DNA of 35,472 nucleotides from Synergistaceae bacterium (GTDB lineage Bacteria; Synergistota; Synergistia; Synergistales; Synergistaceae): positions 1 through 35,472 of the forward strand of contig JAITOL010000151.1 of assembly GCA_031289955.1 (NCBI GenBank), in the 5' to 3' direction. Below are positions 1-35,472 of this stretch, piece by piece. Made by a program: the position numbers and the translations under genes. Below the pieces are notes generated by a model. That model had not been told where the DNA came from. It ran no database searches and saw only the letters and a program-made list of their open reading frames with translations. Numbering within the stretch: the first letter of the stretch is position 1; each line of letters opens with the position of its first letter.

Positions 1-22
1 ATTGATGAAGCGAGGTGTGAAG

Positions 23-997
23 ATGCGCGAAAAATGTGCGTGCTTGTGGTTTATGTTGGTTTTGACGATCCTGTGGCCGGCGTTATTTGTATTGCCTTGC
101 GCGGCGTCGGATGCGGAAACAGTGCTGCTGCCGAGCAGGTTCGACGGCGAAGGCGCTTCAGCTCCTATGGACGACGCATCGAAAATGGTGGAAGAGTGGC
201 TGAGGGCTACGGGCGCGGCGCCCGTGGAAGATGGTTCGTCCCCTTCGCGCCCCTACATGATAAACAGGGCGCGGCGCGATTTCCAGTTCGGCGTAACGCG
301 GCCCGAAATACTTTGCAGGACCGGGATGATAACCGATATCGAGCTCGAACCGGGCGAACGGGTGGAGAACTTCAGCATATCCGACGGACGGGAGTGGTCC
401 GTATCCGCCGCCTGGAACGGCGATTTGGGCAATCTGGTGACCCATATACTGCTGCGGCCGTTCTTTCCAGGATTGAAAACAAACCTCGCGATCTCTACGG
501 ACCGCAGAACCTATTCCATGGATCTATCGTCGAGTCTCGACGGCCTCCACATGGCCTACGTAGGATTCAAATACCCTGAGACTGTAAAACACGAGGCAGA
601 ACCGATTCCGCCAGGGCGTTACCGCGACCTGCTCGCAAGATACGGCATCATCGACGACGGCGGCAGCGAAAAAACGGCGGAGTCAAAGCGCGTCGACGCC
701 GCCGACCTGAACTTCTCATACTCGATAAAGCCGCTCGGCGGCGGGCATAAAAAAATAACCTGGACGCCAAAGTCCGTCTACGATTCGGACGGCCGGACGT
801 TCTTCGTCATGCCAGGCGACGCGAAAAAAGCCATGGGACAACCCTCGCTGTTTGTAATTAGAAACGGCGAACGGATACCCACTCCGCTCAAAGCGTCGAA
901 AAACGGTCTTCTGATGACGGAGACGGTCTTCGATGAAGCGTCGTTGAAACTGGGCGGCGACGAGGTGTCGATCATAAGGCTCCGACAGGGGAATTGA
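23..997 (+). CDS. trbG: TrbG/VirB9-family P-type conjugative transfer protein
   Basis: Predicted periplasmic component of a type IV secretion/conjugation channel of the TrbG/VirB9/CagX family, which sits with VirB7 and VirB10-like proteins in the outer-membrane core complex. The start at 23 is chosen because GAGG (12-15) lies 7 bases upstream and the product then opens with a basic tip, a hydrophobic signal segment (about residues 8-28) and an Ala-rich cleavage region. The N-terminal half has the VirB9-like beta-rich region; the C-terminal part carries the characteristic block where a Lys-Lys-Ile-Thr-Trp stretch leads to FDEASL near the end. The length of 324 residues suits the family. It stands alone: the expected neighbour trbI does not follow, and a terminator comes about 100 bases later. 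An in-frame open stretch (998-1081) follows the stop. This is likely the edge of a conjugative element. Confidence 0.8.
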   Translation: MREKCACLWFMLVLTILWPALFVLPCAASDAETVLLPSRFDGEGASAPMDDASKMVEEWLRATGAAPVEDGSSPSRPYMINRARRDFQFGVTRPEILCRTGMITDIELEPGERVENFSISDGREWSVSAAWNGDLGNLVTHILLRPFFPGLKTNLAISTDRRTYSMDLSSSLDGLHMAYVGFKYPETVKHEAEPIPPGRYRDLLARYGIIDDGGSEKTAESKRVDAADLNFSYSIKPLGGGHKKITWTPKSVYDSDGRTFFVMPGDAKKAMGQPSLFVIRNGERIPTPLKASKNGLLMTETVFDEASLKLGGDEVSIIRLRQGN

Positions 998-1095
998 CAT
1001 AAACGGCAGGTAAGTTTTGCCAACCTCATACCAAGAGACGCGACACCACAGGCTGCCTTGGTTCAGCAACAAAATGAATAATACGAGTAGATCTG

Positions 1096-1132
1096 TCCCC
1101 TTGCGGCGCAAAGATCGCAAGGGGGATTTTTT
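1096..1132 (+). terminator. Rho-independent terminator after trbG
   Basis: A perfect GC-rich stem, TCCCCTTGCG pairing with CGCAAGGGGGA, encloses a short loop and is followed directly by six T residues (1127-1132). It ends transcription arriving from the trbG side and insulates the promoter at 1328. Confidence 0.9.
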
Positions 1133-1242
1133 GTCAAATGTGGGACATCTCTGCCCAATGTGTTCGGGGCAATAGAGAAATTCTCTGAGGATATTGACGT
1201 GACAGCGAATCACAATGACTTAATTCTTGGAGAAGCAAATAT

Positions 1243-1323
1243 ATCTATTTCGTTATTTATTTATCTATTTAGTTATTTAAATTATTATTTAGTTATTTAT
1301 TTCGTTATTTAGTTATTTAGTTT
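1243..1323. repeat. AT-rich degenerate tandem repeat with a 20-base period
   Basis: The octamer GTTATTTA begins at 1252, 1272, 1292 and 1312, exactly 20 bases apart, with one extra copy at 1304. The units between are degenerate combinations of TTATTTA and TATTTA. The tract ends five bases before the -35 box at 1328. A spacing close to two helical turns on one DNA face is compatible with iterated protein binding, intrinsic curvature or an UP-like activating element. Slippage of the units could alter promoter strength, but this is inference. Confidence 0.7.
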
Positions 1324-1327
1324 GTTG

Positions 1328-1357
1328 TTGACATGAAATGATAACATATAATAATAT
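1328..1357 (+). promoter_or_regulatory. Candidate sigma-70 promoter of the biosynthetic operon
   Basis: A perfect -35 hexamer TTGACA (1328-1333) is followed after 18 bases by TAATAT (1352-1357). An overlapping TATAAT (1347-1352) exists but with a spacer of only 13. The predicted start site is about 1363-1366, giving a leader of roughly 205 bases before the first precursor gene, or a leaderless message for the mini-ORF at 1363. Within the leader, CGTACA (1492-1497) and TGTACG (1508-1513) could form a small hairpin. Confidence 0.6.
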
Positions 1358-1362
1358 ATGCC

Positions 1363-1491
1363 ATGGAAAACATCGGCGATGAGGATATTGATGCTGTGAG
1401 TGGGCGCATATTTTGTTCGTCGCGCAGAGGTTCTTGTATCCAGATTGACAACCGTTCCAGGGTGAACGCTGCGGAGACGGTGTGGAATTAG
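1363..1491 (+). CDS. Possible 42-residue peptide with a Nif11-like DEDIDAVSG motif
   Basis: A short open frame begins MENIGDEDIDAVSG and continues with a Cys- and Arg-containing tail (two Cys spaced seven apart, at residues 18 and 25). The start resembles the last part of a Nif11 leader, where acidic residues precede a VAGG or VSGG cleavage site; the four full precursors in this window end their leaders with ELEAVAGG or ELESVAGG. No ribosome binding site precedes it and the ATG lies at the predicted transcription start, so leaderless translation or no translation are both possible. Upstream in frame there is a stop at 1342, so no full leader exists. It could be a decayed precursor, a minimal one, or chance. 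Confidence 0.3.
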   Translation: MENIGDEDIDAVSGRIFCSSRRGSCIQIDNRSRVNAAETVWN

Positions 1492-1571
1492 CGTACATCC
1501 GCTAGGTTGTACGGGGTATGCCGCATTAACTGCCCTAAAGTAGCGGTAAAAAATAAAGGGAGGTTTTACGA

Positions 1572-1898
1572 ATGAGCAAGTTTACCGATTTTTATAAGAA
1601 GGTCACAACCGACAAAGCGCTTGCAACCGAGTTCACCGCGATAATGAAGGCTCACAACGTCAAAGAGGGCGCGACATTCACGGATCTGGACGACGCAACG
1701 TTGATGGCACTCGAGCCGCTAAGCAAGAAGGCGGGTTTCGCCTTCACGCTCGCTGAAGCGAAGGAATATCTGTCGAAAAAAAGCGGCGACGAGATGTCCG
1801 AGGACGAACTCGAAGCAGTGGCCGGCGGCAAGGGCACACAAACGCAAACGAGCTGCGGAGTTGCCGGTACGACAATTACTATGGACTTTCACCTCTAA
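1572..1898 (+). CDS. Nif11-class RiPP precursor peptide 1
   Basis: Substrate peptide of 108 residues. The 86-residue leader opens MSKFTDFYKK, has the helical Nif11-type body (alternating Leu/Ala and acidic residues) and ends DELEAVAGG, a double-Gly site of the type cut by C39 peptidase exporters. The 22-residue core starts KG, is rich in Thr and Gly, has one Cys and ends in DFHL. GGGAGG (1558-1563) lies 8 bases before the ATG. It is the first full gene of the operon and is separated from the next gene by a 345-base spacer with a large hairpin, an arrangement that could let the precursor be made in excess of the enzymes. The core differs from those of the three downstream precursors except for the Lys just after the Gly-Gly. 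Confidence 0.9.
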   Translation: MSKFTDFYKKVTTDKALATEFTAIMKAHNVKEGATFTDLDDATLMALEPLSKKAGFAFTLAEAKEYLSKKSGDEMSEDELEAVAGGKGTQTQTSCGVAGTTITMDFHL

Positions 1899-2095
1899 TT
1901 AATCAAACCTCACAGTTCCAAATAGCCCCTCGCACCATGACAAAGCAATAGTCGGCAGAATATAAAAATTTCATGTGGCCGCTTGCGTCCATTTTTTCTG
2001 AATCGCTTTGACGAGCTGGTGGCTATGTTGTCTGAACTCAGCTCAGAAGCTCGACCTTGTACCAACATCTGTGAACTCTGTGTCAGTCGGTTCAA
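1899..2095. other. Spacer with no convincing gene; possible coding debris
   Basis: The spacer between precursor 1 and the GNAT gene holds no complete gene. One plus-strand frame (about 1962-2123) is open for roughly 50 codons and includes LSELSSEARP and ELCVSRFKAR, but it has no ribosome binding site and no start codon giving a sensible product. It may be a degraded mobile-element or gene fragment. I see no promoter of quality comparable to that at 1328. Confidence 0.3.
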
Positions 2096-2159
2096 GGCAA
2101 GGAACTCCTTTGGTTTTAAACTTTAATCGAGTTAATTATGACCAAAGAGAGTCCTTGCC
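2096..2159 (+). repeat. Long inverted repeat / hairpin between precursor 1 and the GNAT gene
   Basis: The arms are 2096-2114 and 2141-2159. GGCAAGGA pairs with TCCTTGCC (8 bp), CTC with GAG (3 bp) and CTTTGGT with ACCAAAG (7 bp). Only single A bulges at 2104 and 2148 interrupt the stem, giving 18 base pairs around a 26-base AT-rich loop. No T-run follows immediately, so it is not a classical terminator. It could be a processing site or attenuator that sets precursor against enzyme levels, or the paired ends of a small mobile-element remnant. Confidence 0.65.
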
Positions 2160-2243
2160 GTTATTATTTTGCTGGTTATTATCGATTTGTTATGACATGG
2201 TTATTTTACGTTGCGCACAGAGAATATCGGAGGGAAAATTAGT

Positions 2244-3176
2244 TTGAAGGCTACCGCGACGACCACAGGGGTCAACATACGGAAAATATCGCCTGACGAG
2301 TTTTACGAAATATATGGTGATGTAAACCGCAGGGCTCTTTACTACATCAGGAACATAGGTAAGGATGGGTTCGTCTTATCTTCTTTCGATGAATACGATC
2401 CTATGGGCTATCTCATTTGCAGAGCGGATCGCAGCGCAAACAGACTCTTAGCGCAAATTGTAAACGTGCTGGATAAATATCGTTTATGCGGGACATGCTC
2501 CCGGTTACTCAGCGAGGCGGAGACAATTTGCGGCGAAATACGCTTGGAAGCTGTAAAGATCTGCGTTGCTGGAAACGATCCAGGGTGTGGCTTTATAAGC
2601 GATTTTTTGATAAGAAAAGAGTACGCGATAACGGACAAAGTGCGGATATTCCGTTGTGGTGAACAGGACTACCGAGGTTGGGATGAATATATGGCGCGCA
2701 CTGGCGGCAGGCTCATTCGGTGGCTGGAGGAGGATGGTTTCAGCGCCGTGACGTTCGAAAATGCCAAAGACGCGGTAATGACGGAACTTCGCGAGTCTGC
2801 CTCGAATGAATTCGGGAACAATCTTGAAATATCGCCCTTTCTTGATGGCGAGGGCTGCAACATTTTGAGGTCTGTAAGTTCGGTCGCGCTGAAGGAAGAA
2901 CATCCGGTCGCGTATTGCCTCGTTACCGGCCCCGATGTCGTGAGCGCGGTATTCGAGCAAATATCTGTAGCGAAGGCGTACAAGAACACAGGCGTTTTAC
3001 TGCTGACTATAGCCGAATCGATGCGGCGCTTCAAGGAATTTGGATACAGGAGGGCCGCGTATGCTATTTACGACAGCAACACCTCCGCGCTCGCCTTCGC
3101 GAGAAAAATTTTATACAGGATGACAAGCGTCGAAAAAATACAGCTCAATTTCGAAAAAAAAATAGGCAGAATATAA
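2244..3176 (+). CDS. Tandem-GNAT N-acyltransferase, likely precursor-peptide lipidation enzyme
   Basis: Predicted cytoplasmic acyltransferase of 310 residues. The TTG at 2244 is chosen because GGAGGG (2229-2234) sits 9 bases upstream; the only earlier candidate (TTG at 2211) has no such site. Two GNAT-like halves can be seen: a diverged one (about residues 15-145, ending in a FLIRKEY strand) and a better conserved C-terminal one (about 215-295). The latter has the acyl-donor-binding strand-loop-helix region around AKAYKNTGVLLL and the terminal DSNTSALAFARKILY helix. It directly precedes the ACP gene, so acyl-ACP is the probable donor and a Nif11 precursor the probable acceptor. GNAT-type enzymes acylate RiPP peptides in the goadvionin and selidamide pathways (known); the role here is inferred. 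A different GNAT substrate or self-immunity by acetylation are alternatives. Confidence 0.75.
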   Translation: MKATATTTGVNIRKISPDEFYEIYGDVNRRALYYIRNIGKDGFVLSSFDEYDPMGYLICRADRSANRLLAQIVNVLDKYRLCGTCSRLLSEAETICGEIRLEAVKICVAGNDPGCGFISDFLIRKEYAITDKVRIFRCGEQDYRGWDEYMARTGGRLIRWLEEDGFSAVTFENAKDAVMTELRESASNEFGNNLEISPFLDGEGCNILRSVSSVALKEEHPVAYCLVTGPDVVSAVFEQISVAKAYKNTGVLLLTIAESMRRFKEFGYRRAAYAIYDSNTSALAFARKILYRMTSVEKIQLNFEKKIGRI

Positions 3177-3221
3177 ATTTAAAGTGCTCAGGGATGCCTT
3201 ATCGAGGGATGGTGATATGTG

Positions 3222-3509
3222 ATGGCTGATCTTTCCGGCCTCGAAGGGAAAATAGCTCGGAAGATAGTAGAAAGGCTTGAATTGACCGATATGGACGCGG
3301 ATTCGATATCTGAGGACGCTTCGCTCTTTGAATCCGTGAAGGGAGAGGGCGAAAATATAGGTCTCGATTCCGTTGACGGGCTCGAACTTGTTGTTCTGAT
3401 CTATGAGGAGTGGGGTATAAAGGTGAACGCGAACGACATGCCAAACCTCACGACCATAAGGCGCATAGCTGATTATATCAGGAAATGCTCCGGAGACGCC
3501 AATAAATGA
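3222..3509 (+). CDS. Acyl carrier protein dedicated to the cluster
   Basis: Small acidic four-helix carrier of 95 residues that holds the growing acyl chain on a phosphopantetheine arm. The attachment Ser is in GLDSVDGLEL (about residue 51), the usual DSxxxxEL context; the loop before it is longer than in primary-metabolism AcpP. The C-terminal helix ends with TTIRRIADYI, a common ACP ending. The ATG at 3222 is preferred over the GTG at 3219; GAGGG (3204-3208) and GGTG (3211-3214) lie upstream. Its stop overlaps the start of the ketosynthase gene (ATGA), which indicates translational coupling. No phosphopantetheinyl transferase gene lies in the window, so activation must rely on the host enzyme. 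Confidence 0.88.
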   Translation: MADLSGLEGKIARKIVERLELTDMDADSISEDASLFESVKGEGENIGLDSVDGLELVVLIYEEWGIKVNANDMPNLTTIRRIADYIRKCSGDANK

Positions 3510-4708
3510 ACCGAGCCGCTAAAAGGACTGCTATAACTGGGATTGGGGTTGTCGCTTCCAATGGGCGAGGGCGGGACGTTTTTTTTAAAAGCTGTTCGGA
3601 AGGCTTGACCGGGTTTGTAGAGTGTAAACTTTTTTCTACGGAAAAACTCTCGACCAGGCAATTCGGCGAAATCAGCGGCGATTTTCCGCCCGCCTCCGCC
3701 TCGCCGACCTGCGATACCAGGTTGAAGTCGCTTGCCCGAGAAGCCCTCGCGGAAGCGATGAGCGACGGTGGCCTCAACAGAGCGCAAATAGCGGCGCTGG
3801 GAACGAGGGCATGGCTGTGCTTCGGAACGCTACTGGCCACAACGGATCCCATAATGGAATACGCGACGGCGAAAAAATCGGGGAAAACCCTCCCTGGATA
3901 TCTGGAGAATATCAACGACTATTTGCCCCATCTCCGCGATCTGTGCGGCGTAAAGGGCGCATCCTTCGTGAGTTCGGCTGCCTGTGCCGCCAGTACGATG
4001 GCGGCCGGAATGGCATACGACTTCATCGGAAATGGGATGTGCGATCTTTGTGTCGTTGGCGGCGCCGATCCCCTGACCAAGATGGCAGCCTACGGATTTC
4101 ACTCCCTTAAATTGCTGAGCGGAGGCTTGTGCAATCCATTCGACGAGAACCGCGACGGAATAAACATAGGGGAAGGTGCGGCATTTTTTATCTTCGAGGA
4201 GTACGAGGCCGCATTGTCGCGCGGCGCGCGCATATACGCCGAAGTTATGGGCTATGGGCTCGCGAACGACGCGTATCACGTGACAAGCCCCGATCCTGAG
4301 GGACTCGGCGTGATACACGCTATGAAGGAATCTCTGCGCGAAGCCGGACTCGTCGCTGGGGATGTGTCCCACGTGAACGCTCACGGCACAGGAACGCCAA
4401 TAAACGATCAGATGGAACTCCAGGCCATTGAAAAATTGTACGGCGACGCAAAAAAACCAAGCATAACTTCGACGAAGGCGCTCATCGGTCACTGCATGGG
4501 GGCATCCGGAGCTATTGAGCTTGCCGCCCTCGTCATGGCAGTGAAAAACCAGGCGTATATGCCGCTGCCGAACCTCGAACGCCCGATAGAGACTGATTGT
4601 TTCATCGACTCAGTCGCGTGCCCCTATGAGATTAATTATGGCGTTTCTAATTCATACGCTTTCGCCGGCAATATCGCGAGTGTCCTCGTGGGGAGATCTG
4701 AGAGATGA
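3506..4708 (+). CDS. Beta-ketoacyl-ACP synthase (FabF-like, catalytically complete)
   Basis: Condensing enzyme of 400 residues that extends an acyl chain with malonyl-ACP by decarboxylative Claisen condensation. The complete Cys-His-His triad is visible: Cys160 in SSAACAAS, His293 in NAHGTGT and His329 in ALIGHCMGASGA, at positions close to those of FabF. The thiolase fold opens with TAITGIGVVASNG. It is coupled by ATGA overlaps to the ACP gene upstream and the dehydratase gene downstream. The next condensing-type protein in the operon lacks the triad, so this is probably the active half of a KS/KS-like heterodimer, as in type II polyketide and aryl polyene systems. A simple FabF homodimer is the alternative. 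Confidence 0.9.
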   Translation: MNRAAKRTAITGIGVVASNGRGRDVFFKSCSEGLTGFVECKLFSTEKLSTRQFGEISGDFPPASASPTCDTRLKSLAREALAEAMSDGGLNRAQIAALGTRAWLCFGTLLATTDPIMEYATAKKSGKTLPGYLENINDYLPHLRDLCGVKGASFVSSAACAASTMAAGMAYDFIGNGMCDLCVVGGADPLTKMAAYGFHSLKLLSGGLCNPFDENRDGINIGEGAAFFIFEEYEAALSRGARIYAEVMGYGLANDAYHVTSPDPEGLGVIHAMKESLREAGLVAGDVSHVNAHGTGTPINDQMELQAIEKLYGDAKKPSITSTKALIGHCMGASGAIELAALVMAVKNQAYMPLPNLERPIETDCFIDSVACPYEINYGVSNSYAFAGNIASVLVGRSER

Positions 4709-5148
4709 CTGGCCCGATCAACAGGGACGGAGTCATGAAGGCGCTTCCGCACAGAGGCGCGATGCTGATGATAGATTGCGTGACAGAGCTTGAATATGGG
4801 CGTATGGCGATTGGATACAAGGATATTGGGGAGAGGGAGTTTTGGTGCGACGGCCACTTCCCCGGCGAGCCGATATTTCCCGGAGTGCTAGTGATAGAGA
4901 TTATGGCTCAAATATCGGCCATGGCATTTTACAGGGAGGACGAGCCCGCAACAAAACTATACCTGGCCAAGGTCGACAGCGTCAAATTTTTGTCGAAGGT
5001 GACGCCGAACTGCCGTCTTTTCGCCGAGGCTGCATTGGATGTTGAAGGCGCCGGATTTTTCAGGCTGAAGTGCAGAGCGTTCATGGAAGGTAAGGACGTA
5101 GCGGTCGGAACGCTGACGTGCTATATCAGACGAGATAACAAAGAATGA
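4705..5148 (+). CDS. 3-hydroxyacyl-ACP dehydratase (FabZ-like hot-dog fold)
   Basis: Dehydratase of 147 residues that removes water from 3-hydroxyacyl-ACP to give a trans-2-enoyl chain. The catalytic His51 lies in GHFPGEPIFPGV and the catalytic Glu65 in VLVIEIMAQ, with the 14-residue spacing and Glu typical of FabZ rather than FabA, whose equivalent is Asp. The early LPHRGAMLMID block is also typical. The start overlaps the KS stop and its own stop overlaps the next start (ATGA both times). No enoyl reductase is encoded nearby, so if the set acts iteratively the double bonds may remain. Confidence 0.9.
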   Translation: MTGPINRDGVMKALPHRGAMLMIDCVTELEYGRMAIGYKDIGEREFWCDGHFPGEPIFPGVLVIEIMAQISAMAFYREDEPATKLYLAKVDSVKFLSKVTPNCRLFAEAALDVEGAGFFRLKCRAFMEGKDVAVGTLTCYIRRDNKE

Positions 5149-6215
5149 TCGATTTCAAGACAGCGATAAACGGAATAGGAATGATAAGTGCGGCCGGGAC
5201 GGATGTTAAATTCTTGAGCAAACGTTTGAACGGCGATGGCCTCGGTTGGCGCGTCACGAAACAATCGCGTGAGACAGTGTTTGATGCTGGCGTTCCAGCA
5301 CAAAAACTGAGAAGAGTGAATCGCTACTCCAGACTTGCGGTTGCGGCTGCCGTTCAGTCGTTGCGCGATGCTGGAGAATCGGGCAGAACCGCCGATCCAT
5401 TTCGCGGCGGAACCATCTTCACTACGGGATATGGTTCGATGTCGTCTAACGTAGCCTTCTGCCTGTCCGTGGCCGAGGGGGAACCGGATCTGTGCGGCCC
5501 GTCTCTTTTCTCTGGCACAGTCGCGAACGCCTGCGTCGGCCAGGTCTGCATCCAATTGAACATGAAGGGGCCGAGCACCGTTTTGATAGGAGGCAATATT
5601 TTCCTTTACTCGAAGTTACTCCTGGAAATGGACAGGGCGGATGTCATCTTCGCCGGCGCGGTCGAGGAGTACGATGCGGATTTATTCGCGTCTCTCGAAA
5701 AAAATGAGATCGCCTCAGGCGTATGCATCAATGAAGCTACGGTCGTATTCGCGCTCGGGCAAAGGAATGAAGCTTCGCGCTGCCTGGTCGGTGAAAGTTC
5801 GGTCTCAGCTCTCAGCGGATACCCCCTCGTAAAGAGGCTTAGTGACGAGGAGTCGGAAATGAGTATGAGACTGGCGTTGCGGGAATGTCTTGATAAAAAC
5901 GGCGGCGCCGATGTCGTTTTGTCCTCCGCGAACGGATCGTATTTCGACGAGATTGAAGCCCGCGCCATCGCGGTTGAAGCGCCATATGCAGAGGTCGCGC
6001 ACGGCGTGAAGGGATTTTTCGGAGAGACTATGGGGGCGGCGTTTTCCATGAACGTTGCGGCAGGTGCGCTCTGTTTGACGGATCGCTGTTTCGCGGAGGG
6101 GCTTGGCGTGTCGCGCGCTCCGGATAAAATTCTGGCAGCAGGATACGACCCGATAGGAAACTATAATTGTATCGTTTTGTCTAAGAACGGACGGGGTGAC
6201 GATGGGACTGCTTGA
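5145..6215 (+). CDS. Ketosynthase-like protein without catalytic triad (chain-length-factor-like)
   Basis: Thiolase-fold protein of 356 residues, about 45 shorter than the active KS. It keeps landmarks of the fold: AINGIGMISAAGT at the start, GTIFTTGYGSM in the first half, and KGFFGETMGAA near the end. The nucleophile position is occupied by Asn (about residue 151 in LIGGNIF), the first His motif reads SSANGS, and the second His is Glu in FFGETMGA. It therefore cannot condense on its own. Clustered next to an active KS, ACP, KR and DH, it is best read as the non-catalytic partner that shapes chain length, as chain-length factors do in type II PKS. A decarboxylase role is less likely without any triad residue. 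A degenerating duplicate is an alternative, but the frame is intact and coupled on both sides. Confidence 0.78.
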   Translation: MIDFKTAINGIGMISAAGTDVKFLSKRLNGDGLGWRVTKQSRETVFDAGVPAQKLRRVNRYSRLAVAAAVQSLRDAGESGRTADPFRGGTIFTTGYGSMSSNVAFCLSVAEGEPDLCGPSLFSGTVANACVGQVCIQLNMKGPSTVLIGGNIFLYSKLLLEMDRADVIFAGAVEEYDADLFASLEKNEIASGVCINEATVVFALGQRNEASRCLVGESSVSALSGYPLVKRLSDEESEMSMRLALRECLDKNGGADVVLSSANGSYFDEIEARAIAVEAPYAEVAHGVKGFFGETMGAAFSMNVAAGALCLTDRCFAEGLGVSRAPDKILAAGYDPIGNYNCIVLSKNGRGDDGTA

Positions 6216-6939
6216 AGGGAAGAGGGCCATAATCACCGGAGGTTCAAGGGGGATAGGCCTCGCATGTGTCAAGTCCTTTTTGGCGGAAGGGGCAAGCGTT
6301 GCCGCCACTTACAATTCAGCGGAGGGAGGACTACTGGAGCTTGTGGAAGGCGAGTACAGCGAACGCGTGTCGGTTCACAGGCTCGATATACGCGACAAAA
6401 GCGCAGTCGAAAGAATATCATCCGAGATGACCGAACTTCTGGGCGGTCTGGACATCCTCGTGAACAACGCCGGCGTGAGCCGCCCATCTCTTTTCATGAC
6501 AATTACGGACGAGCAGTGGGATGAAGTTTTACAAACGAACATATGCGGCGCGTATCTAATGCTGAAACAACTGCTATTCCCCATGATGTCCAAGAAAAGG
6601 GGTTCTGTGATAAACGTGGCTTCTGTGAATGGCCTTCGGGCTAATCCAGGGCAGGCAGCTTACTCCGCGTCGAAAGCCGCTCTGATAAGCCTGACTCAAA
6701 CGCTTTCGAGGGAACTAGCCGGCAGAGGGATTCGATTCAACGCTGTGGCGCCTGGGTATGTAGAGACGGATATGACGTCGGCAATTCCGGCGAAACAGCG
6801 CGAGGAATTCATAAAACAGATTCCGATGAAGCGCTTTGGACTTGTAGCCGAAGTAGCTGATGCAGTGACGTTCCTCGCGAGCGACAGGGCGAGTTATATA
6901 ACCGGACAGACGCTCATCGTGGATGGCGGCCTGTGCTGA
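6202..6939 (+). CDS. 3-oxoacyl-ACP reductase (FabG-like short-chain dehydrogenase)
   Basis: NAD(P)H-dependent ketoreductase of 245 residues that turns the 3-ketoacyl product of the KS into a 3-hydroxyacyl-ACP. The classical SDR set is complete: TGGSRGIG (residues 12-19) for cofactor binding, NNAG (88-91), Ser141 and Tyr154-x3-Lys158 in AYSASKAA for catalysis, and the FabG ending TGQTLIVDGG. The start at 6202 overlaps the previous gene by 14 bases; a GTG at 6196 is an alternative. The stop lies 20 bases before the second precursor gene, which shows that the acyl-chain genes and peptide genes form one operon. Confidence 0.92.
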   Translation: MGLLEGKRAIITGGSRGIGLACVKSFLAEGASVAATYNSAEGGLLELVEGEYSERVSVHRLDIRDKSAVERISSEMTELLGGLDILVNNAGVSRPSLFMTITDEQWDEVLQTNICGAYLMLKQLLFPMMSKKRGSVINVASVNGLRANPGQAAYSASKAALISLTQTLSRELAGRGIRFNAVAPGYVETDMTSAIPAKQREEFIKQIPMKRFGLVAEVADAVTFLASDRASYITGQTLIVDGGLC

Positions 6940-6959
6940 TATTTTAAGGAGGGATCATA

Positions 6960-7295
6960 ATGAGCAAGTTTGTGGATTTCTACAACAAAATAAATTTGAA
7001 CGACGCTCTAAGAACAGAGTTCACCAGAGTGATGAAAGAGCGAGGGGTGCCCGAGGGTACGTCGTTCGAGGATCTGGATGAGGGTACTCTGGCGGCGCTC
7101 GAACCGGTGGCAAACCGCGCCGGCATCAGCTTTAAGCTGAGCGAGGCGCTCGCGTACTTCTCAAAAAAAGAAGGGGGCGAGCTGTCGGATTTCGAACTCG
7201 AGGCTGTGGCCGGAGGGGCCAAGTGTGTACCGGATAAGGTTGAGTATACATGGGTGGATTCGACTGGCAGCTATACTGGAGGCAAAACGTCATAA
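6960..7295 (+). CDS. Nif11-class RiPP precursor peptide 2
   Basis: Precursor of 111 residues with an 86-residue leader opening MSKFVDFYNKINL and ending FELEAVAGG. The 25-residue core begins AKC and contains two Lys near the start, one Cys, a Tyr and a Trp, then a Ser/Thr/Gly-rich end. AAGGAGGG (6947-6954) precedes the ATG closely. Its stop codon shares a base with the next ATG (TAATG at 7293-7297). Leader and position mark it as a paralogue of precursor 1 that arose by duplication with core divergence. It is the only one of the four with Ala rather than Lys at core position 1; its Lys is at position 2. Confidence 0.9.
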   Translation: MSKFVDFYNKINLNDALRTEFTRVMKERGVPEGTSFEDLDEGTLAALEPVANRAGISFKLSEALAYFSKKEGGELSDFELEAVAGGAKCVPDKVEYTWVDSTGSYTGGKTS

Positions 7296-7645
7296 TGAAT
7301 AAGTTCTTAAACTTCAGGGACAAGCTTACGTCAGACGGCAAATTGGCGGCGGAGTACGGCGAGATTATAAGGCGTCGAGGAATAGCTAAAGGAACGAATT
7401 TCTCGGATCTCGACGATTCGACGATAAGCGAAATCATTCAGGCGGCGGTTCGGGCCGGTTTCGATTTCACTATCGAGGAAGTCAGAAAATACTTTGCGAG
7501 TGATTCCCAGGACGAACTTTCGGATGCCGAGCTCGAGAGTGTGGCGGGAGGAAAAGGAGGATCAAAGACAACTTTGACCATCGACTTATACTATAACGAA
7601 AAGGGTGAATTTGTGGATGAATGGACAACGTCCAAAAAGAGCTGA
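7295..7645 (+). CDS. Nif11-class RiPP precursor peptide 3
   Basis: Precursor of 116 residues. The start at 7295 is chosen over an in-frame ATG at 7250 because GGAGG (7278-7282) lies 12 bases upstream and because it yields a leader of exactly 86 residues, the same as the other three. The leader opens MNKFLNFRDK, is the most diverged of the set, and ends AELESVAGG. The 30-residue core begins KGGSK, has two adjacent Tyr, acidic residues and a Trp, and finishes with two Lys and Ser. It contains no Cys, so thioether chemistry cannot be a requirement common to all four cores. Confidence 0.88.
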   Translation: MNKFLNFRDKLTSDGKLAAEYGEIIRRRGIAKGTNFSDLDDSTISEIIQAAVRAGFDFTIEEVRKYFASDSQDELSDAELESVAGGKGGSKTTLTIDLYYNEKGEFVDEWTTSKKS

Positions 7646-7671
7646 GAGGGCTAAAAAAAGGAGCTGACAAC

Positions 7672-8013
7672 ATGAGCAAGTATATCGATTTTTATAACAA
7701 AATTAGCGCCGACGCGAATTTCACTGCTGAATACAAGAAAATCATGGAGGAAAAAAGAATTCCTTCCGGAATGCCATTTTCGGCGCTTCCTATCGACACG
7801 CTGAAGGCGTTGATTCCTCTCGCGACGAGTGCTGGGTTTGATTTTACGCTCGAGGAGTTGCAAGCCCGTTTTTCAAAGAAATCCGCTGACGATTTGTCGG
7901 ATGATGAACTCGAAGCTGTGGCTGGAGGCAAGGGCAAAGTTCCCGATAATGTCATTATAGTCGCTCATGCTTGGGATGCCCCCGACAATCCGCACAATCC
8001 GGCGAATATTTGA
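7672..8013 (+). CDS. Nif11-class RiPP precursor peptide 4
   Basis: Precursor of 113 residues; AAGGAG (7658-7663) lies 8 bases before the ATG at 7672. The 86-residue leader opens MSKYIDFYNK and ends DELEAVAGG. The 27-residue core begins KGKVPDN, has a hydrophobic centre with His and Trp, and a Pro/Asn-rich tail (DNPHNPANI). It lacks Cys, Ser and Thr, so lanthionine-type chemistry is impossible on this core. It lies just upstream of the radical SAM gene, which follows after a 23-base gap. Confidence 0.9.
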   Translation: MSKYIDFYNKISADANFTAEYKKIMEEKRIPSGMPFSALPIDTLKALIPLATSAGFDFTLEELQARFSKKSADDLSDDELEAVAGGKGKVPDNVIIVAHAWDAPDNPHNPANI

Positions 8014-8036
8014 CCCTATCCTGCTACTACCACAAG

Positions 8037-9410
8037 ATGAAGCGATTTCGCCTTGGAAAGAATTTCGCATTGAGGGGGTGGGACAGGCTGCCTTATGCGG
8101 TCGTCGATTTGAGGAACGGTGAGGCCGTTTTTTTGACGCGAGGCCAATTTCAGCCCCTCTATGACCTTCTTTTAAACGGTGTCTCGCATGAGGAAGAATC
8201 CCTGGAGGTATATGACGACTTAGTTAGCATGGGCGTAAATCGCGGTTTTCTGGAGGAGCACCGCACGGGGACATCCTTGGCGGCATATCAGGAGTACAAA
8301 AGGGCTGACTGCCGCTATATAAAAAGTGTACAGTGGTCGATAACGGACGGATGCAACCTGAAGTGCCGCCATTGCTATGTCAACGCCTCGGATGCGAAGC
8401 GAGTTCAACCCTCCATCCAAGACTGCCTGGGCATAATCGATCAGTTTGAGCGCGCAAACGTGGCAGCGGTGTCGCTCACCGGTGGAGAACCACTCATTCG
8501 GGCTGACTTTTGGGATATCGTCGATGCTCTTTTAGAAAAAAGGATAGCGGTGACGGAGCTTTTCACGAACGCCCTCTTAATAGATGAGCATTTTCTGGAC
8601 GAATGCTCGAAAAGGTCTCTATCGTGGGTTTTCTATGTCAGCTTCGATGGAGTGGGATATCACGACTGGTTGAGGGGGAAGGCCGGAGTCGAGTCGAGGG
8701 TCGTGGATGCGATAAAACAGATAAAGGCAGCAGGATTTTACGTTGCTGTGAACACGACTCTTCACGGGGATAACGTTGTTTCCCTCCGCCAAACTTACGA
8801 GTTCTTGAAAGAACTCGGCATTGACGCGTGGAAAGCGTGCACTGTGATGAACTCGGGCCGCTGGGCTGGAGAGACGGATAAGCGTGAAATTTGCGTTTCC
8901 GACCTCTATAATTCATTCCTTGACATAATAGGCGAGTACCGTCGCGATGGTATGCCGATGACTCTCTCGCTTGGTGGTTTTTTCACCTGTGCGAGAGATA
9001 GCGGCGATTGGAGCTCGTCATATCATAAGCGCTCGGGGACAGAGAGAGCTCTAAATCTACCGGTCTGTGGAGCGTGTAGGACGCATATTTATCTCGCGCC
9101 GGGCGGAGAAGTCCTGCCCTGCATCCCTACGGTCGGAACCAGTCTGGAGGACGATGCTCCCAATATAATGAACACGCCGCTTACTGAGATATTGAGCGAT
9201 TCGGAATTTTTTGAGCTCATTGATACACGACTCGGCGCATCGTTCGAAAAAAACCCGATTTGCGGCAATTGTGAGTTCCGCCTCAAATGCGGTCCATGCA
9301 GAGCCGCAGCTCTGCATGAAACAGGCAGCTTCAATGGATCGGACAAATTGGCCTGTGCCTATTGGCATGGGGGCTATCCAGAAAAAATAAAGCAAGTTTT
9401 TGAAGCGTGA
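8037..9410 (+). CDS. Radical SAM/SPASM RiPP maturase with N-terminal recognition-like region
   Basis: Radical enzyme of 457 residues, likely acting on the Nif11 cores. The [4Fe-4S]-SAM motif CNLKCRHC has Cys106, Cys110 and Cys113 (CxxxCxxC), followed by LTGGEP (147-152). The C-terminal SPASM region holds Cys344, 347 and 362, then Cys409-x2-Cys412-x5-Cys418-x2-Cys421 and Cys440, enough for two auxiliary clusters. Residues 1-90 (VVDLRNGEAVFLT onward) look like a PqqD/RRE-type winged-helix leader-binding domain. No good ribosome binding site precedes 8037; coupling to precursor 4 or an earlier in-frame start (TTG 8010, ATG 7971) are options. Known activities of the family include C-C and C-S crosslinks, epimerisation and peptide excision; which applies here cannot be told from sequence alone. 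Confidence 0.88.
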   Translation: MKRFRLGKNFALRGWDRLPYAVVDLRNGEAVFLTRGQFQPLYDLLLNGVSHEEESLEVYDDLVSMGVNRGFLEEHRTGTSLAAYQEYKRADCRYIKSVQWSITDGCNLKCRHCYVNASDAKRVQPSIQDCLGIIDQFERANVAAVSLTGGEPLIRADFWDIVDALLEKRIAVTELFTNALLIDEHFLDECSKRSLSWVFYVSFDGVGYHDWLRGKAGVESRVVDAIKQIKAAGFYVAVNTTLHGDNVVSLRQTYEFLKELGIDAWKACTVMNSGRWAGETDKREICVSDLYNSFLDIIGEYRRDGMPMTLSLGGFFTCARDSGDWSSSYHKRSGTERALNLPVCGACRTHIYLAPGGEVLPCIPTVGTSLEDDAPNIMNTPLTEILSDSEFFELIDTRLGASFEKNPICGNCEFRLKCGPCRAAALHETGSFNGSDKLACAYWHGGYPEKIKQVFEA

Positions 9411-9463
9411 CCCTTTATTCCAAAACTGGAATGCACAAATTAGAATTAGGCCTGTTTCCCGCG

Positions 9464-9482
9464 CAATTAATGGAGTTAATTG
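9464..9482. terminator. Weak candidate terminator between the convergent operons
   Basis: CAATTAA and TTAATTG form a perfect 7-bp AT-only stem around a 5-base loop in the 128-base gap between the rSAM gene and the convergent MFS-fusion gene. A second small hairpin, TTCCA/TGGAA, lies near 9419. Neither has a proper T-run, so efficient termination is doubtful and transcripts of the two operons may overlap. Confidence 0.3.
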
Positions 9483-9538
9483 TTGATTATTGCTGGATTT
9501 ATGAGTTGTTCAGCAGACACTGAATAGTGCCTGACTCT

Positions 9539-12500
9539 TCAAGCCTTTTGTCTTGTCTGCCCCCAGCAAAAGATTGAGAAGGTCAGCGCTATCGAGGCTA
9601 TCAATATGCTGAACGCCGCTATGATGTTTTGGGCGTTCAGCAGTATGCCGAAAACCAACGGTCCCCCAGCGTATCCAAGGCTTTCGATAAAGTTGTAGAT
9701 CACCATCTCTGTTCCTGCGCCAGCGCTCTTCGTCGCCGACATCTCGGTAAAGTAGAGAGGGAAACAAGTGCCTCCCGCGCTGTTGGAACAACCCATTATA
9801 AATACTGCGACCAGCATCGCGCCTGTTGACTGTAAAATAGCGAAGCAGAGAACGGCGGCAAGTCCGGATAGAACCGGGACGAGAAGGCGTGCCAAGTTGC
9901 TTGGGTTCGCATCTTTCACAATTGATGCAAGTTTGGGACCGAACATCGCCCCAACGCCGTAAAGGACGAAAACAAGGCTTATCTCAGACTCGGAGAGTCC
10001 ATTTCCGTCTCCGAAAATAGGGACCAAGTAATACAGAAAACCGCTCAAAATCGAATATGGGAAGAGCAGCAAGAATAAAAATCCCAGAATGGCAAGAGGC
10101 GAGCGACGAACGAAGGCGATTTTGCTTGAAGGATGAGCACTTGGCACATGCCGTTCTTCGGCGTCGCTTGTTCCCCGTTTTTCTTTTTTAGTGATAAACA
10201 TGAAAGCGGCCAGTGCTAGCAACCACAAAAACGATCCCATGTAATAAACGGCGCTCTGATTAAAATATACCGCGACAGCTCCTCCAACCATGATGCCGCA
10301 GTTAATTCCGGTAAAACTGGCGACCGTAAACATCGAGAACCCGACCGCCCTATCATCCGGATGTTTCAGAGACGCTACGTAAACATGTATGACAGTGAAT
10401 AAAAAACCGGCACACAAACCAGTAGCGCTCATTCCCCAAAAAAGCGTATAAATGGACGTGGCGCTTGCGTTCATCGCCTCCCCCAATACTCCGAACAGTG
10501 CGCCAATTACGAAAGACCGCTTTATTCCAATCCAGACGATCAGTTTAGCGCACAGGAGTGGCCCTACGGCGAGCATGACATGACCAGCGGTCAGCGGCAA
10601 AACAGACGAAAACTCATAAGACAGGTTCCAGAGTGATCCGCCCATTGTTGCCGCATAATTTGGGGCAAAACCAGATGATAAATTAAAAATGAGGAAAATG
10701 GCAAATGTAATCGGACTGATGCAGGAGACCGGCAAGAACAATCCTCTTCTTCTCTCATCGGCTATAGGATCTTTCAAACTCGTTAAAGGCAGAGATTCGA
10801 GTATCTCAGATAGCAGAAAGAGCATGATCGAGATGATCAACAGAGTCCTGACTATCATTGTTCTGAATTGCCGATATATCATTTCCTCGAAGGGACCCAA
10901 TTCGACTCCCATCTCCAGAATGCCAATAACCTCATTTCCTCTCTTGTCAAAGATTGGGCCGGTCAAGGATATGTAAGTTCCACTCACATCCTGTTGACCT
11001 ATATTTGTAATCCAAGCTCCATCTTTCGATATTTTGTGTGCGTCTGACCCTTCAAACTTGTCAGGAAGGGAAAACGCTCCTATCGACCCATCCAAAAAAG
11101 CTGTCACATACAGAATATCGTCCTGAAATTTATAGGCGACGCAGTACTTGTTTTCGTTCCACTCGTATTCTCTGTCAACGAGATTATTTAGAGACTGTGT
11201 GAATTTTTGGTATGCGGGGCTGTCATAGTCCTGAGGGGTTTTGATTGCGGCAAATGATTCGGAATCCAGGATTTTAGGCGATACCTGCATCATATATGAT
11301 AAACGATTCAAAGTTTCGCTTCTCATGTCAGATCGCAGCGCCCCGAGAATACTAGGCGTAATTGAGAAAAATACGAGGGAGGTGACGAGTATGATTACAA
11401 AACCAAACCATTCTTTTTGAGATAATTTTCTAATATAGAGATAGGAAAACGCTATTTTAAGGACTATGAGGGTCGATACTATGAAAATCACAAAAACGAC
11501 TGTCAACGCGGTTCTAAATGCTACGATGGCGTCTCCGACCGGCAGAGTGGAAATGTTAAATTTCTCAATCCCATCCGCCATGTCGGCGATTACTACTGAT
11601 TCAAGGCTGGTCAGCGTCAGCAAGCCTCGCGCCGCATATACCGAATTGTAAACCACCGGCCATAGAGAATCGATGTCACCCCAGCCGCCCATTACCTTCC
11701 TTGCTTGCCCTGCGTCATCAACGCAAAGGACAGCTCGTTTGCCGATATCGGTAAAGTAAAGACTGGCGCCGTCGCAGGAAATCTGAAACGGCAGTGAAAA
11801 TTCGCTTGCTCTATTGCCTGAAACTGGAACAAAAATAGCATGTACATCATCCGACGTCGAGTGGAATATATTCCCGGACTTGTCAGTATAGTAGATGCTT
11901 CTTTTTACAGGGTCTATTGAAAAATCAAAAATCTTTTTGATGGCATCATTATATTTGCCAACGTATTCTATCATTGATTCAGGAGTTTCGCCTTTGCGAG
12001 CAATTTTATCAACCTTCACCGCCAAACTTATTACGATATAGGAGTTTATTGTTTTTTTAACGAACCATATCTTTTCGTCGCTGTAAATCAACCCGTCCAA
12101 TGCCTGCATGGATGACAAACCCGGCGCTAATTCTTCGTCTTTAGTCCGATCGGCAACGTATAAGACTCTTCCGGCAACGCCGTTTTTCTTGCTGAACTCC
12201 AAAATCCTTTCAGCTTCCATCTTCATCCCTGTTGCATCCCAGATCACGTCGTGAACGTAGAAATAATCCTCATTCTCAACCGAGATATCACACACGCTGA
12301 AAAACGGCGTATCGTTACCTCCACCTTCAATTATATAGTCAGCGTAGCCTTGGGCACTTCTTTTGATGATACGTGCCCTGCCATTGTCAACAACATAGGT
12401 ATCTCCAAAGGAGTCTGTTTTTGCTGTAAAAATATTGGAGAAAACGACCTCACTATAAGGATTCCAAGACAGCGAGCCGGAATAGTTGTATATAGTCGCA

Positions 12501-12544
12501 AAAGACGCTAGCAAAACAGCAAGAATGATAAGAGCTTTCTTCAT
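9539..12544 (-). CDS. Periplasmic sensor (propeller-like plus Cache-like) fused to an MFS transporter
   Basis: Inner-membrane protein of about 1001 residues. The ATG at 12544 has GAGG 8 bases upstream. Visible order: N-terminal membrane anchor (about 3-20); a large extracytoplasmic region (30-335) of repeated beta-strand units such as SIYYTDKSGNIF and SLYFTDIGKRAVL, resembling NHL/beta-propeller blades; two membrane segments (345-372, 380-402); a second extracytoplasmic domain (403-560) resembling a Cache/CHASE sensor, ending GILEMGVELG; another membrane helix (563-585); then a roughly 12-helix MFS-like domain (605-1000). Ordinary MFS proteins have about 400-450 residues. It is the last gene of the export operon, so it may sense or export the product, give self-resistance, or act as a receptor. 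Function is inferred only from architecture and position. Confidence 0.72.
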   Translation of the reverse strand: MKKALIILAVLLASFATIYNYSGSLSWNPYSEVVFSNIFTAKTDSFGDTYVVDNGRARIIKRSAQGYADYIIEGGGNDTPFFSVCDISVENEDYFYVHDVIWDATGMKMEAERILEFSKKNGVAGRVLYVADRTKDEELAPGLSSMQALDGLIYSDEKIWFVKKTINSYIVISLAVKVDKIARKGETPESMIEYVGKYNDAIKKIFDFSIDPVKRSIYYTDKSGNIFHSTSDDVHAIFVPVSGNRASEFSLPFQISCDGASLYFTDIGKRAVLCVDDAGQARKVMGGWGDIDSLWPVVYNSVYAARGLLTLTSLESVVIADMADGIEKFNISTLPVGDAIVAFRTALTVVFVIFIVSTLIVLKIAFSYLYIRKLSQKEWFGFVIILVTSLVFFSITPSILGALRSDMRSETLNRLSYMMQVSPKILDSESFAAIKTPQDYDSPAYQKFTQSLNNLVDREYEWNENKYCVAYKFQDDILYVTAFLDGSIGAFSLPDKFEGSDAHKISKDGAWITNIGQQDVSGTYISLTGPIFDKRGNEVIGILEMGVELGPFEEMIYRQFRTMIVRTLLIISIMLFLLSEILESLPLTSLKDPIADERRRGLFLPVSCISPITFAIFLIFNLSSGFAPNYAATMGGSLWNLSYEFSSVLPLTAGHVMLAVGPLLCAKLIVWIGIKRSFVIGALFGVLGEAMNASATSIYTLFWGMSATGLCAGFLFTVIHVYVASLKHPDDRAVGFSMFTVASFTGINCGIMVGGAVAVYFNQSAVYYMGSFLWLLALAAFMFITKKEKRGTSDAEERHVPSAHPSSKIAFVRRSPLAILGFLFLLLFPYSILSGFLYYLVPIFGDGNGLSESEISLVFVLYGVGAMFGPKLASIVKDANPSNLARLLVPVLSGLAAVLCFAILQSTGAMLVAVFIMGCSNSAGGTCFPLYFTEMSATKSAGAGTEMVIYNFIESLGYAGGPLVFGILLNAQNIIAAFSILIASIALTFSIFCWGQTRQKA

Positions 12545-12649
12545 CTCTGTCACCTCTTCATCGATGGAACTTGATTTTTCTCCTTCTCAAGCAAGGGTTC
12601 GTACTCCATATCTCGATGTTAGCGATAAAACTAATCTTTAGTTTGCTTA

Positions 12650-14026
12650 TTATATATACTCCTTGTTTTCCCGCATAGAGTTAAAAATAGTAGCAGTCCC
12701 GCTCTTGCCGAGCTTCTCCGGGTATAGAACGCCATGAAGGGATAATGACGTTCCATGTGCCTGAGAGCACTTGCGAAGAGAATCGGCCTCGTCCATAGAA
12801 TCCACCTGGAGGACATTTCCGATTCCCCACAGATAAAGAGGGAGCGCCGGGTAGAAAATATAATCCGTCACGGACTCGATATTTTCCGGCTGGTTGCTAA
12901 TCGCCTTGATACTCCGCCCCGAGGTGAAGCGCGAGTAAAAAGGCGCACGTGCCCTGTAAAAGAGTTCCAGAACCTCTTTGTCCCTGTCGTGAACAACGGC
13001 TAGTTTCGGTGGTTTGAATAAGTCAGCGAGTTCGCATATCACATCGCGATAGATATCCGATATTTTATGCAATTCTCCCATAAATGACTCGATCACTCGG
13101 CGGCGCAATTTTCCATCCAACCTCTCCGTAATAGCATCGAGATATTTTTTGTATGACATGTCGGGAAGTGGTATTATGACTGGAGCGTTGAGCGCGGCGG
13201 CAAATTCAAATGGTAGGCGAATAGATTCATACTCCTGAAGCGTCATGCGCGTTTTTCTGTTCTCAAAGCTTATATCCTCAATATATCGGCTGTATTCTCG
13301 GATGTGCGCGCCCATATCCGCCTTTCCATTCGAACGGTTGTAATATTTTCCCGTATTGTAATCGAAGCTGAAAACTCTGCCGTCATTGTGGCGCACGAGA
13401 ACCAACATCTCGTCTGTTCCAAAAAGGCAAGGACCGCCTATGACCGCTATTTTCTCTCCACGTTTGTTTATTTTTTCGGAAAGTTCCCCAAAGTTTCTGG
13501 TAAAGAGCGGGACGGTCTCGATTCTGCCTGAGATCGAACCTATCTCAGGCAATAGCCGTTTCATGTTCGAAAACGTGTTACAGAGAACGGTGCCTTTATA
13601 TATAAGGCCTTTCATAGCGCAATCCTCAGCGGAAGCCTTCAGTTTTTCCAGCTCATTCGAGATGTTGTTTTTTTCGCCTCGCAACTCTCGTATGGCAGCC
13701 ATTACCGACATTCCCTCCTCGGTCAATTCGCTGCTGACAAAGAGTTTTTCCCGCTTGCTATACTCGCGAAGCTCCTGTAGCTCGTTGACTATTTTTACAA
13801 GTTTTGACGATAGATATTCATCGCTTTGGTTGTGTTGAGGGCTCTGTTCGGGTTTTTCAAAATTTTTCGAGAGGGCGAAATCATTTTTGTATTTTTCTAT
13901 GTCGGCCACCTCGAAAAAATTCCCAGCCTCGAAAGGCTTGTTCAGAATATCTTCATAGTTCAAGTATGGCGTTTCCTGTACATCGATTCCTTGTTCAAAA
14001 AGGATTTGCGCTATGGTAACAAGCAT
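12650..14026 (-). CDS. Unrecognised protein in the export operon
   Basis: I do not recognise this 458-residue soluble protein. No signal peptide or membrane helix is evident. Residues about 60-150 are rich in Glu, Lys and Leu and could form a coiled coil. The middle has a Gly-rich stretch IAVIGGPCLFGTDEM followed by a beta-rich section with paired Asp-Gly turns (HNDGRVFSFDYNTGK), and the end has CSQAHGTSLSLHGVLYP with a Cys and two His. It overlaps the preceding metalloprotein gene by 16 bases, which implies coupling and a joint function. It could be a cytoplasmic maturation or export accessory factor. No strong ribosome binding site precedes the ATG. Confidence 0.7.
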   Translation of the reverse strand: MLVTIAQILFEQGIDVQETPYLNYEDILNKPFEAGNFFEVADIEKYKNDFALSKNFEKPEQSPQHNQSDEYLSSKLVKIVNELQELREYSKREKLFVSSELTEEGMSVMAAIRELRGEKNNISNELEKLKASAEDCAMKGLIYKGTVLCNTFSNMKRLLPEIGSISGRIETVPLFTRNFGELSEKINKRGEKIAVIGGPCLFGTDEMLVLVRHNDGRVFSFDYNTGKYYNRSNGKADMGAHIREYSRYIEDISFENRKTRMTLQEYESIRLPFEFAAALNAPVIIPLPDMSYKKYLDAITERLDGKLRRRVIESFMGELHKISDIYRDVICELADLFKPPKLAVVHDRDKEVLELFYRARAPFYSRFTSGRSIKAISNQPENIESVTDYIFYPALPLYLWGIGNVLQVDSMDEADSLRKCSQAHGTSLSLHGVLYPEKLGKSGTATIFNSMRENKEYI

Positions 14027-14871
14027 TTTGCTTTAGTCATCTCCATGTTTTTAATTCCGCGTATTCCAGCCGACGCTAGTTTTATCACCAGATCCGGCTC
14101 GTTTTCGATGTCCCTCATCTCGCTGTTATTGTCCAGATACGTCTCAAGGGCATCAAGCGCCTCATTCAAATGCCGGCACACAATCGGAACCGCCTCAAAC
14201 GGAAGTTTTTTTACGTAGAACATCAAGCGTCCGCCGTCCTTTATGAATTGGCCGTCGTCGGATAGTCCAAAAAATTTTCTCTGAAGCGAAGCGCTGAAAC
14301 TCCCTAGCGCAGCGAGCTGCCCGATGCAATCTGCCACTATTTCATCGAGGATATGGTTTTTCATTCCTCCAAGGGCTCTCAATGTAAAGTAATGGCAACA
14401 TTCGTGGCGCAGACGGATCACGGCTGATTTTTCAACCCAGTCATCCTCAGGAATGCCTGCGTCATTTCCAGAGAGGGCGCTGTAGCCCGACTTGTTCAGC
14501 AAAATGACCCGGTGTCCGCTCATTTCGGGAAGTTTAACAGGCACTGTGAAAGCGTTCACCGATAAAGGGAGGTTGAAGGCGCTGGCCTTCACAGTAAAAA
14601 TCGCGTAGAGACGCTCGAACGATGACCGTTCGGAAACGTATGCCACAGGTATCCTGCCGGCTGCTGTTTTCTCGATCCAGCAACTCACCTTATCGGTTTT
14701 TAATATTTCTGTGATAGCGCCTGGAAAATCGAAGCGACCCTGGAGCCATCTCTCCCACTCATCGATGAAATCCTCGTCGGGAAGGGGGAATATCAAGTTC
14801 TTCGGAATTTCGTAGCAATGTTCCAGATATTGGAGAGCAGCTTCTGAAGCTGAAGAATCAGGCAATTTCAT
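14011..14871 (-). CDS. Putative zinc metalloprotease-like protein (HExxH...ExxxD)
   Basis: Protein of 286 residues with HECCH at 156-160 and, 16 residues on, EIVAD at 177-181. This HExxH plus ExxxD layout resembles the gluzincin zinc site of thermolysin-like peptidases, in which the two His and the second Glu bind zinc and the first Glu is the base. No signal peptide is seen, so it should act in the cytoplasm. The start is uncertain: an AGGGAGG at 14874-14880 is only 2 bases from the ATG at 14871, better spaced for a TTG at 14865, and an upstream ATG at 14919 would overlap the ABC gene. It lies between the exporter and an unknown protein, so precursor trimming or leader degradation is plausible, though a non-peptidase role remains possible. 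Confidence 0.65.
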   Translation of the reverse strand: MKLPDSSASEAALQYLEHCYEIPKNLIFPLPDEDFIDEWERWLQGRFDFPGAITEILKTDKVSCWIEKTAAGRIPVAYVSERSSFERLYAIFTVKASAFNLPLSVNAFTVPVKLPEMSGHRVILLNKSGYSALSGNDAGIPEDDWVEKSAVIRLRHECCHYFTLRALGGMKNHILDEIVADCIGQLAALGSFSASLQRKFFGLSDDGQFIKDGGRLMFYVKKLPFEAVPIVCRHLNEALDALETYLDNNSEMRDIENEPDLVIKLASAGIRGIKNMEMTKAKCLLP

Positions 14872-14878
14872 AACCTCC

Positions 14879-17578
14879 CTACGCCAATTGTCTTCTTGCC
14901 AGCTTAGCGAAGAGGCCATCCATCTTCATGAGGGTGTTGAAATCCCCTTCCTCGGCTATTTTGCCTTCGTTAAATACCAGTATCCGGTCCGCGTTCCTGA
15001 TGGTGCTCAAGCGATGCGCGACTATCAGCCTCGTTGCGCTCATTTTGTCCATGCTCTCGGTGACGATGGATTGAGTCGTGTTGTCGAGTGCGCTTGTGGC
15101 CTCGTCCAACACGACGATCTTTGGTCTGTTAGCGATGCTGCGCGCGATCAATATTCTCTGCCGCTGTCCTCCTGAGATGTTGCCCGCTCCCTCGCTGATA
15201 ACGGTGTGCATTCCCATCGGCATATTCGAGATATCCTTGTCGAGACCTACCATCCTTGCGGCTTCCCAAGCGTCATCCAGCGTGAGGGGAGAGGAACCCA
15301 CTATGTTATTGAAAATATCGCCGGCGAAGAGCTGTCCGTTTTGCAGGACGACACCCATCTGAGACCTCACAGAAGTAACGTTGAGCGTCGAAAAATCCTG
15401 ACCGTCGTAATAAATTGCACCTTGAGAAGGTTTCTCGAACCCTAAGAGTATGCGGAGCAACGTCGATTTCCCACAGCCGGACGGGCCTACGAGGGCAATA
15501 GATTCACCGGCCTTGACATGAAATGATATGCCGTCGAGAACCATGGGGGAATCAGGAGCGTAACTGAAGTGTAGGTTCTTCACCTCTATTGCTCCCGAGA
15601 GAACCCCAACGTCCATCTTATCGTCGGTCACTTCCGGTTCGGCTTCGAGAATTGGTTTTATGTTTTCGACGTAGGGTTTCACGTTAAATATACCAGCGAC
15701 AACCGGTATAAATGCGACAAGCGTGGCATTGAACCCGGCGAAAGCGGTTTGAAAACCCATGAACTTCGCATAGTCGAGCGCTGGCAGAGCTCCTTCGGGA
15801 GTCTCCAACACAAGCGCTACCGCTACATAATAAAAAATCATGGTCATGATTATCGGCTGAATCGAGTTAAACAGGGACGTATAGTTGGTATACCAACGAA
15901 TCTTGAGATTCCATTTCCATTCCTCACCGAACGCCTTGGACCACATATTGAAGGCCGCGGGCTCGCCTCCCTGGAGCCTGAATTTCGAAAGCCCGTTCAG
16001 AACCTGAAGTGTTCTTGCGGAGGAAAGGTTGGACGCCTCGACATGTTTGCCGCGAAAGGCCATCATTTTCTTATACAAAAACCCGGATATGAGGATGTAC
16101 ACTATCCAAGCCGCCGTAGCCATAACGGTAAGCCTGACACTGTAATACATCATCAGGAGGAGACTCCAGAAGGAGAAAATGGTGTTGAATATCGCCGAAA
16201 GCGTGACCTCTCCGAACAATTCGGTAATGGCGGCCACTCCCTGCATCCTATTGACAAGATCGCCGGCCTCGTACTTTCTGAAAAAACTTGCCGGCAGACT
16301 CAGCAGTCTCGACCACAGGGCTGATTCCAGTGATGTCCTGACATGGTTTTTTATACGCAAAAAGGCGACGCTCCTCGCGAAAGAGAGTATCGCGGTGGTA
16401 AAACCGGAGACGAGCATTACCTGAGCTACAGTCCCAAGAGCCTGGCGATCATTGATGGGTATTATATCCTTGAACACGCTCTCCGTTATCAAAGGCAGAA
16501 CCAGAGCCAATGCGCCGATGAGAAAGCTCATCACCAACACTGTCCAAAAGTCATTTTTCCAGCAATTTCTCAAGGAGAAGCTCACCATGTCCGAAACGTC
16601 GATTTTTTTGGCGGGCAACCCAGGATAGCAGAGAAACGCGTCGCTCTTTATTTTTTTCGCAACCTCCATGTCGACTCGTATCCCGAGCGGATGTTCGGTC
16701 GAATGCAGGAGATATCTTTTAGTACCGTCCGGAATCAACGCGACTATATCACTGGATTCTCCGAAATATCCCAGGATAACCCCCGCATCGCTTTTATGCC
16801 AATTTTGAGAGAGGCTGACGAGGCGCACCTGCATATTGCCCTTTCTTACCAGCCGCCTCATTCTGTCGACAGGATCAAGCTTTGCCGCTATATCGGGAGG
16901 TAGCGATATATTTTCCAAAGCCATGCCGAGGTGACGGGCCGCCATTCTTACCGCGAACAGCGTAGCATCGTCCGCATTGGATGACTCTTCGGCAGCTTCA
17001 ATCGATTTGAATTCCGTTCTAAGAAGGTTGCCCATTGCGGAAAACAGCGTTTTTTCGTTTTGCTTGGAGCGTTTTTCCCTCTTGATCTCTATATTGTTCT
17101 CAAGCGATTTCAAATGGTTCGCTATTACGCTCCGGAGTATCTCCAAATGTTCGTCGAGCGCGCCTTGTACACTCTTCATAGCGCCGCCCACATTAGTGAA
17201 TATGCTTCCGCCGTCCCATTTCGCCAGAACTTCCTCGTCCGTAACCGCGAGCTCTTTTACCCACGACAGATCCGCTAATTTTTTGAACCAACTGGAGGCA
17301 GACGATGACAAGTTTCTCGCGTCATCGAGAGAAGATGGTTCTATCAGGGAATCCTGAACCGCGAACGCTTGAAATTCAAACCTCGCCTCACTATCCGTTG
17401 GCAAAAAAACGTCTCCGGGCGCAAGTTCGGCGAGAAAAACCTTTTGATAATTGCCTCGTCCCTCAGGCGTACAAACGTATATCTCTACGCTCCCGCTTTG
17501 GAGCGTAAAAACGACTCCGTCCTCGCGTCCGATTTTCAAATATTGACTCCTCTTCAGGCTGATAACTGATGTTCCCAT
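14879..17578 (-). CDS. NHLM-type bacteriocin ABC transporter, second subunit (permease-ATPase, no peptidase)
   Basis: Export ATPase of 899 residues, larger than a usual 600-700 residue half-transporter because of a long N-terminal region of some 330 residues. Residues 1-85 resemble a cyclic-nucleotide-binding-like beta roll, as is typical of the NHLM_ABC2 family, followed by a charged helical section. Six membrane helices span about 340-640. The ATPase carries Walker A GPSGCGKST, signature ISGGQRQRI and Walker B IVVLDEATSALD. Its start lies only one base after the stop of the C39-containing subunit, so the two are probably heterodimeric partners in product secretion. Confidence 0.9.
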   Translation of the reverse strand: MGTSVISLKRSQYLKIGREDGVVFTLQSGSVEIYVCTPEGRGNYQKVFLAELAPGDVFLPTDSEARFEFQAFAVQDSLIEPSSLDDARNLSSSASSWFKKLADLSWVKELAVTDEEVLAKWDGGSIFTNVGGAMKSVQGALDEHLEILRSVIANHLKSLENNIEIKREKRSKQNEKTLFSAMGNLLRTEFKSIEAAEESSNADDATLFAVRMAARHLGMALENISLPPDIAAKLDPVDRMRRLVRKGNMQVRLVSLSQNWHKSDAGVILGYFGESSDIVALIPDGTKRYLLHSTEHPLGIRVDMEVAKKIKSDAFLCYPGLPAKKIDVSDMVSFSLRNCWKNDFWTVLVMSFLIGALALVLPLITESVFKDIIPINDRQALGTVAQVMLVSGFTTAILSFARSVAFLRIKNHVRTSLESALWSRLLSLPASFFRKYEAGDLVNRMQGVAAITELFGEVTLSAIFNTIFSFWSLLLMMYYSVRLTVMATAAWIVYILISGFLYKKMMAFRGKHVEASNLSSARTLQVLNGLSKFRLQGGEPAAFNMWSKAFGEEWKWNLKIRWYTNYTSLFNSIQPIIMTMIFYYVAVALVLETPEGALPALDYAKFMGFQTAFAGFNATLVAFIPVVAGIFNVKPYVENIKPILEAEPEVTDDKMDVGVLSGAIEVKNLHFSYAPDSPMVLDGISFHVKAGESIALVGPSGCGKSTLLRILLGFEKPSQGAIYYDGQDFSTLNVTSVRSQMGVVLQNGQLFAGDIFNNIVGSSPLTLDDAWEAARMVGLDKDISNMPMGMHTVISEGAGNISGGQRQRILIARSIANRPKIVVLDEATSALDNTTQSIVTESMDKMSATRLIVAHRLSTIRNADRILVFNEGKIAEEGDFNTLMKMDGLFAKLARRQLA

Positions 17579-17579
17579 C

Positions 17580-19763
17580 TCATTCGCCCTCCTGAACCGG
17601 CGTCTTGGTTCGCTCCGAGAGAAGTCTGCGGTAAGGGCCGTCCTCCGCCATCATCTCGTCATGGGTTCCTCTTTGTACGACATGGCCGTATTCGAGAACT
17701 ATTATTTCATCGCAGTCTCTGAAAGCCGAAAGCCTGTGAGCGACTGTCAGACAAGCACAGCCTCTGCGCCTTATATTTGTCAGAACAGCTTCCTCAGTCA
17801 CTGGATCTAGAGCGCTCGTCGCCTCGTCGAATATCAGTATGGAGGGATTCATTGCCAGCGCTCTCGCTATCTCCAGCCTCTGTCTCTGCCCTCCGCTGAA
17901 ATTCACGCCGCCCTCGCTTATCCGGTAATTGTAGCCGTTTTCCTGTTTAAGTATATCGTCGTGTATCATTGCGTCGATTGCCGCGCGAGTGATATCGCTT
18001 TCCGGTATTGAAGAGTCGAAAAGCGAGAGGTTTTCCCTCACTGTGCCTGGGAAAAGATATATTTCTTGGTCTACGCAGGAAAGCGAGTTTATTATCACAT
18101 CTTTCGGTATTTCGCTTCTTCCTGCTCCGTCAAACAGAATTTTTCCGCTCCATTCGTGATAGAGCCCGCTCACGATGCGCGCCACGGTCGATTTGCCGCT
18201 TCCGGATCCACCGACAAGCGCCACCCATTTGCCCGGTTTCAAAGTGAGGTTGAAGTTTGCAATGAGTGGATCGTCGAGGGGACTGTACCCGAAAGTAACA
18301 TCCTTCAGCTCGACGAGTCCGGAGAGCCTGTTGGGACCTTCGTACTTCGGCGCCGGGTCGGGGTAATTGATTTTGTCGATGTCGTAGCGCCTAACGTCGT
18401 CCAGTCTCTGCATCTGCATCTCTGTGTTTTGCAGCGACTGGGACAGCCCTACCAGCTTCGTCACAGGCTGCTGAAAACTCCCCATCAGACTGCGGAAGGC
18501 TATGAAGGAACCGGCAGACATGATGCCGTCCATAATCTGAAATCCCCCGATGGCCATTATCAAGGCCGTATTGATGCCCCCGAAGAGCGCGGGCATCACG
18601 GTCATTATCTGTGAAGCCAGCATTATATCCTGCGTACCGTCGCTGTATTTCGCGCTGTACCCTGCCCATCTCGCGAAAAAATCCGACTCGTTTCCGTTGG
18701 ATTTCAGCGTTTCTATAATCTGTATGCCGCCTACGGCAGTCCCCATCATTTTGCCGGCATCCTGCTGCAGCCTCATGGACATCTCCACTAGACGCTTTCT
18801 GAGCGCCCGCATGAGGATTATATTGAGAACACTGAATGCGGCGCCTATAGCGGTGAGACTCGGGCTGTATTGAATTAGAAGAGCGAGGTAGAACAGCGCC
18901 ACGAGTATATCCAGGATGGCAGTAGCCGCTTCGCTAGTCAGAGTGTTCGCGACACTCTCGTTGAAGGAAACCCTCATCGCGATTTCCCCTGAGAAGCGTT
19001 GTTGGAAAAATGAGATCGGTAATCTGATGATGTGCCAGAAGAAGAGCCCCGAGTCCTTTAAAGTGAGTTTCGTCTGCCACTTTGTGAGGCACCATGCTCT
19101 CAGAAACGTCAGGGAACCTGTCAGCAGGAATGAAATGCCCATGGCCAATATTAGATTGGATAGCCACTCCGGATAGCTCCCGCTCAGGATATCGTCGACA
19201 AAAATTTGATCAAAAACCGGCGACGCCAAACCGGGCAGTATCATCAGCAGCCCCACTATCATTATGAACAGGAGGGCGCTTTTCTCGGATGCCAGTTTTT
19301 TCGCCACGTCGCGAGACACGTTGTATTTTTTGCCGCCTCGCTTGAAATCCACGCCAGGAGTGATCGTGAGGGAAATGCCTGTAAACGCCGTATTGAATTC
19401 TTCAAGCGGCACTCGGCGGTGTCCCATGGCAGGATCGTTCAGGTATGCATAGCCCCCCTTAATTCCCTCGAAAACGAGAAAATGGTTAAAATTCCAATGG
19501 ATTATCAGCGGGGAAGCAGACTTGCGCAGGTCATCCACCGTGCGCCTGTTGCCCTTCGCCTCCATACCATAGCGCCTGGCGGCCTTCAACATGTTGCTCG
19601 CCTTGCTGCCATCTCTGTTGACGCCGCACTCTTGGCGAAGTTCTTCCAAAGGCACGACCCTGCCGTAATATGAAAGTATCATCGAGAGCGCGGCTGCCCC
19701 ACATTCTACAGCTTCCATCTGGAGCACTGTCGGCGTTTTTTTGACTTTTCTTCCGAATATCAT
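17580..19763 (-). CDS. NHLM-type bacteriocin ABC transporter with C39 leader peptidase
   Basis: Exporter of 727 residues that both cuts double-Gly leaders and drives export. The N-terminal C39 peptidase has Gln15, Cys21 in AVECGAAAL, His94 in WNFNHFLVF and Asp110 in YLNDPAMG, so the catalytic set is complete. Six membrane helices follow (about 165-450), then an ATPase with Walker A GGSGSGKST, signature FSGGQRQR and Walker B ILIFDEATSALD. The four Nif11 leaders ending VAGG are the obvious substrates. The gene starts just after the HlyD-like gene with no own ribosome binding site, which implies coupling. Confidence 0.93.
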   Translation of the reverse strand: MIFGRKVKKTPTVLQMEAVECGAAALSMILSYYGRVVPLEELRQECGVNRDGSKASNMLKAARRYGMEAKGNRRTVDDLRKSASPLIIHWNFNHFLVFEGIKGGYAYLNDPAMGHRRVPLEEFNTAFTGISLTITPGVDFKRGGKKYNVSRDVAKKLASEKSALLFIMIVGLLMILPGLASPVFDQIFVDDILSGSYPEWLSNLILAMGISFLLTGSLTFLRAWCLTKWQTKLTLKDSGLFFWHIIRLPISFFQQRFSGEIAMRVSFNESVANTLTSEAATAILDILVALFYLALLIQYSPSLTAIGAAFSVLNIILMRALRKRLVEMSMRLQQDAGKMMGTAVGGIQIIETLKSNGNESDFFARWAGYSAKYSDGTQDIMLASQIMTVMPALFGGINTALIMAIGGFQIMDGIMSAGSFIAFRSLMGSFQQPVTKLVGLSQSLQNTEMQMQRLDDVRRYDIDKINYPDPAPKYEGPNRLSGLVELKDVTFGYSPLDDPLIANFNLTLKPGKWVALVGGSGSGKSTVARIVSGLYHEWSGKILFDGAGRSEIPKDVIINSLSCVDQEIYLFPGTVRENLSLFDSSIPESDITRAAIDAMIHDDILKQENGYNYRISEGGVNFSGGQRQRLEIARALAMNPSILIFDEATSALDPVTEEAVLTNIRRRGCACLTVAHRLSAFRDCDEIIVLEYGHVVQRGTHDEMMAEDGPYRRLLSERTKTPVQEGE

Positions 19764-19764
19764 G

Positions 19765-20721
19765 TCAGGAGTTTCTGAGCCACTGACTCAACTTTAAGAA
19801 AGCTTTTTCAAGAGGAGGTGTGCGCTCCACTACTACCCGCCCCGTACATACATTCCCTACGGTAATTTTAGGGCGTTCTCCAACTATCGAGGACCAGAGG
19901 TATCCAGACGATGATTTCTCATCCTTCACTAGATCCACCCTGGCCTCCATAGCCGCGCCCTGCATTTTATCAAGGATCCAGTTCACCAGGTTAATGTTTG
20001 CCAATGTCTTTGTCATGCTGGCGGTTGATGCCGGGAACACGGACATTTCTCTCACAACTCCCATGAGATAACCATCCTTCTTTGTATCGACGCCGCTTGG
20101 GGAAATCTGAACCACCATGCCCGGCGCAATCTTTTTACCCATGTCAACCGGAACGTACATAACGGCGACTATATCATCCCTGTCCTGATTCTGCCTTATG
20201 GCGCATACAACTGATTGCCCCGCGGTGATCAGATCGCCTGGATTGATATCCACTTCAATTACAATTCCTTCGTATGGGCTGCGTACCTCACTCGAAAGGT
20301 ACATCTTATTGGCTATGGAGTCGAAGTTCGAAAGGCTGCTTTCAACCTGCTGCATGTTGCCCGAATACAGAATATTCTGCCGCGACATTATCATGTCGCT
20401 CGCCAGTGAAGGATTTGCGACTTTTGCTAAAAGATCGCCTTTCCTCACTCTCATACCTGGGCTCACCAAAATCTCTGACACTCTCCCGCTAGCGTCGTGA
20501 AAGACGTTTACGACACCGGCAGGATCGACGATCATACCCACCGCGTCAACCGAGACCGACAGAACTCCGTATATACTCCACAGGACTATGGAGGCGCAGA
20601 GCATCAGCAACATCAACAGCCCCATCCACGCTGTCGGCTGCGTTATCTTGAGCAACGCATCCAACTGTTCAGGGGAACGCAGGCGTGAGAGGGCTTCTTC
20701 GCTAAATATTTCATTTTTCAT
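19765..20721 (-). CDS. NHLM-type HlyD-like secretion protein
   Basis: Membrane-fusion protein of 318 residues: an N-terminal cytoplasmic stretch, one membrane helix (about 32-55), then a lipoyl-like beta segment (ILVSPGMRVRKGDLLAKV) and a beta-barrel region. It links the inner-membrane ABC pair to later export components. It is shorter than classical HlyD and has little coiled coil, as is usual for the NHLM companion protein. Its ATG overlaps the stop of the upstream adaptor (ATGA). Confidence 0.87.
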   Translation of the reverse strand: MKNEIFSEEALSRLRSPEQLDALLKITQPTAWMGLLMLLMLCASIVLWSIYGVLSVSVDAVGMIVDPAGVVNVFHDASGRVSEILVSPGMRVRKGDLLAKVANPSLASDMIMSRQNILYSGNMQQVESSLSNFDSIANKMYLSSEVRSPYEGIVIEVDINPGDLITAGQSVVCAIRQNQDRDDIVAVMYVPVDMGKKIAPGMVVQISPSGVDTKKDGYLMGVVREMSVFPASTASMTKTLANINLVNWILDKMQGAAMEARVDLVKDEKSSSGYLWSSIVGERPKITVGNVCTGRVVVERTPPLEKAFLKLSQWLRNS

Positions 20722-21893
20722 TGTTTTTCCTCCATTGATACGTCTGATACGTCGATCCTGCTTCCTATTTCGATACCCTCGACGCCGGACGTGATGACCA
20801 TGTCGCCCTCGGCGAGTCCCTCCTTGACCTCGACAAACTCGGAATTATACAAGCCGGTCTTTATCTTTCGAAGGGCAAGTCTCGAATCTGAATCCATCAC
20901 ATAAACTTCGTGTTCCTTAGCGTCTGTCGGGAATATAACCGGCATAGCCAGAATTCTCACTGTTTTTTTCTTTTGGAGGAGAACGTCGGTATAAAGCCCG
21001 GGTTCGAGCAGCGCCAGGTTATTGTCGAGTTCCATTGTCACGTTTCGGAGCGGTGCGGACTCGCCCAGCGGCGGAGAGACGCTTTTGATCTTTGTGTTTA
21101 TCGTGAAGTTTTCATCGAACCCCGACTTGAACGAAATGTTCAGTCCCTTTGCGCTGAGGTAGTCTGTGTTAAGTAGCATCGAATACGAATCGTCGATTGG
21201 GGCTAGGTTTTTTATCAAATAATCCTGCATCATTACGGTGAATACGAGCTGGTTAAAATCGCCTATCATGAGGACTGGCGATCCGGCGGATACATAAGCT
21301 CCTGCCTGTTGGTAGACTACTACAGTGTAACCCTCCAGAGGCGATAGTATATCCTGTAATTTACTCTGTTGATCAAGTTGCCTGCGCTGTATTTTAGCCG
21401 ATTCCAACTCGGCTTTCGCCGCTTTTTGTCTGGCGGACGACGACTCTAGTTCGCTCTTCGCAATGGCGTTTTTCTCAGTCAGTCTTTGATTCCTTAAATG
21501 TTCGCTCGACACTTGGAGATATGCCGCTTCCGCCTTGGCGATATCGGTATCTGCCCTCGCTATTTGCAGGGCTATTTCGCGGTTTTCCACGCTACATATC
21601 TTCTGGCCCCGTTTAATCATCTGGCCCTGAGTCACGAAAAACTGTGTGATTGTCCCACCTATCTGCGCCACAACATCAGCTGTTTTTCCAGCCTGAAATC
21701 CGGCGCTCTGTATGATTATTTCCGGGTGTATTTCCCGGTATGATACCTTCATCCCATTCACTCTCACGGCCCTTGCCTCTATCATCGTATCTATGTGGCT
21801 GTCGCTCATTTTATTGAGGTATATGCCATACGCGACAAAGGAGGCCGAGATTAAAATGACAACGACAACAGCGAAAAAGAAAAATTTCTTCAT
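20718..21893 (-). CDS. Periplasmic adaptor of a tripartite efflux system (MacA/RND-adaptor-like)
   Basis: Adaptor of 391 residues with an N-terminal signal-anchor (about 1-24), a lipoyl half (GGTITQFFVTQGQMIKRGQKI), a long alpha-hairpin rich in Ala, Lys, Glu and Gln (about 105-165), the second lipoyl half (SPLEGYTVVVYQQAGAYVSAG) and beta-barrel and membrane-proximal domains ending SGVEGIEIGSRI. The coiled-coil hairpin is what normally contacts TolC. It lies between TolC and the NHLM HlyD-like gene, so two adaptors are co-expressed, which is more than the ABC system needs in Gram-positive relatives. Its start overlaps the TolC stop. Confidence 0.9.
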   Translation of the reverse strand: MKKFFFFAVVVVILISASFVAYGIYLNKMSDSHIDTMIEARAVRVNGMKVSYREIHPEIIIQSAGFQAGKTADVVAQIGGTITQFFVTQGQMIKRGQKICSVENREIALQIARADTDIAKAEAAYLQVSSEHLRNQRLTEKNAIAKSELESSSARQKAAKAELESAKIQRRQLDQQSKLQDILSPLEGYTVVVYQQAGAYVSAGSPVLMIGDFNQLVFTVMMQDYLIKNLAPIDDSYSMLLNTDYLSAKGLNISFKSGFDENFTINTKIKSVSPPLGESAPLRNVTMELDNNLALLEPGLYTDVLLQKKKTVRILAMPVIFPTDAKEHEVYVMDSDSRLALRKIKTGLYNSEFVEVKEGLAEGDMVITSGVEGIEIGSRIDVSDVSMEEKQ

Positions 21894-23191
21894 GGACGTT
21901 TTACCTCATTCATCTCAGAAAACAAACCCCCCATGGCATTTTCTATCCTTGCGAGAGATATATTGTAGTCGCACAGAGCCTGCGTATAGTTGGAATTTGC
22001 CTGAGTAAGGGCGATCTGCGAATCCATTACATCGATGTTCGTCCCAATTCCTTCGCTGTAGCGAACAAGGGCAATTTCATAAGCTTCTCCCGCTTTGTCT
22101 ATGACTGTCCTTGATTCGAATATCCTGCGCTCTGCCTCCTGAATGCTCAAATAATACGAAGTCACCTCAAGTTCCACAGCTTCTTTGATCTGTTCGTAAC
22201 CGGACGCCGCCTTAACCATCGTTTCTCTCGCCGACGCTATCTTGGAATCCGTAACTCCCGAATCTAATATCTTATAATCCACTTCGAGAGTTATGTTGAA
22301 ATAATCCTGTTTGTAACCGGGCCAACTCTCCTCCGACAGCAAATTTTGCGTCGCCGACAGTGTCGCCTGAGGCGCCTTTTCGCCCCTTGCCACATTTACG
22401 CCCGCCTTCGCCCGTTCGATTTCCAGAACCGCCGCCTCGATATCTGGCCGGTTTTGTATGGCATACTCGATACATTCTTCCAGCGAACGCTCATATTTTT
22501 TGTACGACAGCGTTTCTTTTATAATAATCTCAGTGTCGAGAGATACTCCCATAGCGCTGTTCAATTGTTTGATGGCTGTGTCGAGTGTATTCCTGGCGCT
22601 GATAAGCGTCTGTTCCTCGTTCGATACCTCCACCTCGGAGCGCAGAAGATCCGCCTTGCTGACCCTTCCGTTTTCATATTGAATAAGCACGTAACCGGAG
22701 TGAGCCTTCAGGCGTCCGAGCGATTCCTCATGCATTTTCACCACGTCTTCCGCCTGGAGTATCGAATAAATTTCGACAATGACCGATACACTCACATCTT
22801 GTATCGCCTTTGACAGAGACATTTTCTGAACGTCCAATCCTATCTCCGCCGCCTTGATGCCGTTTTGTATTCTGCCGCCGGTATATATAGGATAAGCGGC
22901 GGTTATCGCGTTTGTGTATGATTTTTCTTCTATATCAGGAACGTAAACGCTCGTACTTGAATATTTGTGAGTCAGTGACAGCCCTATCGAGTTGGTTCTG
23001 TGTGCCTGTCTCCTATCCTCGTTCGCGATGATTACTTCCGATTCGGCGATCTTTATACGCTTGCTGTTAGCGATCGCCAGTTTTGCCGCTTTTTCCAAAG
23101 TTATTTCCAGTGTCTCCGACGATGACGGATGTGCGGATACGAGCAGAGATATTAAAATCAAAAAAAAGATCGATGTTGCGTGTCTTATCAT
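21890..23191 (-). CDS. TolC-family outer-membrane efflux protein
   Basis: Outer-membrane channel of 433 residues, first gene of the export operon. The ATG at 23191 is chosen because it gives a clean signal peptide (MIRHATSIFFLILISLLVSA) and has GAGG about 11 bases upstream; in-frame ATGs at 23251 and 23227 would add a polar extension. Two similar halves rich in Ala, Glu, Leu and Gln can be seen, each with the long helices of the TolC barrel; the second half includes EAERRIFESRTVIDKAGEAY. It completes a path from cytoplasm to exterior and shows that the host has an outer membrane. Confidence 0.92.
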   Translation of the reverse strand: MIRHATSIFFLILISLLVSAHPSSSETLEITLEKAAKLAIANSKRIKIAESEVIIANEDRRQAHRTNSIGLSLTHKYSSTSVYVPDIEEKSYTNAITAAYPIYTGGRIQNGIKAAEIGLDVQKMSLSKAIQDVSVSVIVEIYSILQAEDVVKMHEESLGRLKAHSGYVLIQYENGRVSKADLLRSEVEVSNEEQTLISARNTLDTAIKQLNSAMGVSLDTEIIIKETLSYKKYERSLEECIEYAIQNRPDIEAAVLEIERAKAGVNVARGEKAPQATLSATQNLLSEESWPGYKQDYFNITLEVDYKILDSGVTDSKIASARETMVKAASGYEQIKEAVELEVTSYYLSIQEAERRIFESRTVIDKAGEAYEIALVRYSEGIGTNIDVMDSQIALTQANSNYTQALCDYNISLARIENAMGGLFSEMNEVKRP

Positions 23192-23544
23192 CAAAATCAC
23201 ATCCTCTTTTCCGATTGCGCCAGACATCAGCATTTTTATTGTGAAACGCAAGAGAGAAGAACTATTGAAAAAGCCTTACCGCTGGAACTTCCTTACGTTT
23301 TGTGGACTCCGGTTCGCCTTAGAATGGCTCCGATGCCGGATGTGCGGAAAAATGCGTTGACTGTCGAAGAAATTTCGTTTTCAAAAGAAGTGGTCTGCGC
23401 TAATCTTGTCATGGCATGGATCTCCCTGGGATCGTGTTTCGACGATACAATTTTACCCGAGAAGGCTCCATACCGCTTTTTTGCCGGTTGTTATTGAGTT
23501 TTCAAGATACGAACTGTGTTAATCATGTGCGGACATCGAGAAAG
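23192..23544. other. 5' leader of the export operon; possible coding fragment on the plus strand
   Basis: This stretch is upstream of TolC on the minus strand and probably its untranslated leader. On the plus strand a frame open until the stop at 23495-23497 reads in a protein-like way (PLELPYVLWTPVRL, then FSKEVVCANLVMAWISLGS) but has no ribosome binding site or credible start. I do not recognise it. It may be the tail of a gene lost when the island formed. Confidence 0.3.
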
Positions 23545-23553
23545 ATTATAACA
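23545..23553 (-). promoter_or_regulatory. Candidate extended -10 promoter of the export operon
   Basis: On the minus strand the sequence reads TGTTATAAT, a perfect extended -10 element (TGnTATAAT). No good -35 hexamer lies at the usual distance, which extended -10 promoters tolerate. The predicted start near 23538 gives a leader of roughly 350 bases before TolC. Confidence 0.45.
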
Positions 23554-23883
23554 TATCATTGCGCATTATGATTAAATTTTTCGATTTTTACAGTAAATCG
23601 GCGTCAAAAATGCACTAAAACCTTATAAATATTGAAAATTATAAGTATTGGCTGTAGTATGAAATTATAGTAATATAAAACATTCCAAAAGAGACTCCGG
23701 TTCCGCTTCTATCAGGAAGAGCTTTTCCATCACCGCGTCCAGGAACGCTTTCATCAGCAGTAGTAAAGAAACACTCCCCTCGCTTCGACCAGCGCCCCGT
23801 TTCCTTGTTGAATCTATCCGGCATGTGCAATACAATAGGACAAGCGCCCATGCAACAAATGAGATATAATAATAAGGCATATT

Positions 23884-23931
23884 TATTTTGCAAAATATCG
23901 TTAAAAAGATCAGCAATTTTGCAAAATATCG
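23884..23931. repeat. Two palindromic operator-like sites 31 bp apart
   Basis: The 15-mer TTTTGCAAAATATCG occurs at 23886-23900 and again at 23917-23931. The first copy is the centre of a perfect 14-base palindrome, TATTTTGCAAAATA (23884-23897), and the second of a 12-base one. The 31-base spacing is about three helical turns, fitting two dimers on one DNA face. They lie just upstream of a ribosome binding site and small ORF at 23958, so autoregulation by a lost or truncated regulator is possible. Confidence 0.6.
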
Positions 23932-23957
23932 CATATTTTCTCAAAAAGGAGTTTCAA

Positions 23958-24029
23958 ATGCTCAAAAAATCGGATAATGACCTGCCGGAAGTTTTCCTAT
24001 CGGCCGCAAAATCAGTAAATAAATTTTGA
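23958..24029 (+). CDS. Short 23-residue ORF, possibly a truncated regulator
   Basis: AAGGAG (23946-23951) lies 6 bases before an ATG opening MLKKSDNDLPEVFLSAAKSV and the frame stops after 23 codons. The start resembles the first residues of a helix-turn-helix regulator, and the palindromic pair sits just upstream, but no further domain follows in any frame. It may be a truncated regulator gene, a leader peptide for the downstream importer operon, or chance. Confidence 0.35.
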   Translation: MLKKSDNDLPEVFLSAAKSVNKF

Positions 24030-24063
24030 CGCGTTTTGCCATGGAAGAAAATCCCGCCGCCGC

Positions 24064-24092
24064 TTGTATTCGAGGCCTACTGAATATATAAT
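24064..24092 (+). promoter_or_regulatory. Candidate promoter of the peptide importer operon
   Basis: A perfect TATAAT (24087-24092) lies 17 bases after TTGTAT (24064-24069), a partial -35 match. The expected start site is about 24099, some 40 bases before the first ATG. Confidence 0.5.
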
Positions 24093-24139
24093 TAACAGAT
24101 AATAGTCGTCAGCTTAATCGCGTAAAAAGGGGCAAGAGT

Positions 24140-25072
24140 ATGCTTAAATACATCTTAAGGCGCCTTTTTGTCAGTGTCGTTACCATTTTTGTGGTTATTA
24201 CGATCATTTTTTTCCTCATACGCATGTTACCTGGCGACCCATTCACAAGCGAGCGCGACGTCCCAACTACCGTAAGGGCCAATATGCTGGCGAGCTTCGG
24301 GCTGGACAAGCCGCTTCATCAGCAGTATTTCATATATCTGAAAAACCTCGTCACGCGCGGCGACATGGGGCCGTCGATGAAACTTCGCTCGCGCATGGTG
24401 CGCGATATAATAATGTACTCGTTCCCGGCGTCGGCAAAGATAGGTTTTCTCGTGGTTCTGGCCTCGATGCTGGCCGGGGTCAATATAGGCGTGGTCGCGG
24501 CCATGCATCAGGGAAAATTCCTCGACAGGTTCACGATGTTTCTGGCGACGCTCGGCGTTACCATACCCAACTTCGTGCTGGCCAACCTGCTCATTTTCTT
24601 CTTCTCGCTAAGGCTCAAAATACTGCCCCCGACTGGCTACGGCGAGACGAGACACCTCATTCTGCCAGTCATAGCGCTTGCCGGATACTTCACGGCGTTC
24701 ATAGCCCGCCTCACTCGCAGCAAATATCTCGAGGTGATACAGCAGGACTATATAAGGACGGCCCGCGCGAAGGGGCTTTCGTGGAGCTCCGTCGTGTTCA
24801 AGCACGCCATGAAGAACTCCATGATACCGGTCGTGACGTACCTCGGCCCGCTGATAGCAAACGTGCTGACGGGGAGCTTCGTCATTGAGACGATATTCGC
24901 GATCCCGGGGCTCGGGCGCGAGTTCGTGCTGTCGGTGAGCAACAGGGACTACACGCTCGTCCTCGGCGTATCCATCTTCTACAGCACGTTCATCATCCTG
25001 TGCAACTTTCTCGTCGACGCCGTGTACGTCCTGATAGACCCGAGGATAAAGCTCGAGGATACGGAGGTCTGA
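24140..25072 (+). CDS. Oligopeptide/dipeptide ABC transporter permease (DppB/OppB-like)
   Basis: Inner-membrane permease of 310 residues. The start opens with the family's typical LKYILRRL and a first membrane helix, followed by RMLPGDPF. Further helices and the EAA cytoplasmic loop (TARAKGLSWSSVVFKHAMKN) that docks on the ATPase are visible, and the end has VLIDPRIKL. AAGGGG (24128-24132) lies 7 bases before the ATG. First of five tightly packed genes that form a complete peptide importer. The exact substrate cannot be told. Base use is visibly more GC-rich than in the export operon. Confidence 0.93.
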   Translation: MLKYILRRLFVSVVTIFVVITIIFFLIRMLPGDPFTSERDVPTTVRANMLASFGLDKPLHQQYFIYLKNLVTRGDMGPSMKLRSRMVRDIIMYSFPASAKIGFLVVLASMLAGVNIGVVAAMHQGKFLDRFTMFLATLGVTIPNFVLANLLIFFFSLRLKILPPTGYGETRHLILPVIALAGYFTAFIARLTRSKYLEVIQQDYIRTARAKGLSWSSVVFKHAMKNSMIPVVTYLGPLIANVLTGSFVIETIFAIPGLGREFVLSVSNRDYTLVLGVSIFYSTFIILCNFLVDAVYVLIDPRIKLEDTEV

Positions 25073-25073
25073 G

Positions 25074-25985
25074 GTGAGCGTGGAGCGGGATATGTTCGAG
25101 CGGATAGACGCGTCCGAGCTGCTGCCCGAAGAGGCGGCGAGGCCCAATATAACGTACTGGCAGGACGCGTGGCGTCGGCTGAAGGAGAACAAGCCGGCGG
25201 TCGCGTCGCTCGGCGCCATCGCGCTCATAGTCGCGTGCACAGTATTCATCCCCATGATAAAGCCGGACTACTACACTAACGACTTCGCGATATCCAATCA
25301 GTGGCCGAACGCTTCGCGCTGGTTCGGCACGGACAACTTCGGGCGCGACATATTCACCCGCGTCTGGTTCGGCGCCCGATACTCCCTGATAATCGCGTTC
25401 GCGGCGAGCTTTCTCAACCTCGTTATCGGCATAATCTACGGAGGGGTCTCCGGGTTCGCGGGCGGCAAAATCGATCTCGTCATGATGAGGATCGTCGATA
25501 TCATCTACTCGATCCCCCAGACGATATACGTGATACTGTTCATGGTGTTTCTGGGCCCCGGCCTCCACAGCATCATATTCGCGCTCGCCGTGGCGTACTG
25601 GCTGCCGATGGCCCGCATCGTCCGGGGCGAGATACTACAGCTCAAACAACAGGAGTTCGTCTTGGCGGCCCGCGTATTGGGCGCGTCGAACGCCCGGATA
25701 CTCTTTCGGCATCTGATCCCGAACTGCCTCGGCCAGATAATAGTCATGATGACGCTGTCCATCCCGTACGCGATATTCACGGAGGCGTTTCTGAGCTTCA
25801 TAGGGCTCGGGATACCGGTGCCGCGCGCGTCATGGGGCACGCTGGCCTCAGAGAGCATACAGTACATGAGGATAGCCCCGTATCAGCTCTTCTTCCCGTC
25901 GATGTCCATATGCCTCACGATGCTGGCGTTCAACATCCTGGGCGACGGCCTGCGCGACGCGCTCGACCCGAAGATGAGGCATTAG
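25074..25985 (+). CDS. Oligopeptide/dipeptide ABC transporter permease (DppC/OppC-like)
   Basis: Second permease, 303 residues, partner of the DppB-like protein. The GTG start at 25074 is supported by GGAGG (25063-25067) 6 bases upstream, inside the end of the previous gene. It shows the DppC-type cytoplasmic N-terminus (WRRLKENKPAVASLG), the GTDNFGRDIFTRVWFGAR block of the family, and an EAA loop (AARVLGASNARILFRHLIPN). It ends in GDGLRDALDPKMRH, typical for DppC. Confidence 0.93.
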   Translation: MSVERDMFERIDASELLPEEAARPNITYWQDAWRRLKENKPAVASLGAIALIVACTVFIPMIKPDYYTNDFAISNQWPNASRWFGTDNFGRDIFTRVWFGARYSLIIAFAASFLNLVIGIIYGGVSGFAGGKIDLVMMRIVDIIYSIPQTIYVILFMVFLGPGLHSIIFALAVAYWLPMARIVRGEILQLKQQEFVLAARVLGASNARILFRHLIPNCLGQIIVMMTLSIPYAIFTEAFLSFIGLGIPVPRASWGTLASESIQYMRIAPYQLFFPSMSICLTMLAFNILGDGLRDALDPKMRH

Positions 25986-25989
25986 GCTC

Positions 25990-26988
25990 ATGGGCAAAGA
26001 CGGGCATCTTCTCGAAATGAGAAACCTGCGGACGTCGTTTTTCACCCATGTCGGGGAGGTAAAGGCCGTGGACGGCGTGTCTTTATATATCGACAGGGGC
26101 GAGACGCTCGGCGTGGTCGGAGAGAGCGGCAGCGGAAAAAGCGTGACGATGCTCTCGGCTATGGGGCTGCTGCCCGAAACAGGCAGGGTGATCGGCGGCG
26201 AGATACTGTTCTCGGAGCGCAGCCTCGCGCGCCTGCGCGAACGCGAGATGGAGACAGTCAGGGGCAACGAGATAGGCATGATATTCCAGGATCCCATGAC
26301 ATCGCTCAACCCGGTTTTCACGATAGGCAACCAGATAACTGAGACACTGATCAAACACAAGCGCGTCACAAAAGCGGAGGCCAATCGCAAGGCTGTCGAA
26401 ATACTGGCTTCCGTGATGATACCGTCCCCGGAGAAGAGGATAAGCCAGTATCCGCACGAATTTTCGGGAGGGATGAGGCAGCGCGTCATGATAGCGATGG
26501 CGATATGCTGCGACCCCTGCCTGCTCATAGCGGACGAACCCACTACGGCGCTCGACGTGACGATACAGGCACAGATTCTCGAACTGATGAAGGAACTGAG
26601 CCGGGGACGCGAGACGTCCGTCATCCTCATAACCCACGATCTCGGCGTAGTGGCCGGCATGTGCGACAGGGTGAACGTAATGTACGCCGGGCAGATAGCG
26701 GAGAGCGGCGCGGTTCGCGACATTTTCCACAGGCCGCGCCACCCGTACACCCTCGGGCTCTTGAAAAGCGTCCCAAATCCGAACAGAATTCAGAAGGAGC
26801 GGCTCGCGCCCATAAAAGGCCACCCGCCCGACCTCCTGAAGCCGCCAAAGGGCTGCGCGTTCGCCGCGAGGTGCGAATACGCGATGAAAATATGCCTCGC
26901 CTCGCGCCCACCGTCGTTCGAGATAGGAGACGGGCACAACGCGGCCTGTTTCCTCAACCACCCCGACGCGCCGCGCGTATCGATGTGA
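25990..26988 (+). CDS. Oligopeptide/dipeptide ABC transporter ATPase (DppD/OppD-like)
   Basis: Cytoplasmic ATPase of 332 residues that powers peptide uptake with its OppF-like partner. Walker A is GESGSGKS, the signature FSGGMRQR and Walker B LLIADEPTTALD, followed by the switch His in THDLGV. The C-terminal oligopeptide-transporter extension (HPYTLGLLKSVPNP and a late Cys-containing CAFAARCEYAMKIC) is present; such Cys often bind an Fe-S cluster in this family. The start lies 4 bases after the DppC-like gene. Confidence 0.93.
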   Translation: MGKDGHLLEMRNLRTSFFTHVGEVKAVDGVSLYIDRGETLGVVGESGSGKSVTMLSAMGLLPETGRVIGGEILFSERSLARLREREMETVRGNEIGMIFQDPMTSLNPVFTIGNQITETLIKHKRVTKAEANRKAVEILASVMIPSPEKRISQYPHEFSGGMRQRVMIAMAICCDPCLLIADEPTTALDVTIQAQILELMKELSRGRETSVILITHDLGVVAGMCDRVNVMYAGQIAESGAVRDIFHRPRHPYTLGLLKSVPNPNRIQKERLAPIKGHPPDLLKPPKGCAFAARCEYAMKICLASRPPSFEIGDGHNAACFLNHPDAPRVSM

Positions 26989-27002
26989 GGGGCGACGCAG
27001 CT

Positions 27003-27968
27003 ATGCCGATGCTCGAAGTTCGGGGGCTCAAAAAATATTTCCCCGTGTACAAGGGGTTTTTCGCCGGCAAAGTTCAGAATGTGAAGGCGGTCGACGACGT
27101 GTCGTTCGTCGTGGAGCGGGGGGAAACGTTCGGGCTCGTTGGCGAATCGGGATGCGGAAAGACGACCGTTGGACGCACGATAGTGAGGCTCTACAACCCC
27201 ACGGACGGCAGGATAATCTACGATGGAACCGACATCTCGGATCTGTCGCAGAAGGAGCTTCTTCCGTATCGCAAGGAGCTTCAGATGATATTCCAGGATC
27301 CGTTCTCGTCGCTCGACGCGAGAATGACGGTCGGGGACATAGTCGGCGAGGCCATAGACATACACGGGCTCGCGAGCGGGACGGAGAGGACGGAACGGAT
27401 TCTCGCCATGCTGGATCGCGTCGGCCTGCGGAAGTGGCACATAAACCGCTATCCCCACGAGTTTTCCGGCGGCCAGCGCCAGAGGATAGGGATAGCGCGC
27501 GCACTTGTCGTCGAACCGTCGTTCATAGTCTGCGACGAGCCCATATCGGCCCTCGACGTATCGATACAGGCCCAGGTCATAAACATGCTCGAGGATCTCC
27601 AGGACAACATGGGGCTGACGTATCTTTTCATCGCGCACGACCTGTCGATGGTAAAGCACATATCGACCCGCATCGGGGTCATGTACCTCGGCGGGCTCGT
27701 CGAGACGGCGGAGAGCAACGAGCTCTACGGAAATCCGCTGCACCCTTACACGAAATCGCTGATGTCCGCCATACCCATCCCCGACCCGGACGAGGCGGCG
27801 CGGTCGCGGAGAATGATACTGAAAGGCGAGATTCCGTCCCCGATCGACACGCCGCCGGGCTGCAAATTCAAGACGCGCTGCCCGAACGTCGCCCCCGCGT
27901 GCCAAAACGAGCGCCCGGAGTTAAAAGAGGCGGCCCCGAACCACTTTGTGGCCTGCCATCTGATATGA
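27003..27968 (+). CDS. Oligopeptide/dipeptide ABC transporter ATPase (DppF/OppF-like)
   Basis: Second ATPase, 321 residues. The ATG at 27003 is set by GAGGGG (26987-26992) 10 bases upstream; the longer open frame that reaches back into the OppD-like gene is an artefact of GC-rich sequence. Walker A GESGCGKT, signature FSGGQRQR, Walker B FIVCDEPISALD and the OppF ending with HPYTKSLMSAIP and GCKFKTRCPN are present. It forms the nucleotide-binding pair with the preceding gene product. Confidence 0.93.
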   Translation: MPMLEVRGLKKYFPVYKGFFAGKVQNVKAVDDVSFVVERGETFGLVGESGCGKTTVGRTIVRLYNPTDGRIIYDGTDISDLSQKELLPYRKELQMIFQDPFSSLDARMTVGDIVGEAIDIHGLASGTERTERILAMLDRVGLRKWHINRYPHEFSGGQRQRIGIARALVVEPSFIVCDEPISALDVSIQAQVINMLEDLQDNMGLTYLFIAHDLSMVKHISTRIGVMYLGGLVETAESNELYGNPLHPYTKSLMSAIPIPDPDEAARSRRMILKGEIPSPIDTPPGCKFKTRCPNVAPACQNERPELKEAAPNHFVACHLI

Positions 27969-28054
27969 GGCCGCATAGATCCGGAAAACTTCGCCCGCGT
28001 GACGCGCGCGTAGAGATAGATACAAAGACACCATATAAAATAGGAGGAATGGAA

Positions 28055-29677
28055 ATGTCAAAAAGAGGAATGTGTCTTATGCTTGTCGCGCTGTTTTTGT
28101 TTGTCCTGCACGCCGCTGGATCTCCGGCCGAATCGGCGGAGAAGGTACTTAGGACGAACTTCGTCTCCGACCCGGTGACGATCGACCCGTCTGTCACGAC
28201 CGAGATAAGCTCCGCGCAGGTGATAGTCAACTGTTTCGAGGGACTCATGGGCTATGACGCGGACGGCAAATTGGTCCCTGCCGCGGCCGAGAGCTACACA
28301 GTATCCGACGACGGGCTCGTCTACACGTTCAAGCTGCGCGGCGACGGCGTATGGTCGAACGGAGACCCTGTAAAAGCGAGCGACTTCGCGTTCGCGTGGA
28401 AGCGCATTCTGGCGCCGGAGACCGCCGCGGACTACGCGAGCGAGTTCTACTACATCAAGAACGGGCAGAAGTATAACGCCGGCGAGCTCGCGGCGGACGA
28501 GGTCGGAGTGCGCGTGATCGACGACTCTACGCTCGAAGTCACTCTGGAGTCCCCCACCGGCTTTTTCCTCGACCTGACGACGATCTTCTTCTACATGCCG
28601 GAGAACGAGAAAATAGTATCGGCGAACCCGGAGTGGACGCTCGACGCAGCCACCTACGTCGGCAACGGGCCGTTCAAGCTCCGGGAGTGGCGCCCGAAGG
28701 ATCGCATAATAATCGAGAGGAACGACAAATTTCGCGGCGCGTCGAAAGTGAAGCTCGACAAAGTCGAGTTCCGCATCCTGACCGACGCCAACTCCACGCT
28801 CTCGACCTATGAGGCGGGCGACCTCGACGTGGCTGACAGCAACATCCCGGCCGCCATGATCCCGACTCTGATCGCTGAGGGCAAAGCGCGAACCGTGCCT
28901 TATCTCGCCACAGTATGGATGCACTTCAACGTCTCCGACAACGCGATGGAGTACGATCCCGTTCAGGCGAAAGCGACGCTCGACCCTAATGTGCGCAAAG
29001 CGCTCAACCTGGCGATAGACCGCACAGTGCTCGTCAAGAACATAACGAGGGGCGGGGAGAAACCGGCGACGTCGTTCGTCCCCTACGGAATCATCGGCAG
29101 GGACGGCAAGGAATTCAAGAACAAGGATTATTTCAAGCCCGAGGGCGATGTGGCCGAGGCCAAGCGTCTGCTGGCCGAGGCAGGTTATCCGGACGGCAAG
29201 GACTTCCCGCCGCTCACATATATCTACGGGGATTTCGGAGTGAACGGCGAGATCGCCCAGGCGGTGCAGGCGATGCTGAAAACAAACCTGAACGTCACGC
29301 TGAACCTGGAGAGCATGGAGTACGGCGTCATGCTCAACAGGAGGGGCAAGAAGAACCGTCAGTACATAATGGCGTATCACAGATGGATAGGCGACTACGT
29401 CGACCCGTCGAACTTCCTGACTATCCTGACATACGTCGACAGCCTCAACCACAACAATCCGAAGTACGACGAGACTATCGCGAAAGCTCAGGTGACGGTC
29501 GACCCGATCGAGCGCTATAAAATTCTGCACGACGCGGAGGATATTCTCATGGACGACATGCCGTTCCTGCCGCTCTACTACATGACGAACACGATCATGG
29601 TGCGGGATTACGTAAAAGGTTACAAGAAGGACATCCTGGGCTACATTCAGTTCAAGGAAGTGAACCTGGAAAAGTAA
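28055..29677 (+). CDS. Peptide-binding periplasmic protein (solute-binding family 5, OppA/DppA-like)
   Basis: Exported substrate-binding protein of 540 residues. The ATG at 28055 is 7 bases after GGAGG (28043-28047); the ATG at 28049 is too close. It has a signal peptide (about 1-25, ending near AGSPAESAE). Then come NFVSDPVTIDPSVTT, the ENCFEGL-like VNCFEGLMGYD block and the DGLVYTFKLRGD and WSNGDPVKASDFAFAWKR signature typical of family 5. No lipobox Cys is seen, in line with a free periplasmic protein in a diderm. It is the last gene of the importer operon and a strong terminator follows. Confidence 0.94.
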   Translation: MSKRGMCLMLVALFLFVLHAAGSPAESAEKVLRTNFVSDPVTIDPSVTTEISSAQVIVNCFEGLMGYDADGKLVPAAAESYTVSDDGLVYTFKLRGDGVWSNGDPVKASDFAFAWKRILAPETAADYASEFYYIKNGQKYNAGELAADEVGVRVIDDSTLEVTLESPTGFFLDLTTIFFYMPENEKIVSANPEWTLDAATYVGNGPFKLREWRPKDRIIIERNDKFRGASKVKLDKVEFRILTDANSTLSTYEAGDLDVADSNIPAAMIPTLIAEGKARTVPYLATVWMHFNVSDNAMEYDPVQAKATLDPNVRKALNLAIDRTVLVKNITRGGEKPATSFVPYGIIGRDGKEFKNKDYFKPEGDVAEAKRLLAEAGYPDGKDFPPLTYIYGDFGVNGEIAQAVQAMLKTNLNVTLNLESMEYGVMLNRRGKKNRQYIMAYHRWIGDYVDPSNFLTILTYVDSLNHNNPKYDETIAKAQVTVDPIERYKILHDAEDILMDDMPFLPLYYMTNTIMVRDYVKGYKKDILGYIQFKEVNLEK

Positions 29678-29687
29678 TTGCGCGACA

Positions 29688-29729
29688 GGGGCGGGAAGCT
29701 CGAACAAGAGCCCCCGCCCGCTGTTTTTT
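29688..29729 (+). terminator. Rho-independent terminator of the peptide importer operon
   Basis: GGGCGGG (29689-29695) pairs with CCCGCCC (29713-29719), and inside this GCTC pairs with GAGC around a 6-base loop. Six T residues follow at 29724-29729. Confidence 0.92.
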
Positions 29730-29760
29730 CGCCTCGAATAACCTGGGTTTACAGAGGAAA

Positions 29761-29958
29761 TCAGCGCAATTTTTCTATGTCCTCTCCGGACAAACCGAGG
29801 GCCTGAATTATCGTTTCCGTATTAATACCTTTTTTCAAAAGATTGCGGGCCACATCTGCCCTCGCCTCTTCCTTCGCCTGATTCAGTAAATATTCAAGCG
29901 AGTGCGCGGCGCTGTATTCGTCCTTATACCCGACCCCATGAAATGCTCCAACCACCAT
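29761..29958 (-). pseudogene. C-terminal remnant of an Rpn-family nuclease
   Basis: The 65-codon frame matches only the tail of Rpn/PD-(D/E)XK recombination-promoting nucleases: a Leu/Asn helix, EEARADVARNLLKKGI and a terminal LGLSGEDIEKLR, which resembles a small helix-turn-helix. The nuclease core is absent, and upstream codons on the minus strand do not supply it. A longer copy of the same family lies at 34226-35017 with a similar end (LSIEELGTLRQ). This is a decayed mobile-element-associated gene. Confidence 0.6.
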
Positions 29959-29997
29959 CCCGCTTACAAAAACACCGAATATCGAGGCCGTTTTTTT

Positions 29998-30017
29998 GAG
30001 CCTTAAGGCTCTTTTTT
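29998..30017 (+). terminator. Small hairpin with T-run upstream of the histidine kinase
   Basis: GAGCC and GGCTC enclose TTAA and together form the perfect palindrome GAGCCTTAAGGCTC, followed by TTTTTT (30012-30017) and preceded by another T-run. The stem has only 5 pairs. It could act as a weak terminator or attenuator ahead of the kinase gene. The kinase promoter must lie in the remaining 53 bases or overlap it. Confidence 0.45.
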
Positions 30018-30070
30018 GATATACGCTTACTTAATGTCGGTATGCTAAAATAAATTATGCAAGAAACTAA

Positions 30071-33000
30071 ATGGCAAATGGAGGCGCAATTGAATTGGCC
30101 GGACCTAGAATAGGTCAGAGAGTTTTTTTGGTGTGCTTCTCCATGATGCTGATCGGCGTCATCATCGCCTCGCTTGCGGGAGGCTTTGTGTTCGTAAAGA
30201 CGATACGGGACGATATGGACAGTTCCGTGCGGATCGCCGTCGACGGGCTCGAAAAGGAGATCGACGCCATCTCGACGCGAATGACCTTGTTTTGCGACGT
30301 ATTCTCCAATATGGGGGATATGGTTCGCATGGTCAGAAAAAAAGAAACGTACTCGTTAAACAAGACTCTGCTCTCTTACCTGAAGATATCCGATTTCGAC
30401 ACCATCACGATAACCGACGCCGACGGGCTCGTCCTGAGTCGGCCCCACGCAAGAAATTTTGTGGGCGACAACGCGTCTCTGAAGGGTTATGTCGGACCGG
30501 CCCTGCGCGGAGAGACGGTCACAATCATAGAGGGCGGAACCACCATAGGACTGGGGTTGTTTCACGGAGTTCCCGTGATAGATCACTCGAACGGGGAGAT
30601 AGTTGGGAGCCTGGTGGCGGGACTCAACCTCGTAAACCCTGTTATGCTCGAAAAGCTCTCCAATATGTTCAATATCGAGCTGTCGATATTCTACGGGGAC
30701 ACGAGGGTCGGTTCGACAATCAAATCGGGCGACATGCGCCTCACCGGAACCACCTCGGCCCCCGAGATCGCTGCGGCGGTCATCGGGCGGGGCGAGTCGC
30801 ATTTTGGCGAGTACGTTTTGGGTAATGACACATCGCTCCGCACGTTTTACAAGCCTTTTTACATCAACGGCAAGATAATCGGGATGTTGGCGGGAGCGAC
30901 GTCGACGCTCCCTCTCGACATAGCCGTAAGGAAAGCGCGGATGCGAATCATCGGCATAGTGTTGGCTTTTATCTTTATCGGAGCTCCGATAACATGGATA
31001 TTCTCCCGCGCCATATCGGATCTCGCCGAGGAAAAGACGAAACAGGAGATATTCCTCAGCCTGCTGATGAAAAACAGCCCCGACATAATAATCATGTTTG
31101 ACGAACACGGGCGTTTTATCGACTGCACGAACACATTTCTCCAGAAGATGGATACGGTATGCGACAAACTGGAAGGACGGACATTTTCCGACGGGCTGTC
31201 CGGTTCGGTGAGCGCGACCGATATGGAGCGTCTGTCTGACGCCCTGTCGAGAGCTATGGAGAAGAAGGAAATAATATACCTCGATATCTCGCTCAGTTTG
31301 AGAAACGAGGACGATCCCAGCTGGTACTCCGTGAGCTTCGCTCCAATGGTAGGCACAGAGGACGATCTCATAGGGGTCATAGCCATAATGCACGACATGA
31401 GCGACTTGATACAGGCGCGGAAATCGGAGGCCGCCTCTCAGGCCAAGAGCGCTTTCCTCGCCAACATGAGCCACGAAATACGCACCCCGCTGAACGCCAT
31501 TATAGGGCTGAGCGAGGTGGAGATGCGCAACCTCCTGCCGAACGATACGCAAACGAACATCTCGAAGATATACGGCTCAGGTTCCACGCTGCTGGGCATA
31601 ATAAACGACATTCTCGACATTTCAAAGATCGAGTCCGGCAAGTTCGAGCTCATTCTCGTCAAGTACGAGCTGCCGAACATCATAAGCGATACGATCCACC
31701 AGAACGTCGTTCGCATCGAATCGAAGCCCGTGAAGTTCGAAACGGCGATAGACGAGAACATACCCTCGAAGCTGCGCGGCGACGAGATAAAGATAAAGCA
31801 GATACTGAACAACATCCTCTCGAACTCGTTCAAGTACACGAGGGAGGGAACAGTGACGCTGAGGGTGACATGCGACGCGACCGGAGACGACGCCGTTCTC
31901 TCCTTTATAGTGAGCGACACGGGCATCGGCATCAAAAAAGAGGATATGGCGAACCTGTTCTCCGAGTATAAACAGCTCGACACATACACGAACCGCAATA
32001 TAGGAGGGACGGGGCTCGGGCTCTCGATAACGAAGAGCCTGATCGACCTGATGGGGGGAACCATTCATGTCGACAGCGAATACGGCAAGGGCTCCGTCTT
32101 TACGGTACATATTCCGCAGCAGGTCATAGACCCGACTCCGATAGGGCGCGGCATAGCCGAAAACCTCAGGACGTTTCGTCTCGCCGAGAACAACCTCGCC
32201 AAAAACCTCGCGCGCGTCCCAATGCCATACGCTCGCGTCCTCCTGGTCGACGATGTCATAACGAACCTCGACGTGGCAAAAGGGCTGCTCTCCCCTTACG
32301 GCCTCATGGTACACTGCGCGTCGAGCGGAGCGCAGGCGATAGAGATCGTGCGCGAGGAAAAGATCGCTTACGACGCCATATTCATGGATCACATGATGCC
32401 TTTGATGGACGGAATAGAGGCTGTGCGCATAATCCGCAGCGAAATAGACACTGAATACGCGAGAAATGTGCCGATAATCGCCCTCACGGCCAACGCGCTG
32501 GCGGGAAACGACGAGATGTTCCTGCGGTGCGGGTTTCAGGCGTTTCTCTCCAAACCGATAGATATAATAAAGCTGGACAAAATTTTAAACGATTTGGTGC
32601 GCGGCAAAAGGACGTTCACCGAAAATGAAATCCCGAGCGCACTAGAACCCCGCGCGCCCGCCCCGGAAAGCCTCCCCTCGCGCCATATAGACGGCATGGA
32701 TATGGCGGATGCCATCGCCCGCTCCGGCTCTTATGGAACTTTCATGAAGATAGTGCGCTCGTATACGCGGCACACGCCGGAACTCCTGGAAAAACTGCGA
32801 GTGACGAACGCGGAGAGCCTGCACGAATACATGACGATAATTCACGGCATAAAGGGATCGAGCTTCTCGATCCGCGCCGACAGGGTGGGGAGCATGGCGG
32901 AGGAACTCGAACAGGCGGCAAAGGCCGGAGATTTCAACACCGTCGTCTCCCGCAACGAAGAGTTTATCGATACGACGAAAAAATTGATAGAGGACTTGAG

Positions 33001-33271
33001 AACGCTGGACGATGCCGGAGAAAACAGCTTCCGCGTCAAGGAGGGCGTCAGACCCGCTCCCGACGAGACAGCGCTCGATAGCATACTGGAACACGCGAGA
33101 CACTACGACACATTCGGCATAGAGAACGCCATATCCGAGCTGGACAGGTATGACTACGAAACGCGGACAGACCTGGTGGATTGGCTGAAGGAAAAGATCG
33201 AAAACCTCGAATATGACGAGATAACGCAACGCCTCGAACAGGTACTGGGTTTCCACGCGACCACGGAATGA
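30071..33271 (+). CDS. Hybrid sensor histidine kinase with receiver and HPt domains (BarA-like architecture)
   Basis: Membrane sensor of 1066 residues that relays phosphate through His-Asp-His steps. Order: membrane helix (17-43); periplasmic Cache-like sensor (45-285); second helix (290-312); PAS-like region (328-445); HisKA with the phospho-His in MSHEIRTP (His468); ATPase with N box near Asn585, SDTGIG (615-620) and GGTGLGLSI (645-653); receiver with Asp727-Asp728, phospho-acceptor Asp773 in FMDHMMP and Lys828; and an HPt domain with His925 in HGIKGS. The start is not certain: a TTG at 30095 lies 10 bases after GGAGG (30080-30084) and may be preferred. No partner output regulator is in the window, so the target is unknown; peptide or product sensing is speculative. 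Confidence 0.93.
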   Translation: MANGGAIELAGPRIGQRVFLVCFSMMLIGVIIASLAGGFVFVKTIRDDMDSSVRIAVDGLEKEIDAISTRMTLFCDVFSNMGDMVRMVRKKETYSLNKTLLSYLKISDFDTITITDADGLVLSRPHARNFVGDNASLKGYVGPALRGETVTIIEGGTTIGLGLFHGVPVIDHSNGEIVGSLVAGLNLVNPVMLEKLSNMFNIELSIFYGDTRVGSTIKSGDMRLTGTTSAPEIAAAVIGRGESHFGEYVLGNDTSLRTFYKPFYINGKIIGMLAGATSTLPLDIAVRKARMRIIGIVLAFIFIGAPITWIFSRAISDLAEEKTKQEIFLSLLMKNSPDIIIMFDEHGRFIDCTNTFLQKMDTVCDKLEGRTFSDGLSGSVSATDMERLSDALSRAMEKKEIIYLDISLSLRNEDDPSWYSVSFAPMVGTEDDLIGVIAIMHDMSDLIQARKSEAASQAKSAFLANMSHEIRTPLNAIIGLSEVEMRNLLPNDTQTNISKIYGSGSTLLGIINDILDISKIESGKFELILVKYELPNIISDTIHQNVVRIESKPVKFETAIDENIPSKLRGDEIKIKQILNNILSNSFKYTREGTVTLRVTCDATGDDAVLSFIVSDTGIGIKKEDMANLFSEYKQLDTYTNRNIGGTGLGLSITKSLIDLMGGTIHVDSEYGKGSVFTVHIPQQVIDPTPIGRGIAENLRTFRLAENNLAKNLARVPMPYARVLLVDDVITNLDVAKGLLSPYGLMVHCASSGAQAIEIVREEKIAYDAIFMDHMMPLMDGIEAVRIIRSEIDTEYARNVPIIALTANALAGNDEMFLRCGFQAFLSKPIDIIKLDKILNDLVRGKRTFTENEIPSALEPRAPAPESLPSRHIDGMDMADAIARSGSYGTFMKIVRSYTRHTPELLEKLRVTNAESLHEYMTIIHGIKGSSFSIRADRVGSMAEELEQAAKAGDFNTVVSRNEEFIDTTKKLIEDLRTLDDAGENSFRVKEGVRPAPDETALDSILEHARHYDTFGIENAISELDRYDYETRTDLVDWLKEKIENLEYDEITQRLEQVLGFHATTE

Positions 33272-33280
33272 ATTGTTTTA

Positions 33281-33646
33281 TTGACTGAAGATCCCTATCC
33301 GCTCGAAGAATCCGGCGACAAGTCAAACCTCAAAGTCTCGAAAATGACCTTCGGCAAAAAGGGCGGTCATCCGGACAAATCCGTCATCGTCTACAACGCC
33401 CACCTGAAATTTTCCGGCGTCCCGCTAGAAGCATACGACTACATCGTAAACGGCAAATCGGCCCTTGAGTGGATAATGGAGCGTTATCGAGTGACGGTCG
33501 ACTCAGACAGCGGCATCAAAAACGACCCCAACGACTGGTCCGGCGACCCGAGGTATATCGCCGACCTGGTGAAGCGCGTCGTGCTGGTGAGTCTGGAGAC
33601 GGCGCGGATTGTGAAGGGGCTGCCGGGGCTGGAGGTTTTGGGGTAG
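33281..33646 (+). pseudogene. C-terminal fragment of a type ISP restriction/helicase protein
   Basis: The 121-codon frame resembles only the last part of large type ISP restriction-modification or DEAD-box helicase proteins: a VSKMTFGKKG stretch, an IVYNAHLKFSGVPLEAYDYI block, VNGKSALEWIMERYRV, then DPNDWSGDPRYI and VSLETARIVKGLP. Such proteins normally exceed 1,000 residues, so more than nine tenths is missing. The similarity starts only a few codons after the histidine kinase stop and in the same frame, marking a recombination joint there. Confidence 0.65.
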
Positions 33647-33657
33647 GGAGTGTTCAG

Positions 33658-33846
33658 ATGAGATATATAATTTGCTTTCAACAGTCGACTCTGGGCAAGA
33701 AACCAATAATTTCATCACTCAACACCTACCCAAAAAACATAAGCGAAAAATTGAAGGACGCCAGACTCGCTGTGGGATTTTTCCAGAGATCTGATGGTTT
33801 ACACGCCTTTGCCGACGCGGTAAATATTAGTTCTGATATAATATAA
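33658..33846 (+). CDS. Small hypothetical protein (62 residues)
   Basis: AGGGAG (33645-33650) lies 7 bases before the ATG, and the frame begins MRYIICFQQS and ends in a helix-like stretch LKDARLAVGFFQRSDGLHAF. I do not recognise it. It lies between a restriction-enzyme fragment and a nucleotidyltransferase-like gene, so it may be a defence or toxin-antitoxin remnant. It is short but has a better ribosome binding site than its neighbours. Confidence 0.4.
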   Translation: MRYIICFQQSTLGKKPIISSLNTYPKNISEKLKDARLAVGFFQRSDGLHAFADAVNISSDII

Positions 33847-33852
33847 ATTAGT

Positions 33853-34131
33853 TTGAGCCTCTTGCGGATTGCATTATGGCGGATAGGGGTGACTCGAATA
33901 GACGCATCGGCACAGCTGGAGTTGAATATAATAGTCCGGGAAATTGGTTCCTTGTTGCCTGATGCCAGGATATTTCTGTTTGGGTCGTATGCGACTGGAA
34001 AACAAACAGCTGGAAGCGATTTTGACCTCTGCGTCGTTGCGCCTGGATTTCCTGCCAGACGGATGGATGTCATTCACTCCATACGTGACGCTATCGCTGA
34101 TAAAACCACCCTGCTCTCATTTCGGCAATAA
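33853..34131 (+). CDS. Minimal nucleotidyltransferase-like protein (MNT type), possibly truncated
   Basis: Short protein (up to 92 residues) with the MNT signature LFGSYATGKQ followed by GSDFDLCVV, that is GSxxxG and DxD for metal and nucleotide binding. In toxin-antitoxin pairs such proteins act with HEPN partners, often as antitoxins that add nucleotides to the toxin (known for the family). No HEPN partner is seen here. The start may be TTG 33853 or GTG 33889. The frame stops soon after the helix following the active site, earlier than usual, so the C-terminal strand with the third acidic residue appears to be missing. Confidence 0.55.
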   Translation: MSLLRIALWRIGVTRIDASAQLELNIIVREIGSLLPDARIFLFGSYATGKQTAGSDFDLCVVAPGFPARRMDVIHSIRDAIADKTTLLSFRQ

Positions 34132-34225
34132 TGACACAAGTACCGTTAATTTAGACGGATTAGTCGTTATATTGAATTTAGCCGACGAAGCCTCAGAAAA
34201 TATGTCCCGACAAGCCTATCCTTCG

Positions 34226-35017
34226 TTATTGGCGAAGGGTTCCAAGTTCCTCGATCGAAAGACCAGTCCCCTGCGCTATCTGCTCAACAGGCAATCCCAT
34301 TTTCAGAAAATTCTGAGCGACCTCAAGCGCCTTCTTTGATTCGCCTTCCATCAGGGCTTCTTCCCTGCGGATTTGTTTTGAATACTCGTCAAGCGGTATG
34401 GTTTTCATCTTGTAAGCCTCCTTCACTTCTTGAGTCATTCCGGGATCGTCCAGCCAGAATATCCTGCCAGCAAACTCAAGGATAAACTTTCGCTGTGTAC
34501 TATCATATTCCCGCTCAGTCGTCGTGTTCAAGAGTTCCCACGCGTATTTTTCGCGCAAGGCAATGTCGTCCTCGGTTCCAAGCGACAGACGCCCGGCGTA
34601 CATCACCCGCGCGAACGGGCGCTTGTCCTCTCGCAGTTCTTTCACATCGTAACTCGGAAGATGAAACGTCCTGTATTTAATTGAGACCTCAAAACCGTAA
34701 CATGTCTCGGTATAAGATTTCACGTCCTCCGAATTGCCCGTGTATATGGCGAAACCAGTCGTTTTTCCGCGCGGCCGGGACGCTCTCAGACGGATATACG
34801 AATCAAACATCCTCTCGCTGAAACCACTGTCGGACGCATGCTGCTGTTCCGCAAAACACGCGACGCTCCATTCCTCTCCGCCGATCACAGGGACGTTCAG
34901 AAAAACATCCGAAACCAGCATCCCTTTATCGGAGCCCGAACCTTTCATTGGCAGTTCCATGCCCGTTATGCTTGTAACTTCCTTTGACGTATCCATTTCA
35001 GTGGCGAGGTCGGGCAT
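34226..35017 (-). CDS. Rpn-family recombination-promoting nuclease/putative transposase, start codon abnormal
   Basis: Protein of 263 residues counted from the first ATG, in the Rpn/PD-(D/E)XK family associated with recombination. Visible parts: FAEQQH with the preceding EEWSVACF strand, which matches the exD-ExQ-like core region; a C-terminal helical section with YSKQIRREEALMEGES; and an end LSIEELGTLRQ. The coding signal does not begin at this ATG: the frame stays open upstream for 45 codons (to a stop at 35150-35152) and includes PNIRPKISGKPHKWRDTAWKL-type sequence, but contains no ATG, GTG or TTG. An ATT at 35126-35128 after a GGAAGGGG could serve as a rare start, or the gene has lost its start and is decaying. 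Confidence 0.6.
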   Translation of the reverse strand: MPDLATEMDTSKEVTSITGMELPMKGSGSDKGMLVSDVFLNVPVIGGEEWSVACFAEQQHASDSGFSERMFDSYIRLRASRPRGKTTGFAIYTGNSEDVKSYTETCYGFEVSIKYRTFHLPSYDVKELREDKRPFARVMYAGRLSLGTEDDIALREKYAWELLNTTTEREYDSTQRKFILEFAGRIFWLDDPGMTQEVKEAYKMKTIPLDEYSKQIRREEALMEGESKKALEVAQNFLKMGLPVEQIAQGTGLSIEELGTLRQ

Positions 35018-35128
35018 GAAATACGTGATAGCATCCCGCGCGCCGTCAACAATGGCGAGTTTCCAAGCAGTGTCGCGCCATTTGTGCGGCTTCCCGCTTA
35101 TCTTTGGCCGGATGTTCGGAATGATAAT

Positions 35129-35381
35129 CGCCCCTTCCTTTTTTCTATATTATATCAAGTCCACTGCGTATTGTCCTGCATTGTTGTCTCTCCCCAAACC
35201 ACAGGTTCGTTTCCAAGTGCCTAAACTCCATAAGCAGGGCTGCAAAAAATCGCGAAAATAGCCCCCACATAATGATGCCCAGTTATTTTATAGGCCGTTT
35301 TGCGCCATTAAAACCATTGAGCGCGATATCTCTGTCAGCTCAGGAGTTTTTCCCCTCCTGACGCGTTTCTGACTATCGCCA
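35129..35381. other. Spacer without a supported gene
   Basis: I see no gene here. CAGGAG (35341-35346) and CTCCTG (35355-35360) form a 6-bp hairpin without a T-run. On the minus strand an AGGAGGTG near 35378-35387 precedes a 15-codon frame that is too short to support. Confidence 0.4.
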
Positions 35382-35472
35382 TCACCTCCTCTTAATCATG
35401 GCGCACACGGCAAAAACATCTCCAATCGTGACAACGCGTGCATCAATACTTGCGACCCAGCGTCCAGCGAAT
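35382..35472 (-). CDS. Possible 3' end of a gene entering from the right edge
   Basis: The minus strand is open from the window edge to a TGA at 35382-35384, and the last residues read in a protein-like way (WVASIDARVVTIGDVFAVCA, then MIKRR). Only 29 codons are visible, too few to name a family. It could be the end of a real gene outside the window or chance. Confidence 0.3.
   Translation of the reverse strand, partial: FAGRWVASIDARVVTIGDVFAVCAMIKRR

Follow-up and report, generated by a model that had tools for sequence, protein, structure and literature searches.

Gene content of the locus

The window analysed here is the whole stretch of 35,472 nucleotides from a gut-type Synergistaceae bacterium (contig JAITOL010000151.1). 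Acyl-synthase genes lie there among RiPP genes:

1572–1898, +, Nif11-leader precursor 1; leader end ELEAVAGG; core KGTQTQTSCGVAGTTITMDFHL, Lys1; TIGR03798 38.5 bits, over cut-off
2244–3176, +, tandem GNAT N-acyltransferase; TTG start; Acetyltransf_1 3.5e-7
3222–3509, +, acyl carrier protein (ACP); DSxxxLE, Ser50; PP-binding 1.1e-7; PRK09184 42.7 bits, below cut-off
3506–4708, +, ketosynthase (KS); Cys160, His293, Lys324, His329; ketoacyl-synt 5e-33
4705–5148, +, FabZ-type dehydratase (DH); His51, Glu65; FabA/FabZ 9e-19
5145–6215, +, KS-like (KSL), chain-length-factor-type partner; KS N-terminal domain 4e-5
6202–6939, +, FabG-type ketoreductase (KR); Ser141, Tyr154, Lys158; YxxxK and NNAG motifs; TIGR01830 268.7 bits
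6960–7295, +, Nif11-type precursor 2; core AKCVPDKVEYTWVDSTGSYTGGKTS, Lys2; no family match of its own
7295–7645, +, Nif11 precursor 3; core KGGSKTTLTIDLYYNEKGEFVDEWTTSKKS; TIGR03798 37.2 bits, over cut-off
7672–8013, +, Nif11 precursor 4; core KGKVPDNVIIVAHAWDAPDNPHNPANI; TIGR03798 33.7 bits, over cut-off
8037–9410, +, radical SAM/SPASM peptide maturase; CNLKCRHC motif; Radical_SAM 1.2e-20, SPASM 1.6e-4
9539–12553, −, 1004-aa protein, MFS C-terminal half; MFS_1 2e-20
12650–14026, −, 458-aa protein, no family assigned; homologue in G008 (69%)
14011–14919, −, DUF7005 protein, HEXXH motif (HECCH); PF22541 124.8 bits
14879–17578, −, NHLP bacteriocin export ABC transporter subunit 2; TIGR03797 777.8 bits, cut-off 709.4
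17580–19763, −, NHLP export ABC transporter subunit 1, C39 double-glycine peptidase; TIGR03796 1009.6 bits, cut-off 853.3; Peptidase_C39 9e-35
19765–20721, −, NHLP-system HlyD adaptor; TIGR03794 225.2 bits, cut-off 156.2
20718–21893, −, second HlyD-like adaptor; homologue in G135, 48%
21890–23251, −, TolC-type outer-membrane channel; PF02321 2e-49

The genes for ACP, KS, DH, KSL and KR are all open and intact, and neighbours overlap by 4–14 bases, confirming the original prediction of a KS with a triad-less KS partner, ACP, KR and DH at 3222–6939. With the GNAT gene upstream of the ACP, they form a single operon in the order GNAT-ACP-KS-DH-KSL-KR, flanked by the four Nif11-type precursors, which stand on either side of the acyl-synthase genes. 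This RiPP context of Nif11 precursors, GNAT, radical SAM/SPASM protein and NHLP exporter had been left out of the prediction. The absence of an enoyl reductase, FabD, FabH and PPTase, which it did claim, is true of the ORFs in the window but not of the genome, where all four are present elsewhere (the enoyl reductase as FabK, the PPTase as AcpS). Its further claim, dependence on central metabolism, is borne out, with FabD, FabH and PPTase supplied from outside the window. The DH gene is the second FabZ of the genome.

A Nif11 leader with a GG site, together with an NHLP ABC pair carrying the C39 domain and HlyD, assigns the locus to the Nif11/NHLP export class. The TIGR03798 cut-off was passed by three of the four precursors, and all four leaders end in V-A-G-G; precursor 2 shares 64% identity with its orthologue in G008, and that orthologue aligns with the other precursors. 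The radical SAM/SPASM protein scored below every NCBIfam cut-off shown.

Recurrence in Synergistota and Clostridia

The cassette is known from seven loci in two phyla. A contig search with a single KSL sequence returned nothing, whereas an alignment of three KSL sequences returned five loci. Within Synergistota, the G008 cluster is 64–83% identical per protein, and further cassettes are found in G180 and in G135, where the set is split over two contigs. The Clostridia loci L030, L031/G188 and G428 carry GNAT, ACP, KS, KSL, KR, Nif11, radical SAM and exporter genes as far as their contigs extend; the L030 contig spans 6 kb, and a search of its assigned genome gave no GNAT. Only ACP, KS, KSL and KR form the core conserved in both phyla. 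The DH is absent from G428 and L031 and from between KS and KSL of L030, while all four Synergistota cassettes keep a dedicated DH. In searches of plasmids, the KSL gave distant matches only, mostly Streptomyces, and the GNAT gave none.

Some of the neighbouring genes recur as well. The 1004-aa MFS protein is conserved in the G008, G180 and G428 cassettes and may serve in immunity, efflux or sensing. The DUF7005 protein is also found in the G008, G180 and G188/L031 cassettes, and the 458-aa protein has a further homologue (47%) in L059, a locus with a distant relative of the GNAT.

The KS and its catalytically dead partner

The KS has a complete catalytic triad (Cys160/His293/His329). The KSL lacks the loop of the nucleophilic Cys and has Asn263 and Glu294 in place of the two His, with Lys289 retained; the lost loop, the replacement of both His and the retained Lys are common to all seven homologues. 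The locus thus encodes an active KS next to a homologue that lacks the catalytic Cys, the arrangement that marks a type II KS/CLF. Foldseek matches of the predicted KSL structure include the actinorhodin and ishigamide KS/CLFs and AntDE. Among solved sequences, the KS matched the KS/KS-like pair PDB 9s5h (chains B and C) best (E 9.5e-67), and chain C of that entry was among the best matches of the KSL. Searches with Streptomyces KSs for solved CLFs returned mostly FabF.

In the condensing-enzyme tree that the original prediction had proposed as a check, the seven cassette KSs formed one clade with 100/100 support, separate from FabF, and a clade uniting the KS with Synergistota FabF was rejected (AU test, p-AU 0.0066). 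Each of the seven KSs has its own KSL partner, and the two diverge in parallel (r = 0.989; 1 of 5040 permutations, seven pairs). The separate clade and the co-diverging partner therefore uphold the KS/KSL pairing, which would take the form of a heterodimer. The result named in the prediction as refuting it, a KS among ordinary FabF with a relic as partner, did not appear: the KS is distinct from FabF, and the partner is conserved in two phyla. A recent FabF copy or housekeeping FabF as the identity of the KS was ruled out by tree and AU test. We accordingly consider it highly improbable that the genes are ordinary FabF/FabZ/FabG duplicates accompanied by a decayed KS relic: the KS does match the FabF model, with a score of 269 bits that falls below cut-off, but it belongs to a different clade, and all seven loci share the substitutions of the KSL.

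The GNAT and the Lys1 signature of the precursors

Lys is the first core residue, directly after GG, in 13 of 16 cassette precursors but in 0 of 34 other Synergistota Nif11 precursors (p 1.6e-9), and the enrichment persisted after thinning of the sequences (8/10 vs 0/22, p 4e-6). Exceptions are one precursor without Lys1 (L031) and two with Lys at position 2. The G135 precursors have no Nif11 family match and carry Lys at position 2.

A candidate for acylating this residue is the GNAT. The PDB sequence search gave no match for it; the top Foldseek matches of a predicted model of modest confidence (pLDDT 67) were the tandem GNATs 2wpx and 2wpw, with VipF lower. As in selidamide loci, a putative GNAT maturase is encoded with the precursor: its gene adjoins precursor 1, and its predicted fold is that of a tandem GNAT. 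In such a precursor system with Nif11 leader, GG site and C39 transporter, the tandem GNAT NpuN acylates Lys1 of its peptide, giving nostolysamides, and has been described with acyl-CoA in vitro (PMC13060382). By analogy, we propose that the GNAT transfers an acyl chain to Lys1, with an amino group as the likely acceptor; that the donor here would be acyl-ACP is argued from gene adjacency: in five loci, drawn from both phyla, the GNAT stands immediately before the ACP.

Alternatively, the two gene sets could be independent neighbours, with ordinary acyl-CoA as the GNAT substrate and the chain destined for a free lipid or pigment. The fatty acid on the selidamide phaeornamide does come from primary metabolism (PMC9505594), and in G135 the GNAT and the precursors lie on a different contig from the acyl set, but there the acyl set still adjoins the exporter. 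Strong GNAT homologues (at least 360 bits) occur in exactly the 4 of 188 genomes with a cassette KSL, and this perfect co-occurrence, together with the conserved GNAT-ACP adjacency, makes independence improbable. Weaker GNAT relatives adjoin RiPP precursors without any KS (L060, L061). A modification of the RiPP, rather than a free polyene or pigment, is the most likely fate of the acyl chain.

A proposed pathway to a lipidated peptide and the possible nature of its chain

Taken together, the cluster is probably a lipidated RiPP cluster with its own dedicated acyl synthase. AcpS of the genome would convert the ACP to holo-ACP, and FabD would load it with malonyl. The KS/KSL pair would elongate a primer drawn from central metabolism, the KR would reduce the β-keto group, and the DH could dehydrate the product. 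The tandem GNAT would then take the chain from the ACP and attach it to the amino group of the core lysine (Lys1, or Lys2 in one precursor), while the radical SAM/SPASM enzyme would add a second modification to the Nif11-leader peptides. Cleavage after GG by the NHLP C39 transporter would release the product, which would leave via HlyD and TolC. Such a route, from type II KS/CLF-like synthase through acyl-ACP and GNAT to Lys1, we regard as a likely variant of the known lipidated RiPPs; what the radical SAM enzyme catalyses, that the peptide is exported once acylated and what biological role it serves are likewise inferred.

Chain length and saturation are at the same level. The conclusion that a missing enoyl reductase means a polyene does not follow: because FabK is in the genome and three Clostridia cassettes are without DH, β-hydroxyacyl, enoyl, polyene and saturated chains are all possible. 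In one scenario, KS/KSL, KR and DH iterate as in highly reducing type II PKSs and place a conjugated polyenoyl chain on the peptide. This would suit an operon without enoyl reductase, the retention of DH in four Synergistota cassettes despite a housekeeping FabZ in each genome, and the position of the KS as sister to aryl-polyene ApeO (97/94), apart from the Streptomyces highly reducing-type KSs. However, that grouping is weak because ApeO is a long branch, the methyltransferase, aromatic starter enzyme and thioesterase of aryl polyene (APE) clusters were not seen, and FabK and the DH-less Clostridia cassettes speak against it, so that a polyenoyl chain is a tentative suggestion. Just as doubtful is a synthase limited to one or two extension rounds, which would place a short 3-hydroxyacyl or 2-enoyl group on Lys1. 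Consistent with this, the two-phylum core has no DH, the KS matches the cispentacin AmcF model, although below cut-off, and a type II PKS-like set makes the small non-aromatic cispentacin (PMC10698177). On the other hand, a CLF-type partner usually accompanies iteration, and a clostridial FabZ could work in trans.

Comparison with known systems

The selidamide/nostolysamide (npu) system shares with the cluster a Nif11-type leader with GG site, a C39 transporter, Lys first in the core, and a tandem GNAT whose P-loop motif is kept in the N-terminal and degenerate in the C-terminal domain (PMC13060382). In contrast to npu, which has a lanthionine synthetase and draws on long-chain acyl groups made outside the cluster, the locus described here has a radical SAM/SPASM protein and a dedicated KS/KSL acyl synthase, and no lanthionine synthetase was seen.

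In goadvionins and lipolanthines, too, a polyketide or acyl chain is joined to a RiPP, for goadvionin via a dedicated acyltransferase. A modular type I PKS supplies the goadvionin chain. Goadvionins and lipolanthines are both class III lanthipeptides whose lipid sits at the N-terminus (PMC13060382). Lipoavitides (Ren et al. 2024, as summarised in PMC13060382) combine non-modular fatty acid synthases with N-terminal acylation of class III lanthipeptides; compared by description only, they resemble the cluster in tying dedicated non-modular fatty acid synthesis genes to a RiPP pathway, and appear to differ in its Nif11 leader, radical SAM protein, NHLP export and predicted acylation of the Lys1 side chain.

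The E. coli CFT073 APE and ishigamide-type systems likewise have KS, KSL, ACP, KR and DH and no enoyl reductase. The accessory set of the CFT073 cluster (methyltransferase, lipid acyltransferase, thioesterase, MMPL transporter, second KS) was not seen in the gene list of the window, where RiPP genes stand in place of APE accessory genes.

In the literature searched, no account was found of a type II KS/KSL acyl synthase combined with a GNAT and a Nif11 RiPP. We give equal belief and doubt to a further proposition: that the cassettes represent a family of lipidated RiPPs across Synergistota and Clostridia whose lipid is tailor-made on the ACP of the cluster by the dedicated KS/KSL synthase, perhaps as a polyenoyl chain, and handed by the tandem GNAT directly from this ACP to Lys1 of Nif11 peptides that also carry a radical SAM modification. 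Such a family would be the first hybrid of this architecture between a type II KS/CLF and a RiPP. There are few lipidated RiPPs, and nearly all that the literature covered here names are lanthipeptides. The system offers a way to ask if a GNAT can accept acyl-ACP from a KS/CLF-type synthase, and the Lys1-after-GG signature is a simple handle for mining further clusters. Gut anaerobes are an untested source of lipopeptides, and a chain maker encoded in the cluster would let the cluster itself set the lipid.

Genes of the acyl-synthase operon and its RiPP surroundings

Family searches identified all five genes of the original prediction (ACP, KS, DH, KS-like and KR), which overlap successively by 4 to 14 bases, and the acyl operon that they form (3222-6939) has the other genes of a RiPP cluster on both sides.

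Genes of the operon and its surroundings
1572-1898, + strand, Nif11-leader precursor, upstream of operon
2244-3176, + strand, GNAT, upstream of operon
3222-3509, + strand, ACP; Ser50 intact
3506-4708, + strand, KS; Cys160, His293, Lys324, His329 intact
4705-5148, + strand, DH; His51, Glu65 intact
5145-6215, + strand, KS-like; nucleophile loop shortened, His replaced by Asn263 and Glu294
6202-6939, + strand, KR; Ser141, Tyr154, Lys158 intact
6960-8013, + strand, three more precursors, downstream of operon
8037-9410, + strand, radical SAM/SPASM protein, downstream, after the precursors

On the opposite strand follow an MFS-type protein, a protein of unknown family, a DUF7005 protein with HEXXH and a full set of export genes (NHLP ABC subunit 2, NHLP ABC subunit 1 with C39 peptidase, HlyD, a second HlyD and TolC), of which both ABC subunits and the first HlyD exceed NCBIfam cut-offs. 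The DUF7005 protein (14011-14919; motif HECCH) occurs in four cassettes and could be a second protease or a HEXXH-type RiPP enzyme. The MFS-type protein (9539-12553; 1004 aa), in which a long non-MFS N-terminal half is fused to an MFS transporter, has homologues in three other cassettes (24-66% conserved) and is a candidate immunity or self-sensing transporter. A 42-codon frame (1363-1491; MENIGDEDIDAVSGRIFCSSRRGSCIQIDNRSRVNAAETVWN), whose start resembles the end of a Nif11 leader, may be what is left of a precursor, or else a mini precursor. A match to a CagX-type conjugal transfer protein (2-997, 117 bits), directly upstream of the cluster, hints at a mobile-element neighbourhood.

The same cassette in other genomes

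Relatives with the cassette include a Synergistaceae bacterium (MAG), Synergistales bacterium MS502-76 and an uncultured Clostridia bacterium (MAG). A termite-gut origin for the organism of the window is conjecture. G008, of the same genus, retains the cluster including precursors (64-83% per protein). The Synergistota relative G180 has exporter, DUF7005, GNAT, ACP, KS, DH, KS-like and KR, up to where its contig stops; one stop codon was reported within the part of its KS-like gene that the search covered. In G135, ACP-KS-DH-KS-like-KR adjoin the exporter on one contig, and the GNAT is on a second contig together with two GG-type precursors, a radical SAM/SPASM protein and a RiPP radical SAM C-methyltransferase. 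Three Clostridia loci have KS, KS-like and KR, with no DH between KS and KS-like: L030, with six Nif11-type precursors, and L031/G188 and G428, both also with GNAT, ACP, Nif11, radical SAM and exporter. In two Clostridia cassettes a lipoprotein-like DUF2807 (GIN-domain) gene, a possible immunity gene, separates KR from the precursors (L030:3003-3782, Pfam match shown for this copy only; L047:11994-12857).

A diverged KS and its triad-less partner

The predicted lack of a Cys/His/His triad in the KS partner was borne out by alignment: the KS-like nucleophile loop is five aligned residues shorter, Asn263 and Glu294 stand at the two KS His positions and Lys289 is retained, features common to 7/7 KS-like homologues. 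In a maximum-likelihood tree of 29 sequences (among them cassette KSs, KS-likes, FabFs and ApeO, the E. coli aryl polyene KS), the seven cassette KSs and the seven KS-likes formed separate clades (100/100 each), and FabFs, including the genome's own, fell outside the KS clade. Its nearest neighbour was ApeO (97/94), to be read with caution given ApeO's long branch. Uniting cassette KS and Synergistota FabF in one clade was rejected (p-AU 0.0066), in agreement with a KS distinct from ordinary FabF. KS and KS-like distances correlated at 0.989, reached by the true labelling alone among 5040 relabellings. Given the small number of loci and their phylogenetic structure, the correlation demonstrates that the two are inherited together, as expected of an obligate pair, but does not prove that they form a heterodimer. 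Among the condensing enzymes matched by the model of the KS-like protein were the KS/CLFs of actinorhodin and ishigamide and AntDE; because of its confidence (pLDDT 59, pTM 0.72), the model is taken to support the fold only.

Nature of the acyl chain

The genome carries plsX-fabH-fabK-fabD-fabG-acpP-fabF, a separate FabZ and AcpS, so that priming, malonylation and phosphopantetheinylation could come from central metabolism, as proposed. The absence of an enoyl reductase from the operon had been taken to suggest a polyenoyl or 2-enoyl chain, but fabK elsewhere in the genome could provide enoyl reduction in trans, and a polyene does not follow. Each Synergistota cassette genome has a second, diverged FabZ inside the cassette, whereas the three Clostridia genomes have a single FabZ located away from it and no FabK, the sole reductase type sought, at the threshold used. 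Because of this FabK and FabZ distribution, the chain may be polyenoyl, enoyl, 3-hydroxyacyl or saturated.

GNAT and precursor cores

The GNAT model resembles the tandem GNATs 2wpx, 2wpw, 7q3a and VipF. Its recognisable N-terminal (R80-x-x-G83) and degenerate C-terminal P-loops match the description of NpuN, the nostolysamide tandem GNAT. NpuN modifies its own Nif11-leader peptide by acylating Lys1, which comes directly behind the GG site (PMC13060382). Among 188 Synergistota genomes, strong GNAT homologues and cassette KS-likes occurred in the identical four. Lys directly follows GG in 13/16 cassette precursors (next residue Gly in 13/13), with Ala-Lys in 2/16 and neither pattern in 1/16, compared to 0/34 other Synergistota Nif11-type precursors (Fisher p 1.6e-9; after thinning, 8/10 vs 0/22, p 4e-6), p-values that are indicative because the background came from best-scoring Nif11 loci and thinning was manual. 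Precursor-1-type cores (window 1572-1898, L016:8248-8586, L030:4882-5922) all begin with K-G, contain one Cys and finish in a V-G/T...V-T-L-like pattern, which suggests one mature peptide type conserved across two phyla.

At two further loci, precursor-like proteins of 220-235 aa (L058:12860-14243, L061:18887-19901) have a repeat-like N-terminal part (crystallin-like by eye), then a GG site and Cys/Ala/Gly-rich cores. Their genes adjoin a RiPP radical SAM C-methyltransferase (L058) and a tandem-GNAT relative; they are possibly a new RiPP leader type.

Relation to known lipidated RiPPs

In the searchable literature, no paper was found that describes a KS/KS-like synthase in a Nif11/radical SAM/NHLP system. 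Related systems already known are RiPPs lipidated by a GNAT (selidamides, nostolysamides), hybrids of PKS and RiPP (goadvionins, lipolanthines) and RiPPs with a non-modular FAS (lipoavitides; Ren et al. 2024, as cited in PMC13060382). Because selidamides, goadvionins and lipoavitides were compared by secondary descriptions, we keep the claim of novelty modest and regard the combination as a variation on lipidated RiPPs.

Follow-up and report, generated by a model that had tools for sequence, protein, structure and literature searches.

A propeller-Cache-MFS fusion protein from Synergistia and Bacillota as a probable transporter-derived receptor

Transporter-derived receptors are already known. 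UhpC has the MFS fold and is not known to carry a propeller or a Cache domain. It is described as a transporter-like receptor for glucose-6-phosphate that acts on the histidine kinase UhpB, and in CbrA and CrbS an SLC5 transporter domain is fused to a histidine kinase (PMC8871633). Cache proteins bear known signalling outputs, and one survey names chemoreceptors, kinases, cyclases, phosphatases, transcription factors and ion channels among them, with the word 'transporter' absent from its main text (Upadhyay et al. 2016, PMC4822843). Clusters for selidamide-type lipidated RiPPs, such as phaeornamide, are described as holding leader-peptide precursors, a GNAT acyltransferase and exporter genes (PMC9505594). 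Our literature searches, in which subscription journals were mostly outside coverage, found no paper on a propeller-Cache-MFS architecture or its genetic setting.

Here we analysed a stretch of 35,472 nucleotides from a Synergistaceae bacterium (the window). Its cluster resembles the selidamide type in having leader precursors, a GNAT acyltransferase and exporter genes, but differs in its Nif11 leaders, radical SAM enzyme, dedicated FabF/FabZ/FabG-type genes and a fusion protein. The features are as follows.

1572..1898 and 6960..7295: two further Nif11-leader precursors, by similarity
2211..3176, plus strand: GNAT acyltransferase, candidate lipid-attaching enzyme
3506..6939, plus strand: FabF-like, FabZ-like, second KS-like and FabG-like genes (starts 3506, 4705, 5145 and 6196)
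7250..8013, plus strand: two Nif11-leader precursor genes (7250-7645 and 7621-8013), TIGR03798 above cut-off
7971..9410, plus strand: radical SAM/SPASM maturase, convergent with the fusion gene
9539..12553, minus strand: NHL-like propeller/Cache/MFS fusion gene, from frame reading, Pfam and an AlphaFold model
12650..14026, minus strand: gene for a protein here called P458, directly upstream of the fusion in 7/7 loci of the window's clade
14011..14919, minus strand: DUF7005 protein of the NHLM cluster, by Pfam
14879..17578, minus strand: NHLM exporter ABC2, TIGR03797 above cut-off
17580..19763, minus strand: NHLM exporter ABC1 with C39 peptidase, TIGR03796 above cut-off
19765..21893, minus strand: two HlyD-type adaptor genes (19765-20721 and 20718-21893)
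21890..23251, minus strand: OEP/TolC-type outer-membrane channel

With TIGR03796, TIGR03797 and TIGR03798 all above cut-off, the locus is a RiPP cluster of the Nif11-leader/NHLM-exporter kind that also carries genes for building lipids. The Fab assignments come from profile matches (FabF-like, FabA/FabZ-like and a weak ketoacyl-synthase match) and, for FabG, from reading the translation. The Nif11-type peptide of the cluster is probably lipidated, and the earlier term 'lipopeptide operon' is plausible given the Nif11 leaders, radical SAM, GNAT and FabF/FabZ/FabG-type genes.

The fusion gene occupies an uninterrupted single frame at 9539-12553 on the minus strand, with 1004 codons counted from a GTG. 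Translation more likely begins at the ATG at 12544, which has an AGAGG-type ribosome site ahead of it; this gives 9539-12544 and 1001 amino acids. From N- to C-terminus, the protein is laid out as an anchor helix, a six-bladed NHL-like propeller, two helices, a Cache-like domain, one helix and a 12-helix MFS domain.

Residues 2-23, 12485..12550, minus strand: N-terminal membrane anchor helix, from model and hydropathy
Residues 27-340, 11534..12475, minus strand: six-bladed NHL-like beta-propeller, extracytoplasmic, from model, PDB profile matches and charge
Residues 341-374, 11432..11533, minus strand: transmembrane helix, from hydropathy and model
Residues 379-405, 11339..11419, minus strand: transmembrane helix running into the Cache domain, from hydropathy and model
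Residues about 406-551, 10901..11338, minus strand: Cache-like sensor domain, extracytoplasmic, from model and weak chemoreceptor/CitA matches
Residues 552-587, 10793..10900, minus strand: transmembrane helix with E583, from model and homologue alignment
Residues 609-1003, 9545..10729, minus strand: 12-helix MFS domain, from Pfam, model, structure alignment and conservation

The AlphaFold model, built with 21 homologues, had a mean pLDDT of 80.6 and a pTM of 0.61. It contained 24 propeller strands, six blades of four strands each, across residues 43-334, and helices at 341-374, 379-405 and 552-587 besides the 12 MFS helices at 609-1003. A profile of the first 600 residues of 18 homologues, searched against the PDB, matched NHL propellers (PknD, E 2e-11; designed Pizza proteins, up to 6e-24) and, weakly, Cache domains (a chemoreceptor, 0.0095; CitA, 0.025). 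We name the propeller NHL-like because the Pfam NHL repeat model, with E allowed up to 0.1, did not match the window protein itself. The Pfam scan likewise gave no Cache profile match above cut-off in the window protein, and one homologue (L071) reached 25.8 bits against sCache_3_2, below the cut-off of 28.4. In 18/18 homologues the 368-384 loop carried net positive charge and the propeller and Cache domain net negative charge, and therefore both large domains face outwards. The MFS part matched Pfam MFS_1 over residues 616-965 (E 2e-20, 73.4 bits against a cut-off of 33.4) and aligned structurally to VAChT and NorA with Z of about 34-35.5 (9wji: Z 35.5, rmsd 3.7, 371 residues; 9b3o, NorA: Z 34.1, rmsd 3.1, 353 residues). 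By model and Pfam it is a 12-helix MFS fold, and solute transport by it is putative. These results bear out the preliminary description, which had proposed one MFS protein with two large extracytoplasmic, sensor-like domains, propeller-like and Cache-like: the protein is intact, of about 1000 residues, and the three domain readings were right. For proteins this long and with these domains, 'MFS transporter' should not be taken as the whole label.

A taxonomic survey of Synergistia and Bacillota added 28 loci to the window, 29 in all. Independent genomes encode full-length homologues, which rules out a frame or assembly error that joined separate genes. Two fusion fragments (L017 and L060) were included, while Cache-only matches or a short contig (L059, L061 and L062), loci without the propeller-Cache-MFS fusion (L122-L126), and repeat places or weak partial matches (L001-L010, L018-L047, L063-L070, L076, L077, L081-L117 and L147) were left out. 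Fusion holders were the 17 genomes with a best E of 1e-17 or lower out of 31 matching genomes; the other 14 gave weaker partial matches, a few of which were looked at. A second genome set had matches in 61/291 genomes at E 0.001, of which five were followed as fusions (G180, G273, G290, G207 and G243), and G211, G386 and G435 were on inspection not fusions. Plasmid records held no match to the N-terminal part of the L075 homologue. The phylum of G186 gave 0/398 matches at E 1e-20 in a search without a positive control, and the phylum of G181 gave 1/392, namely G181 itself.

The architecture persisted, across two phyla, even where identity to the window protein was no more than 13-24%. Columns at least 80% conserved numbered 27/395 in the MFS domain and 12/146 in the Cache domain, and the two domains are equally conserved; N624, N751 and the acidic E957 are conserved and membrane-embedded in the MFS domain, and E583 was invariant in 18/18 aligned homologues. 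This persistence speaks against the fusion being an ordinary MFS gene that captured sensor domains and was kept by drift without a function of its own, an account we regard as very improbable even though partnerless tandem arrays of the fusion (L015 and L057) indicate that copies can spread alone. The polar membrane residues kept in the MFS domain, and its conservation, would also be expected of a working transporter.

Neighbouring genes were counted by tblastn, except for the LPG_synthase_C gene of L120; length-based picking of open reading frames misses genes under longer antisense frames (L013, L014, L049, L054, L073, L074 and L118), and on short contigs, including L012, L013, L052 and L072, a missing neighbour means little. 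The most common neighbours across the 29 loci were signalling genes. At least one partner-switching gene (Cache-HAMP-SpoIIE phosphatase, RsbW-like kinase or STAS) adjoined the fusion in 14/29 loci, in both phyla; a hybrid histidine kinase with a small conserved protein did so in two loci, L016 and L055, which were the only ones with a kinase neighbour of this type; and P458 did so in seven, which form the window's clade (support 98/99). Four loci had no signalling partner nearby (L015, L053, L057 and L058). Partner types mapped on the fusion tree with three changes, the minimum possible, against a mean of 13.3 after shuffling. The window itself had no PP2C, RsbW-like or STAS gene, and its genome had a SpoIIE-type fragment and a HATPase_c_2 gene on another contig. 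In two clade-A genomes (G008 and G166) even the best HATPase_c_2 matches were weak (7.8e-8 and 1.3e-7), so receptors of the P458 type may work without partner switching.

Association with exporters was less constant. NHLM exporters adjoined the fusion in nine of the 29 loci, so the expectation that homologues always lie beside them did not hold, although the link is real. NHLM ABC2 was above cut-off in 9/17 fusion genomes compared with 24/180 overall (p = 3.7e-5, kinship ignored). Contractile-injection-type genes lay near two loci that are not NHLM-exporter loci (L071 and L073). The exporter link, together with the complete MFS fold near NorA and VAChT and its conserved membrane residues, is what a ligand-gated transporter would predict, in which propeller and Cache sense an exported peptide or metabolite and gate MFS export, re-import or detoxification of the cluster product. 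We consider this unlikely, since the other 20 loci showed no NHLM exporter adjoining the fusion within the stretch seen, three fetched exporter clusters (L144, L145 and L146) lacked the fusion, signalling genes were the more frequent neighbours, and the ABC exporter of the window is already complete, HlyD and TolC parts included.

Pfam placed P458 in no family, even with E as high as 0.1, and gave matches at chance level only. The P458 model, rich in helix and with a mean pLDDT of 61, gave a best Z of 12.7 against TrpRS (rmsd 3.7, 202 residues), and Foldseek matches had E no better than 0.09. A class-Ic aminoacyl-tRNA synthetase-like fold is tentatively predicted. HIGH and KMSKS are the motifs of aminoacyl-tRNA synthetases, and inspection by eye found neither in the conserved P458 columns. 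A cyclodipeptide synthase (CDPS), hinted at by a Foldseek match to 9j61 (E 0.13) and a local 'DYIFYPALPFYLW' stretch, was rejected for want of profile support: none of seven P458 members had a CDPS Pfam match at E up to 10, and hhalign against one CDPS (from L127) gave a probability of 0.4%. Searching for the CDPS family turned up a single case among 41 relatives; 196 genomes of G180's class gave none, in a search without a positive control. Away from the fusion, P458 lay in the order STAS-HATPase-P458-PP2C in G168 and G022, and in G075 it adjoined STAS with PP2C nearby.

LPG_synthase_C-type genes occurred in 14/29 loci (Pfam match for two of them) and are replaced by P458 in the window's clade. 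In MprF a synthase and a flippase are joined, and a split version of such a system could be imagined here, in which the LPG_synthase_C protein or P458 would use aminoacyl-tRNA to make an aminoacylated lipid or peptide, and a sensor-controlled MFS domain would flip the product across the membrane. The predicted P458 fold would suit this scheme, which we nevertheless judge improbable: the P458 model is of low mean pLDDT, the CDPS comparison was null, Pfam matches were at chance level, the synthetase motifs are missing from the conserved columns, and LPG_synthase_C, whose fold is GNAT-like, may have other roles.

The input module was also found elsewhere. Without MFS, the propeller-Cache module was fused to HAMP and a class-III cyclase in two genomes (L122 and L123), and at L124 it stood alone beside a GGDEF gene. 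The Cache domain of the fusion was distantly related to the input of 10/13 PP2C proteins in a 13-sequence database. The scan that found the fusion also returned Cache-HAMP-MFS-like Burkholderiales proteins of about 710 residues (L078, L079 and L080). They likewise have a sensor-like part before an MFS domain, but they lack the propeller and resemble the window protein in the MFS part only; a HAMP-like stretch separates their sensor from the MFS domain, with a match below cut-off in L078, the one scanned.

Among the three functions proposed earlier, the MFS-scaffold receptor is the best supported, because homologues adjoin phosphatase/anti-sigma/STAS or histidine-kinase genes and the input module occurs on cyclases; a ligand-gated transporter, a re-uptake device and self-immunity are less so. 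The fusion is, somewhat more probably than otherwise, a transporter-derived membrane receptor or a transceptor still able to move a solute, and we favour this over a gated exporter or immunity pump. Since outward sensor parts and a transporter-like body occur with signalling-gene neighbours, it is probably a receptor that times a peptide-making and export machine, or a similar one. Evidence from gene order is association and falls short of proof.

Extracytoplasmic ligands would bind the outward propeller and Cache domains, and binding would put the MFS domain into another state, in the way that substrate acts on UhpC. Either the MFS domain itself or the cytoplasmic linker by the E583 helix may then act on a cytoplasmic or membrane partner encoded next to it, a contact suggested by the genetic association. 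In about half of the loci this partner would be the Cache-HAMP-SpoIIE phosphatase, itself acting on STAS and the RsbW-like kinase; in two loci it would be the hybrid histidine kinase, and in the window's clade P458. In the window, synthesis or export of the Nif11-type peptide may thereby be tied to the presence of peptide outside or to the state of the envelope.

Compared with known systems, the fusion resembles UhpC as a transporter-like protein proposed to be the receptor for a separate signalling protein, but its partners are mostly the SpoIIE phosphatase set or P458. CbrA and CrbS share a transporter domain within the proposed signalling protein, while their transporter fold is different, the kinase is in the same chain and no outward propeller or Cache is present. 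The SpoIIE phosphatase, STAS or HATPase_c_2 neighbours recall RsbU-RsbV-RsbW, although that set is absent from the window and input through an MFS-bearing protein is unusual. Kinase-, cyclase- and phosphatase-type Cache receptors have the same TM-Cache-TM input, but the fusion has an MFS domain in the output position.

We tentatively propose, at less than even confidence, an undescribed class of transmembrane signalling in which an outward propeller and Cache drive an MFS-fold receptor, linked to interchangeable circuits (phosphatase/anti-sigma/STAS, hybrid histidine kinase or aminoacyl-tRNA synthetase-like P458) and governing secretion machines in two phyla, for example the NHLM exporters of peptides and the contractile injection systems of some Bacillota. 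If true, MFS-fold receptors would join partner-switching control, and the switching-on of RiPP exporters, perhaps also of contractile injection systems, in Synergistia and Bacillota would have a testable answer. Whether such transporter-like receptors still transport is an old question, and it would gain defined partners for testing.

The gene encoding the fusion and the gene directly upstream of it, whose protein we call P458, lie in the window at:

9539-12553, minus strand: fusion gene, a single open frame
12650-14026, minus strand: P458 gene

The likelier start of the fusion is the ATG at 12544, which is preceded by an AGAGG-type site. MFS_1 (residues 616-965) was the sole Pfam match above cut-off. 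The AlphaFold model built with 21 homologues (mean pLDDT 80.6, pTM 0.61) comprised, in order, an anchor helix, six four-stranded blades, two helices, a Cache-like domain, a helix and 12 MFS helices, and the MFS part had a standard fold (Z 34-35 vs VAChT and NorA). A profile built from the N-terminal 600 residues of 18 homologues matched NHL propellers in the PDB (PknD, 2e-11) and, weakly, Cache domains (chemoreceptor, 0.0095; CitA, 0.025), and the charge pattern placed propeller and Cache outside in 18/18 homologues. Model, fold matches, PDB profile matches and charge pattern thus bear out the preliminary description of a propeller, a Cache and an MFS domain.

The propeller-TM-Cache part was also found without MFS at three loci of other genomes:

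L122, 7252-10134: input part fused to HAMP plus a class-III cyclase domain
L123, 6894-9683: input part fused to HAMP plus a class-III cyclase domain
L124, 7169-10571: propeller-TM-Cache part alone, with a GGDEF gene adjacent

MORN and DUF4280 genes lie near L122. In a small database with lenient E-values, 10 of the 13 PP2C proteins from our loci had an input distantly related to the Cache part of the fusion. The occurrence of the module on other outputs and this Cache kinship indicate that the N-terminal half of the fusion is a signal input module and place the MFS domain in the output position. The main rival reading, a gated transporter, draws on the MFS domain, which is no less conserved than the Cache domain and in which most homologues retain N624, N751 and an acidic residue at position 957; we consider this reading rather unlikely.

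Neighbouring genes were compared by tblastn, using references of known Pfam identity, across 29 loci (20 Synergistia, window included, and 9 Bacillota). Two gene types each recurred in 14/29 loci:

SpoIIE-type PP2C, HATPase_c_2 or STAS adjoining the fusion: L013, L014, L017, L049, L052, L054, L060, L071, L073, L074, L075, L118, L119, L121
LPG_synthase_C-type gene near the fusion: L013, L014, L017, L052, L054, L071-L075, L118, L119, L120 (from separate inspection of the locus), L121

The latter type is aminoacyl-tRNA-dependent transferase-like. P458 occurred in 7/29 loci (window, L011, L012, L048, L050, L051, L056), and two loci (L016, L055) had a hybrid histidine kinase accompanied by a protein of 187 residues. 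L072, a short contig, had the LPG_synthase_C gene alone, and L120 this gene and an exporter alone. No signalling partner was found in four loci (L015, L053, L057, L058). Direct tandem fusion genes occur in two of these, three in L057 (7773-16722) and two in L015 (9614-15491). An NHLM exporter, whose constant presence beside homologues the preliminary description proposed to check, was present in only 9/29 loci (window, L011, L014, L049, L050, L054, L060, L074, L120). Two NHLM exporter clusters without the fusion adjoin PP2C/STAS or STAS/HATPase genes (L144 in G003, L145 in G021). The Holdemanella locus L074, with ABC1, ABC2, STAS, HATPase, LPG_synthase_C, fusion and PP2C arranged consecutively, matched L014 of Synergistia in gene content. 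Contractile-injection-type genes (DUF4280, Pvc16_N/AAA) lie near L071 and L073.

In a midpoint-rooted tree of 30 full-length fusions (long branches L120, L056, L121 and L015b; three rows in no group), the seven P458-linked rows grouped together (support 98/99), and partner labels fitted in 3 changes, the minimum possible. P458 was found in 10/180 genomes of the window's class. It adjoins the fusion in seven cases from six genomes; in G168 and G022 it lies within a STAS-HATPase-P458-PP2C set lacking the fusion, in G075 it adjoins STAS, PP2C being close by, and in G097 only part of the gene is present, at the end of a contig. The fusion-less loci are L139, L140 and L141. Its loci with and without the fusion tie P458 to both the fusion and partner-switching genes. 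P458 has no Pfam family. Its middling model (pLDDT 61) best matched TrpRS/TyrRS (Z 12.7 over 202 residues), all 50 matches listed belonging to this class, so a class-Ic aaRS-like fold is predicted; Pfam and profile comparison found no sequence support for this match.

The N-terminal profile matched 31/180 class genomes at E 0.001, and the 17 with best E <= 1e-17 were taken as fusion holders. NHLM ABC2 passed the cut-off in 24/180 class genomes and in 9/17 holders (hypergeometric 3.7e-5, kinship not corrected for). A scan of named genomes yielded 18 loci; the full architecture was present in Synergistaceae MAGs and likewise in Lachnospiraceae, Lachnoclostridium and Holdemanella, and three Burkholderiales had sensor-MFS proteins without propeller. 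The latter are ~710 residues long (L078, L079, L080), and ahead of each lies a further membrane protein of smaller size. In the class to which Lachnoclostridium G180 belongs (291 genomes), fusions from five genomes were followed (G180, G273, G290, G207, G243). At E 1e-20, G181 (Holdemanella) was the sole match among the 392 genomes of its phylum, and a search of 398 genomes from the phylum of G186 (Burkholderiales), run without positive control, matched none.

Judged by sequence, the fusion's neighbours in the window are a RiPP cluster of NHLM type. NCBIfam cut-offs were passed by ABC1, ABC2 and two precursors with Nif11 leaders, and two HlyD genes accompany them, as do OEP, DUF7005 and radical SAM genes, with GNAT and FabF/FabZ/KS/FabG-like genes further left. 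The cluster resembles lipidated RiPP clusters such as those of selidamides, as outlined in PMC9505594. Further features are:

1572-1898, 6960-7295, 7250-7645, 7621-8013: four related Nif11-type precursors with differing cores
14011-14919: DUF7005 protein with an HExxH stretch (RHECCH) spotted by eye, which may be a metallopeptidase of the cluster
24140-33271: region adjoining the cluster, where peptide-type ABC transporter genes and an SBP_bac_5 protein occur together with a hybrid histidine kinase that contains Cache and PAS domains

Transporter-like receptors are already known (UhpC and CbrA, discussed in PMC8871633), and our literature searches, mostly at listing level, returned nothing on the propeller-Cache-MFS architecture. 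The Cache survey PMC4822843 gives known output classes, and 'transporter' appears nowhere in its main text; its starting set was proteins whose outputs were known, so it could not have found this architecture. Several findings speak against a signalling role: the window lacks partner-switching genes, G008 and G166 gave weak matches to HATPase_c_2, and four loci are partnerless. The window's genome carries a PP2C fragment and an HATPase_c_2 gene on another contig. Alongside the observed architecture, topology signals, gene association and occurrence of the input module on other outputs, we lean towards the fusion being a receptor or transceptor, in which ligands would bind outside, the MFS domain would relay the state, and the partners would touch the MFS domain.
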